Below, piece after piece: positions 1 through 64,000 of a DNA stretch of 64,000 nucleotides. This stretch comes from Boswellia sacra (taxonomy: Eukaryota > Streptophyta > Magnoliopsida > Sapindales > Burseraceae): NCBI GenBank assembly GCA_013180625.2, contig SNVD02006294.1:124001-188000 (forward strand), in the 5' to 3' direction. Within the stretch, counting starts at the first letter, position 1, and the number at the start of each line of letters is the position of its first letter. The translations under genes and the position numbers were made by a program. Under the pieces are notes generated by a model. The model had not been told where the DNA came from, did no database searches, and worked only from the letters and a program-made list of their open reading frames with translations.

Positions 1-2002
1 TTTGGTTACTTGTTTATTTTATATTGTTTTGTAGGAACGTCGAGTTGGTGACATTAAATCAAGCGCTACTTGGGAGATCAAGCTATAGAACAAAACGTCA
101 TTTCACGGTTGACAAATAAAGTCCTAGTCATTGCTTTAACTATCGAGGATCTGATCAACAAATTGGAAGCATTCATTTTTTAACTCGATCCAACAGTGGC
201 TTAAATAAATTGGTTTGAAAGAAGTGATCAAGGGAGTGAATTGGATTTAACACTCCGACTATAATCAGTAACCCTGGTTTGAATCTCTTTATTTTTGTTT
301 TTATTGTGTTCATGAAAGTTATTTTCTTATTGCTCCTTTTTGCTAGCAATCTAGTAGGCTAACCTGTTAGAGTAGCACGGTGAAAAGTTTAAACATTTCT
401 GAAGCGCATTTCGATTTTGTTTTATCTGAAGTGGCAGAGTTAAGGAATATAGTTTTGATCTTTTCAAACCCATTCCAACTAACTTGTAGTATAACTAACA
501 TTTTTTGTAACAAACTATTGTTCTGTTTTGTTTCTTTGTTTAAGAGTTGTTTTCTTTTATGACAAAGGTATATAGGTTGGAAACCTTAAGTCTGCAGGCT
601 ACTGGTCCTAAGGATTGTTGAAATAGACAGTTGTAACTGAGGTCTAACAATGCCACATACCTTTGTTCTTCTAAGTTGTGTGGGTCGATGATAAGTAAAT
701 GATTGAATTAAGAATAACTCTTGGAAAATGATAAATTTTGCATAAATCTATGTGCATAAAATGTTGGTTGGTTTTTTCTTTGCTTTTAATTCCTTGAACA
801 ATATTGAGCACATTGCCGTGATCACTGAGCTGTTTGTTTTGAGAAAGTTTATGAAATTTAAGTGTTTCAAAAGATTTTATTGAATTCTAGAATCAGCTTG
901 ATTGTCACTTGAGGTGAAATCCTAGACTGTACGACATTAAAGAAATGATTTAGGCCATCTTTGAATTATTTGAGCCTCTCTAGCCAACCTATGTATGAAT
1001 TCGATCCCTAGTTTCCCTTTTTGTGCCTATATAAGCCTTTTTCTTCGATTTAACTCACTAAAATTTCTCCTAACCCAAAATTAATTTTTTCAAACACTTT
1101 ATCCCTTACCCATGAGCACGTAGATCATTCAAGACTACATTTTGAGCTATGCTATGGTTTTGGAAAGTTAAGGGAGATTGGGAGGTGTAATGAGCATTGA
1201 TAGTGAGTTCTGTAAAAAAAAAAAAAAGTGTCTTCTTTAGTTCAATGCCACATTGAGGACAATGTGTTGTTTAAGTGTGAGGGACAGGTAGTTGGTTGAT
1301 ATCAAAATCCAAAAAAAAAAAAAGAATGAAAAAAAGAGAGTTTAATTCTATGCCCTTGAGAACACTGAAACAAATAAGTTTGGGGTGTAGTTTCTTTTGT
1401 TGTATATAAATAAATAGATTGAGTGCTGTAAATAAATTTGGCGGAGTTACTAGGTGTGCTATACAGAATGTGTTTTGGGGTTGAGCTCTACACAATCTTG
1501 ATTGATTTGTGTGTTTTTGGGTGATTTAAGTCAAATTTTTATCCTTTATCATAACTTCACCATAGCCAAATGTTACCAGCTTAATAAAGTCCTATTTGAG
1601 CCTTATTATTGTAATTATCTACATTAGTGGAGAGTGTCTTGAAAAGCAAACCTATGGAGTTCAATTTTATGCATTAATTTCCTTATCAAATTGATTCATT
1701 TTTGTGCATAAACTCATCAAGGTTGCAAGTGATTAAGTGAGAGTGGCCACACACAGACACTCGAGGAATTTTAAAGCGAAAACTAACATACTTGATGAAA
1801 TTTTTGATCAAACGCAAAAAATTTGAAGTTTTCCTTGAGTTGTAATTTTTGTGCAATCTTTGAGGCTTGGTTATAATTCATGATTAATTGAATACTAACT
1901 GAGTGTGTAAGTTTTTGATTTGTATTTGTATGCTTTGTTTTCCTCTTTTATTTCCTTGTTTTACTCAAGGACTAGCAAAATGTTAAGTTTGGGGGTATTC
2001 GA
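1..2002 (+). mobile_element. 3' internal part of a Ty3/gypsy element (Athila/Tat-like), truncated by window edge
   Basis: The stretch lacks long ORFs but carries the usual post-pol landmarks of plant Athila/Tat-type elements: a GTCGAG...GACATTAAATCAAGCGCT segment near 39-70, the phrase ATTGAGGACAATGTG near 1252-1267, and a run ending in AAGTTTGGGGGT just before an LTR start at 2003. It is the 3' untranslated part of a plus-strand element whose coding region lies left of the window. No LOG or ORF-A homologue is visible here, unlike in G1 and G2. The short ORFs in it look like chance. Confidence 0.65.
1984..1997 (+). promoter_or_regulatory. Polypurine tract of the left gypsy element
   Basis: AAGTTTGGGGGTA directly precedes the LTR start and has the form of a plus-strand primer for LTR retrotransposons. 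Confidence 0.55.
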
Positions 2003-3350
2003 TGAGTGAGTTTTATACTCACAATTTAAGTATCTTTAAGCTTAATATTTTGTTAGTTTTTGGGTATTTTTGTTAGTTTTATGTGTGTCTTCTGTTTGTG
2101 TAGGTTAAATAATGTTGGAGTATGAATGTGGAGAGCTTGCAAGCAAGAATACAAAAATTTGAGCAATTATAATCTTTATCTTCAATTGGACCTCCAACTT
2201 CGCGAATTTTTCTCTACCGATTTACAGCGAACTATAGTTCATGTGATATATCGTTAGAAAGCCCCACAAGTCTACTTTCTGGAAGAGTTTATGGTTAATC
2301 AATCGGAGTTTTGTATGAGAAGTTATGTGTATTTTTGTACAAAAGGGCGAAATTATAATTTGGAGTATTGTAGGGGTACTGTAGTAAGTTCAGAATTTTG
2401 CAGTTGGCCCCTTAAGTTGAAGCTTTCAATTTGTTGCAATTTAGCCCTTGCCTATAAATATGAGAATTTTTCTTATTTTAGGATATCTCCCGAATGGGAG
2501 AAAAACTCTTCCCCCTCTAAAGAGTGAAACTCTCTCCCCTCCTGTGGTAATTGGCACGGTGGTTTTCGGTGTTGGAAATCCTAAGTCATCAAATTTGTCT
2601 TTAACAGTCTAGTTTTCTTTTCCTCTCCTTTTCAATTATGTTTGTCGTATGTATTTTTTTTGATATGAATTAAGTTCTATCTTCTAGCGTTAAGATGTAG
2701 CCAAATTATGATACTTTAGTTAATTGAATTCAATATATTAGTTATTTATTTCATGTTTGTTGAGCAATTTAATTATATGCTTAATGCTTGTGAAAGCCTG
2801 ATCAACTTTTGCATAATTTGAGATATGAATTGAGACTGAGAAGTGATATTCATATTAATCCTTAATTATTTTGTTATAAATCAACATGAGAGGGAGATAT
2901 GAATGTGATTTATGCAATCTTATTGATTTTTTGTGCTTAATGGGTATTAATAGTGAGTTAGATGAGATAGAGATGTGATTCTAATATATTAATATACATT
3001 GTTATTATTTGGGAAAGAATAACAATTACATTAGTGAAATCGGTTGGCAGTAATTAGGAATAAGACTAGTATTATAGTAATTAATAACTATAGTGGATTA
3101 ATTTCAATGAAATCGGTACCCTAGAGTGTTGTGTCATTATATTCTCTTTTTAGTTTCCTGACTATATTTTCTTAGCGTTAATTTCTATTGAATCTCCTTA
3201 CTAATCAAATCTCAATTTCTATTCTTTTTATTTTAAATAAGAGTTAATAAAATGTTGTTAATTAGTTACGACACTCATCGCGGGAACAATATCTGTACTT
3301 TCACTTTATTACTTGTAACGATTCCGTATACTTGCGGATTTTTTGCAACA
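2003..3350 (+). mobile_element. 3' LTR of the left gypsy element
   Basis: The segment begins TGAGTGAGTTTTATACTCAC and ends CTTGCGGATTTTTTGCAACA, giving TG...CA ends over about 1.35 kb, directly after a polypurine tract. The GTATACTTGCGG near its end is common in plant gypsy LTRs. The partner LTR lies outside the window, so the target duplication (GTGAC would be the right copy) cannot be checked. Confidence 0.6.
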
Positions 3351-4073
3351 GTGACCAAAGTCCTACATTGACTAGACATGGAGAAGATCATGGCCATATA
3401 AGTATGGACAAGATCTCTATTGGTATGAGGCCTTTTGGATAGAATCCAAAAGTAAATCCATAAAGGCTTAAGTCCAAAGTGGACAATATCATATCAATAT
3501 GGAGTTTTATGTGGTCTATAGTTCCAACATTTTTATCATCTTGAAAGGTGAAAGCTCTTCGCAAAAACCTATTAGCATGACCTACAACACATCATCAACT
3601 AAATCTAATAATGTATCTTCAAGCATCTTTCTCAACATAAACAAGGAAATTTGACTCTCAAGCATCACCATATCTCTTAGAATCGCATTATGAGCAGCTT
3701 TTGTCCTTGCATAATCAACCAAATGTGACATTGATCTCGAGGAAACACTTGCACCACCCCTTCCCTTCTTTGATGCCATAGATCTAAAGAACCTCGAGCA
3801 AGAATGATGAATCAATTGCCAACATCCAAGCTAAAGTCTCATTATTAAGATTCAAGAACTTGCGATAGCATGCTCGAATAATCAACAAAAGCTTGGTCAG
3901 TTTTAAGATTCAAGAGCTTGCGATAGCACTGTTTGGACACCATAGCACACTAATTTGACACTGTAGCAAATTGTTCTGCCACTGTACACCAACTGTTTAA
4001 AATAATGAAAATAAAACAAAAATATTTATAAATTAAATAAAATAATTTAAAAGTTTTATTTATTCAATCTTTG
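3351..4073. other. Spacer with degraded repeat sequence
   Basis: Near 3466-3500 lies TCCAAAGTGGACAATATCAT, a phrase I recognise as a dispersed plant repeat motif. Apart from the DUF247-like fragment listed separately, I see no gene. The tail after about 3990 is very AT-rich and leads into the tandem repeat. Confidence 0.35.
3582..3815 (-). pseudogene. DUF247-like fragment
   Basis: A 77-codon open stretch contains AILRDMVMLESQISLFMLRK, which resembles the conserved DUF247 segment of plant proteins (rDmllLENQiPffvLekLf in the family). Full DUF247 proteins have about 400-550 residues, so this is a fragment. No flanking exons or promoter are evident, and it lies among transposon debris. The assignment rests on this one motif and is tentative. 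Confidence 0.35.
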
Positions 4074-5281
4074 ACATGTTTTGATTTCTTTCGGTAATTT
4101 GGATTGAAGATGTCAGGATGCTACTTAGGAAGAGTTGGGAATGAGAGCTAATTTGATCGAGAGAAAGCTGAATGCTTTGTTATCACAAGCAGGCGACATC
4201 TTCTTACAGATAATGTGATAGGTAGGTGTTGATATGTGGACAAAGCTGCAATTATAATTCTGAAGTGGCTTTATACAGAAAGGTGAGCATCGAAATAGTT
4301 TATGCATTTCGGGAAGCTGTTGCGAGTTTGTCAGGAAAATGTTAGGAGTAGTCAAGAATCCCGAGAAGGATAATATATTTCGTCAGGGCATACTAATAAT
4401 ATGCTGAATGCTATTTCATAAATGTTGTTTATAGTCAGTACGACACCGTAGTCAAGGAAAAAGGGCAAAAAATGTTGCAATCATACAATGGATTATAGAA
4501 ACTGTTCAGAAGCTTTGAATTAATGCGACAATTTATTTAAATTAAAAACATTTATGTAAGATTTGATTTTATTGATATTTTACATGTTTTAATTTCTTTC
4601 GATAATTTGGATTGAAGATGTTGGGATGCTACTTAGGAAGAGTTGGGAATGAGCACTAATTTTACCGAGAGAAAGCCGAATGCATTGTGATCACAAGCAG
4701 ACGACATCGTACTATGGACGATGTGATAGGTACGTGTTCATATGTGAACAAAGCTGTAGTTATATTTTTGAAATGTCATCATACGCAAAGGTGCGCATCT
4801 AAATTGTTTATGCATTTCAGGAAGCTGTTATGAGTTTGTCGGAAAAATGTTAGGAGTAGTTGGGAAAGAGAATATAGTTCGTCGGGGTATACTAATGCTA
4901 CATTGAATTTCATTTCATAAATGTCTTTTATTGTCAATAAGGCATCGTAGTCGAGGAAGAAAGATAAAAAAAAAAATGTTGCAATCGTGCAATGGATTAT
5001 AAAAACTTTTCACAAGCTTGGAAATAATGCAGATTTTTTTTAATTTAAATACATTTATATAATATTTGATTGCTTAATCGTTGACATGTTTTAATTTTTT
5101 CGATAATATGGATTGAAGATGTCGGGATGCTACTGAGGAAGAGTTAGGTATGAGCGCTAATTTGATCGAGAGAAAGTTGAATGCTTGGTGATCACAAGTA
5201 GACAACATCGTGCTACAGACAGTGTGATAGTTACGTGTTGATATGTGGACAAAGCTGTAATTATAATTTCGAAGGTGTTAT
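4074..5281. repeat. ~510-bp tandem repeat, copies 1, 2 and part of 3
   Basis: Units start at about 4074, 4582 and 5094, each with ACATGTTTTRATTT followed by a GGATTGAAGATGTYRGGATG block, giving periods of 508 and 512 bp. Copies differ by many substitutions. Copy 3 is interrupted at 5281/16507 by element G1 and resumes at 16512. I see no coding sense. It could be a satellite-like or subtelomere-like repeat, or an old element internal duplication. Confidence 0.75.
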
Positions 5282-6667
5282 TGACACATCCAAAAAAGGG
5301 TTGTCTCCCAAGTATACGAGTGTCGAAGTAATAAACCCGGTAAGACCGGGGTCGATCCATGAGGAAGGGTATTTTAGCGTTACAAACTATAAGTAAGCAA
5401 ATATGATGTGGATGATTCAAAGGGATGGCAAGATAATATCAACAAAAATGAGTAAAGAACAAGTTCTTAAAGAACAAATGAGAATAACACAAGAGAAATT
5501 AACACAATAATAATGAGAGCTAAGGTTAGGAGATCCGCCCTTGATATATCAAATAAGGATAAACAACCCATTTTAGTTATATGAGTTATATTTGCTTCGT
5601 TACCAATATTTATACCACTTTTTATAAATGGGTTCAAGCATCCAACATACCAATCACCATATGTCTACAACAAATCAAGGTTTCTAACTAGATTTATGTC
5701 GGTAAGGAAGAACCATACGACATCTAGAAAGGATCCAAACATTTGATGTGCCAAGGATTGTCGACAATGGATCAAGACCTCCACTTTACGAGTGGTGTCA
5801 AGATTGATTAGATAAATAAATATAAATCATATAAACAACACAAGATTATGATTATTAAGCACATATTAAAGTATTAGAGAATCCTTATTCTTATATCAAG
5901 GGTTTCACCCTTTCACCTTAGCAAGAGAGAAATTAGAAAGACATTATAAGAAAAAGAAAACAAATTGCAAGCAAAAGAAGATTTATTAATAGCATAAACA
6001 CACAAGAGAGAAAAACACAATACAAGATCCCAACCAAAGCCAAGATATTCCAGCCAAGGCCAAGATACCCCAATGGGTCAGAAGGCACCTCTATTTATAG
6101 ATACATTCGGGGGCAAACTTGTCAAATTACAAAAGAATAATTATCAAATATTAGATGCACCAACTTTGACAATTGGGGTAATTAGGTGAACTAACTTTGA
6201 CCACCGATTTTGACCTTGAATTATTGCAAATTTTAATCACATGTCTTCATGAAAGTCGTAGATATTTCTCTTAGCTTTCTAGAACATCTTGATTCATAGA
6301 TTTGGATACGTATTCTGAGAAATATGGTCAAAATACTGAGGCATGGAGGCAAGGATGAAACTGTAGATGGGTTCACTTCAAACCCATTTTTGGTCCACTA
6401 AGAGCCTGAATTTGATGATGCTTGTGAAATACAATCTTGTAGATAATTTAATTAGCTTTCCAAAACATTAAGATTTGCACCATTCTAATCTATAAATAGA
6501 GAGTTATGCCCGTTTTACCGAACCTGTAACAAAACCAAAATTAAGAGAAAGTTAATTCCAAAGATGCAAAGACTACAAATATGCTTAAGTTGAGGAATTT
6601 AATGACACTATTAATGCAATATGATGAACTAAGCTCTTATTAAACATACATATTTAAGTGTTCATCA
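5282..6667 (-). mobile_element. G1 3' LTR
   Basis: 1,386 bp, beginning (minus strand) TGATGAACACTTAAATATGT and ending TGTGTCA. It aligns end to end with 15138-16506. Confidence 0.92.
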
Positions 6668-6679
6668 CACCCCCCAACC
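6668..6679 (-). promoter_or_regulatory. G1 polypurine tract
   Basis: The minus strand reads GGTTGGGGGGTG immediately upstream of the 3' LTR, the expected plus-strand primer. Confidence 0.75.
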
Positions 6680-8002
6680 AACTTATTGCCAATCCCTAAC
6701 AATTAAAGCGTTATTATTTAGAAGTAATTTATAGAATTTTACATCCAAGGTGGTTATTATTGCATTCTCCTCGATTTTATCCAAAGAAACAAACTCTCAA
6801 TCGATTTTTTTTTAAAATGACTCATGTACCCTTCAGTCAAGATATCAACAAACCTTCTTTTTGTGCTCAGTCGACACATGACTATGGCGCTTTTAGAAAG
6901 AAGCCATATCGGTTCTAATATTTGTTAAGGCTAACAACCTTAGGTAGGGGGCATTCATTCATTTTATATATATTTTTTCTCTTTTTTTGTTTTTTTATTT
7001 TTTTTTGAAAGAATGCATCTTTAACCCATGTAATGAGCCTTAGGCTAATGACTCCCAGATCAATTGGCCTTAGGGCATTAGGTGTTAAGACACCCCTACG
7101 AGCTTAACGACTCGAGTTGCCGATGCTTTATTTTTACTTAGACACTCATGGATAGTGCAATGTTCAATCCCATTAAGCTTTCTCCTTAATACATGTAGCG
7201 AGCTTTGGGCCAATAGCTCCTAAACCAGTTGGTCTTAGGGTATTAGGTGTTGAGGCACCCCTCTGGCTTAATTGCTCGAATTAAGGAGGCTACGAGACCA
7301 AACTTATCCACAATTGCTCTCTTTTTTTTCATTTTCTTTTTCTCTTTTTTGTTTTTAACTTTCGCCTTGCTTTTGTTGTTATCCTAAACAAAACAAAAGA
7401 ACTCAAATATTGCAATATTTCATTTTGCAACCCACAAGCATGCATCAAAGTATGTGTGTGTGTGAAGAAAGGTTCATAAATACTTGCTTAACGAGTACAT
7501 GAGCATATAGTTTATTAAATGATAGGGTTGTGAGAGTTCATAGATTTGAATAATTCAAAGTGAAATGAATAAGACCTCCTTGTTATAAAATTCAAAAATC
7601 AAGACTAAATAATATCAAGTTAGTTAAAATGAGTCTTCAAAAATGCAAAAACAAAATGACAAATTGGATAGAGTGTGTTTCAAGAGTTCAAACTGGCCCT
7701 CCCTAATCTGCCATTCCTGACCCAGAATGCGCCTCAAGAGGATTTGAACTCCTTACATCGCACTCTAAATCTAATTACTAACTCGCTTTTTTTTTAGCAA
7801 AAAAAAAAAAAGAAACTTCAAGACACACTTATGTCTACTATCCTTCCCCCCCAACCAAATAAAATATTGTCCTCAATGTTTAAATGTAGAGAGATAAAGT
7901 ATAAGAGACATTACCTGAAGCTTCTGTTATTCAAGAGAGATGACCTAACAGACTCATAAAATAAAATGCTAAAAATAAAGTAAAATAAAGGACAAGAAAA
8001 AA
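6680..8002 (-). other. G1 non-coding region between LOG and the 3' LTR
   Basis: There is no ORF of note. It contains two diverged direct repeats of about 85 bp (about 7029-7117 and 7196-7280), both with a CTTAGGG..ATTAGGTGTT..GACACCCCT-like core, and the phrase (minus strand) ACATTGAGGACAATATTTT near 7860. The end next to LOG aligns with the equivalent part of G2 (about 32750-33060). Confidence 0.6.
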
Positions 8003-8653
8003 TTATAAACAGAGATTCAGATCCAATTTGCACTTTTTGTTTTGCCCTCCTAACCAATTAATTTGAGTACTAGCTGGGTCAGGTTCATACTCAACTGCTT
8101 ATAATTTATCAAGTAACTCACCAGCAGAAGTGGCAGAAATAAGGATCTTTCTCGCCGAATGAAGGATAAAATTTTATTCCACAGCTACATTAAGAAAACT
8201 TATTAAAGGATCAAAGAAATTTTTGACATTCAACAAACCTATGGGTTTTTGATGAAGATTCAGTTGGGCCCATGAGGCAATTTGAAAAATTTCTTCAAGA
8301 GTACCAAAGCCACTTGGTAATCCAATAAAGGCGTCTGAATTTATAAGCATATGTGCCATGCGTTCATGCATAGAGGAGACCTGTAACTCCTTCCCAACTA
8401 TTTTTCCGACGACGCTTTCTAAAGCTAAAGCTTTAGGAATAACCCCTAAAACTTGACTACCTCCTACATGTGCAGCTGTTGACACACAACCCATTAACCC
8501 GAGGCTACCTCCCCCATAAACCAAATGAATCTTTCTTTCAGCCAGTAGCCTACCAAGATAATTTGCTACCTCGACAAACTCTTCACTTTTACTCAGTCAA
8601 GATCCACATAATACACATATCCTTTGCATTCGACGTTTTGAAGTTTCCTCCAT
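8003..8653 (-). pseudogene. LOG-type cytokinin riboside 5'-monophosphate phosphoribohydrolase, broken, in G1
   Basis: This is the G1 counterpart of the intact G2 gene at 33061-33705. From the start codon at 8653 it shows LCGS, VYGGGSLGLMGCVS, a VSSMHERMA segment and LPSGFGTLEEIFQ. LOG enzymes have PGGxGTxxE, and here the first Gly of that motif is Ser. There are at least three in-frame stops: 8597-8599 after the CGS motif, 8174-8176, and 8099-8101. The 8099 stop is CAA to TAA relative to G2. Length (about 216 codons) matches the family. LOG proteins release free-base cytokinin from the nucleoside monophosphate in the cytosol and nucleus. This copy is almost certainly inactive. Confidence 0.88.
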
Positions 8654-8702
8654 GTCTATGCAACTCTCTAACTATGTGTGAAGAAGAGAACAAGATATGT
8701 GG

Positions 8703-8710
8703 TATTTATG
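8703..8710 (-). promoter_or_regulatory. TATA-like box upstream of G1 LOG
   Basis: The minus strand reads CATAAATA, 50 bp upstream of the LOG ATG, at the same spacing as TATAAATA in G2. Farther out, a CTATATAGATG block (about 8737-8747) is also shared with G2. Confidence 0.45.
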
Positions 8711-8975
8711 GAGTGTAACAAAGTATGCTAATGAGGACATCTATATAGGTAGCTCGGTTGTTTTTTGAAAAAAGTTGACAATAATGCATAAAAATTCAAA
8801 AAAAAAAGATGATAAAATAAGACACCAGAAGTCAAACAAAAGATACAAATTAAAAAATGATAGCTATGAGGCATTAAAATTAAAAAATGATGGCACGAAT
8901 GCATATGTACATGTAGTTATGGCCGTGGCTCACATCTTCCTCTGGTTTTACGCCCAGAAACAGCTTAAACACCTT

Positions 8976-9524
8976 CTATGAGTTAGGGATATGCTTCCCA
9001 TTCATTTTTCTTATAAACTGGTAAAAAGGGTCGTTTTGAGTCAGATTCCTAAAACTATAGCGTTCCTGCTCATCTCGGAATTGTGTCCACAAGTTAAAAA
9101 TTTCACGCTACATAAGTCCACAAGAATACGTCTCAAGAGTCACTCGGATATCATCCAAGGACTCCCTACTCAGTCCATTCTTGATGAACTATAGTTTATC
9201 CTCTCGATTGTTAGACAGATATCCCAAGGAGTGACAACGCTGGTTACAAGTCCATCTTGCACTTTTATGACAAACTTGTAACCTTTTTGCTCTTCGCTTT
9301 TTGTTATAAGAGCTTTTTCCCATACCTGGCATATGAGAAATAAGATTATTTGAAAATTCACAAGAAAATTGAACATTGGCTTCAATTAACCATCTTACAT
9401 CAGCAGGAATACCCTTACACATCAACATCCTTAGTCTTTCTTTGCCAGCTTTGTAAATTTTGAGCAAATAATTTTGAGGAAGAGGGGGAAAATGTTTGTG
9501 CAATTTTGAGAGAATGGTACCCAT
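8976..9524 (-). pseudogene. ORF-A, basic Cys-rich cargo protein, broken, in G1
   Basis: It has the same length (549 bp from ATG 9524 to stop 8976) as the intact G2 gene at 33949-34497. The start MGTILSKLHKHFPPLP aligns with MDTILSNLRRHFPFLP. The Cys cluster is VCHKSARWTCNQRC, with the second Cys changed to Ser. In-frame stops follow NREDKL and interrupt the later part. Function unknown. It lies between integrase and LOG on the same strand, with 322 bp to the LOG start. Confidence 0.75.
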
Positions 9525-9572
9525 GTGGAGAAAATGAGAGAGAAGAAAAGAAAATGGATGCAAGGTGAGCAA

Positions 9573-9640
9573 TAGTTTTTAGGGAACTGAAAACCGACTT
9601 TAAAAGCCACGGAGTACCGTGTCCGCCACTTGACCGGGAA
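9573..9640 (-). promoter_or_regulatory. Conserved block with 3' splice-acceptor signal upstream of ORF-A (G1)
   Basis: The minus strand contains GTCGGTTTTCAG then TTCCCTAAAAACT. The predicted AG is at 9588-9587 and the ORF-A ATG is 62 nt downstream. Upstream sits a small inverted repeat CACGG-AGTA-CCGTG. The block is far better conserved with G2 (34537-34606) than the DNA around it. Confidence 0.5.
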
Positions 9641-9650
9641 AAATCAATCC

Positions 9651-10949
9651 TTAAAAAGGATCGATTAAAGCAATGGACTCTTCATTTTGGTCAAAATTTT
9701 CAAAGAATGGTTTTAACCGTTGTCCATTAACTTTAAACACATTACCATTCTTTGGGTTCTCTATTTCAACTGCTCCATGAGGAAAAACATTTTTAACGAT
9801 GAAATGCCCAGTCCAACGAGACCGAAGTTTACCAGGAAACAAATGCAATCTTGAATCATACAAAAGAACTTTTTGTGAAGGTTCAAAAGATTTTCTAACA
9901 ATGAATTTGTCATGAAAAACCTTCATTTTATCTTTGTAGATTTTAGAATTTTCATAAGCCTCATTCCTTGGAGTTTACGTAACTGACAAGCATTATTCAA
10001 ATTTGTGTTAAATGTTTTAATGGCCCAATAAGCTTTATGCTTAGTTTCTATAGGCAAGTGACAAGGTTTTTCATAAACTAATCTATAAGGAGACATTCCT
10101 AATGATGTTTTGAAAGCAGTTCGGTAAGCCCAAAGTGCATCGTTAAGTCTTAAAGGCCAATCTTTACGATTTGGGTTAACCCTTTTTTTTTTAAGATCTG
10201 TTTTATCTCCCTATTAGCTAATTCAACTTGTCCAATTGTTTGTGGCTGATAAGGTGTAGAAATTTTATGGGTTATTCCATATTTCTTCATTAAAGTTTTA
10301 AATGGTTTGTTACAAAAATGTGTACCCCTATCATTATTAATGGCTCGAGGAATTCCAAATCTACACAAGATATTCTCTTTTAAGAATTTGATAACTGTTT
10401 TATAATCATTGTTTCGATATGGAATTGCCTCGACCCATTTTGAAACAGTCTACTGCAACAAGAATATACACAAAACCAAATGATGGTGGAAAATATCCCA
10501 TAAAATCAATACCCCAACAGTCAAAAATTTTCACAACAAGAATGTGATTCAAAGACATCATGTCTCTTTTTGAAATGGATCCCAATTTTTGACAATTTTC
10601 ACACGTCTTGCAAAATGCATATGCATCTTTAAATAAGGTGGGCCAATAAAATCCACATTACAAGATTTTAGCAGCTGTTTTCCTAGATGAAAAATGTCCT
10701 CCACATGCTTCAGAATGCCAAAAATTAATAACATTACTTACCTTATTGTCGGGTATGCATCTTCTAATTTTCTGATCCGAATAATATTTGAACAGATATG
10801 GGTCATCCTAATAAAATTTTTTTGCCTCCGTCAAAAACTTCCTTTTGTCTTAAGCATTCCAATAAGGTGGCATTTTTCCTGTTGCAAGGAAATTTATAAT
10901 GTTAGCAAACCAAGGTACAACAGCAATGGAAAATAAAAATTCATCAGGA
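9651..10949 (-). pseudogene. G1 integrase region of pol
   Basis: The DDE core is recognisable (NDRGTHFCNKPF, then [18 protein letters not shown] around 10150-10330), and the C-terminal part ends near 9651 with [32 protein letters not shown] and a [19 protein letters not shown] segment. The zinc-binding N-terminus near 10500-10760 is degraded. Multiple frameshifts and stops separate the pieces, so it is inactive. In life it would insert cDNA into chromosomes. Confidence 0.85.
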
Positions 10950-12421
10950 AAAGAATCATTGATAGGTGAAGTTTTAATTAATGTATCTGTCGTTAGTCTT
11001 GAAAGATGATCTGCAACACATTTTCTGCTCCTTTCTTATCCTTTATTGTGATGTTCAATTCTTGGAGTAATAAGATCCACCATATCAATCTAGGTTTTAT
11101 ATCCTGTTTAGTCATTAAATATCTCACAGCTGCATAGTCAGTGTAAACAATCATTGGAGAACCAATTAAATAAGATCAAAATTTATCCAATGTAAATACT
11201 ACCACAAGTAGTTCTTTTTCAGTTGTTATGTAATTCATTTGTGCATCATTTAAAGTCCTACTTGTATAGTATATCACATAAGGCTCACCTTCTTTTCCCT
11301 GTCCTAAGACGGCACCAACGGCATAATCACTTGTGTCACATATCAATTCAAAAGGCAAGGACCAATTGGGAGATTGCATAATTGGAGCAGTTGTTAAAAG
11401 TCCAATTAATTTATCAAAGGCACTTTAACATTCTTGACTCCATTCAAAAGAAGTTTCTTTTATTAAGAGGTTACAAAGAGGTTTAGATATAGATTGAAAT
11501 TTCTTATGAAAAGCCTATAAAATCCAGCATGCCCTAAGAATGAACGAACCTCTTTGACTATTTTTGGTGGAGGCAAATGGGAAATTAATTTCACTTTTGC
11601 TTTGTCCACTTCAATTCCCTTAGAAGACACCACATGACCTAAAAAAATTCCTGAAGTGACCATATAATGACTTTTTTCTAATTCAAAATAAGACCTTTTT
11701 CTACACACCTTTCTAGGACTTTTTCTAAGTCTTCAAGACAATTGTCAAAAGAGTTTTCAGAGATAGTTAAATCATCCATAAAAACTTCTAAATAATGCTC
11801 AACCATATCATTGAAAATGCTTAACATGCATCTTTGAAAAGTGGTTGGGGCATTACAAAGTCCAAAAGGCATTCTCCTAAATGCAAAAGTGCCGAAGGGG
11901 CACGTGAATGTGGTCTTTTATTGGTCTTCAAGTGTAATGAAAATTTGATAATAGCCTAAGTATCCATCAAGAAAGCAGTATTAGGGGTACCCTGCTACTC
12001 TTTCAAAAATTTTGTCAAGGAAAGGTAAGGGAAAATGGTCTTTTCTAGTGACAGTATTTAATTTTTTATAATCAATGTATATCCTCCAACTGAATGAGAC
12101 TCGAGTTGGCAAAGATTCCCCCTTTTCATTTTTAACTACTGTAATGATAGATTTCTTATGTACTACTTGTGTAGGGCTTACCCACTTGTTATCAGAAATA
12201 GGGTAGATAATTCCCACATCAAGTAGTTTAAGAACTTCATCCCTAATAACCTCTTTCATATGTGGATTCAATCTTCTTTAAGGTTATTGGGATGTTTTAG
12301 TATTTTCCTATAAATGTATTCTATGTGTGCAAATTAAAGGGTTAATGCCTTTTATATCTTTTAAAGTCTACCTAATTGCATTTTGATGCCTTTTAAGCAC
12401 TTCTATCAACTTACCTTGTTG
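10950..12421 (-). pseudogene. G1 reverse transcriptase and RNase H region
   Basis: RT motifs are visible: WRIYIDYKKLNTVTRKDHFP, MPFGLCNAPTTFQRCM, and the active-site FMDD in EVFMDDLTI (about 11760-11800; YxDD in the family). RNase H follows with PFELICDTSDYAVGAVLGQ and [13 protein letters not shown] around 11176-11379. Frameshifts near 11460 and 11690 and several stops disrupt the frame. It lies downstream of protease in the same transcript. Confidence 0.88.
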
Positions 12422-13334
12422 CTAGCATGTGAGGGATGAAGAAATTATCACTGAATATGTCTGATTCTCCCCAAGATATGCATATTTCAGTCTTTCAGGT
12501 AAGGGCTTTAGTTTTAACTTGGGAGCTTCCTCTTCCTTGCTTTCATTCATTTGCCCCAATTCTTCAAATCTTGGTTTTGAGCCTTTTTCCATCACTTGTG
12601 CACAATCCAATAACGAACATATATAAAAAAGATCAAACTCTAGTTCCATACTTGATTCTAATGAATTAACTAAACAAGTTTCCAAAGGGTCAGAAGAACT
12701 CCCTTTTTGGATTTGATCTTCCACAATAGTTTCGATCATATTGGCCTCCTCAATTTCATCTTCTTCTTCATGTGGTTGTTTGCACATATTAAAAACATTA
12801 AGTTCCAATGTCATGTTCCCAAATGATAGCTTCATGACTCTATTCCTGCAATTAATCAAAGCATTAGAGGTTGCTAGAAATAGACGCCCTAAAATAACAG
12901 GAATTGAATTACATACTTTCATCTGGTAGTGTGTCCAATACAATAAAATCCATTGGATAAATGAATTGATCGACTTGAACTAACACATCTTTTACTATTC
13001 TTCTTGGTACTTTAATTGATTTATCAGCAAGCAAAAGAGTTACAGAAGTCGGTTTTAACTCACCTAGATTGAGTTTTTGAAAAACTGAGTATGGAAGCAA
13101 ATTTACACTAGCACCAAGATCAAGTAAAGCTTGTTCAATTTTATGGTCTCCAATGACACATGAAATTGTAGGACAACCTGGATCCTTATATTTCACTGTA
13201 TTATTATTTTGAATAATAGCACTTACTTGCACGGCTAGAAAGGCCTTCTTTTTCACATTCAATTTCCTTTTCACAGTGTACGAGTCTTTCAAAAATTTTG
13301 CATAAGAAGTTACCTGTTTGATCACATCAAGCAA
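12422..13334 (-). pseudogene. G1 aspartic protease region
   Basis: Contains CPTISCVIGDHKIEQALLDL followed by GASVNLLPYSVF. The DLGAS form of the protease active site is usual in Athila-type plant elements. The following linker into RT is acidic and Ser-rich. The frame is interrupted near 12910-12940 before RT. Confidence 0.8.
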
Positions 13335-14932
13335 TGAAATGTTGACCTTTACCGGTTTGAAAATTTCAAAGATTTCAAAATTGTGAGTTGGCTTCTTTTA
13401 TGTAGCTGACGCTTGAGGAAATGGAGGCACAGATGAGGATTCGGTTTCTTCTTCGCTTAATGTTGGTTTGGCAACCTCTTCCTGTCCTTTAGAGATCGAT
13501 TCTTCTTCTTTCTCATAAGGGTTGGGAATATGTTTTTCAACAACCTTATCATTGCGAAGGGTCATGACTGATTTGACTTGATCAAAATAATGGTTACATG
13601 AACTTCCTGCATTTGTATTAGATTGATCTTTGGGGTTTTGCAATGTTTGAGAAGGAAATTTGCTATTCTCTTGGATGTTAAATGTAGATGCAAAATTTGT
13701 AAGAGTGTCTGACAAATTTGCTAATGTTTGAGCAGTTTGACTATTGAAAGCCTCTTACTTTGTAATGAATGAATGCAATGTTTCTTCAAGGTCATTCCTA
13801 AGAGGAGGAGCATATGCATGATCATGAGAATTTTAAAAATTTTGTCGTGTTCGAAAAGGGACTTGTGAAGATTGTGCATGATTGTCATTTTTCCAACTAA
13901 AATTTGGATGATTTCTCCAACCAGGATTGTAGGTTTGTGAGTATGGATTGTAATTTGGCCTTTTGAAAGTGTTCAAGGCATTGCTTGCTCATGGAGACAT
14001 TCCCTAAAGGCAGGCAAAATTGGGCAATCATTAGTAGAATGGTAATTATCATTACAAATGTGACAAACAATTTCTTAAATAGAATTCAATTGACCACTGT
14101 TTTTCATCTCTAAAGCCTCAACTTTTCTAGCTAGGGATGCATATTTAGCTTGAAGGTCATGGTCTTCCCTAAGGTTGTAAATGCCTCTATTGGATGTCGA
14201 TGTTGGGGCCTTGCTTGGTACCTCATAGGTGCCAGCAGTGTCCCAATTTTGTGCCTTTTCTGCCAAGGAATCTAGGTAGTCAATTGCTTCCACAGGGTCT
14301 TTATCTCTAAATTCTCCATTACACATTAATTCTACTAGTTGCCTATCTTGAGGTGTTAACCCTTCATAGAAGTGTGCAACTGTTCTTCAAGTTTCAAAAC
14401 CATGGTGAGGACAGGTATTAAGTAGTTTCTTATACCTATCCCAACATTGGTAGAGGGTTTCCCTTTGTTTTTGAGAGAAATTGGAAATTTGTCTTTTAAG
14501 AGAATTTGTTCTATGGGTAGGAAAAAATTTTTTCAAAAATTGTTTTTTCATCTCATCCCATGAACTAATGGAATTCGAACTCAAATTTTGTAGCCATGTT
14601 CTAGCTTTATCTTTTAAAGAAAAAGGAAAAAGCTTTAATCTAATGGTGTTTATGCTATAATTTGGGTCAGTGTAGGAGTTACATACCTCTTCAAAGATTT
14701 TTACATGCGACTATGGGTTCTCCATATCAAGGCCAAGAAAGGTGGGTGGAAGTCAAACAAAACTTGGTTTGAAATTGAAATGGATTGAATTTGGAGGAGA
14801 AACTACACAAGATGGTGCACTAGTCTTTACCAGATTCATGTAATCTCTGAGGGTTCTTGGCTGGTTTTGATCATTTTGTTGGAAACGGTTGTCCCCTTCA
14901 TCCGTGAACCTTTCCACTTGATTGTCGGCCAT
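13335..14932 (-). pseudogene. G1 gag region
   Basis: The likely start is ATG at 14932 (MADNQVERF). The retrotransposon-gag domain is seen as SWDEMKKQFLKKFFPTHRTN, LKRQISNFSQKQRETLYQCW and MCNGEFRDKDPVEAIDYL. The C-terminal part has QVKSVMTLRNDKVVEKH, a known feature of Athila-like gag. At least three stops or frameshifts (for example near 14720, 14330-14385 and 13740) break it. Confidence 0.82.
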
Positions 14933-15113
14933 GTTTTCTAAGAAAAATGATGTTTTTCTAATAAGTCTACCACAAGATGTTCATGACCAAATTTTCATGC
15001 AAGGAAGAGAAAAGAAAAGAGAAGAAACGATAAACACAAAAAAAACTTAAAAAAAATTAAGATCTAAGATGAGAAAAGAGAACACTTACAATTTTGCACG
15101 CCAATTTTTACCT

Positions 15114-15131
15114 TCCCTGACAATGGCACCA
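15114..15131 (-). promoter_or_regulatory. G1 primer-binding site (decayed tRNA-Asp type)
   Basis: Compared with G2's perfect site at 41331-41348, 14 of 18 positions match and all four changes are transitions. It lies 6 nt inside the 5' LTR. Confidence 0.7.
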
Positions 15132-15137
15132 AAAACT

Positions 15138-16506
15138 TGACACATCTGAAAATAGGAGTGTCGAAGTAATAAACCCAGTAAGACCGAGGTCAATCCACGA
15201 GGAAGGAGATTTTAGCGCTACAAGCTCTAAGTAAGCAAATATGATGTGGATGATTCAAAAAGATGGCAAGATAATATCAACAAATATGAGTAAAGAACAA
15301 ATTCTTAAACAATAAATGAGAATAACATGAAAAATTAACACAATAATAATGAGAGCTAAGGTTAAGGGATTCGCCCTTGATATATCAAATAAGGAAAAAC
15401 AACCCATTTTAGTTATATGAGTTATATTTGCTTCGTTACCAATATTTATACCACTTTTTGTAAATGAGTTCAAGCATCTAACGTACCAATCACTATATGT
15501 CTACAACAAATCAAGGTTCCTAACTAGATTTGTGTCGGTAAGGAAGAACCATACAACATCTAGAAAGGATCCAAGCATCTGATGTGCCAAGTATTGTCGA
15601 CAATGGATCAAGACCTCCACTTTACGAGTGGTGTCAAGATTGATTAGAGAAATAAATATAAATCATATAAACAACACAAGATTATGATTATTAAGCACAT
15701 ATTAAAGGGTTAGAGAATCCTTATTCTCATATCAAGGGTTTCACCCTTTCACCTTAGCAAGAGAGAAATTAGATAGACATTATAAGAAAAAAAAAAACAA
15801 ATTGCAAGCAAAAGAAGATTTATTAATAGCATGAACACACAAGAGAGAAAAACACGATACAAGATCCCAACCTAGGCCAAGATATTCCAGCCAAGGCCAA
15901 GATGCCCCAATGGTTCACAAGGAACCTCCATTTATAGATACATTTAGGGGCAAACTTGTCAAATTACAAATGAATAATTTTTAAATATTAGATGCACCAA
16001 CTTTGACAATTGGGATAATTAGGTGAACCAATTTTGACCACCAATTTTGACCTTGAATTGTTTCGAATTTTAATCACATATCTTCATGAAATCGTAGATA
16101 TTTCTCTCAACTTCTTAGAAAATCTTGATTCATATGATTTGAATATGTATTATGAGAGATATGGTCAAAATACTGAGGCATGGTCAGGCTGGACTGAAAC
16201 TACAGATGGGTTCACTTTAAGCCCATTTTTTGTCTATTAAAAGACCAAATTTGATGATACTTGTTAAATACAATCTTGTAGATAATTTAATTAGCTTTCC
16301 AAAACATTAAGATTTGCACAATTTTGATCTATAAATAGCAAGTTATGCCCATTTTACCAAACCTGTAACAAAACCAAAATTAAGAAAATGTTAATTGTAA
16401 AGATGCAAAGACTAAAAATATGCTTAAGTTGAAGAATTCAATGATACTATTAATGCAATATGATGAGCTAAGCTCTTATTAAATATACATATTTAAGTGT
16501 TCATCA
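15138..16506 (-). mobile_element. G1 5' LTR
   Basis: 1,369 bp, TG...CA, aligned end to end with the 3' LTR at 5282-6667. It is followed by the GTTAT target repeat at 16507-16511. Confidence 0.92.
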
Positions 16507-16511
16507 GTTAT

Positions 16512-16786
16512 ACGCAAAGGGCACATCGAAATTGCTAATGCATTTCAGGAAGCTGTTGTGAGTTTGTCCGAAGAATGTTAGGAATAATCGAGAATTCCAG
16601 GAAGGAAAATATATTTCATCGGGGCATACTAATAATGCACTAAATGCTGTTTCATAAATGTTATTTACAGTCAATAAGGCATCGTAGTCGAGGAAAAAAG
16701 GCAAAAAATATTGTAATCATACAATGGATTATAGAAATTGTTCATAAGCTTGGAATTAATGCGACAATTTATTTAAATTAAAAACT
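16512..16786. repeat. ~510-bp tandem repeat, remainder of copy 3
   Basis: The sequence ACGCAAAGGGCACATCGAAAT continues exactly where copy 3 stopped at 5281, and matches positions about 4270-4555 of copy 1. It is cut at 16787 by the start of an LTR. Confidence 0.75.
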
Positions 16787-17647
16787 GCTGAACACTTAAA
16801 TATGTATGCTTAATAAGAGCTTAATTTATCATATTACATTAATAGACTAATAGTGTCATTAAATTTCTCAACTTAAGCATATTTGTAGTCTTTACATCTT
16901 TTGAATTAACTTTATCTTAATTTTGATTTTGATGTAAGTTTGGTAAAATAGGCATAACTTTCTATTTATAGATCAAAATGATGCAAATCTTAACATTTTG
17001 GAAAGCTAATTAAATTATCGACAAGATTGTATTTCACAAACATAATCAAATTCAAGCTCTTAGTAGACCCAAAATGGGCTTGAAGTGAACCCATCTATAG
17101 TTTTAGCCTAGCCTGACCATGCCTCAGTATTTTGAGCATATCTCTCAAAATACGTATCCAAATTGTATGAACCAAGATGTTATAGAAAGCTGAGAGAAAT
17201 ATCTACAACTCTCATGAAGACATGTGATCAAAATTATCAATAATTCAATGTCAAAATCGGTGGTCAAAGTTGGTTCACCTAATTACCCCAATTGTCAACA
17301 AAATTTTGACAAATGTTCCTTTGTAATTTGACAAGTTTGCCCCGGAATATATCTATAAATAGAAGTGCCTTGTGACCCATTAGGGCATCTTGACGTTGGC
17401 TGGGATCACTTGTTATTGTACTTTTCTCTCTTGTGTTTTAATGTTATTAATGAATTTTCTTTTTCTTGCAATTTGTTTTTCTTTTACAATATTTTGCTAA
17501 ATTCTCTTTTGTTAAAGTGAAAGGGTGAAACCCTTGATATGAGAGTAAGAATTTTTTAACCTTTTGATATGTGCTTAATAATCATAATCTTTGTTATTTA
17601 TTTTATATGATTTATATTTATTTCTCTAATCAATCTTGACACCACTA
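16787..17647 (+). mobile_element. Truncated LTR of the G1 family, opposite orientation
   Basis: It begins TGCTGAACACTTAAATATGT, close to the G1 LTR start on the minus strand, and follows that LTR for about 860 bp up to CAATCTTGACACCACT, where similarity stops. It is a solo or 5'-truncated relic abutting the tandem repeat. Confidence 0.7.
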
Positions 17648-17808
17648 ATTTTATAAATAAACTAAAAATATATTTATAGTTTGTATACTCTTTTTGAAAA
17701 AAATTCTTACTTTTTTGTACAAATTAATACAATGCATGAGTATACCAAACATTATGTAATTTTGATACAACATTATATTTAGTACTATACAATGCAATGC
17801 TATATAAT
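17648..17808. other. AT-rich remnant, possible MITE arm
   Basis: TATACAATGCAATGCTATATAAT here and ATACCATACTATACAATACAATG after the solo LTR (20996-21030) read as one sequence interrupted by the LTR. That sequence resembles the inner part of the MITE at 23389-23895, and ends near CTTACCCTAA at 21040-21049 like a terminal repeat. Confidence 0.35.
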
Positions 17809-20800
17809 TGTGACACTCGAAATTTTTAAGTAAGTTTAACTTACAATTATATTGTAAAATGTGTATTACTAGCATTATGAATTATGTGTGTATATATATA
17901 TGGAGTGAGATGCAATTAAATGAGATGGAAAGGCTATTTATTTGAAAGCTTAAAGGGTTACGCTGAAATTTTGCATATTTGGACAAATATAAAAGAGAGA
18001 ATTCTAGAGAAATGTATTCATTTTGATCCTATCCTTGCAACTAGCCCTCATCTCTTTCTTCTCCAATGTTGCCAGCATATTAAGCAAGAGGAAGAAATCT
18101 AGAAACAAACTAGAGGTAGAAATCAACTTCTCCTCCCATTTCCTTGCATGGTTCCATTATTTTTACAGGAAATTAATGTGATATGTTATAAATTATGAAA
18201 TGATTGTGTTATGTGTGTTCTGAAATTTGTGTGAAAACATGATATTATATGTGTTATGGTCTATTGAAGGAGAAGGGATGATGTTCGGGAAGTTAGGAAA
18301 CATGATTGAGTGAAATTCTTGCAGACCCTCGTTGCTGAACAGGGGTTAGTCCGAAAATTCCCATAAATTCCATGGTTGTTTGCTGACTCTAAAATTTTTA
18401 TATGATAAACTAGACACCTCAAGGAGTTTATATAATTTTGAAACACTTGAAAATTCATAGTGTGTGAGTTGTAATGAATTTTTGAAATTCTGGTTCAAAT
18501 TTGCGGGGGTAAATCTTTGTAAAATTTCATATGCAAACCCTTGGGTATGTTCTCTATTAGACTGTAAATTTTCACAGCTTTTGGAGTTGTGTATGAATTG
18601 TTACGATTTTTCAAATCTGGACCTAAAGAACTGTGAATGTTAAGTTCCAAAACAGAGTATGTGAAATAAATTCAGTCTGACTGCCTTAAACTCCTTAGAA
18701 AATCATGATTTTTGGTGGAATGACTCTTACATGTGTCTAGTTTTAGACTGGAAAGTTTGGTAGACAATTGATTATTGAAGGATTTTATAAAATTCTTCAA
18801 AGTTACACTGTTCAGTTGAGAGGTCTGCAGACAGAATTGCCATGTGAATGAAATTAAGGATTTTCAAGGCGTATATGACCATATTTTGACTCAATAAAAT
18901 TCATAGACTATAATATGTATGTCTATTTGAGTTTCATAAAGTTTGGTGATGAGTGGAAGTGAATAACCTCTTCTTATAATAATCTAACCAATATGTGTGT
19001 GTTATAGAGTTTAATAAATGATGTTATTGGTTGGTTGAATTGTTGTTAACCTATAAGAGATTTAATGACTTCTAAATGGACACTGATCAGTGTGTCATGA
19101 CTATGGCAATAGTTACTAGAGAGGAAGGAGAAGAAGAAGAGATAAACTTTAAACAACTGGTTATCAAGAAATACATGAAAACAAAATTAAGAGGCGAGGC
19201 TAACCTGGTAAGTAGTTAGACCTTTCTAAGGACACAATAGATGTTAACTTTTAATGAAATGTGTTTAATGATTGTGTTTGTGAATATATGTGAAATGTGT
19301 GGATGGGGCCATGAATACATGGACCTTGATATAGGAAATGATTTGATTGGGGTTTATAGTGATTTATAAAATGTGTGATTTCACACACTTTGATGTGTAT
19401 GTGGTTGAAATATTGGTGTAACTTCTATGTGTGTGAGATATAGAAATGTGAATGTGCCCTCATATATGTGACAAGTTGTGATGACATGGAGCTTCATTTA
19501 TGTGACTGAAATGTGAAATGTGATATATGAGCGAAAGCTTAATAGAGAGCTTCTCTTATGTGACTGAATGTGAAAACTAATATGTGCATGGCATGCCACA
19601 ACTTAGGATATTTGGTTCTCATAGCTTGAGGGGAGGTTTGGACCATGTGTCTCAGATTCGATAGCATAGGCCCGGTATCATCCGGATTGTCAGACTAGCC
19701 TTGTGCTATTTCAGGTGTAGGCAATTGAATGGATCCATATTGTCCCGTACTCCCACGGCTTGAGGGGAGGTCTGGACCATGTACTTCTCTATATGAGATT
19801 TGATAGCATGGGCCTGGTATCACCCAGATTATCAGACTAGCCTTGAGCTGTTTCATGGGTATACCTCTGAATGTATATATACTATTCATTGTAGCAGGAT
19901 AGTGTAGGACTATATGGCTATCGCCTTTGGAGTGATGGCAGATTCGTACGATGTGAGAATGTGATAAATTCTCACTGCGACAATGCCTTGCCTACGAAAG
20001 CCGCCAATAGGTGGCAAAGTGATTAAGGCCTGTATATAGGAACTGACTTTGAAACGAAAAGTCCTACCTTGATTAGAGAGCATTGTTCCTAAGTATCTGT
20101 GACTATACTATGGAAGCTTCCAAAATTATGTGAAATGGATATCCATATGAACAATGTAGCTAGCTTGTGGAAACTCATGTGTGAATGATTTATGTGTTTA
20201 TGGGAGTACATGAGGATGTGTTTGATTTGTGAAAAGTTTATTTGTAAATGAGACATGTGTATGTAAATGGGTGTATATATGGATATATATGATGAGCTTT
20301 GGCATGAAAAACCATGTTTGATTACCCACAGGCAGGTATTTATGGAATTAAAAATGTGACTGGATAAGTAAATAATTGGTCTAGGAAATTTGCCAATGAT
20401 ACAGGGTTGGCACAGGAGCACCATTAAATGTTGTAGGATTTCATCTTTAATGGACCTATAGTATAGGTAGAGAATCGGCATTGCTGTGCCATACCTTTCA
20501 CGCTGGAGCGCCACTTGCACTGACTCAAGTAAGAGAGAATAGAGAGTTGGCGCATGCGTGCCTCTCCCTTAGCGCAGGAGCGTGAAACTGCAATTTGCAA
20601 CGGATTGAAAATCAGAAACTTGGCATCGCCGCACCAGTTCCCTCCTGCAAGGCTCAATCTTTGAATAGTGAAATCTATTTTCTGACTTTCTTAGTAGGGC
20701 ACTGTGGCTTGTTTACCAAGAAATGAATAGTAATTGGTGATTTATGGAACAAGTATTTAATAATAGTCATATTTTGAAATGGTTATCGCCATTAATTGTT

Positions 20801-20990
20801 TTATTTTGAGTGTTATGCCAATTTTTATAATTCTAGCTGCTTACTGAGTTTCATACTCACTAGTCTGTTGTGTACCTCAGGTAATCGATCAGTTAAAGAT
20901 TATGAGAGAATTTCGGCATAGAAACAACTGTGTTCCCTTAGCAAGTTCTTTTCCACTACAATATTACTATTTTGGGTGCGGGTTGTGACA
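17809..20990 (-). mobile_element. Solo LTR, Tekay/del chromovirus type
   Basis: On the minus strand it begins TGTCACAACCCGCACCC and ends CGAGTGTCACA. The 3,182-bp length, TG...CA ends and a 5-bp target duplication ATAAT at 17804-17808 and 20991-20995 show a complete solo LTR, left by recombination between two LTRs. Long LTRs with TGTCACRACCC ends and the GCTGCTTACTGAGT phrase (20840 region) are typical of Tekay elements. Short ORFs inside it are not genes. Confidence 0.8.
19624..19860. repeat. 134-bp direct duplication inside the solo LTR
   Basis: GCTTGAGGGGAGGTYTGGAC and CAGACTAGCCTTG recur with a spacing of about 134 bp (19624 and 19758 onward). Confidence 0.7.
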
Positions 20991-20995
20991 ATAAT

Positions 20996-21898
20996 ACTAT
21001 ACCATACTATACAATACAATGTCGCATATCAGACTTACCCTAAGGCTTGATACCAAATTGACCTAGAGGAGGTAGACAATAGGATGACACAATCTCATGG
21101 ATTTTGAAAATACTAATCAACTTTTTCAATTTTGAGAATATACTGATAAGTATTTTATTAATAATCTTTTGAAATAGTGCATGATTATCAAAAAATTAGG
21201 CTTCAAAGTTTAGTGAAATACCCGTAATTATTAAACATTAGAAAATAAAATTCACATTAGTCTTCTTATTAATTCATATAAGAAAAAAAATACATTATAT
21301 AAAATTGTCGTGCCTAAATAAAACAAGGAATTATTGGCAAAGATGGCTTAAATACTAACCGAAACATGACAATATTGACTTGGTCGGATGGTTGATAAAT
21401 GTTGTTCATTAGGTCTCAAAAATTTGAAGGCTTGGAATGTTGAACCGATTCTCATGATGGCAATAATTGCCACCGAATTGCAAGCAACTGTTAGTGTCAA
21501 CGTGAGACGCATATGCATGTGCCATGCACATGATGATTTTTGTCCAACTTGTGATAAAACTATAATATTATTTTGATTCCTATTTTACTGTTTCTAAAAA
21601 AATATTAGAGGAAGTATTTGGTTTACAATAAATATCTCCTTATATTAGAATATTCTTTCTTGTATCTTAATTAAAATAGAAGAATAATATTTACTTGTGT
21701 CTTAATTCTTTTAGGAGTTTAATTATATCTTTTCCTATTATATTTCTCCTTATCCTAATATGATTTTGATTAGAATTTTTACAGGATACCAAGGAGATTT
21801 CATCCAGGCCTCCCACTATATATACAAAGTTATTTTTGCATAACTTAATTGACAAGTTGGCTGATTAGTTGGTTGAGTTTGGGAGAGTCAATGTCACG
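20996..21898. other. Spacer, no gene seen
   Basis: AT-rich sequence. A TATATATAC box near 21818 and a preceding AGGAGTTTAATTATATC-type segment look like a short copia LTR remnant, but no ends or duplications can be fixed. A short open stretch at 21388-21576 matches nothing I know. Confidence 0.3.
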
Positions 21899-22084
21899 CA
21901 CTACAAGAAATTTTGGAATATTTGACACATAAGCCTTATTATATTTGAGGGTTTTTGAAAAAAGAGTCAAATAATATGAAGCTTAAAAAAGTCAACCAGC
22001 TTTTTCGATTTATTTGACACTTTTTCAACATATCTTAATTACGGAATTGCCACTACTTAAAAATTAGATCAAATAAATGAAATT

Positions 22085-22560
22085 CGCTTTCTACTTTGCA
22101 TTTCCCCCTTCTATTTCTTTTGCATTTCCCTCTTTCTCCTTTGTATTCCCCCCTTCTATTTTTCTCATTCCCTCGTTACAATTCACTCACTAATTGAGTA
22201 ACTCAGCTTCTCCCTCACTGATTGAGATCACTCAACTTCTTGCTTGCTCTCTCCATCAGTCCCTCCCTCAGCCCCTCCTTTGTAGCAAGTCATTGATTTC
22301 TCCCTCAATACCTTGGTCTCTCCATCACTTCCTTAGTTCATGTAAGTTTGTTAAATCCTCTTGTTTCTCTCTATCGCTCTTCTCTTTGATTTCTCAAGTT
22401 CACTAGTTTTTTTCTTTTCTTATTTGGGGCTTGTTTTCAATGGCAGTTTTGGTACGAATAGTTCTTTTGGTGGTGAGTTGGTGCTTTGTGACTATCTTTT
22501 ATGGAGTGGAATAAAGGTTCTGAGTGCTGGGATTGGTGCTTAGAATAGGCACCGGGTTTT
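22085..22560 (+). other. Pyrimidine-rich leader-like sequence in element III
   Basis: CT-rich sequence (TTTCCCCCTTCTATTTC, repeated CTCCCTCA) ending in a plausible donor (TTCAT|GTAAGTTTG at about 22340) looks like a captured 5' UTR or first exon. The source gene is not recognised. Confidence 0.3.
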
Positions 22561-22887
22561 CTAGTATCGGTTTCTCTGTTTTTGAATGCTAAGAATAGGG
22601 GTTGGGGGTTTGGATTGAATGAGTGTCTTTGGAGAGTTAAGTTCTTGTTTGGGGTTTATCTTTTCTTGGTTGAAGTTTGGATTGGAAATTTTGGGTTTGG
22701 GTGTTTGCTTCATTAGTAGAATCAATATTAATTGCTGTTTGGGCAAGTCAATCTTGAAATTTTCTTGTATGTTTCCTTAGTTTATATTTACATGTTATAA
22801 TTTAACAAATCATTGGATGATTAGAATTGTTAAACTTGATTAAATTCCACTTCTACATAAACATGGTCTTTGCATTCCCACTGATAG

Positions 22888-22965
22888 CAAATGCAAACTC
22901 GTTTATGTGGAGTTAATATTGTGCAAAAGTTAAATGATCACAGTCAATACTTGAAGCACATCAAG
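22888..22965 (+). pseudogene. Captured exon, unidentified gene (element III)
   Basis: It is bounded by TAG|CAAATG and CATCAAG|GTAAG, and open in one frame for 26 codons (QMQTRLCGVNIVQKLN...KHIK). A second candidate exon of 53 bp lies at 24233-24285 (CTGCAG|AG...CTAAAG|GTAAT; KYLLVGDAIEYAVLHLK). I do not recognise either source. Confidence 0.35.
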
Positions 22966-23388
22966 GTAAGTAAATGGGTTTTGGATAGTTGGTGCTTGGC
23001 CATGTTGTAATACACGCGCATTTTTGGTTATATAATTTTATTTGGTCATAAGGGGTCTACATCTATGGTTATTACCTGAGAAGGTCATGATAATCGTTCT
23101 AAATATGTTATTGTGTACAGTAAAATATTTTATGCCACTTGTATGGTTCATACTGCATATTTAGGAAAGTGTAAAGTTTGCTTTTGATGATAGAGAGAGA
23201 AACAAAGTTAGTTGTTGGGCCACTTCAGAAAGAAAAGTTGCTTTGCAAACCCAATTCTATGTTAAAAATAAAAAAGATAGTTTGTGCTAGCTCATCAAGT
23301 TGTAGTGGCACTGCATTATTTAATTAAGTCATTTTGTTTTAACGGATTCCTTTATGCATGTTTGGTATTTATACTGAGCTAACACTTA

Positions 23389-23895
23389 GGGCGTGTTTGA
23401 TGCGTTGTATAGCACTGTGTTGTATTACTGTATAATATAACGCAGATACTGTAGCGACACTGTAGCGGGTATTGTAGCGGTACTGTTTGCATAAAAGTTG
23501 AGTGTTTTTATACCAAGCCTACCCATGGTATAACACCGTATAAGCTTATTTTTGTCTCAATCTTCACTAATAAATACAAAAAAGTTATATAAATTAAATA
23601 TTTATATATTTATATAATTAATAAATAATTTATTAACTATTTAAATAAATAAAAAATTTAATAATTAAATTTTTATTTCAAAAATAATTTAAATAATTAT
23701 TAAAATTTATTTTATATTTAAATTAAATGTTTCATATTACAATTTTTTCTGGGTTTTATCTAATATAACAATGTTCTATCAAATATAGTATAGTATTATA
23801 TTTTATCTAATCTTATCCTATACTATTCAATCCAATCCAATGCAAATAAATTTATGCTATCCTATACAATGTTATACAGTGCATCAAACATGCCC
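23389..23895. mobile_element. Tourist-like (PIF/Harbinger) MITE
   Basis: This 507-bp AT-rich element has terminal inverted repeats GGGCGTGTTTGATGCGTTGT and, reversed from the right end, GGGCATGTTTGATGCACTGT. TTA duplications flank it at 23386-23388 and 23896-23898. It has no coding capacity. The TTA target and GGGYRTGTTTG ends fit the Tourist group. Confidence 0.8.
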
Positions 23896-25039
23896 TTAAT
23901 GTACAAATATAATTAGGGGAGGCATTTGTCATCTGAAACATTGCCAACATGGTGCCACCATATGACCAGGTCTAACTAAAAATATAATTAATATTTGCCA
24001 CCAAATAATATCAGGTTAACAATTTGCAGATATTACTCCGTCTATGATCTATTTACTTGTTTGAATGGCATGATACTTTCTATTAATTAATTATTATGTC
24101 TCTTGGAGTTTAATAAGTTGTCTATATTTCATGGAACATCTATAACACCCTGCAAATGTGACTTATTTATAAAAATATTTAATTAATTTCGGATTATCTA
24201 AACGTTTGTGTGACTGGGCTTGGTTTCTGCAGAGAAATACTTGTTAGTGGGCGATGCCATTGAATATGCAGTCTTGCATCTAAAGGTAATTTTTTCATAA
24301 TATTTGACTCGTTTCACACACATGCTTGGGCTTTATTTATTTTTTTTAATTACGTTGGCTCTTTTGGTGTTTGGTTGATAATTGCTGGAGGCAACGTGAA
24401 GTCTTAGTCATCAAGCATGCCCCAGATGCTTCATTTAATTTGGAATCACTTTAGAGTTTAAAGCTTTCATTTGTGTCCTTATTACTATCAGATAATAATC
24501 ATTTGATTACCTTCCTGGAATTATCTATGCTATTTATGCCAACACCAAGTGATCATCATCTTATCTCATCTTTTGGTCAAATTTTAAGTTTCTTCCATTC
24601 AGGTTACTAAAGGAGTGAATACTTTTGATGAGTTAAAATATATAACACGCTACAAGAATTTTTCATATATTTGTCACTTTGAATTTTTTTTATTTGGCGG
24701 TTTTTTAAAGAAGTGAGAAATATAACCTTAATATAAAAGTCAAACCCATATTTTGTTCATATTTGTCACTCACTGTTTTGACCTTATTATATATTTCTCA
24801 CATTTTTAGATAGTGCCCAGTATGTAGACAAGCATATACAGTAAAAAAACTTTTTGTCTTACTCCGTATTATAAATATTTGAAAATTTATAGAATATATG
24901 GATTCTTATGTAATTTATAGGGATAATTTTGACAAGTCTTAATAGATGGGGATTTTTTCTAAATTTCATATACTATATAACGAAAGAGATGTTTTGATCA
25001 ACCCTAATCCCTAAACGGCAAGCCTAAACTTCTAACCAC

Positions 25040-25529
25040 TCGCCAAGCGCCGTGCTCCTCCAGGACCTCCGCTTCATTCTGCCATAGCCACTCGCCAAGA
25101 TTCCCGTCGACTTCCACGGCGACATCAGGGACCCACAGGAAAATCGGGATCGCCGTCGATCTCAGCGACGAGAGCGCCTTTGCCATCAAATGGGCGGTTT
25201 AGAACTACCTGCGTCCAGGCGACAACATCATCCTCCTCCACGTGCGTCCCACTAGCGTCCTCTACGGCGCGGACTGGGGAGCGATCGAGCTCTCGATGGA
25301 AATGACGGAGTCAGAGGAATCGCAGCAGAACTCGAAGATGATTTTGACCTTTTCACAACCACGAAAGCGAACAATCTGGCGCAGCCGTTGGTGGAGGCGC
25401 AACTTCCGTTCAAGATCCACATAGTGAAGGACCACGACATGAAGGAGAGGCTATGCTTGGAGTTGGAGAGGTTGGGACTGAGTGCGGTGATTATGGAAGC
25501 AGAGGCTTTGAAGCTGCAAAAAATCTAAT
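25040..25529 (+). pseudogene. Universal stress protein fragment (PHOS32/34-like)
   Basis: The frame from about 25118 reads GTHRKIGIAVDLSDESAFAI then KWAV, a stop (TAG for an expected CAG), NYLRPGDNIILLHVRP and TSVLYGADWGAIELS. This is the USP fold start of plant PHOS32/34-type proteins. One base is lost near 25330, after which LAQPLVEAQLPFKIHIVKDH and KERLCLELERLGLSAVIM follow in another frame. A second lost base destroys the GSRGFG nucleotide-binding loop. The DNA is much more GC-rich than its surroundings, in keeping with a captured exon. USP proteins bind ATP and are stress-linked; this one is dead. Confidence 0.85.
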
Positions 25530-26481
25530 CCTTTAACCAACCTGAGAAACAAGCTCTTGATTTAAAAGTTGTGTACATGTGTAGGTCTTCTTCTTGCTTC
25601 AACCGTTGCTGTTCTGGTACATATATAGCAAGCTTCAGGTACTTGTTTAACCTGTTCATGGGCGGGTTCTAAAATTAAATTTTGTAATCAACTTTGAGAA
25701 CTGAAAAAAATCTGTTTGCATCTGAACTTGTATGCTTGTCCATTACGCACTACTTGATAACCTCGCATGTTTCTGTATGCTGAAGAGTAGGGATAAGAGG
25801 GAATGTGTGATTTCAAGGAGCTATATCATTTGAAGTGTTCCAATGCTTTATCCTTTAGGTTCATCCTTTAGTTTGCAAAAAGTAGTCTACATTAGTGGTG
25901 GATTTAAAACATAGTTTGCTACTATTTTTCAAAACCTTGAGTGGACATCTATAAATAAATGTTTGTGTAGTGACCTATCAAGTAGGATTTTGTTTATAGA
26001 CATGAAAGCTTACATAAGTTTGAACCAGTAGGATCTATTATGCTTTTGTTTCCAAAATCATCATAAGGAATAAGGCAATTACTTTTCCATTTCATGGATG
26101 ATATTAAAAAGTTCTTTGCTTAGATTTTAAATTCCTGCATAGCCAATTTTTAACGACAAAGCTTCTTTTAACTGTGGAATCTAAATAACGGTAATATTAC
26201 CTTGTACAGTATTATGATTTAGTTGATAAATTGAACAACTTGTTGTCTGTAATACTGTCCTCTGAGTCTTTGATTCAAGGGTTGAAGTATCATAAGTTAA
26301 TATATCTTTTGGAATATCTGATTATAGGAATTTAAGATGCAACCAAGATTGGACCTGAACAAATTAAAACGAGGATATAAAAATTCGTATGATTTTTCCG
26401 TCTTAAATTGATTGTCAATGGAACAGAATCATATTTAAAGTTCAAATCCATCTACTTTGGAATTCTTCAGTTTTTCTACAG

Positions 26482-26593
26482 GTCAACATCAAGGGAACTG
26501 CGAAGGCTAGATAGTGTTTCTCGTTCTCCCATATATGCGTCATTTACTGAGATACTTGATGGATCATCAACCGTAAGGGCTTTCGAGTCTGAG
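26482..26593 (+). pseudogene. One exon of an ABC transporter, subfamily C
   Basis: A single exon bounded by CTACAG|GTCAAC and GAG|GTAGAT encodes [20 protein letters not shown] then [17 protein letters not shown]. This is the intracellular-loop region of the second transmembrane domain of plant ABCC/MRP transporters, which are about 1,500 residues long. I think it is closest to the ABCC13 type. It is 112 bp, open, with intact splice signals, and lies between the USP piece and the beta-galactosidase exons on the same strand. Confidence 0.85.
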
Positions 26594-27043
26594 GTAGATG
26601 TTTGGATTGTTATTGTTTCTCTTGAACTCTGTGTAATTGAGTAGGCATTTATCCTTTTTAGCAGACTTGAGAATGATTTGATTTTATTATTACTATTCTT
26701 TTAATGAGCCATTTTTGCTAGAGATTTATAGATTTTCTTTGTCTTTCTCTTTTAGAAGTTCCATTCAATTCCAAGTTATGTGTGCTTACCAAATTAGACA
26801 ATTTTTAGTGAATTACCATTAAAGCTGTCCCAAATGCCTGATATAGCTTGTGATAGATGTTTACAGGGAAAAAAATCATTTTTAGAGGAGTCTTTGGATA
26901 AATTTATTTACGTTTCATATCAAAAAATAATAAAATGTACATATAAAGAAAGAGATGTGTATGGGGAAAGTAGCGTTGGATCAATCCTTTGAAGAAGAAA
27001 GTATTGTTAGTTTTTGACTTACAATGTTATGTTTCTGCTTCAG

Positions 27044-27655
27044 GGGATTTCCTGTGTGGCTCAAGCACGTTCCTGGTATTGAATTCAGAACTGATAATGG
27101 ACCTTTCAAGGTTGGACGATTGAAATATATATATATTTTTAAATTATTATCCTTGGTTGAATCTCGTTGTTTGGACTTTTTTTTAATTTAATTTGGGTTA
27201 ATTAATGAATTGACTTGTAATTGACTGCAATGAATAGTCAGCAATGCAGAAATTCAAGAAGAAGATTGTAAGCATGATGAAGGCTGAAAAGCTGTTTGAA
27301 ACTCAGGGAGGTCCAATCATTCTGTCACAGGTTGGAAACTTAATTAGACCTTCCTAAGCCTTACCTTTATTCTAAAAAATGGGTTGTTGTTAATTATTAT
27401 CTTGGCTTATATTTTCTCCACAACTGGCCCATTACTCAAGAAAATTAGTTGTTCTCAACTTTTATTCATTTTTCTTAAATTCGCATTATTGTAGATAGAG
27501 AATGAATATGGACCAGTGGAATGGGAAATTGGAGCTCCTGGCAAAGCTTATACCAAATGGGCAGCTCAAATGGCTGTTGGTCTTGACATTGGTGTCCCTT
27601 GGGTTATGTGCAAACAAGATGATGCTCCTGATCCAGTTGTAAGCAATTGTTTGCC

Positions 27656-27714
<59 letters not shown>

Positions 27715-28703
27715 TCTTTTAACAAATTTCAAATGCTTCGTTCTACTTCAATTGCCATTCTCTCTAGCATTTAGGTTTGTCTGTCTTTATTGTGGCCCTG
27801 TTTTCTTGGTGGGGTTCTTTACACTAAGTTGTCTACTAAGCTGGCCTTTAGTGGTACTGTATCTTTATCTCGTATGCTTTTTGGTTGTTGGCCCTTCTTT
27901 CAATTTATTTTCACGGGTTTGTCTTTTCTTCTATTTTCTTTGAATTCTGAGCATGTGATAATTCTTAATCGTGAAATTGTCTCCTTGTCACTTGATGATC
28001 TGAATTATTATAAGAAACGTTGTTTTGAGGGTTCAAATGAAATACTAATATGATTCCTCGCTGGGAAAAATAAATTCACAAGGTCAATCTAAGGATTGGT
28101 TTTGTGGGTACTTGAAATAAAACAATAACAAATAATTATGCAACTAGTATTGTACAAAGATTCCTCGCATATCTTTGTCTAACTTATCTTTCACCTTATA
28201 GATAAACACCTGCAATGCTTTCTATTGTGAAAACTTCGTTCCCAACGCGAAGTACAAACCAAAAATGTGGACAGAAAATTGGATTGGCTGGTAAGTTCCA
28301 TAAATCTTGCTTTTAGTATGTTGTAAGTCATATAACTGTTTTTAAGATTTTTGAAATCTCTTCCATGAGATTTATACCCAATTTTTCCTGTGCCTGTTTA
28401 ACTCCCAGGTTCACCAGGTTTGGTGATGCAGTTCCTACGAGACCAGCAGAAGACTTGGCATTTTCAGTTGCAAGGTTTATACAGAATGGTGATTCATTCA
28501 TCAACTATTACATGGTAAACTCGTCCACTTCTCTTTTCATAAGTTAAAAATTGTCTTCACCTGCTGTGTCATAACAATAAATACTATTATTCTTGATTTT
28601 TTTTCTTCTGATTTTATTTTCTCTTTTCTTGATTCAGTACCACGGAGGAACTAATTTTGGCCGCACAGCGGGTGGTCCCTTCATCGCTACTAGCTATGAT
28701 TAT
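27044..28703 (+). pseudogene. Beta-galactosidase (GH35) fragment, six exons with introns
   Basis: Exons at 27044-27110, 27238-27330, 27495-27638, 28202-28290, 28409-28514 and 28638-~28703 all have GT-AG borders. They encode [83 protein letters not shown] and [20 protein letters not shown]. The acid/base Glu (IENEYG) and the nucleophile Glu (WTENW) of GH35 are both kept. Introns are retained, so capture was at DNA level. The N-terminus and the C-terminal half are absent. The last exon joins directly to HD-ZIP III sequence in frame. No stop is seen within these exons. Confidence 0.92.
27659..27711. repeat. (TA)n microsatellite
   Basis: About 25 TA units in the intron after the third beta-galactosidase exon. 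The ORFs running through it are artefacts. Confidence 0.95.
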
Positions 28704-29170
28704 GACTCTATGGTGACCACTTCTCAGCATTCATTGAGAGATGCTAATAACCCCGCTGGGTAATCTTGATTACAGATTTCCACAAGTTCTTTCTGTCCAT
28801 CTCTTTTTCTCTTTGAGTTTTACTGATGGTTTGTTTATCCTTTTTACAGACTCCTCTCAATTGCAAAGGAGACCTTGGCAGAGTTCCTTTTAAAGGCTAC
28901 GGGAACTGCTGTCGATTGGGTCCAGATGCCTTGGATGAAGGTTTGTTATAGAAATTTATATCAATATTCTTTCTCTCTCTTTCCCATTCATAGATTTGAC
29001 ATGTGCATCTGTTCATGGTCCATTTCTTATTCCCAAATCAGAAGAATATCTGAGTTGATTATAATTTCCTTGTCAGCCTGGTCCGGATTTGGTTGGGATC
29101 TTTGCCATTTCACAAAGTTGCAGTGGATTCGGTTGGGATCTTTGCCATTTCACAAAGCTTCTGTTCATCA
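28704..29170 (+). pseudogene. Class III HD-ZIP fragment (START-domain entry), fused to beta-galactosidase exon
   Basis: The fused exon ends [17 protein letters not shown] (to 28759). The next exon, 28850-28940, gives LLSIAKETLAEFLLKATGTA and VDWVQMPWMK, and an exon from 29077 gives PGPDLVGIFAISQSC. This is the region before and at the start of the START domain of REV/PHB/ATHB8-type transcription factors. The family has MPGMKPGPD where this copy has MPWMKPGPD. A 40-bp tandem duplication (33-bp copies at 29085-29117 and 29125-29157) shifts the frame. The homeodomain and leucine zipper are not present. Confidence 0.9.
28930..29088 (+). promoter_or_regulatory. Split miR165/166 complementary site across an intron
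   Basis: Exon end CTTGGATGAAG (28930-28940) and exon start CCTGGTCCGGAT (29077-29088) would join on splicing to the miR165/166 site of HD-ZIP III mRNAs, with one change (T for G) opposite the miRNA 3' end. In authentic PHB-type genes this site also spans a splice junction. Confidence 0.75.
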
Positions 29171-30349
29171 AAATGCTCTTATTCGTGTTGCATATTTTGT
29201 AGCTAATTCATAACTGATGGATAAGGCTTCTTTCACGGTTAGATGCTTTTCCTAAGGTTGATTTTAATTTCATGTGCACTTACAGTTGGATTGTTTTCTA
29301 ATATGACAATGTTCTGGATCAGGTATTGGATAAAATTTTTGGTCAGTTTGCAAGCATTTGGATGAATATAAAAGTCCAAGTAAAAACCAAAGAAGATCTT
29401 GATGATGCTCAACAATACAAATTCAGGCGTCGCGCCTTTATGATTGATAGAGTTTTTGAAGTTGATAAATCATCACTAAGCAAGTTGTTTACAAATGATA
29501 CTCTACCAGAATTGGAGGAGCTACTCTCTAAAGAAGAAGTTACTAAAAAGGTTATGCTTCTACTGTTACATTGCAAACTCATTATGCCTGTATATTTTAA
29601 AGGTTGTCAATCTTCCCCATGTTTTAACATACATGTAATACATTCAGGTGGAAGCTGATGATGAGTGTGAGAGTTAGGAGGATGAATGGAACATTCTACA
29701 GGAATATATCCTGCACAAAATGGTCTACATGCGCAATCAATTATTTGGGTCTACTGATCTTGTCTTGAGTGTAAGTTGTCTCTGAAAACTTTCTGGATGC
29801 ATAATTGGCCTTATGGTTTGATAAAAACACTTTTCTTTTTCCGTGTTCATGTTGGAAATTGTAACCACCTATAGTACTGTCTTTTTGAAATTTTCCTGAT
29901 AAACGCGTGGAAAGAATCAGATATTTGGGAAGGATCTTAGTTACATGTTGCAGATGCTCTGTTTTTGGTGAAACTTGAGAGTTGCTGTGTATTTTTCCAA
30001 ACAAGTTCTCTCGAATGATGTCACTTGGCTGCCTATGATTATTTTCTTTGCTAAGTAGTTTACCTGATTAATAAATGAAAACATCACAAGAATGGCGTCT
30101 GTTATATAAAAATTTTGATTGTGTCCACTGTACATATTTGTATGTTTGGTTTATTTATCATTTTCTCAAACTTTCTGTGTCAAAAAAAATGAAACATGGT
30201 AGTTGCGAGATTGAAATTTTTGCCGGCAATTTGCTTATTAAAAGAAAATCTCTCTCCCTTTTCCTGTATTTGTGTGGGTTTGCTTCAAGTCATGGATTTT
30301 TCTGCAATGTGCCTACACTAAAAATTGTTTGTTGATCCCCCTGACCCCC

Positions 30350-31760
30350 TGTTTACGCCCAAAATATACCGCGGTTATTGTAGTATACGTTGAGGTGTCG
30401 AATCCACAAGGAGGCTTTTGATAAAAGAGGTTAGTAAAACAAAAATATAAAAGATAATAAAGATATAAAATTTAACTTTGAAGTGATTAGTTCTAAAGAA
30501 AATACAATGTTTAATAATTGGAAACAATCGATGGTAATTAAGAAGTAAGGCATCGAGAATCACTTATATGTTTTGTAAATCTAATCCCCACTTTGATTTA
30601 ATAATTATAACTCAATTGAAAGTTTCACATCCTAAACAATCAATCGGAAAATATGTATAGTATAGCATAAATGATAAACACATGTATTTGATATGCATAA
30701 ACTCTTTACAAGCAATATTTACCAACAACATTCATCCTTACAAGTTATCCGAGAGCGACAATATATCACATGACAATATTGTAGTAAAGGATTAACTCAT
30801 AAAACGAAACTACCAGTAACAATTATAATTCAACATGAATCACATAAAGAAAGCATGACTGAATTTATATGAAATTGAGAATTATAATTTCTGGATTAAA
30901 AAGAAATCACAAGATGAGAAAGAGTTTAACACATAAACAAACATACAATCTTTATAGCCCTTGAGGTAGAATGAAAGTGGAGAAATAGATAAACTACACA
31001 TACAAGTTCATCTCTAGCCTTACCAAGAGTTCTAGCCTAACTTACAATTCATTCTTATCATTTCTAAAGAGAAAATACAAGAGAGAATTGCAATATACAA
31101 TGATAAAATGTGAACTCAAATGATTTTTTCTCTCCCCCCATTCAATTCCTCAAGTTGTCCTTAAATAGGTGATGAAATGGAACTATTACACCAAACCTCC
31201 ACCAATTTTTCCACAATGTCGGCCACCAACTTGCACTGATTTTTGACCACCAAATGGACCGAATTGGGCTTTGTGGAAAACATGAAAGTTGTAGATTTTG
31301 TCTCAGCTTTCCAGGGCCACCAGATTCATGCAATTTGGACAAGTATTCTCTGAGATATGGCCCAAATACTGGACATGGGTCGGGCTGAGAAACAACTACA
31401 ATTTGGTTTTGTTGTGTCTCAATTTCGGCCCATCAAATGTTGGATTTGGGCTTTTGATTGTTCTTCAACTTTGTGTAAAATTGAGACATGTTGCTCCAGG
31501 TTCAATAATCTCTCCATTTTGATCTATAGATTGAGAGTTGTGTCCATTTTGTTAAACCTGAAAAAATGATTTCCATTAATCACAATTTAAGGACAATACT
31601 TTATTTCAAGATAAAGACTAAAGAAAATGCAAAAGAAATGAAACAAATGTAAAAGAGGCATAAGCAAAATAATTATGCTAAAATATCATAAAAGCTTTAT
31701 AATACTGTCCAATTAGCATTAATTATTTATATTTAAGAGTGTACTTTCATGCGTTTATCA
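30350..31760 (-). mobile_element. G2 3' LTR
   Basis: 1,411 bp, beginning (minus strand) TGATAAACGCATGAAAGTAC and ending GGGCGTAAACA, nearly identical to 41354-42765. Confidence 0.95.
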
Positions 31761-31772
31761 CAATCCCCAGCC
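31761..31772 (-). promoter_or_regulatory. G2 polypurine tract
   Basis: The minus strand reads GGCTGGGGATTG next to the 3' LTR. Confidence 0.6.
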
Positions 31773-33060
31773 AGCTTATTGCTAGTCTCTAGCAATTAAA
31801 GTGTAAATGAAGCATGAAGAACTACTTCAGCATTTCAAACAAAAAGTCAGTTCAAGATCACAATTGCTATAAAGGTTATTTCAATCATAACTTCCAAAAC
31901 TGAGCACATGTGAATCAAGCCAAACCTTCTTACCACAAACTGCAAAACATATAGCCTTGAAAATTACTCTATGTAAAAGCCTCAACTCCATATCCTCACA
32001 GGTGAACGACTGTTTAAAAAGGCTATGATTTCTCTCATGGAGTTGGAAAACAGAATAAACACACAAGAAAAGGTCACATTTAAGGACAGACAGACAACTA
32101 ACATTGATCCAAAGATAGAAAAATCCAATGTTTAGAATCAAACCATTCTTGCAACATGCTACCTTTAGGACTTCGTTTATCTTGAGTGAATAAATACAGC
32201 TTGGTGAGAAAAGACTGCTTCATAAAACTTCTATCTTCTAAAATTGAATGAAGACATTATTGAATCGAACTGACTTCTTCTTTTTTTTTCTTTCTTTTTT
32301 TTCTTTCTTTTTTTTCTTTTCTTTTTTTTTCACAAGAATTGAAATTTCATCTTGAATCGTCCCTTAGCTCAATTTCGAGTAATGACATTCTAAACAAGGA
32401 TTAATCAATTCAAAGGATCAATGAAAGTTCGTAAGCTGTTTTCTCAACCTCTCCACTCACTCACAAAAGATGTGTGAGATTAAAAAAATGTGAACTTGAA
32501 CATGAGAATTCTCTTGGCTATATACATTGAATCATCCATCTTACCACAAGGCTTATCATTGTGCTCAAAATAATTTCAGAAATCATTATTTGATAACCTA
32601 AATAGAAAAGATGACTCAAACCAATAATTTTGAAATCATACCTTGATAGAAAAACAAACCCATTTAGACAAGAATTACCGAGAACACATGCAATAAACAG
32701 CTGTGCATGAAATACAATTCAAAAATAAAAAACAAATCAACTAGTTAGAATGCATTTCAAGAGGTCAAAACTATACTCCCTACTCTACCATTCTGGATCT
32801 AATTGATCCAGAATGCGTCTCAAGAGATAATAAACTCTTTACACTGCCATTCTCAGACCAATAGATTTTTTTTTTTTTTGAAATGCAATGCAAAACATAT
32901 GTCTCCTATCTACCCCCAACCAGACGAAACATTATCCTCAATGTTTAAATGTAGAAGGAGAAAGTATAAGAGACATCACCTAAAGCTTCAGTTATTCAAG
33001 AGAAACAAACCTGAAAAACACTTAATAAAATATTGTGAACAAAGCCAAAAGTAAGAAAAG
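31773..33060 (-). other. G2 non-coding region between LOG and 3' LTR
   Basis: No convincing ORF. It includes a pyrimidine-rich run (32279-32330) and a conserved block near 32760-33010 that aligns with G1 around 7675-7925, including ACATTGAGGATAATG on the minus strand. Confidence 0.6.
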
Positions 33061-33705
33061 TTACAAACGAAGTGTCAGATCCAATTTTCTCTCATTGCTC
33101 ATTCCCACTGACCAATTAATTTGAGATGCTTCAGGGTCAGGTTCATAAACAAAAGCTTGCAATTTATCAATTAGTTCATCAGCAGTTGAGGCAGAGACAA
33201 GGATCCGTTGTGCTAATTGTGAGATAAATCTTTGTTCCACAGCTTGATTAACAAAACACAATAAACAATCAAAGAAATTATTGACATTCAACAAACCTAT
33301 GGGTTTCTGGTGGATATTGAGTTGGGCCCAAGAGACAACTTGAAAGATTTCTTCCATTGTTCCAAAACCTCCTGGTAAAGCAATAAAGGCATCTGCATTT
33401 ACAATCATACGAGCTATGCGTTCATGCATGGATGAGACCTGTAATTCCTCTCCAACTGTTTTTCCAGCAACGTTAACTAAAGCTTTAGGAATAATTCCTA
33501 AAACTTGACTTCCTCTTGAGTATGCAGTTGTTGACACACACCCCATTAACCCATGGTTACCTCCCCCATAAATTAAATGAAGTTTTCTCTCAGCTAGAAC
33601 CTTACCAAGATTATGAGCTGCTTTTAAAAAAGCTATATCTTTACCAGGCTGAGATCCACAAAATACACATATATTTCGGAATCGACGAGCTGAGGTTCCC
33701 TCCAT
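33061..33705 (-). CDS. Cytokinin riboside 5'-monophosphate phosphoribohydrolase (LOG family), retrotransposon cargo
   Basis: This is an intact 214-residue LOG-type protein. The start is ATG 33705, not the GTG five codons upstream, because G1 starts at the equivalent ATG and the usual LOG length is about 200-230. Motifs: NICVFCGSQPGKD at the N-terminus, LIYGGGNHGLMGCVS, the MHERIARM segment with the conserved Arg, and the catalytic/phosphate motif LPGGFGTMEEIFQ (PGGxGTxxE in the family), then SWAQLNIHQKPIGLLNV. LOG hydrolyses iPMP/tZMP to free cytokinin plus ribose-5-phosphate. The gene is intronless, whereas plant LOG genes have several introns, so it came by way of RNA. It lies 243 bp after ORF-A. 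Expression and activity are unproven. Confidence 0.93.
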   Translation of the reverse strand: MEGTSARRFRNICVFCGSQPGKDIAFLKAAHNLGKVLAERKLHLIYGGGNHGLMGCVSTTAYSRGSQVLGIIPKALVNVAGKTVGEELQVSSMHERIARMIVNADAFIALPGGFGTMEEIFQVVSWAQLNIHQKPIGLLNVNNFFDCLLCFVNQAVEQRFISQLAQRILVSASTADELIDKLQAFVYEPDPEASQINWSVGMSNERKLDLTLRL

Positions 33706-33754
33706 TTTGATACAACTCACTAACTATGTATATGCAAATGAAGAACATGAGATG

Positions 33755-33762
33755 TATTTATA
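33755..33762 (-). promoter_or_regulatory. TATA box candidate upstream of G2 LOG
   Basis: TATAAATA on the minus strand ends 50 bp from the LOG ATG, as in G1. Farther upstream a CTATATAGATGTC block (about 33788-33800) is conserved too. It could serve a cargo-specific promoter, or be chance in AT-rich DNA. Confidence 0.45.
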
Positions 33763-33948
33763 GAATGCAAAAAGGTAGTACAATAATGACATCTATATAG
33801 GTAGCTCAACTGTTTGTCTGACAAACGTTGAAAATAAAAATAAAAATAGAAATTCAAAAATAACGGCAAGCATGCATATGTACAAGTAGTTGTGATTGTG
33901 GCTCACATCTTCCTCTGATTTTACGTCCAGTAACAGCTGAAACACCTT

Positions 33949-34497
33949 CTATGAGTTGGGGATATGCTTCCCATCCAATTTTCTTATAAATTGGCAAACA
34001 GGGTCGTTTTGAGTCAGATTCCCGAAACTATAGCGTTCTTGCTCTTCTCGAAATTGTGTCCATAATCTTAAAATCTCTCGATGCACAAGTCCACAAGGAT
34101 GCGTCTCAAAAGTCAACAAGATATTATCTAGAGACTCCTTACTCAGTCCATCCTTAATGAACTGAATCTTATCTTCTCGATTGACAGACACATATCCTAA
34201 AGAGCGACATCGCTTGTTACAGGTCCATCGTGCACATTTGTGACAAACTTGTAATTTATTTGCTCTTCGCTTTTTCGCGTAAGAGCTTTTACCCAAACCA
34301 GGCATGAAGGAAACAAAGGCTTTTGAACATTCACCAGATAATCGAACTTTGGCTTCAATTAACCATCGTATATCAACAGGTAAACCCATGAGCATTAGCA
34401 ATTTTAACCTTGCAAACCGTGCTTTGTAAATTTTGAGCAATGCATTTGGAGGAAGAAAAGGAAAATGTCTACGAAGGTTTGAAAGAATCGTATCCAT
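33949..34497 (-). CDS. ORF-A, basic Cys-rich protein of unknown function, retrotransposon cargo
   Basis: A 182-residue ORF with ATG at 34497. The N-terminus MDTILSNLRRHFPFLPP is followed by a basic stretch (YKARFARLKLLM), then KKRRANKLQVCHKCARWTCN and KRCRSLGY. The Cys pattern is C-x2-C-x4-C-x3-C, possibly metal binding. The C-terminal third is helical-looking and charged (IQFIKDGLSKESLDN, LRLWTQFREEQERYSFG). There is no signal peptide and no clear membrane segment, so it does not look like an envelope protein although it occupies the env position. G1 has a degraded homologue of identical length. I do not recognise the family. The KKRRAN basic patch may be a nuclear signal. Confidence 0.8.
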   Translation of the reverse strand: MDTILSNLRRHFPFLPPNALLKIYKARFARLKLLMLMGLPVDIRWLIEAKVRLSGECSKAFVSFMPGLGKSSYAKKRRANKLQVCHKCARWTCNKRCRSLGYVSVNREDKIQFIKDGLSKESLDNILLTFETHPCGLVHREILRLWTQFREEQERYSFGNLTQNDPVCQFIRKLDGKHIPNS

Positions 34498-34536
34498 TTT
34501 GAAAGGTAAAAGAATGCACGATTTTTGTTTGGGTTA

Positions 34537-34606
34537 CAGTTTTTAGGGAACTGAAAAACCGACTTAATTAGTCACGGAGTACCGTATCCGCCACTTAACC
34601 GGGAAG
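34537..34606 (-). promoter_or_regulatory. Conserved block with 3' splice-acceptor signal upstream of ORF-A (G2)
   Basis: The minus strand contains AAGTCGGTTTTTCAG then TTCCCTAAAAACTG, a textbook pyrimidine-AG acceptor, with the ORF-A ATG 53 nt downstream. The upstream CGGTACTCCGT inverted repeat is shared with G1. It could create a subgenomic mRNA for the cargo genes. Confidence 0.5.
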
Positions 34607-35005
34607 TAAAATAAAACACGCAAAAGAAAATAAAAGCAAAAACAGAAAATAAAGTAAAAATTATAGGAAAACATATAATAAAAGCAAGACAACGAGATAA
34701 AGAAAGCAAAAATAAAGTTAAGATATGGTACAGATAGATGATAGAAACAAAGACAAAGTCAAGATATGGGGTAGATAAATAATAAAAGCAAGGACAACCA
34801 AATAATAAAAACAAAAATAAAATCAAGATATGGTACAAAAGTCAAGATATGGTACAGATAGATGAGACAGATAGAACCTGATTAATTAGGATAGACAGGA
34901 GGCTCAAGAGAGATCTCCTCGAGACACATAAACTGACTTTCCCTTTCCACATAATTTTTCAACCGTTGCCCATTAACTTTGAAAATTCGCCCATCAGTGG
35001 GGTCC
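34607..35005 (-). repeat. Short direct repeats and spacer after integrase (G2)
   Basis: AAGATATGGTACAGATAGAT-like units recur three to four times at 34718-34866. This segment has no G1 counterpart and shows no ORF in keeping with its neighbours. Confidence 0.55.
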
Positions 35006-36060
35006 TCAATCTCCACCGCTCCATTGGGAAAAAACGTGCTTTACGACAAATGGTCCAGTCCATCGAGATCTCAACTTTCCAGGGTGTAAATGCAATCGAG
35101 AATCATGAAGATAAACTCGTTGATTTAGCTCAAAGTTTTTCCTCAAGATTTGTTTGTCGTGAGCCGCTTTCATCTTAGCCTTGTAAATCTTGGAGTTGTC
35201 ATAGGCATCATTCCGCAATTCTTCTATTTCAGACAATTGTAACTTTCTTTGAAGACCTGGAACACTCAAATCAAAGTTAAGGGCTTTGACAGCCCAATAA
35301 GGTTTATGTTCTAGCTCAACAGGTAAATGACAAGCTTTCCCATAGACAAGGCGATAAAGAGACATCCCTAGAATAGTTTTATAAGCAGTGCAGTAAGCCC
35401 ATAATGCATCAGAAAGGTGTAAAAACCAGTCTTTGCGATTCGGGTTAACAGTCTTTTCTAGAATCTGCTTGACCTCCCTATTTGCGAGTTCAGCTTGCCC
35501 ATTTGTCTGTGGATGGTATGCGGTGGAAATCTTATGAAGAACACCATACCTGCGCATCAAAGCTTCAAAAGAACGGTTACAAAAATGTGTCCCTTGGTCA
35601 CTGATGATGACACGTGGCGTACCATACCTAGACAACACGTTTTCTTTTAAGAATTTTACCACGGTTGTGTTATCATTAGTACGACAAGCCATAGCCTCCA
35701 CCCATTTGGACACATAATCAACAGCTAGAAGAATATAAGATAACCAAAAGATGGAGGAAAAGGTCCCATAAAGTCAATACCCCAACAGTCAAATATCTCA
35801 ATAACAAGAATAGGGCTAAGAGGCATCATATGACGGCGAGATAAAGCCCCCAACTTTTGACATCTTTCACATGAACGACAAAAATTGTTAGTATCTTTAA
35901 ACAAAGTGGGCCAATAGAGTCCACACTGTAAAATTTTTGCAGTAGTCTTTTTTATTGAGAAATGACCACCACAAGCAGTGCCATGACAAAAGTTTAAGAC
36001 ACTAGCAATTTCACTATCAGGAATGCAACATCGCATAATTTGGTCAGCGCAATATTTGAA
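35006..36060 (-). pseudogene. G2 integrase region of pol
   Basis: The zinc-binding domain is visible (FCHGTACGGHFS ... FCRSCERCQ). The catalytic DDE core follows with [30 protein letters not shown] and [19 protein letters not shown], then a C-terminal [17 protein letters not shown] segment. A frameshift near 35720 separates the first catalytic Asp from the rest, and a stop near 36075 separates it from RNase H. The chromodomain of chromoviruses is absent, consistent with the Athila/Tat branch. Confidence 0.9.
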
Positions 36061-38200
36061 AAGATATGGATCATCCTAATAAAAATTACGCACCTCAACC
36101 AAGAACTTACGCTTATCTTGTACACTCCAGTCAGATGGAACTTCTCCACAAACCAAGTAATTTACAATATGGGCATACCAAGGTACTTGGCTTATAGTGA
36201 AAAGATGTTCATCAGGGAAATCATCTTGAATGGGTTGGACATTAGTGGAATCATGGAACTCAAGATGGGACAAATGATCTGCTACAACATTTTCGACGCC
36301 CTTCTTGTCCTTAATGGTTAGATCAAATTCCTGCAAAAGAAGAATCCATCTAATTAGACGGGCCTTAGCATCCTTTTTAGAAAAAAGGTACTTCAAAGCT
36401 GCATGGTCAGTAAACACAGTAATAGGTGAACCAATTAAATAAGAACGAAATTTTTCCAAGGCAAAAACAATAGCTAATAGTTCCTTTTCAGTAGTAGAAT
36501 AATTCATTTGAGCATCATTTAAGGTTCTACTAGCATAGTAAACAATAAAGGGTTTGCCCTCCCTTTTTTGACCAAGGACTGCTCCTATAGTATAGTTACT
36601 GGCATCACACATAATCTCAAATGGAAGGCTCCAATCAGGTGACTGCATAATAGGGGCAGTGGTGAGTTTGGCAATTAATGTCTGAAATGCGTCCTCACAA
36701 GCTTGATCCACACAAATTCAGCATCTTTCAATAAGAGGTTACACAATGGTCTAGATATAGAAGAAAAATTTTGTATAAACCTCCTATAAAAACCAGCATG
36801 CCCTAGAAAAGATCAGACATCTTTTATTGTTTTAGGTGTAGGTAATTTAGAGATCAACTCGATCTTAGCCTTGTCAACCTTCATTCCTCTTTCTAAAATA
36901 ATGTGTCCCAAAACAATCCCAGAAGACACCATGAAATGACATTTTTCCCAGTTAAGCACAAGTCCTTTTTATTCACACCTACTCAAAACAGATTTTAAGT
37001 TAAGTAGACATGAATCAAAAGAGTTACCAAAAATAGTCAAATCATCCATAAAAACCTCCATGCATTTTTCAACCATGTCTGAGAAAATACTAAGCATGCA
37101 ACGTTGAAAAGTAGCTGGTGCATTACATAATCCAAATGGCATCCTACACGTTCCAAAGTAGCTGGTGCATTACATAATCCAAAGTAGCTGGTGCATTACA
37201 TAATCCAAAAGCATAAGTACCAAAAGGGCATGTGAAGGTAGTCTTATCCTGATCCTCTAGAGCTATCTCTATCTGGTAATATCCTGAGTACCCATCGAGA
37301 AAGCAATAAAAGGGATGACCAGCTACACGTTCCAAAATTTGGTCAATAAAAGGCAATGGAAAGTAGTCTTTTCGGGTGGCTGTGTTTAATTTCCTATAAT
37401 CAATGCACATCCGCCATCCGGTTACTACTCTAGTTAGAACAAACACTCCTTTATCATTTTGAACCACAGTTACTCCAGATTTCTTAGGCACTACCTGTGT
37501 TGGACTTACCCATTGACTATCAGATATTGGATAGATTATACCTGCATCTAATAGTTTTAAGACTTCTTTCTTTACCACTTCTTTCATTGTTGGATTAAGT
37601 CTTCTTTGGGGGTCTCTACGAGGTTGGCTACCTTCCTCTAGATGGATTCTATGGGAGCATATTAATGGAGAAATACCTTTAATATCAGCTATAGTCCATC
37701 CTAGTGCAGACTTATGTTCTTTTAACAAGTTTATCAATTTTTCATCTTGTTCAACACTAAGTTCTGAAGAAATAATAACAGGAAAGGTATCACCTGCTCC
37801 CAAGAAAACGTGCTTCAAACCTTTGGGCAATGGAGAAAGTTCAACTTTTGGAGCCTCTAAGTTAGAGGGTTTTGGCTTCTCTCTTCCACGAGGCAATTCT
37901 TCAAAGCGTGGTTGCCAAAATCGAGTCCTTTTATCCTGTGAGTCAAAAACACCAAATACATTAGTCGTATTATCAGGATAAAATGAATCTTCAAATTCAG
38001 AATCAAGAAGGTAGTCTAAAGAGTCAAAATCCTGTTTTCTATAAGCCTCTTCTGAGATAAGTGTGTCTATCATATATGAATGGTAGCAATCGTCCTTCTC
38101 TCGTGGTTGCTTTCCAATATGGAAAATATTCACTTCAAGAGTCATATTACCAAATGATAATTTCATGAGACCGTTCCTGCAATTAATAAAAGCATTAGCA
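36061..38200 (-). pseudogene. G2 reverse transcriptase and RNase H region
   Basis: RT is seen as LLDAGIIYPISDSQWVSPTQ, WRMCIDYRKLNTATRKDYFP and FYCFLDGYSGYYQIEIA, with the catalytic FMDD motif near 37040. RNase H at 36076-36711 has [39 protein letters not shown] and [14 protein letters not shown]. The FGLCNAPAT part of RT is disturbed by repeated copies of a 26-bp segment (37108-37210), and stops lie between 36711 and 37140. The enzyme cannot be made whole from this copy. Confidence 0.9.
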
Positions 38201-38966
38201 GTAGCAAGAAAAGGTCTCCCTAAAATAAGAGGAATTCTGGACTCCATATTAACCACAGACTGAGTATCCAAAACAAGAAAATCAACAGGATAATAAAATT
38301 TATCAATTTGTAATAAAACATCTTCCACTATTCCCCGTGGTTTCTTGACTGATCGGTCGGCCAATTGTAGAACTATGGATGTAGTTTGATCTCTCCAAGT
38401 CCTAATTGTAAGTAAACCGAATAGGGCATGAGATTGACACTTGCTCCCAAGTCTAACAATGCTTGACTGATTTCATGTGTCCCAATCTGGCAGGAAATTG
38501 TAGGACACCCTAGATCTTTGTACTTGGGTGGGGTTTCTTGTTCAATGACTACACTTACCTGTTCTGTTAAGAATGCAGTCTTCTTGACATGGTATTTTCT
38601 TTTGATGGTGCATAGATCCTTGATAACTTTGGCGTAAGCCGGAACCTGTTTGATTACATGCAACAAGGGAAGATTAATCTTAACTTGTTTTAAGTGTTCT
38701 AGAATCTCACCTTAAACTTTTGAGTTTTTTCCATTAGATCTGAGAGCTTGGGGAAAAGGCACTGGAATCGAAAATTTCTTTTCAAGTTCTTTCTAAAAAA
38801 TGTCCTCCTTTTCTAGGAGAACATCTTTGTTTTCCATGGTAGTTTTAATTGGCAATGTAGGCTCATTTAAGATCTTACCACTTCGAGTAGTGATGGCATT
38901 TACCTCTTCGAGATTTTGTGTGTCAGAAGTAGAGGCTTGTGCCATGTGTTGCCTTTTTGGATTAGA
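38201..38966 (-). pseudogene. G2 aspartic protease and linker
   Basis: Contains CPTISCQIGTHEISQALLDL then GASVNLMPYSVYLQLGLGEI. A frameshift at about 38388 separates this from ADRSVKKPRGIVEDVL. The upstream linker has an AITTRSGKI segment as in Athila gag-pro junctions and at least two stops. Confidence 0.8.
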
Positions 38967-40349
38967 TTAAGTTTGAGATGGAAACTTACCTCGCTCTTGT
39001 ATGGTCAAAGCACTAGTTAGCTTAGTGATTTGACTTTTGATCTCCTTGTTCTCTTCCACCACTTGTGCAAGAACTGTTTCAAATTTTTGGTTAGTCTTGT
39101 TTTGGGCCTCCATAAATTCTTGTAAGGTGTCCTCTAAGGAATTCCTAACTTGTGGTGCATTGTATTGAGGTGCTTGATAAGACTTGGGTGGTTGTTGTTC
39201 CTGTTTCCATTGGTTGTTGTTTTGGGGGTTAGATTTCCAACTAAAGTTTGGGTGGTTTCTCCAGCCAGGGTTATAGGTTTCAGAATAGGGTGAATAAGGC
39301 TTTTTGTACATCCTTAAGGCGTTACATTGTTCCTCGTACACCCCTCTTATCTCACTGTAAGTTGGACAATCCTGAGCTAAGTGTTCCACCCCTCCACAAA
39401 TAAAACATGGATCTTGTGATTCAACCTTAGCAACTGTATGGGTGACCTTCCTATCTTTGGTTTTCAAGACTTCCAATTCCCTAGTTAAGACTTCTAATTG
39501 GGCTTTAAGGTTGTCCTCTTCCCTAAGATGGTAAATTCCACTAGATCGTGACCTATTTGTGCTATCCGTAGCACTAGGTCCAGTCCATGTGTGGGCTTTT
39601 TCAGCTAAGTCTTTGAGGAATTCTAAGGCTTCCTCAGGGTCTTTTTGAAGAAACTCCCCGTTGCACATCATCTCAACAAATTGGCGCTCCCTAATTGTGA
39701 GTCCCTCATAGAAGTAACTAACCAAGCGCCAATTTTCATACCCATGATGAGGACACATGTTTAACAACTCTTTAAATCTCTCCCAAGTTTGGTACAAGGT
39801 TTCACTATCTTTTTGGGAGAAAGAGGAAATTTGTCTTTTTAGACCGTTAGTCTTATGTTGTGGAAAATATTTATTAAAAAACACTTGGGTCATTTCTGTC
39901 CAAGTTCCTATGGATCTCGGCCTTAAAGAGTATAGCCAACTCTTTGCCCTATCTTTTAGAGAAAAAGGGAAAAATTTTAACCTGTCAGAATCTATGGCAT
40001 TGGCCTGACTATGAAAGGTGCCCACTACTTCTTCAAATTCTCTAACATGCACATACGGGTTTTCACTATCTAAACCATGAAAAGTTGGTAAAAGATGTAT
40101 CATCCCAGGGTGAAAGTCCAATTTTGGTGTATTAGGTGGAAATATGATACATGATGGTGTGGCTGTGCGGGTAGGATGCAAGTAATCTTTTAGAGTTTTA
40201 ACGGGGTTGTCCTCATGTTGGCTCATTGTATCAGAATTAGAAGATGAAGATGAACCAAGAATTGATTTTTCTTCGGTTGCAAAATCTTGTTGTGGTTCTA
40301 GTTCTGATTTTTTCATAAATCTCCCTCGTTTGTCTCTAGATTGCTTCAT
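38967..40349 (-). CDS. G2 gag polyprotein
   Basis: A 460-residue ORF. The N-terminus is Ser-rich and acidic. The gag domain spans about residues 80-260 (LKFFPFSLKDRAKSWLYSLR, FFNKYFPQHKTNGLKRQ, LYQTWERFKELLNMCPHHGY, MMCNGEFLQKDPEEALEFL). A CCHC zinc knuckle CFICGGVEHLAQDC follows near residue 317, then an Asn/Gln/Pro-rich tract and a C-terminal coiled-coil-like part. It ends at a TAA after KFPSQT where G1 gag continues, so the stop probably ends an ancestral gag-pol frame early. Gag would form the virus-like particle. Confidence 0.88.
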   Translation of the reverse strand: MKQSRDKRGRFMKKSELEPQQDFATEEKSILGSSSSSNSDTMSQHEDNPVKTLKDYLHPTRTATPSCIIFPPNTPKLDFHPGMIHLLPTFHGLDSENPYVHVREFEEVVGTFHSQANAIDSDRLKFFPFSLKDRAKSWLYSLRPRSIGTWTEMTQVFFNKYFPQHKTNGLKRQISSFSQKDSETLYQTWERFKELLNMCPHHGYENWRLVSYFYEGLTIRERQFVEMMCNGEFLQKDPEEALEFLKDLAEKAHTWTGPSATDSTNRSRSSGIYHLREEDNLKAQLEVLTRELEVLKTKDRKVTHTVAKVESQDPCFICGGVEHLAQDCPTYSEIRGVYEEQCNALRMYKKPYSPYSETYNPGWRNHPNFSWKSNPQNNNQWKQEQQPPKSYQAPQYNAPQVRNSLEDTLQEFMEAQNKTNQKFETVLAQVVEENKEIKSQITKLTSALTIQERGKFPSQT

Positions 40350-40489
40350 ACATCACTCACAATTTGTCTCTCTTTTTGTTTTTTTTTTGTTTTTTTTGTT
40401 TTTTTTTTTTACACAAGAAAGTTCTCAAATAAAGTCAAAAAGCAATAAGATAACAAAAGTTAGAGAGAATAATAACAACAATAATAATA
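40350..40489 (-). other. G2 leader next to gag
   Basis: Low-complexity A-rich (minus strand) run with no ORF; part of the 5' untranslated leader. Confidence 0.5.
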
Positions 40490-41165
40490 AAACAAACAAG
40501 GTGGCAGAGCCAACCTTTGACAAGTATATATAGAATATAAAAAAATTAAAACAAATAACAAGTAAAGGCGGCAAAGCCGACCTTTAACAAGTAAATTAAT
40601 AATAACAATAATAATAATAAAACAAACAAGGTGGCAAAGCCAACCTTTGATAAGTATATATAGAATATAAAAAAAAATTAAAACAAATAACAAGTAAAAG
40701 AAATAAGACGGCAAAGCTGACCTTTAACAAGTAATAACAACAATAATAAAAATAAAACAAACAAGGTGGCAAAGCCGACCTTTAACAAGTAAAAGAAATA
40801 AGGCGGCAAAGCTGACCTTTAACAAGTAAAAGAAATAAGGCGGCAAAGCCGACCTTTAACAAGTAATAACAACAATAATAATAATAAAACAAACAAGGTG
40901 GCAAAGCCGACCTTTAACAAGTAAAAGAAATAAGGCGGCAAAGCCGACCTTTAACAAGTAATAACAACAATAATAATAATAAAACAAACAAGGTGGCAAA
41001 GCCGTTTAACCAAGGCGGCAAAGCCGACCTTTAACAAGTAAAAGAAACAAGGCGGCAAAGCCGACCTTTGAAAAGTAAAAGGAGCAAGGCGGCAAAGCCG
41101 TCCTTTAACAAATAAAAGAAACAAGGCGGCAAAGCTGACAAGGCTTTGAAAAGTAAAAGGAATAA
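40490..41165 (-). repeat. Array of 14 hairpin-forming repeats in the G2 leader
   Basis: The core (plus strand) AAGGCGGCAAAGCCGACCTT recurs about 14 times at spacings of mostly 36-65 bp, joined by AACAAGTAA-type and (AAT)n linkers. Each core folds as AAGG-CGGC-AAA-GCCG-(bulged A)-CCTT on either strand. Variants (for example TGGC/GCCA or AGCTG) vary the lower stem. G1 lacks it. ORFs crossing it encode only the repeat. Confidence 0.85.
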
Positions 41166-41282
41166 GGTTAGTCAAAGTTAGAAAAATTAGGCAAATTAGT
41201 CAAAGTTAGGAAAATTAGGCAAATTAGTCAAATTAGTCAAAGTTAGGAAAATTAGGCAAATTATTCCAAGTTAGGCAAAAAA
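41166..41282 (-). repeat. Short AT-rich tandem repeats in the G2 leader
   Basis: Units like AAAATTAGGCAAATTAGTC and AAAGTTAGG are repeated four to five times between the hairpin array and the primer site. Confidence 0.75.
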
Positions 41283-41330
41283 AAAAGAAAAGGAAATAAA
41301 AAATACAAACCGTCTTTCGTCCATTTTACC

Positions 41331-41348
41331 TCCCCGGCAACGGCGCCA
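41331..41348 (-). promoter_or_regulatory. G2 primer-binding site, tRNA-Asp
   Basis: The minus strand reads TGGCGCCGTTGCCGGGGA, complementary to the 3' end of plant tRNA-Asp(GUC), 5 nt inside the 5' LTR. tRNA-Asp priming is usual in Athila-type elements. Confidence 0.9.
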
Positions 41349-41353
41349 ATTTT

Positions 41354-42765
41354 TGTTTATGCCCAAAATATACCGCGGTTATCGTAGTATACGTTGATGT
41401 GTCGAATCCACAAGGAGGCCTTTGATAAAAGAGGTTAGTAAAACAAAAATATAAAAGATAATAAAGATATAAAATTTAACTTTGAAGTGATTAGTTCTAA
41501 AGAAAATACAATGTTTAATAATTGGAAACGATCGATGGTAATTAAGAAGTAAGGCATCAAGAATCACTTATATGTTTTGTAAATCTAATCCCCACTTTGA
41601 TTTAATAATTATAACTCAATTGAAAGTTTCACATCCCAAACAATCAATCGGAAAATATGTATAGTATAGCATAAATGATAAACACATGTATTTGATATGC
41701 ATAAACTCTTTACAAGCAATATTTACCAACAACATTCATCCTTACAAGTTATCCAAGAGCGACAATATATCACATGACAATATTGTAGTAAAGGATTAAC
41801 TCATAAAACGAAACTACCAGTAACAATTATAATTCAATATGAATCACATAAAGAAAGCATGACTGAATTTATATGAAATTGAGAATTATAATTTCTGGAT
41901 TAAAAAGAAATCACAAGATGAGAAAGAGTTTAATACATAAACAAACATACAATCTTTATAGCCCTTGAGGTAGAATGAAAGTGGAGAAATAGATAAACTA
42001 CACATACAAGTTCATATCTAGCCTTACCAAGAGTTCTAGCCTAACTTACAATTCATTCTTATCATTTCTAAAGAGAAAATACAAGAGAGAATTGCAATAT
42101 ACAATGATAAAATGTGAACTCAAATGATTTTTTCTCCCCCCATTCAATTCCTCAAGTTGTCCTTAAATAGGTGATGAAATGGAACTATTACACCAAACCT
42201 CCACCAATTTTTCCACAATGTCGGCCACCAACTTGCAGCTGATTTTTGACCACCAAAATGGATCGAATTGGGCTTTGTGGAAAACATGAAAGTTGTAGCA
42301 TTTTGTCTCAGCTTTCCAGGGCCACCAGATTCATGCAATTTAGACAAGTATTCTCTGAGATATGGCCCAAATACTGGACATGGGTCGGGCTGAGAAACAA
42401 CTACAATTTGGTTTTGTTGTGTCTCAATTTCGGCCCATCAAATGTTGGATTTGGGCTTTTGATTGTTCTTCAACTTTGTGTAAAATTGAGACATGTTGCT
42501 CCAGGTTCAATAATCTCTCCATTTTGATCTATAGATTGAGAGTTGTGTCTATTTTATTAAACCTGAAAAAATGATTTCCATTAATCACAATTTAAGGACA
42601 ATACTTTATTTCAAGATAAAGACTAAAGAAAATGCAAAAGAAATGAAACAAATGTAAAAGAGGCATAAGCAAAATAATTATGCTAAAATATCATAAAAGC
42701 TTTATAATACTGTCCAATTAGCATTAATTATTTATGCTTAAGAGTGTACTTTCATGCGTTTATCA
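41354..42765 (-). mobile_element. G2 5' LTR
   Basis: 1,412 bp, TG...CA, nearly identical to the 3' LTR; the target repeat CCCCC follows at 42766-42770. Confidence 0.95.
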
Positions 42766-44577
42766 CCCCCAACAGCTTGGGACCTTCCAAATCTCTGACG
42801 CAGACAGATTGCTTTCTTTTACCAACTCTTATACATTGGGAGAAGAAATGATAAGAGGTAATTAAAAGATTTCTTTTCTCAGGTTAAATAGTTAATTGGT
42901 GGTAACTGAAGGAAGAAAATATTTACCCTATCTTTTTGTTTGCAGGTTTAGGGGGTCTATGTGCTTCACCTTTGGACACCAGACTTGCACCAGAGCATGT
43001 ACTACGCCTTTGCTTGGAGCATGACCATAAATATGTTCCATTTCACAACTCAGCTTGCAAATGCAATTTTTACAAGGTTTTGCAAACTTCATCACCATAT
43101 TGGGACAACAGTTGTTATTAATTTCATCATTGTAGTTTTCATTTCCTCATATTTTAGTTTTCTTTTTTTCTCTTCCAAACCATTTATAGAGGATTCAAAT
43201 GCTTTTGTTATGGAAAAAATGGTGAAGTTACTTACATCTCTTAAACAGCGAGTTCATACACTTCTGAGTGAGTGGGAAGATCACCCTGGTCTGCAGAAGG
43301 TCGTGGATGTGATTGAAATGCTGTTGGCTATTCCTCTGACAACTTCTCTAGCAAAGGTACTCAATATAGTTAGTCATGGTCAAATTGTTTTGTCAAATAT
43401 TATAGTTTCCATCAGCTTTCAGCTTTTTACCTGTTTAATTTTTATTACATTTCATTCTATTTTGGCTTACAGATCTGCTGGAACCCATTACTGGTCTGGT
43501 GTGTGCATGGCAAAAGATGGAGTTTGATTCTTGGCCTGCATTGCTTGATGAGGTGCAAGATCAGTATGAAAATAATGCTGGGAAGGTATGTTTACCTGGA
43601 TAATAATTATTTGAGTAAGAACTTTGCCATCTATATAGAACTAATGGTAATAGCAGCTATAAGTTCACACTATTTTGGCTTATATTATGTGAGGAATTAG
43701 TATACAAAAAGCCTTCCTCCTTTCGGCATGTTGAAGCATACCATTATGCGTTAAGGTATGTTTACCATTAACGCATAATATAAATTCTTTAAATTGCTGT
43801 GACATGAGTCATAGTAACTTTCGAGGAGAGTTTATTGTAACTTTTAGAGAAAGAAAAGACTACTTTATTGGACACTCCTCTTTTGGGTAGGTTATCAACA
43901 AATTTGTTGAGCGATGACACATACATCATTTCCTTGTTGTCAGTTAGTTAACTTCATAATTAAATTTTTTTTTTTTAAAAGATGGGATAGGAATAATTTC
44001 ATTAGTAGTAAGTACATGATTTGTTGTACAAAAGAATTTTTTATAATGAAAAGAAACTTACAGGGAAGATATTGCAAATACACTTCGTATACTTGTTGCC
44101 ACAAATTGCCATCTGGGCTACATGGAGAAGGATGAAATAAGGTGGCATGATTCATTCTAGGCATTTGAGGAGATATGCTCTATAGGAGAGCAAAAATAGG
44201 TGATCAACTTTTTTCCCTGGTATATTTTGGCATATCTATATTTTTGCAGTTTGTTTTGTATAGATACTATTTGCATTTTTTGCAGTAGTTTCTTGAAATT
44301 CTCTGAGTAGCTTTATTTTATGTATTAAAAAGAAGAATCATCTATTCAGTTTGACTACTGTACACTTCTCTCTGCTGCCAACTTCCTCCTGTAATTGCTT
44401 CTTTCCTTTGTGTAATTCACTGGGAAACTTGAAAGTTGCTTTGCAAAAATGAATGCGTTTCTTTCTAGTGTTTGGTGGTGATAAGACTGGTCCAAGGAAT
44501 TTCAATTATAATTAATGTTTTGGGTTTCATTAAATTTTTCTTGACATTCAATGGGTGCTGACTTCTACCCAATACAG

Positions 44578-46776
44578 GTAGACTTCTTGCTCCTTGGTGG
44601 TGATATGTTCCATGAGAATAAGCCGTCAAGGTCAACACTAGTTAAGGCAATTGAGATTCTCCGTCGCCACTGCCTAAATGATCGACCTGTGCAGTTCTAA
44701 GTTGTTAGCGACCAGACTGTAAACTTTCAAAATACGTAATGACTTATTATGCATTTAAGCCTTCTTTTTTTTTCTAGAAAATTACAAAATCTCTCTCTTT
44801 TTTAAGGTTGGAAATATTGATGTATTATGTATGACTTGGCTATGCTAGTGCATGTCTAATTTCTTGCTCATGGCTCAAGTAATAAATTTGATTTTGATTG
44901 CACCGATGAGTTGAGGTTTCCAGTAATCTTACGCTATTTTGTGAAACCATTAAACTTCTGCTTTTGTGTGTTTTCTTTTCCAGTTTCATTTCTGAATATA
45001 AAACATGGTTATGTTGCACTATCTTTTCTTTTCCTTTCCTTTCGTTGTTCAATATTAAAATTCCTGGAAACACTTTGGCTGAAACCATAAATTTAAGTTC
45101 ATAATGGTTACATATGGTGTGTGCACACATACAGACTTAAGCAGTCATACCTGGAAAAATGCATCACTCACCAGAATATCATTTTTCCAATTTTAGATAA
45201 TATTTTTTGTTCATAACAGCATGTCAATCTTAACAGATTTGGTCATGTAAATTATGAAGATCCTCACTTCAATGTTGGTTTGCCAGCGTTCAGCATTCAT
45301 GGAAACCATGATGATCCTGCTGGAGTGGTATGGATATTATAGTGATTTGCTGTATTTTTCATTTTCTAATTTTTTAAGATGCTCTAACTTCCAGTTTGCT
45401 TAATTAGCCATGGACGGCTAACTTTGTTTGTAGAGTTTGTCGATACCAACTTAATGCTTGTAGTACTTAATACATGATAAACCATAGAAATGCCCACAAA
45501 GCTATTCATAAAGTTTTCTTGGCTTTATAATATACAGTTTGCTACAGGTCTATTTGTGTGCATGGAGGATGAATGACATATGTTGAGAAATAAACTTGGC
45601 TAAAAATCAAATTTTCAAATTTTATTATGGTTGAAATTTTTTTTATGAAATTAACATTCTCTTTTTCTTTTCAAAAGTCAACTTGCAATTCTTGTGAATT
45701 GTAAATTATTCTGTCTCCTAGAAAGAACAAGAAAATGTATTATTTTAGGGCTAGAAAGTCAACCAAAAAAAAAGGAACTAACATCTATGTTCAATTGCTG
45801 GAACTTAGTAGGTTTATTGACCTAGGATCTTCCTGCAATGGAAAGAGCCCGGTGTTATGTACGCATCACAGAGTGGTGAGTGAGGCCATGGCCTTTTTAG
45901 TCATATCTTTCTTCAACTATGCTTGCATGTTTGAGCATTCACCTTCCAATCGTTTTCCTTGCTTATTGGAATTGAAAGAAAGTGATACTATATAGGGTTC
46001 TGTTTCAGAGACTTGCTAATCTTGTAAGTCATTTCAAGCGCATAAACTTCTTGCACCTCTATCTGCAACATTATTTAGATATTTATTTAGTTTACAATCA
46101 TTTTTTCAATAAGAAGTAAGTGGTAGTAAATGTCATATGAAAATGGAAGTTCCTTTTGAATGGTGAAATGTTGGGGATATTCTGTATACAATTGACCTTT
46201 CTTCTTTTTCATTTAAAGTGCTCGTTACTTGATAGGTATTATCATTCTTTTTGTCACTTCAATCTATATTCTCTATTTTTGTTGGTGCTCAACACAATGT
46301 GAAAAGTTTGTTTTCTGCTGTGTAATGATGACAGGACAACCTTTCTGCTCTTGATATTCTTTCGGCATGCAATCTTGTGAACTATTTTGGGAAAATGGCT
46401 TTTGGGGGATCTGGTGTCGGTCAGATCGCTTTCTAGCCTATTCTTATTAGAAAGGTTTGTTGGGCAATTGTATTGAAGGTGTGAAAGTTTTGTCAAATGT
46501 TTTTTAAGCATGATTGGTGGCTTATGCTGTAGGGCTCAATACTTGTTGCTCTTGATGGTCTTGGTAACATTAGAGATGAACGACTCAATAGAATGTTTCA
46601 GGTAGTGTGTAAAGAATATCTGCTTTGAAGCTTCTAATCCTAAATTAAGGTGCTTATGAAATGGTTTTATCTTTGGTTCCTCAGACACCGCATGCTGTAC
46701 AATGGATGCGGCCTGAAACTCAAGAAGGGTGTCAAGTATCAGACTGGTTCAACATTCTAGTGCTCCACCAGAACAG
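44578..46776 (+). pseudogene. MRE11 fragment, five exons with introns
   Basis: Exons are at 44578-44735 ([35 protein letters not shown]), 45237-45327 ([20 protein letters not shown] then HGNHDDPAG), 46335-46454 (DNLSALDILSACNLVNYFGK), 46533-46601 (LGNIRDERLNRMFQ) and 46685-46776 (TPHAVQWMRPETQE, WFNILVLHQNR). These are the phosphoesterase domain of the MRE11 double-strand-break nuclease, including metal-binding GGDMFHE and GNHDDP. In-frame stops (TAA in the first exon, TAG in the third) make it non-coding. It follows the midasin piece on the same strand after about 1 kb of intron-like DNA. Confidence 0.92.
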
Positions 46777-47046
46777 GTGTGTGAGTGCAAGTGCACAAGA
46801 AATATTGTTTCAGATTTTAAATTCTAACCTTGTGATTTTGTTTGCAGAGTTAAGACAAATCCTAAAAATGCAATGAATAAAAATGCAATTTTGTTTGTCT
46901 TTTTCAAACACATTTATGTATGGCCATTATACAATGGATTATATTTCGAGTACTTTTGCATTGGATTTTGTTGTTCCTAGATCTTACTATTTAACATTGG
47001 TTTGTTAGTCATTATTCATCAACCATTTCCCTTTGTATTACTACAG

Positions 47047-47141
47047 GCAACACAAGTAAAAGTTTCAAGATCAATGACTTGAATGTAAAGGCCGAGGCTT
47101 CTGGAGAGGATGAGGATGATATTGACTGGGAGGAAGGTTGA
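47047..47141 (+). pseudogene. Captured terminal exon of an unidentified gene
   Basis: After CTACAG an open frame reads KSFKINDLNVKAEASGEDED then DIDWEEG and a stop at 47139-47141. It looks like the acidic C-terminal exon of a real gene, followed by 3'-UTR-like DNA (47142-47330). MRE11 ends differently, so this is a seventh source gene whose identity I cannot give. It would supply stop codon and 3' end to any transcript of element I. Confidence 0.6.
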
Positions 47142-47349
47142 AGGAAAAGGGATATGCTTTATTGGAATGAATGTCTTATTCTCGTCGTCTTCAATATAAT
47201 ATGAATTAAAGGTGGGAGCTGTACATAGATTTCATTCAACTTGAAATTTCTACTCATTGCAATGAGATTAGTGTATGGACAAAGAATGCTATAAAATTGT
47301 ATTATTTAACAATGATACCTATTTTATATATATATATATATATATATAT

Positions 47350-47716
47350 TAATTTTTTTAAATTATTTTTTTAATTTTTGAAACTATTATACTTGGCAGT
47401 CAAAAACCGTCAAGTATATATTTTTTAATTTTTAAACCTATTATACTTGGCGGTCAAAAACCGCCAAGTATAGTGAGGTGCATATTTGATGGTTAAAAAC
47501 TGTCAAATATGTATTTTTTAAATTTTTTAAAATTATTTATACTTGGCGGTCAAAAACCGCCAAGTATAGTCATGTGCATATTTGGCGGTCTTATAACCGC
47601 CAAATATTCTAAATTGACTATATTTGGCGGTGCCATTGGTGGCGTTTTCAAGACCGTCAAATATATACATATTTGACGGTTAAAGACCGCCAAATATGGC
47701 ATTTTTTCTTGTAGTG
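47350..47716 (+). repeat. CACTA 3' subterminal region of element I with palindromes
   Basis: TATACTTGGCGGT and ACCGCCAAGTATA occur as 13-bp inverted arms with 5-bp spacers at 47442-47472 and 47538-47568. An ATATTTGGCGGT/ACCGCCAAATAT pair and other variants follow, then the terminus TTCTTGTAGTG. Such repeats are where CACTA transposase accessory proteins bind. Confidence 0.8.
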
Positions 47717-49559
47717 AACATTAAGGCGATTCATAATGGATGTAATAGTTATTAGGCATTTGAAATAAATTCATCCAAAAATGCTACTTGTCCAAATATT
47801 AACTTTTGTATCGTGGAAGATATAGAATGTGCTATATTAGAAGGCAAGTATGTTTGTTTCACTTGCTTTATATAGGCTCCAAGTGCCTTAAGCATTTGGG
47901 TGTTTTGATAAGGACTGCAATGAATTTAGACCCCCATTATTTGAGGTCATAGGTTCCACATATCAACATATATGTTGCCATAGGTTCAAATTGAGGCTAT
48001 TTTTTAGGGCATTGGTATTGCACTTGGGGAACTTCTTGCTTATTTTATCTCAAGGGCAAGTCTGATCACCAAATTTATGTTAGTAGTTTCTTTTCTAGTT
48101 GAGATATGATGATAAAATTATTAAATAAAATAACTTGTTAGCAATGAACCATTAAAAACTTAATAGGCATATAATGTGATCTTTTTGCATGTTGATTGTC
48201 TTCTTCTGCACCAGTTTTTTTTTTTTTTTTTTTGCTTGAGACTCTTTCTTTTAATTATATATATCAATTATATAGTCAAAATATGTACCAAGTGGTACCT
48301 GGAATTTATCAATGCCTCCTAATACTATTATCTCATCTTACATTAATATGTATTCTCTTTTTTGGACTTTTTTAGAATGGCTATATGATGGGGATTGTAA
48401 GGAGGATGTGAGGTTCTATATGACAATTTCATGTGAAGAGGTAATACTTGACTTATGCTATACCAGATCTGAATTTTGTCTTCATTTTTATGCATGTATA
48501 TTTTATAAAGAATTAACATCTATCCAAACAAAAAAGTAACAAAATCTAACAAAAAAGATCAATTATTATTGTTCATATGATTTAATTCTTACTAGTACAT
48601 TGGCCCATATGCAAACAACATGGGTCTGCCAACTGCTTTCACGAGTCCACAACGACATAATTGTGCCAGCTGCTTTCATAAGTTCTCTGTTTTGCTGCAA
48701 CCAAATGATTATGTCCAATGGTAGGAATTGAGGTTGCAAAAATTGGGTAGTTGTCTTTCTCATTCTTATATGATTACTCATTCATTCATTAGTTTTCAAA
48801 GTCTAATTTTCCACTTTTTTTAGTTGTTGTATGATTGAAATTATGATCTGCACTAGGTTCTTGTATTCTAGTTGCCAGAAGGATTACTTTTAATTTTATA
48901 TAGATTGGATTGGATGCATGTGGTTAATCAATAAGTTGAAGCAAAAATGGACAAACACATGATTATATGGTGTTGGACATGTTTATGCCTTTGGCTCGAT
49001 TGAGCTATTTTGTTTGGCTTTATTTCTATGTGGGTTTGCATGTTTAATTTGAAAATTTAAATAGGAAGCTACATAATATTTATCAACTAATTAAATTGAT
49101 ATAATTAGTTGTGATAAGGGTATATATTGAGGGAAAAGTAGTTTAATTTAGAATTTTTGGCAAGGTTGGGGGTTTGAGATGTTTTTGAAGAAGAGTAATT
49201 TTAAATTACTTGTAATTGATTATTTGAATTCTTTCTTTCTGTTGTGAATTCAAATAAATTATTTGAAAATTTGAGTTTTCATTGTGAACTTCTTCATTGC
49301 AGGCTAGCTGGTTGCAAGTAATCTCGTTTGCTTCATTGGAAGACCAGAACAAGATGGTGAATTATCTTTTGCTGGTTGCATTCTTTGCAACATCTTAAAT
49401 GAACAAATTTTTATGTATTAACATCTTAAATGTTAATTCCCTACTGGTGAAGGATGTACTATAATGTAAAAATATTTTTTTTTTTGTGCTTGACTCTTCT
49501 CTTTTATTTGCAGGTTTTGCAAGAAGTTTTGAGGTTAAATTTCTTAAATTTTTTAAAAT
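47717..49559. other. Element III interior, no clear gene
   Basis: AT-rich DNA. A possible exon at 49303-49355 (TTGCAG|GCTAGCTGG...) has one open frame (ASWLQVISFASLEDQNK) but no recognised source. A poly-T run lies at 48217-48233. Confidence 0.3.
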
Positions 49560-49822
49560 ACCTATTATATATATATATATATATTAATTTTTTTAAATAC
49601 CTGGCGGCTAAAAACTGTCAAGTATATATTTTTTTAATTTTTAAAACTATTTATAATTGGTCGTAAAAAATCGTCAAGTATAGTCAGACTTATATTTGGT
49701 AGGTTGACTGACCGTCAAATTGACCATATTTGGCAGTGCCATTGGTGGCGCTCTCAAGACCGACAAATATATACTTACGTGGCAACCCAAAACCGTCAAA
49801 TATGAGCATTTTTCTTGTAGTA
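49560..49822 (+). repeat. CACTA 3' subterminal region and right terminus of element III
   Basis: A decayed version of the element I right end: CTGGCGGCTAAAAACTGTCA, ATTTGGCAGTGCCATTGGTGG and the terminus TTTTTCTTGTAGTA. Confidence 0.65.
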
Positions 49823-51923
49823 ATGGCATTCCAAGAATTTAGAGGAGAGCTTCAACGCTAATTGGAATGCTTCATTGATTTGATTCTTTGAGTCATTGAT
49901 TCATGTATGAGAGGTAGAAATCGTGCATGAATATTTTGATTAGATCTGATTGAGTTAGTAAACACTTGAGAGAACTTGCAAGTTAAGTATTTATGTAATT
50001 CAGTGTCAGGCGTCGTTCTATAACTTAACATGGTGCCTTTAAGTTATCTGTGACAAAGAGTGGGTAGTGTCACTAGAGTTTAAGATCTTGGCGGGAATTT
50101 ATTTTACAAAAATTAGGTCAGTGTGTAAGAGTGAGTCAACACTGTAAGCGATCTTAAAGATTGTACAAACAAGAACTTAGTGAATTACAGCTCTAGCTAT
50201 GGCTGTCCGTGGATGTAGGTTTCATAACCGAACTACATAAAAATCCTCCTGTGTTGATTTACATTACAATTTACTGTTATATTTTTTATACTGCATATTT
50301 TTAGAACTTACAACAACAATCATGCTTCTTGTCTCCCAAAGTTTGTCAAGGTTCCAACTCAAGTCCAACTACAAATCGAGCTAGACTCTGATCAATTACA
50401 AAGGCAAGTTTTTTTGTCTCTTGTGAATCAAAGTTCACAATCTGATTTTTGGTGGCTACAAAATCCTAAGCTATTGATCTTGTATAGCGTAATTGTTGAC
50501 ATCCATTGGCTTTTATCTCTTCTAAAAGTGAGTGCCTTGCAAATATAAAATCGATGCCATTAGCAGCTCTTGCATAAAGAGTTTTAAGAAGAGTTCGAAA
50601 ATCTGTATGAATGAGTTTTGGTATATTAAAGGTTTTGGGAGAGAGTTAAATTCTATATATGATGTTAATTAATGTTATCATATAGTGGATAACTCTTGTC
50701 ATTGATAGCCGTGGTCTTTTCTCAGGTTTTAAAGCTTTCACGTAAAATATTATAGTTATTGTACTTCCCTAATTTCACTAATTTCTCTATTATTACTCAC
50801 ATTTCTATAAAAATGGATTAGGGAGGAATTTAAAATTATTCCTAAAAGTTATTTGGGGAGTCCAAATATTTTAACAAGAATTAATCTTAAAACTTCATTA
50901 ATTATACAAACTTATCTTAGTTCCAATAGAAAAGTTGATGCTAGCTACAATAGGAGATCATCATTACGATTGAAATTATTTTTCTTAAACTCAAACCTAT
51001 TTTAAAGGAAAATAAATAAAAGCATAAAAAAATCATCACAAATTTAGTAAATAAAATACTTAATTCTACAAAATTTTACCCTAATTTGGAATTTTTACAT
51101 GTAGCATCTCGTCACTATACTGGATATATATGTTAAAACGCTCCCATTAGTTCGAGACCTTTAGGGAAAGTCTTAAAAAAAAATTAGCCATATATTTCTA
51201 ATATCTGCCTTTGTCGGGCCATTTTGTATATCCACCGTTTAATATTGTTGTACACCGTCTTAACTCAATCAATTAAACACATACTAGTTACTAGTATCTA
51301 TTTTAGATTTTAGACGGAAGTTGTTCAAACAAATTACATTTATTAGCATTGTGAGACTCACAAACTCATGGAAAATGTTTTATTGAACAAAATTACACAC
51401 TAAAAAGGGCGATAAAATACAAATACATTTAGGAATGTGTTTACTTGAGACTTGCATGCAGGTCACTAGGAGAACAACATGCACATGCCAAACTATTAAG
51501 CAAAAAGGCAAGGTTGAGTGCAGTTGTAGACTGAGTAGCTAGCCTGCAGTGTCATCAGGAGCAAGAGAATATTTGCGGCTAGCAGCGTAAGAAACTGCCA
51601 TGAACTAGACACGTAAAGCTTTAAATATTTCCCAAACATGTAAAGCTTTAAACACGTAAGGTTTACTTGGGTGAGTTTTGACTTGGTGCAACCGAGTATC
51701 ACTTAGCTCACTTCAACGACCAAATTGAGGTTTGTCCACTTCTACACTATCCTTTTGTGAAGTGGCTGCATGCTTAACATTAATTGTTTGGGTTTTTTCT
51801 CAACAAGTAATTGATTCTAAAGCATTTACAAATGAGGGTTTTTTTGTTTTTTTAGCTCAGATTTTAGTAGGGATATTCCTAGTTGAAGAAAATAATTAAG
51901 GTTGGTGATCTGTGTTTAGGATT
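49823..51923. other. Spacer between CACTA elements, with copia-LTR-like part
   Basis: Around 50150-50270, AATTACAGCTCTAGCTATGG and GTGGATGTAGGTTTCATAAC, followed by CGAACTACATAAAAATC, resemble the 3' part of Ty1/copia LTRs. LTR ends and primer site cannot be placed. The rest (50340-51900) is AT-rich with no gene seen. Confidence 0.35.
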
Positions 51924-52299
51924 CACTACAAGAAAAATGATCATATTTGGCCGTCTTAAAAGCGTTATCAATGGCACCGCCAAATATAGTCAAATTTGAC
52001 TATATTTGGCGGTCGGTCAAAGTGCCAAATATGCATTTAACTATTGGCAGTCTTTGACCACCAAATATGATAGGTTTAAAAATTAAAAAAAAATACTTGG
52101 CAGTTTTTGGCCGCCAAGTATAATAGTTTCAAAAATTAAAAAAAAAAAATTCAGCATGCCTTGAATGCCTAAACAGTGTTGAATCATAGGCCAAGCATTT
52201 TTAGAATAGAATTCAATAGATGTTATGAGTATCATTTACAATCATAAATTAAAAATATCACTCACTTAAAATTTCTAATTAATCCCATAGCAGATAGAA

Positions 52300-52810
52300 T
52301 CCACTAAAACATTGATCCAGTAGCCTAAATAACACTCAAATTTCCGACCTTCATTCTCCATCAATTTGCGCCTAACACTCGGTGCCTCTCGAAGAGTTGG
52401 AAGTGGTACCAAGATCACAACATTGCACAGATCAAACATTGACGAAGCTTCATATTCAATGCTCACATAAGTTTCATATCTAGAAATAGAGGGCCAGCAA
52501 TTAATTGAAATACATATACGTCCACATCAATGATTTTAGCAAAAAATATATATATTAATTTTAAAAAAGATGACATGCAAAGAAGAAAATCCGTGTAAGA
52601 ACTAGATCCACTTGTGAATGGTACCACTGACTCATCATCACTCTGTATTCTCCACTTCAAGAGACCAACACTTGCTGCATCACCAGCTTGCCCTGTAGGG
52701 AATGGCCCATTAGGATCCTTCAAGCTTAGTATGTTTTCATTGGTGAAAAGTTCTTTGTTCATATTAGGATGTGTTTTGAAAAGGATGGCTGGATTCCCTC
52801 CAGTCTCAAT
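52300..52810 (-). pseudogene. Coatomer delta subunit fragment (mu-homology domain)
   Basis: The first exon (52810 downward) gives NPAILFKTHPNMNKELFTNE, LSLKDPNGPFPTGQAGDAAS and LLKWRIQSDDESVVPFT. A second, ending near 52300, gives [20 protein letters not shown] and [20 protein letters not shown]. These are adjacent parts of the C-terminal domain of plant delta-COP, a COPI vesicle-coat subunit. The frame is lost after APSVR, where the family has QIDGEWRYDSR. The piece abuts the 3'-type end of element II. Confidence 0.9.
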
Positions 52811-53039
52811 CTGAAAGAAGGAAGATAAAATTTTGTAATGAACTCAAGGTGTCAAATTACTACAACACTGCCACAAGTCTAAGTAATGAATTCAAATAGA
52901 CAATGACTTAATTTTTAGCACAAGTGTTAGAAAATGTCATAAGATGTTGGCAACATCCAAAAGCATTCAAGTCACACATCTTACATTGAATGGAGAAAGT
53001 GATATAGAAGGCACACAAAATGGTGGCCATCATCTGGCA

Positions 53040-53625
53040 AACAGACGAGTGTTCTTTGGTGGTCAAGTAACTGCTGCTACCAGTGGAGCTGTGAACCATC
53101 GTACACGGGGGTAGATATCCATGGGAGAGACTGCAGAGCGTCGAGAACAAGAAAGATCAGACCCAAAGAAAAAGATCAAGTTTGCAAATTTCATTAACAC
53201 CATAAAACACTATTCCCACTTATGACCCTGTTAATTCATATTTCAGCAATTCATCAAACCGATAAAAATCAAATATGAACAGAAAAATAAAGTCCAGATT
53301 CAAAGATCAAGTGGGCGATTTAGTAACTGAGTGCCTTGAACCAGAGTACAAATTCATGAAAAAATTATTAAAAAAACAAAAAGCACAGAACACAAAACTT
53401 GGTAGGTTAATGAAGCTAGATAATTGTCTTGTGTTACTTTTTGTTCATGTTTGCGTTCACTGATTAATAGAGAAGAGAAGTGAAGCCAAAGAACAAACCT
53501 TAACATCGTTGATTTCGGAGGGAGGCACGGGAGGGCTGTCTGTTAAGGAACCGCAACTTTGGGTTCCGTTGAGAGGGCCGCTACTGTGGGAGAGCCTGCT
53601 TGATATGCGAGGAGACACTTCCTAC
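53040..53625 (-). pseudogene. Captured exons, unidentified gene (element II)
   Basis: A 53499-53625 exon reads SPRISSRLSHSSGPLNGTQS then CGSLTDSPPVPPSEINDVK and ends AAG|GTTTG. A second open piece at about 53050-53165 gives VSPMDIYPRVRWFTAPLVAA in one frame. Both look like plant protein sequence, but I do not recognise the family. Confidence 0.4.
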
Positions 53626-54646
53626 TGTAGGAGATGAATCCAAATTGAGGTTAGTGTTCCTGTTTGTAAACGAAATTTGAGTAGCCTCGAGGATATAGGA
53701 AAATATAAGTTAAAAAGAGAGAGAGAGAATAATTGATTTCAAGAGCATTTTTTTTATTGCTCCATTAAAATCAAAACAAGAAACAAAACCAAACAAGTTA
53801 TGCGAAGGAAAGAACTTCTGTAACTTATTAACAAAAACAAAAGAAACAGAGCCAGTTTAAGAGAAAGACAAAGAAGAGAAGACATAATCTCACAAGTTGA
53901 AAAATCTAATAATTTCTCCGCACATGCTACTCACCTATTGTGACATGATACACTCTTTGTCCTCCAGAGCTAAATAATTATTTCGTATTTTAAATAGTAA
54001 TAAATGATATTTATCATCTTTCAGGATTGAGTGAGAAGGCTCCTATGTCCATTGTATACATGACAAAAAGTACCTTCAGATAAGCTTTACTTGACTTCCA
54101 TATTAAACGTAAAATAATTTGAAACTTGTTCCAAAGGTGGAAGCACACTGAAAGCATAGGAGAGAGGGTACTCATTATTAAAGCTATAATTTTATTAACA
54201 CTGTCTCTCTATTTTCTTCAACGATATCCATTAAATGAAAGGAAGACCTACGAACAAGCTTAGAACATCTTTTTTTTTTAAAGTTACTATGCCAATTAAC
54301 AAGACTCAACACAGAGGGATAATAACCTCTCTAGGTCAATGCTAGTCTTGATTTGATGAGAAATAATAACTAAGACCGAGCAGGGTGAGGCTAGAAATTA
54401 CCCAAAAAAAAAAAAGAAATAGAATGAGGAAAAGTTAAGATGTTATCTTGACTACTGTGTTATATGATATGAAGATTTAATAGCATAAATAAAATTGTTT
54501 GCAAATACAGTATTGCACTTAGACCAACAAACTTTCCCAATCCCCCTAAAAAAAACCCCAAAGAAAAAAACACACAAACACAAAGTGAGACAAACAAAGG
54601 AAGAAGAGCAAGGAGATAGTAAAGCAGAAAAATAATAAAGTCATAC

Positions 54647-54752
54647 CAATTGGAGCATCTAAGTTACGAAGCAATAGAACAGTAGAATTGGCATCTAAGC
54701 GTTTTCGAATCCTTCCACCAACTAGCACCGGCAAGTGAGGAGAATCAAATAC
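54647..54752 (-). pseudogene. Captured exon, unidentified gene (element II)
   Basis: Bounded by TTTTAG|GTATTTG and CAATTG|GTATGAC on the minus strand. The frame [20 protein letters not shown] then [16 protein letters not shown] is open throughout. The source is unknown. It may belong with the N-terminal piece at 55681-56120. Confidence 0.45.
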
Positions 54753-55680
54753 CTAAAAGATTTCAAACAATTGAAAAATCGCAAATAGTACTAAATTCTA
54801 GAAAAATGAAAAATGAAACTGTCATGATGAAAGTCCTTGATAAGTACTATGAACTCCAGAAGTTTACCAAAGTATATGGAGATGTTTTTTACAATCACAT
54901 TTGAGGACAAAATTCCCAATCATTTTTTTGCTTTATTTAAATTTTTATATGAAAGAGACTCTGTAACACAAAATGAAGTCATAAAAAATGGATTTATTTC
55001 AGCTGATAAGAAGATTTGAAGTGCAAAGAATGGGTAAGCTAACAATTCCACAGCTTTACTCAACCCAAATGTGAATGCCATACATTTAAATCACTGGTAT
55101 ACCATTCTAAATAAGCCCTTCTCATCCACTAAGAAATTTGAGATAAAAATAACTACCTCTTTTGATTGATCCATAATCCCGCAAGCTTTGATCAATATTT
55201 GAATGGGTGATAGAAGTGTAAGATAAGTCCTGATAAAAAAATACATAAATAAACTCATCATGTAATTGAAAGCCCCAAAATTCAAATGGTAATATTAGAC
55301 TACAAATTGACCAGAAACTTATAAAACTTCATCTCAGAATTAATCTTCCGATTAAGATATCATGAATATAAAATACCATCAAACACGCAATTTTTTTCAA
55401 AATCATAGAAGTACAATATATGGAATTCAGTTCTTCTAAATTTTTTATCATGCAAATCATATGAAAGCACGAGAAGTCAGTTTCCACAAGTATTACAGAG
55501 AACCTAACAGCATCATTCCACCACAAACAAATTTATCATTGTAATCAAAACTCCATGCCTTCAATCAAAATCCCAAAAAAAATAGCAAGCTCTAAAATTT
55601 CAATTACCATCCATTGAAGTCAAATTTCCATCTCAAACAAATAATAAACACATAGAAATGAGCATAGAGTTAAAAGCAAC

Positions 55681-56120
55681 CTGATCAGAGGCAGCTCTAT
55701 CAGTGGCAGATCCAGACCAGCCATTAACACAAATCTTGAAAACACCAAAAAACAAAAACAACCCACAAAATGCCAAGAACATCCAATGGCCAAGCTTCTT
55801 CCTTTCTCTCAAACCCAGCTCAATAACCACAAATCCCACCACGGGCTTCTTCAACAAACTCTTGAAATGAACTCTCTGGCTCACATGGCCGCCACCCTGC
55901 TGCTTCAACTCCAACAACTTACTCGAACCCAAATCGGCACCAATCTCAAATCTAGGTGATGACGACGACGTGTACAAAAGCTTGTACAGAAGGATGAAGA
56001 GCCGACGACAGAGGAGGTGGAGGATGATGAGGGGAGTCAGGGAGGACGAGAACTCAACGAAGGTGGAGCTGTGGAGCCGCGGAGGAGGAGGGTTTTGTTG
56101 TTGGTTTGAATTTTGATTAG
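55681..56120 (-). pseudogene. N-terminal exon of an unidentified plant membrane protein (element II)
   Basis: An open frame from about 56100 contains FVEFSSSLTPLIILHLLCRR, GGGHVSQRVHFKSLLKKPVV, LGLRERKKLGHWMF and a hydrophobic LAFCGLFLFFGVFKICV segment, ending GSATDRAASDQ|GTTGC at a donor. Upstream GC-rich DNA resembles a 5' end. One or two membrane segments suggest a Golgi/ER type II protein. I cannot assign the family. It is the captured piece nearest the 5'-type terminus. Confidence 0.5.
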
Positions 56121-56577
56121 GGATTGAGATTGATTTTAGGGTTGGATGTTAAAGATGAATTTATATTTGTATTCTGGTGTTGCAAGGTCTATGGTAAGAG
56201 TGTTAATAACAAGTCACACTACGACATATGTCCAAAAATTTTTAATATATTAAAATTTTCTTTATATAATTTAGTTAAACTACGTAAATTTTTAATATAT
56301 TAAAATTTTTCATAATCACCCCTAAAAATTACTTCTAACTATTTAAATTTTATTTGTTTTATATGTATCCTATTTACTTGTTAATTACTTGTCACTATCT
56401 AAAAATATGAGAAATATGTAATATAATCAAAACAAAGAATGACAAGTATGAAGAAAATTTGGGTTTGACTTTCATATTAATGTTATAGTTATCACTTTTT
56501 TAAAAAAAGTCAAATAAAAAAATAAAAAGTGATAAATATGTGAGAATTTTTTTAGTGGTTAAAGAGGATGTTACTTT

Positions 56578-57870
56578 GACTAAACGACATAGAATAGTAA
56601 ATAAAATACTTATTTATCATATATATGTACTGTAGACCTCTATATCTGTTAGAAGATTGTTCATGTAATATCATCCAAAGAGGTGTGGGACTTCTTGATG
56701 AACATCTATGAAAGTTTTAGGGAAAAATTGTGTCCTAGATCATGTCCCAAACATGCATGGATTCAAGATTGGAAACTGGAAAAGAGTCTCAAAATTCCAA
56801 TATCGAAATAAACACTAATGAGTTTGAATCTCTTGAGTATAAAGAAGAAAGCAAATTGAAGAGCAGTTCGTCGTCATAAATGAATTGCCTTTGTCAGCCA
56901 TCTTCATTGTCATTTGTCACCATTGATCGGAGAGTCAATTCTTACCTCCACCACTGTCGAATAGATCAAGATGTGGTCAGCAAACTTTCCTTCTTCATTG
57001 ACAACCAATTTTGACAAGACCACCCAGAAAAAGTCCCTTAGCACTTTAGTTATACTATCAACCACCACGATCGCCAGTAAGCGAGATATCACCACCCTCT
57101 CAGGAAGTTTTGCCAGTCGTTGCAGATGATGAACCCAGAACAGATTACTTATTTGTTTATTTCGGTTTTGTTCATTTATTTTCAAAAGTTCTTTGAACCC
57201 ACAATAGATATATATGTCCAAGAAGAGAAGGAATGTGATTTTGGGTTAAGAATTTAAAGCAAACTATAGATTACTTATTTGCATTGGATGATAAGTTGCT
57301 ATATAGTGTGGAAGATCATGCTTTTGCTTGGTCGATTACAGAGCATATTAATTACAAAGTTACTTATATGAAGCTTGGTTTAAGGGGGGCAATGTAGGCA
57401 TTAAACCAAGCCTTGATGTCTTGTTTAGTTTATTTAGAATACGATGAAATTATTTGATTTATTTTGATATCATTTAGTTTCATTGTTTGAGTTTAACTTG
57501 TCTTTGATTCCTATATAAGCTTGTTTTTTACGTGTATTTCAATGGAAGAGAATAAAATTATTTCCAATCGCACGTTTTTTCTTGACTCTTACTACTTAAA
57601 TCATGCATTTGCACTACTTGAGGCAAATAGTTGAGATGGTTTTGATTTTTTTTGTAAGCATAAGATGGTCGTATTTGTCTCTAGATTCAGAATCAAGACA
57701 TTTGTGAAGTCTGCCAAATTGTTTTTGTATGAATATATGTCTGAGATATATTTCATGTACCAACACATTTTGTAAATGTTTGTATAAAAAATATAAATAA
57801 ATATATAAAAATTATAAATCAAAACAAAAAAGTCTATTAGATACAGTCTTCGTGACTAATATCTTGGTGG
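56578..57870. other. Spacer with copia-LTR-like remnant
   Basis: At 57393 TGTAGGCATTAAACCAAGCC follows a polypurine tract AAGGGGGGCAA. With the TATATAAGC box near 57512 it looks like a short copia 3' LTR of about 210 bp (to about 57600, ending AAATCA). Sequence before it is degraded and gives only short ORFs (for example 56910-57221), which I cannot assign. Confidence 0.35.
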
Positions 57871-58460
57871 ACAGAACGTTGAATTGAACGATTTGAAGGA
57901 CATTGTCTTGTCTTTGAATATTGATGAAGCTGTTGACCAGGAAGTTTGCTGCATATTGGGTCCTACAGCGTCTCCTATTGGGCCGCTTGAAAACAGCCTT
58001 TATCAATTTTTGAGTATCTACATGTGCTGGACGATCTTGCCACTTTTAGGAAATGCCCTTGGCAAACTGTAGCGTGGAAGTAGACGCACAATGGCCTAAG
58101 GACTTGTGTTAAAGATCGTGCAGCAAAGCACGAGCAAAGGAAGAAACAAAAGGAAGTTCACAAGAAGAAGAAATATAACCCTTATGGGTGCTCATCTGTT
58201 TTCCAAGTAGGTTTAAGTCTTTGTTTTTTTTTTTTTTTTTTTTTGGTTTTTCATGTACCGTTAACTATGTGACTTGTCCTCTTGTAGGTTTGGTTATATG
58301 AGGTCACTCGCTTTGTCGTTGTGGCATACAAGACACGGATTTGGACTATGAGAAACGTATTGACCACGTACTGCGGTGGCCAACGAACAGGATCCCCACC
58401 CAAGTTGAGGTTTTTGCGGGACGTTTTCGATAGTACGAGACGGGTAACAATCTTGAGCTT
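57870..58460 (+). pseudogene. Degraded transposon-protein fragment, possibly DUF1985/Ulp1-type
   Basis: Three pieces can be read: LNDLKDIVLSLNIDEAVDQE (57885 region), KDRAAKHEQRKKQKEVHKKK with YNPYGCSSVFQ (58110-58205), and after TTGTAG an exon VWLYEVTRFVV followed, after a frameshift, by DYEKRIDHVLRWP. The WLYEV...RW pattern resembles the DUF1985 proteins carried by Mutator- and CACTA-like plant transposons with Ulp1 proteases. Weak evidence. Confidence 0.3.
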
Positions 58461-59836
58461 TTATATTTACTTATAGAATATTTGAATAATATGTACGTAT
58501 GCTAAATTGTTATCTGCATCATGCAAGAGAAGGAAACGGCAGGGTCGTTCTTCGTCCAAAGGGCGGCGAGCTCAAGGACAAGCGGTATATATAGAAAGAA
58601 TCGCAAGCGGGTCGGCGAATTTATTGGCCCGCTTCTGGAGTAAGAAATGCAGAATAACCTGCCTACTTCCCTTAATCCGACACCAGCCGTCATATCAAGG
58701 GGCAAGCAGCGGCAGCATGTAGAGACGGCGGAGAGTTGCCTCCGTAGGCTGGACCATCATATCAAATATAGCGATACATAACATATATTGAATTCTTATT
58801 TTATTTTCTTTTCTAATCTCTCATTGTCTTATAACTTTGTATTTTACTTTTTTTTGGAAGAATACTTATTGCAGAAGACAAATTCTATAACTAAAATTGA
58901 TCAAACTTGTAAGGTACTGTACCAAGAAAAAAATATTATTGGTAAGATTTATAACGGACATTTGGTAATAGAATAATTATTTTAAAAGATTTTACATACA
59001 AGATAATAATAAAAAGGCTGGCTTAGGGCTTTCCTGCAATAACTTGCCGATGCTGCCCACCAACAAAATCATTTAGGAATGCATAGCATGGTAATGCCAT
59101 CATCCATCAAATAAACGGGTTGTTTAACTTACCATGGTGATGATTGGGATATATATAATAATGTCAATCACAATCAGCACTGACCCAAGTCTACTAGTGT
59201 ATGTTACGTACTTTTTTCCAACAAAATTAAACATAAAAAATTGTTTATTATATTTCGTATACGTGTAAGTAGTATTCTAACACATAGCGGGTAGCGAGGA
59301 AAATCTATGAACCAAAATCGGTGTGGCCTGTGGAATTGAAAATAACAATAGTTGATTTGCACTAGATAGATAAATAAAATATAAATCTGGTTTATATTAG
59401 TATTAATATTGGAATTAACAACCTTACTAATATTTTATTTTATAGGCGTGATAATTGGCTATAGTTTATTCAGGCGCTGGTGGCCGAATTCCATGACAAA
59501 GCCACTCACTCACTCATGGAACAATTTAATTTATTTATTATTTTACGACATAGATTTAGATTGATCGTGAGATTTCATAGCATATATGTGCACGTGCACA
59601 ATTTTATTTTATTTTCTTTTATGCGGCGTATATATATATGACAGAAGTGAGTTGATAACATTAGCTACGCTTTGAGCATCCATACCAAATAAATGCAATG
59701 CTCTCCTGGACAATCCAACGCAGTATAGCCTATTCTTCTCTACTTTCGATGGCTAGGATAACTTATTTTTGTTCTTCCATCTTCGTCCAATAGGTAATCA
59801 GCCCCCTGCACCTCGATATAACATCATTGACATATA

Positions 59837-59878
<42 letters not shown>

Positions 59879-60143
59879 CGATTACGAGAATTTAGGAGAT
59901 TATAACTAACTGCATGCATTTTGTTTTATTTTTTTATTTTCAAGAACTTAAAACGACCAACCAATTTCATCCAGGGCCGTTGCGAGAATTTAGGAGATTC
60001 CAACAAACTCGATTTAATTTTTTTTTTATTTTCAAATATTATCCTAGAATGAATATATATGTGTGTGAGTGTTTGTGCGTGTGTTTTAATTGCTTACTCC
60101 ACTTCCAACGAAGATTCAACTCTACTAACTCCATAGTCAAAAT
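58461..60143. other. Intergenic AT-rich DNA, no gene recognised
   Basis: A (TA)n microsatellite lies at 59842-59876. Just after it, a segment with CGAGAATTTAGGAGATT is present twice (about 59881-59945 and 59974-60040), a ~95-bp tandem duplication. Short ORFs at 58507-58722 and 58788-58976 match nothing known to me. Confidence 0.45.
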
Positions 60144-61241
60144 ATGAGTCCACTACACAATGCGAAAAAGAACCCTCAGACATCTTCTCTCCCGCCTCCG
60201 GATGAAGCCTTGCACTCCGGCGACATCTCCCTCTCTCCCTCATCACAAATCTCTGTGACCACTACTTGCAACTCGCAGTGCAGCCCACCTCAAAGTAAGC
60301 CACAGCCATGCGTTCTTGATTCTTTGACCTCTGCCTCGGGGAATATGAAGCCTGTTTGTGACACAGTGGGGGGCTGGACCAGTTTCCCTTATCGGCATGT
60401 GGGAGGAGGGGGAAGGGTGCTTTTGGAAGGTAGCGACGAAACAGTCCAGAAGCGCTTCTTTAAGGGTAATCCGCTTACAATGGCAATGGGAAAATCTGAA
60501 GATCACCAACAACTAGGTAAGAAACATCCTGGAGAAGTGGAGGCAGTTAAGGGAAATGGTGGAGGTCATCCGTATTCTTATCGAGATATACTTCTTGGTA
60601 ATAAGAAAGAAGGGGTCGGGATTCTTTTGGAAGATAGCGACGAAATAGTGAAAAAACGCTTCTTTGAGTGTAATCCACGTGCGATGGTAATGGGGAAACC
60701 TGAAGATCTGCCGCAGCTGCGTGAGCAAGAACGTGGGAAAGTAGAGCCAGTTAAGGGAAATGGTGGAGGTCGACAGTGTTCTCAGCAAAATCAAGTTCTT
60801 GATAGTAAGAAAAAAGACCTTCCTCATGAGGCAGAGGTTCTTTTGGAAGATAGCGACCAAATGGTGAAGAAGGGCTCTGTTGAGGGTAAGCGGGCGGGAC
60901 GTGAGAAAGGTCCTGGGGTTGTTAAGGTAAGTGGAGGTCGTCAATATTCTCGTCGTGATCAAGTTCGTGGGGATGAAGGCGTTGCTCATCGGGCTGGTGA
61001 TATCGCTAAGCTGCCTTGGTTCAGCAAACTCAACGGTTGGTTTTCTTTTCGCTATAAGAAACTGGGGGCAGGTGGGTTGGTCAACGAGAGAAGCGATTCT
61101 GCGGTGAGAAAGATATCTCATGAAGGGGAGGCATCAACTTTGGTCATAGCGCAGAATCATGCGGTTGATGAAGAAGAACCAATAGAAACTGGGTATCAGA
61201 AGGTGGGAAAGAGAGGGAAGCGGAATAAGAAAGCGGAATAA
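60144..61241 (+). CDS. Orphan repeat-containing protein, function unknown
   Basis: An uninterrupted 365-codon ORF, the longest non-transposon ORF here, more GC-rich than its flanks. After a Ser/Pro-rich N-terminus (residues 1-70) it has about four diverged units of about 68 residues, with cores RVLLEGSDETVQKRFFKGNP (from 91), ILLEDSDEIVKKRFFECNP (160), VLLEDSDQMVKKGSVEG (232) and LVNERSDSAVRKISHEG (312), plus VKGNGGG links (136, 203). WTSFPYR (78) and WFSFRYK (299) mark the array ends. The C-terminus is Lys/Arg-rich (KVGKRGKRNKKAE). No signal peptide or membrane segment. I do not recognise it; it may be a young gene or a transposon product. Confidence 0.55.
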   Translation: MSPLHNAKKNPQTSSLPPPDEALHSGDISLSPSSQISVTTTCNSQCSPPQSKPQPCVLDSLTSASGNMKPVCDTVGGWTSFPYRHVGGGGRVLLEGSDETVQKRFFKGNPLTMAMGKSEDHQQLGKKHPGEVEAVKGNGGGHPYSYRDILLGNKKEGVGILLEDSDEIVKKRFFECNPRAMVMGKPEDLPQLREQERGKVEPVKGNGGGRQCSQQNQVLDSKKKDLPHEAEVLLEDSDQMVKKGSVEGKRAGREKGPGVVKVSGGRQYSRRDQVRGDEGVAHRAGDIAKLPWFSKLNGWFSFRYKKLGAGGLVNERSDSAVRKISHEGEASTLVIAQNHAVDEEEPIETGYQKVGKRGKRNKKAE

Positions 61242-62044
61242 GGGAAAAACGAAGATGCAGTACAACCTGTAAAGAAAGAAAGAAAGAAAGACGCATGGAG
61301 GAAAAATGGTGATCTGTCCTTCATCGTCTGCAAGTTTTTGCTTTTTTTTTTTTTTTTTTTATGATCCGGTTCTTTTCTCCTTTGTTTTGTTTTGTTTGTG
61401 TTTTTTTTTTTAAAACCAATTTCGTGCTACATCAATTGCAAGGGAGAGTTGATATTTTGGCTTTTGGTGTCTTTTTCGGGTTCGAGGTACCTCATTGTGA
61501 TGGGAATTCTGCCTAGTAATTTTAAGAAGTTTCTGAAACTGAATACTTAAATTGCCTTACAAATGAATTTGGAGCTCGGTTACTCGAATGGTTTTCTTTA
61601 CTGACCATTTTACCTCATTAATATTGACCTACTATTTCCGGGAACAGAAATACCCAAATAGTGTTGATTTTGTCTTTTGAACCTCTCAGTTAGCTGGACA
61701 AGGAATTGAGCTAGGTGTAGAGTTGCTAGGATCCAGCATGAAGCCACATCTTTATATATTTCCGAAAGGTGATGATGCGAGTTAGATGGTCCAATTGATG
61801 ACAAAGCCCGTTTACTACCTGAAAAGACGGTAAGTATATAAAAATTTGAGATAGATTTTTTAATCCAATTAATGACTTTGTCATCACCAATAGGAATTAA
61901 TAGGGTGGCATGCTCAACGAGATATCTAACTCATGAATATTGTCAAACTTCTAGCAACTCAGACGCCAACTCGGAAAAAAAAAAAAAACATTTAGTTAAG
62001 ATTTAAGAAACAATTAAGTGACCATCCCATCAATCGTTCCCTCT
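61242..62044. other. Spacer, no gene seen
   Basis: AT-rich with poly-T runs (61340-61360, 61401-61411) and a GAAA tetranucleotide repeat near 61275-61290. No RNA gene or coding segment recognised. Confidence 0.4.
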
Positions 62045-62985
62045 CTATCTACATCAGTTACCTGAATCTCCCCGGACTTGATCTTCACACGGGATACCGA
62101 TATCAAAAACCGGATACTTGCCATATGCAACTTTCATCAAATAAGGACCTTCCTTCGGCCATCCGCTACTTGCTCAGATCCCCATAAACAAGGTTGCTAA
62201 GCAACACCATCATAGAGTCCACCATATCCCATATGGGAAATACTTCTAATCTCTTTTGTCAATACATGAACCTCCATGATCCCATAAATAAATTACATGC
62301 ACAAGTAAAATCCACAGAACATAACATAATTAACAACAAGATTGATATGTATATATATTGATCTAGGTTAAATGAGATTGATTCGCCAGGCTACGAACTA
62401 CTACGGACGTTGTAGCACCATGGTTGGCCAAGTCTAGTGCAATCCCCATGCCAGAATTACCTGACCCAAAAACCAAAGCGTTCTTGTTAGCTTATGGCTT
62501 GCCATCTTTAAACTGAGTTGAGACTTGAGTAAATAACGTCCCCAGTGAAAGTTCTCAATCCTTCAATCTCTGGTGTGAAAGGTGTGCTTGTTTCTTCGCT
62601 TGCCACGACCAAAAACCTCCCAGAGACCTCCTCGGTCTCAGCAGAAGCCAAATTCCTGACCTTGACAATCCATTTCTTGCTCGCTTCATTTTAGTTTGCA
62701 AACTTAACGGAAATCTGATACAAAAGACTGATTTTGAAATGAGAAACGTAGTCATCTAAGCACTGTATGGATTGGTTTTTGGAAACAAAAGTTTGATAAG
62801 AAGCAGGGAATGGATTGTGAGAAGCTCACATAACTGTTTAGCCAAGTGAAGACGGAGACGATCGTAGGAATATTTCTTCGAAAGAGAAGCAAAACAATCT
62901 TCCCTTTCGAGAATTATGTGAGGTATCGAATGGTGGCTAAGGCATGCTGCCAGTTCAGCTACTCACGAGTGATGCTGCAATTACA
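62045..62985 (-). pseudogene. YUCCA-type flavin monooxygenase pseudogene (YUC10/11-like)
   Basis: Reading down the minus strand: [90 protein letters not shown], the NADPH-binding [20 protein letters not shown] (GxGxxG kept) and, after a gap, MVDSMMVLLSNLVYGDLSK and GPYLMKVAYGKYPVF-like parts. YUCCAs convert indole-3-pyruvate to auxin. The copy has several frameshifts (about 62500 and 62800) and a stop after VKFAN, and lacks both ends. No introns are evident in this stretch. It is a dead relic. Confidence 0.85.
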
Positions 62986-63689
62986 ATTTTCAATTTTAGT
63001 ATATAAACTAATATTATAATCTTATTTATTCATATATTATAATTTTTAATGGCAAATTAATTTTGATAAATTTAATCTTTCAAATATTTTATAATCTACT
63101 ATTTGTATAAAAGAATTTATGCATGACGTTGGTAAGATTTGTATTATTAAAAAATACTTACGTGAAACGGGTTCAATAAATTATTTGGTGATTTATTAAA
63201 CCAACCTGATTTATTAAAAAAAAAACAACAGAAAAGAAATTCTTCCTACTGCGACCAAGAACGGCAATACCATTAACCAGTGCTCACGTCAAAACGTTTC
63301 TGTCAGACATTTCGTCGAACACTTTAATCGAATCATCAACAGAGCCACATCTAGAATACATATTGATCAAATCAAGAATCTTAATATCACTCAAGTGAAG
63401 GTTATTTGTTGCGATTCTTGGATTGATTGCTTTTGCTTTAGTGGCATTTGATTTTATTTGCTTTTGTTTATGTGTTTGGCTGCCGAGAAAGCCGGGGAAA
63501 TGACGGAAAATGAAGAATTTCTTTTCTGTTGGCAGACTGGCGGTGGCTCGTATGAACCCAAGGAGGAAAGAGGGAGAGTCGGAGAAAGCGGGGAGGGAAA
63601 ATCGCGGTGGTGGACGCTGCTCGACTCACATTCAACGTTGAGCCGATCTATTATGATTCATGTCCGTTCACGTTTTCCTTTGAACAAAA
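62986..63689. other. Spacer before a possible gene
   Basis: AT-rich to 63240. From 63458 there is an open stretch of 93 codons, more GC-rich (KAGEMTENEEFLFCWQTGGG), which I cannot assign; it may be part of a 5' UTR. Confidence 0.3.
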
Positions 63690-63942
63690 AATTCCAAGAA
63701 CGAAACCCTAATAGTTCGATTTCTCTTCCATATTGTTAAATCTTCAATTAACATATCAAATTTGATATTTGAATTAAATATGCTTTTTTCTTCTATTTTG
63801 TATCTTAATTTCTGGCATGTCATTTGAAGAAGAATTTCAGAAGAAGGAATTTCAAGAAAGTAGAAGTGGAAGCTAAGAACAATGTCTCGGATGACGAAGA
63901 AGAAAGGAGGTAATGGAATTGTTAAATTTATTGCTAATTCGG
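63690..63942 (+). promoter_or_regulatory. Possible 5' end of a gene running off the window
   Basis: A telo-box-like AAACCCTAA lies at about 63703-63711, an element frequent in promoters and leaders of plant ribosome-biogenesis and translation genes. Downstream is a purine-rich segment ending GAAAGGAG|GTAATGG, a plausible donor at about 63918, containing ATGTCTCGGATGACGAAG (MSRMTKKKG) or, in another frame, EAKNNVSDDEEERR. No further exon fits before the window ends. Confidence 0.3.
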
Positions 63943-64000
63943 GTTTATTTTGTCCGTTAACATAATAGTAATGAATTTTTTTTTTTTTAATAAATCAGGT

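Follow-up and report, generated by a model that had tools for sequence, protein, structure and literature searches.

Two Athila-like elements with similarity to LOGL4 were reportedly described by Steinbauerova 2011. YgdH/LOG domains are found in the gypsy consensuses of two Citrus species and, when unfiltered, of P. trichocarpa (PMC9289625, Alvarado-Marchena 2022), a finding that agrees with Steinbauerova 2011 according to the same paper. These reports in Citrus and Populus mean that a retrotransposon with LOG among its cargo is no novelty. Like the element G2 examined here, the Citrus and Populus elements carry the LOG domain as an extra ORF, but the section describing them (PMC9289625) mentions no partner gene for a viral-type nucleic-acid-binding protein (NABP), no C-terminal tail, selection or cassette exchange, and no wider distribution. 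Among the titles and abstracts listed from an open-licence library, this was the one relevant paper found on LOG in retrotransposons, and none described a carlavirus- or NABP-type gene in a retrotransposon; passages of PMC7264820 and PMC11963269 make no mention of lysine, and those of PMC11963269 none of YgdH or Carla. In a 2019 survey (PMC6317226), extra ORFs entered the count from 250 codons upward, a threshold at which LOG and NABP would both have been passed over. The virus-like partner of LOG described below is thus apparently unreported, and we presume the same of the EAR-type tail and the cassette exchange. A different likeness is offered by gypsy elements of orchids, whose additional gene encodes an AlkB m6A demethylase, a domain that also occurs in Alpha- and Betaflexiviridae, and has been proposed to work against the RNA surveillance of the host (PMC9289625); both domain and host differ from those of G2, which has two genes, one of them for a hormone enzyme.

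Across the 64,000 nucleotides of Boswellia sacra DNA that we analysed (the window), two complete LTR elements with related cargo, G1 and G2, were delimited (Table 1). In G2, gag, RNase H and integrase scored over the Pfam cut-offs and place a gypsy element on the minus strand, which may be of the Athila type (Ty3/gypsy), as judged from integrase motifs and a PBS-like TGGCGCCGTTGCCGGGGA of tRNA-Asp type. No Pfam protease model was matched in G2, and its open frames gave no match to a chromodomain or an archaeal-type second RNase H, pol being broken and 36718-37143 lying outside the scan. As pol is split into several frames, G2 looks unable to move alone, and this copy is probably not autonomous at present. 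The 5' leader (40423-41161) holds a tandem-repeat array with units of 37 bases and longer and the core GGCGGCAAAGCCGACC; ARAGORN found no tRNA in the 64-kb window. The LTRs of G1 and G2 are broadly different, as an earlier note on this DNA had held, except that short LTR blocks are 74–78% identical. Left of G1 (4031-5339) lie tandem copies of a unit of ~505 bases, 63–85% alike, and part of this unit recurs on the right (16508-16785), as if G1 had inserted into the array; a third G1-type LTR copy, inverted and partial (83–85%), stands just past the right LTR of G1 (16783-17646).

Table 1. Positions of the features of elements G2 and G1 in the window
Feature	Position	Strand	Remarks
G2 5' LTR	41354..42765	-	ends set one base inward to TG...CA
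G2 3' LTR	30350..31760	-	98.4% identity to 5' LTR (BLAST)
G2 target site duplication CCCCC, left copy	30345..30349	.	
G2 target site duplication CCCCC, right copy	42766..42770	.	
G2 gag ORF, 460 aa	38967..40349	-	PF03732, zf-CCHC
G2 pol, N-terminal part including part of RT	37144..38472	-	frame stops there; PF00078 just under cut-off
G2 RNase H domain	36076..36717	-	PF17917
G2 integrase zinc-binding domain	35725..36075	-	PF17921
G2 integrase core and C-terminus	35006..35773	-	PF00665
G2 cassette block (LOG and NABP with the spacer between them and a flank on either side)	32716..34605	-	alignable between G1 and G2
G2 conserved non-coding stretch ahead of NABP	34498..34605	-	70% identity to G1
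G2 second cargo ORF, 182 aa, carlavirus-type nucleic-acid-binding/cysteine-rich protein (putative)	33949..34497	-	PF01623, PF05515
G2 non-coding stretch ahead of LOG	33706..33850	-	blocks GAGCTACCTATATAGATGTC and ATAAATAC identical in G1 and G2
G2 LOG-type phosphoribohydrolase ORF (putative), 214 aa	33061..33705	-	intact, intronless, ATG start; PF03641; tail ERKLDLTLRL (EAR-type LxLxL)
G1 LTRs	5282-6667 and 15138-16506		91.9% identity over BLAST-aligned part
G1 target site duplication GTTAT	5277-5281 and 16507-16511		identified visually in the flanking sequence
G1 LOG homologue	about 8006..8653	-	3 internal stops, no frameshift relative to G2
G1 NABP homologue, 127-aa open part	9189..9572	-	full-length frame has 2 internal stops

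The earlier note had described an intact, intronless LOG gene with the motif PGGxGTxxE as cargo of G2, and this was borne out by the ORF, its PF03641 domain, the closely similar LTRs and the target duplication. The gene lies between the integrase and the 3' LTR; its coordinates and intactness stood, whereas its strand had to be corrected to minus, since the plus strand from 33061 contains 18 stops. The protein covers the whole Pfam Lysine_decarbox/LOG profile (1-131 of 131, E 9.7e-38) and reads PGGFGTMEE at the motif. Its best solved relative is Arabidopsis At2g37210 (PDB 2a33, E 1e-59), with 1ydh the second-best Arabidopsis LOG-type structure (E 2.8e-56), and it is identical at 96/193 residues to each of At2g37210 and At5g11950, which we take to be LOG3 and LOG8, respectively. 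By domain and motif, it is a putative cytokinin riboside 5'-monophosphate phosphoribohydrolase. While it shares the LOG motif with these host enzymes, it differs from them in falling into a separate clade, in bearing a C-terminal EAR-type tail, and in being intronless and mobile. The broken homologue claimed for G1 was likewise recovered, at the same place in the element rather than at an independent point of insertion. Two other descriptions of the locus were discarded: a host LOG gene interrupted by the element, because the ORF is intronless, sits within the LTRs and occupies the same site in G1, and a LOG gene broken in G2, because the ORF is intact.

Between integrase and LOG, G2 carries a second cargo ORF that is absent from the earlier note. 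Its product scored 28.0 bits against Carla_C4 PF01623 (cut-off 20.9) and 27.8 bits against Viral_NABP PF05515 (cut-off 23), a likeness to viral proteins of only ~28 bits (E ~1e-6). A protein search yielded 434 relatives at E<=1e-3, and Populus, Acer, Xanthoceras, Rhamnella and Orobanche are among the matches listed. When 66 members were aligned, including 65 of the 120 listed matches, PF05515 was detected at E<=0.001 in 59/66 and PF01623 in 57/66 (missing in 7 and 9, respectively), and C85, C88, C93, C97 and a KKRRAK stretch at 75-80 were each conserved in at least 90% of the rows. The finger spacing of the retrotransposon protein is C-x2-C-x4-C-x3-C, and that of carlaviruses is longer. Like the NABPs of carlaviruses, mandariviruses and allexiviruses, the G2 protein exceeds the curated profile cut-offs, with matches that span its basic and cysteine region, but unlike them it resides in a retrotransposon and is no more than a candidate for their activity. 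Two Rhamnella gene models fit the order integrase-NABP-LOG: P0085 unites NABP and LOG domains (Pfam), and P0087 joins an integrase-like C-terminus, spotted by eye, to NABP. When all 108 contig sizes were compared, six were common to the NABP and LOG match lists against 1.77 expected, chromosome-scale and blank entries being left out, and at least six were reached in 14/2000 jitters; matching contig sizes alone were nevertheless rejected as proof of linkage, as some chance matches are expected. Scans of viral contigs with LOG and NABP, as single sequences and as alignments, returned 9, 7, 145 and 20 pattern matches and no confirmed relatives.

Small, basic and of zinc-finger type, with its four cysteines and KKRRAK patch, the NABP-like protein might act on the RNA of the element itself, as an additional nucleocapsid or a nucleic-acid chaperone, instead of suppressing silencing. 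We consider this unlikely, since the families it matches are those of viral NABPs, several of which suppress silencing (PMC12172455), and since gag already provides a zinc knuckle. Carlavirus-type CRPs are themselves silencing suppressors, and p12 of the carlavirus CVB doubles as a transcription factor that causes hyperplasia (PMC12172455).

Both cargo genes bear the mark of constraint. For the pair G1–G2, the dN/dS (omega) that the earlier note had proposed to compute between retrotransposon LOGs is below 1, at 0.43 (bootstrap 0.29-0.59), and that of NABP is 0.30 (bootstrap 0.18-0.50), values which contain the neutral decay of G1 and would presumably be lower for the time under selection. As judged from these codons, LOG and NABP were under purifying selection. 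Silent divergence (pS) between the same two elements amounted to 0.386 for NABP and LOG together (391 codons; 4-fold sites 34/105) and to 0.75 for gag-pol (1,233 codons, saturated; 4-fold sites 143/224), gap and stop codons being skipped in both omega and pS, and a difference of this size was reached in 0/1000 permutations that treated codons as exchangeable. The earlier claim that LOG was in the lineage before G1 and G2 split is not supported by this comparison. Since the silent divergence of the cassette is about half that of gag-pol in the same pair, it points instead to a later exchange of the cassette between lineages. Non-synonymous divergence (dN) was 0.20 for the cassette, 0.22 for the integrase and 0.35 for gag-pol as a whole; integrase dN is close to that of the cassette, yet integrase silent sites are saturated, which argues for a difference in age and not in protein constraint. 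On the evidence of this one pair of elements, the NABP–LOG cassette has probably been exchanged between element lineages.

The alignable block extends beyond the two genes. It is nearly continuous over 32895-34605, with a separate piece at 32716-32843 (69%), and thus starts ~110 bases before NABP and ends at least 165 bases beyond LOG; identity stands at 67–75% in the upstream flank, the spacer and the nearer part of the downstream flank, against shuffle maxima of 51–58%. From the block to the 3' LTR, identity is at shuffle level (0.45), except for the 69% piece and a short match at 31765-31804, which adjoins the LTR in the polypurine-tract region, and the stretch between integrase and block reaches 0.56 over 112 columns (shuffle maximum 0.52). 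Such conservation of non-coding blocks adjoining both genes, together with a gag-pol protein divergence that is on average higher too, would also suit vertical inheritance without any exchange, with silent sites slowed by RNA-level constraint from promoter, packaging or splicing signals. The halved silent divergence, however, covers two whole ORFs while spacer and flanks are just 67–75% identical, and the cassette matches the integrase in dN although integrase silent sites are saturated, so that we regard purely vertical descent as improbable and retain exchange as the better account. Among the blocks identical in G1 and G2 at 33706-33850 and 34498-34605 are a TATA-like ATAAATAC and a TTTTCAG, a possible splice acceptor. 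Read by motif, the stretch 33706..33850 could possibly hold an internal promoter, allowing a separate LOG transcript.

A protein search with the G2 LOG returned 7,520 matches, host and bacterial LOGs among them. The best 120 of these share 58–78% identity and include 50 Reevesia clusters over 17 chromosome sizes, other sources being Diplodiscus, Pterospermum, Populus, Xanthoceras, Melia and Paulownia. They appear to be dispersed multicopy genes, whose location in retroelements is suggested by copy number and similarity, and we refer to them as retro-LOGs; the exact PGGxGTxxE is present in 102/120 and absent in 18/120. The gene is therefore not limited to the two copies in the window with a dN/dS near 1: relatives occur in many plants, and omega is well below that value. 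Trees drew on 38 or 30 of the best 120 retro-LOGs, and host LOGs below 225 aa were thinned for them to one in four or one in six. In the tree with 30 of the listed proteins, retro-LOGs (31 rows) formed one clade with support 97/96, an outcome favoured by their sampling by similarity to G2, and host LOG1/3/4 and LOG8 (15 rows) formed another (99/96), with retro-LOGs outside the LOG1/3/4 clade. An AU test left the branching order of retro-LOGs and LOG8 unfixed (p 0.10). The simplest reading of these trees would be one capture from a plant-type LOG, either old or laterally spread.

On a rival reading, one capture brought in a viral fragment and the cDNA of a host LOG, which would since have hitchhiked with a successful element as neutral or weakly useful passengers with no role in cytokinin or silencing; the extra ORFs of plant LTR elements are mostly heterogeneous and their function has been questioned (PMC6317226), and the cargo copies of G1 are broken. 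We judge this quite improbable, given omega values far under 1 for LOG and NABP, relatives at 58–80% protein identity across several plant families, the active-site motif in most of the best LOG relatives, and the conservation of an alternating-leucine tail.

This tail distinguishes the retro-LOGs from a control set made up of LOG1/3/4-type host LOGs only. Within the last 15 residues, LxLxL was found in 95/120 of the best retro-LOGs and in 0/120 host proteins (6/120 of which carry it at an internal position); a basic patch within the last 18 residues was found in 100/120 and 1/120, respectively, and the two together in 87/120 and 0/120. Some of the 25/120 relatives lacking the terminal LxLxL are truncated or fused gene models. 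A typical retro-LOG ends in KKLRLDLSLRL; the G2 tail, LDLTLRL, conforms to the EAR LxLxL pattern with a weak basic patch of its own (ERK), and the broken G1 homologue retains CKLDLNLCL. Across a 40-row alignment, which drew on 39 of the best 120 LOG matches, the tail leucine columns are nearly fixed and the intervening positions variable. The repression motifs of the EAR class include LxLxL (PMC6479872), an EAR effector of a pathogen binds TOPLESS (PMC8126959), and both fungi and oomycetes have EAR effectors that target TOPLESS (PMC8126959, PMC7446885). From the frequency of tail and patch and from these effectors, one could argue that LOG works mainly in the nucleus by binding TOPLESS, changing the chromatin repression of the element as a decoy or as a recruiter, with catalysis secondary. 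However, the retention of the catalytic motif in 102/120 relatives and the conservation of the whole enzyme go beyond what a tail carrier needs, which makes a mainly non-catalytic role doubtful in our view.

Taken together, the sequences are best read, with a probability of roughly 0.5, as a host-manipulation cassette that would combine silencing suppression with cytokinin activation and be mobile between elements; the rivals weighed above are not all mutually exclusive. In such a cassette, the NABP-like protein would dampen host RNA silencing of the element and might act on host transcription, as does carlavirus p12, while LOG would convert cytokinin nucleotides to active cytokinin in the expressing cell. 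Local cytokinin would hold that cell in a dividing, meristem-like state, favouring expression and inheritance of the element. The EAR-type tail and, in most relatives, the basic patch may carry LOG into the nucleus and into contact with corepressors of the TOPLESS type, where it could act as a decoy relieving repression or could serve to place the enzyme. The cassette would presumably have spread as a module by recombination (template switching) between element RNAs during reverse transcription. A fuller version is more tentative, and we hold it possible but not probable: an exchangeable two-gene unit of a virus-type suppressor and a nuclear, TOPLESS-addressed cytokinin enzyme would keep the cell dividing and de-repressed, move as a unit, have persisted across rosids and probably asterids, and converge with geminivirus AC2.

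Agrobacterium T-DNA carries ipt, which makes cytokinin de novo, whereas LOG only activates existing nucleotides, so that the analogy with T-DNA proposed in the earlier note is a loose one. Once NABP is counted, AC2/C2 is, as an analogy, the nearer parallel: it acts as a silencing suppressor and also raises cytokinin, and susceptibility is enhanced (PMC8062710). It differs in being one protein that inhibits adenosine kinase, and its likeness to the cassette is one of workings only, not a claim of homology; the two cassette genes would do what AC2 does alone. If the host-manipulation reading is true, a hormone-activating enzyme and a virus-type suppressor would have been long kept together by a resident genomic parasite, which would make it possible to examine directly whether transposable elements turn cell fate (meristem or germline access) to their advantage, and would bring together the fields of transposon silencing, plant virology and cytokinin biology. 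Some 'LOG' annotations in tree genomes, such as Populus trichocarpa 'LOGL10' and a Melia entry, might then be transposon genes.

Elsewhere in the window, several copies of a hairpin-forming MITE-like repeat with the core ATACTTGGCGGTCAAAAACCGCCAAGTAT occur in both orientations at 47363-52147, and a plus-strand ORF of 365 aa at 60144-61241 matches no Pfam family and contains a tandem duplication of ~204 bases within it.
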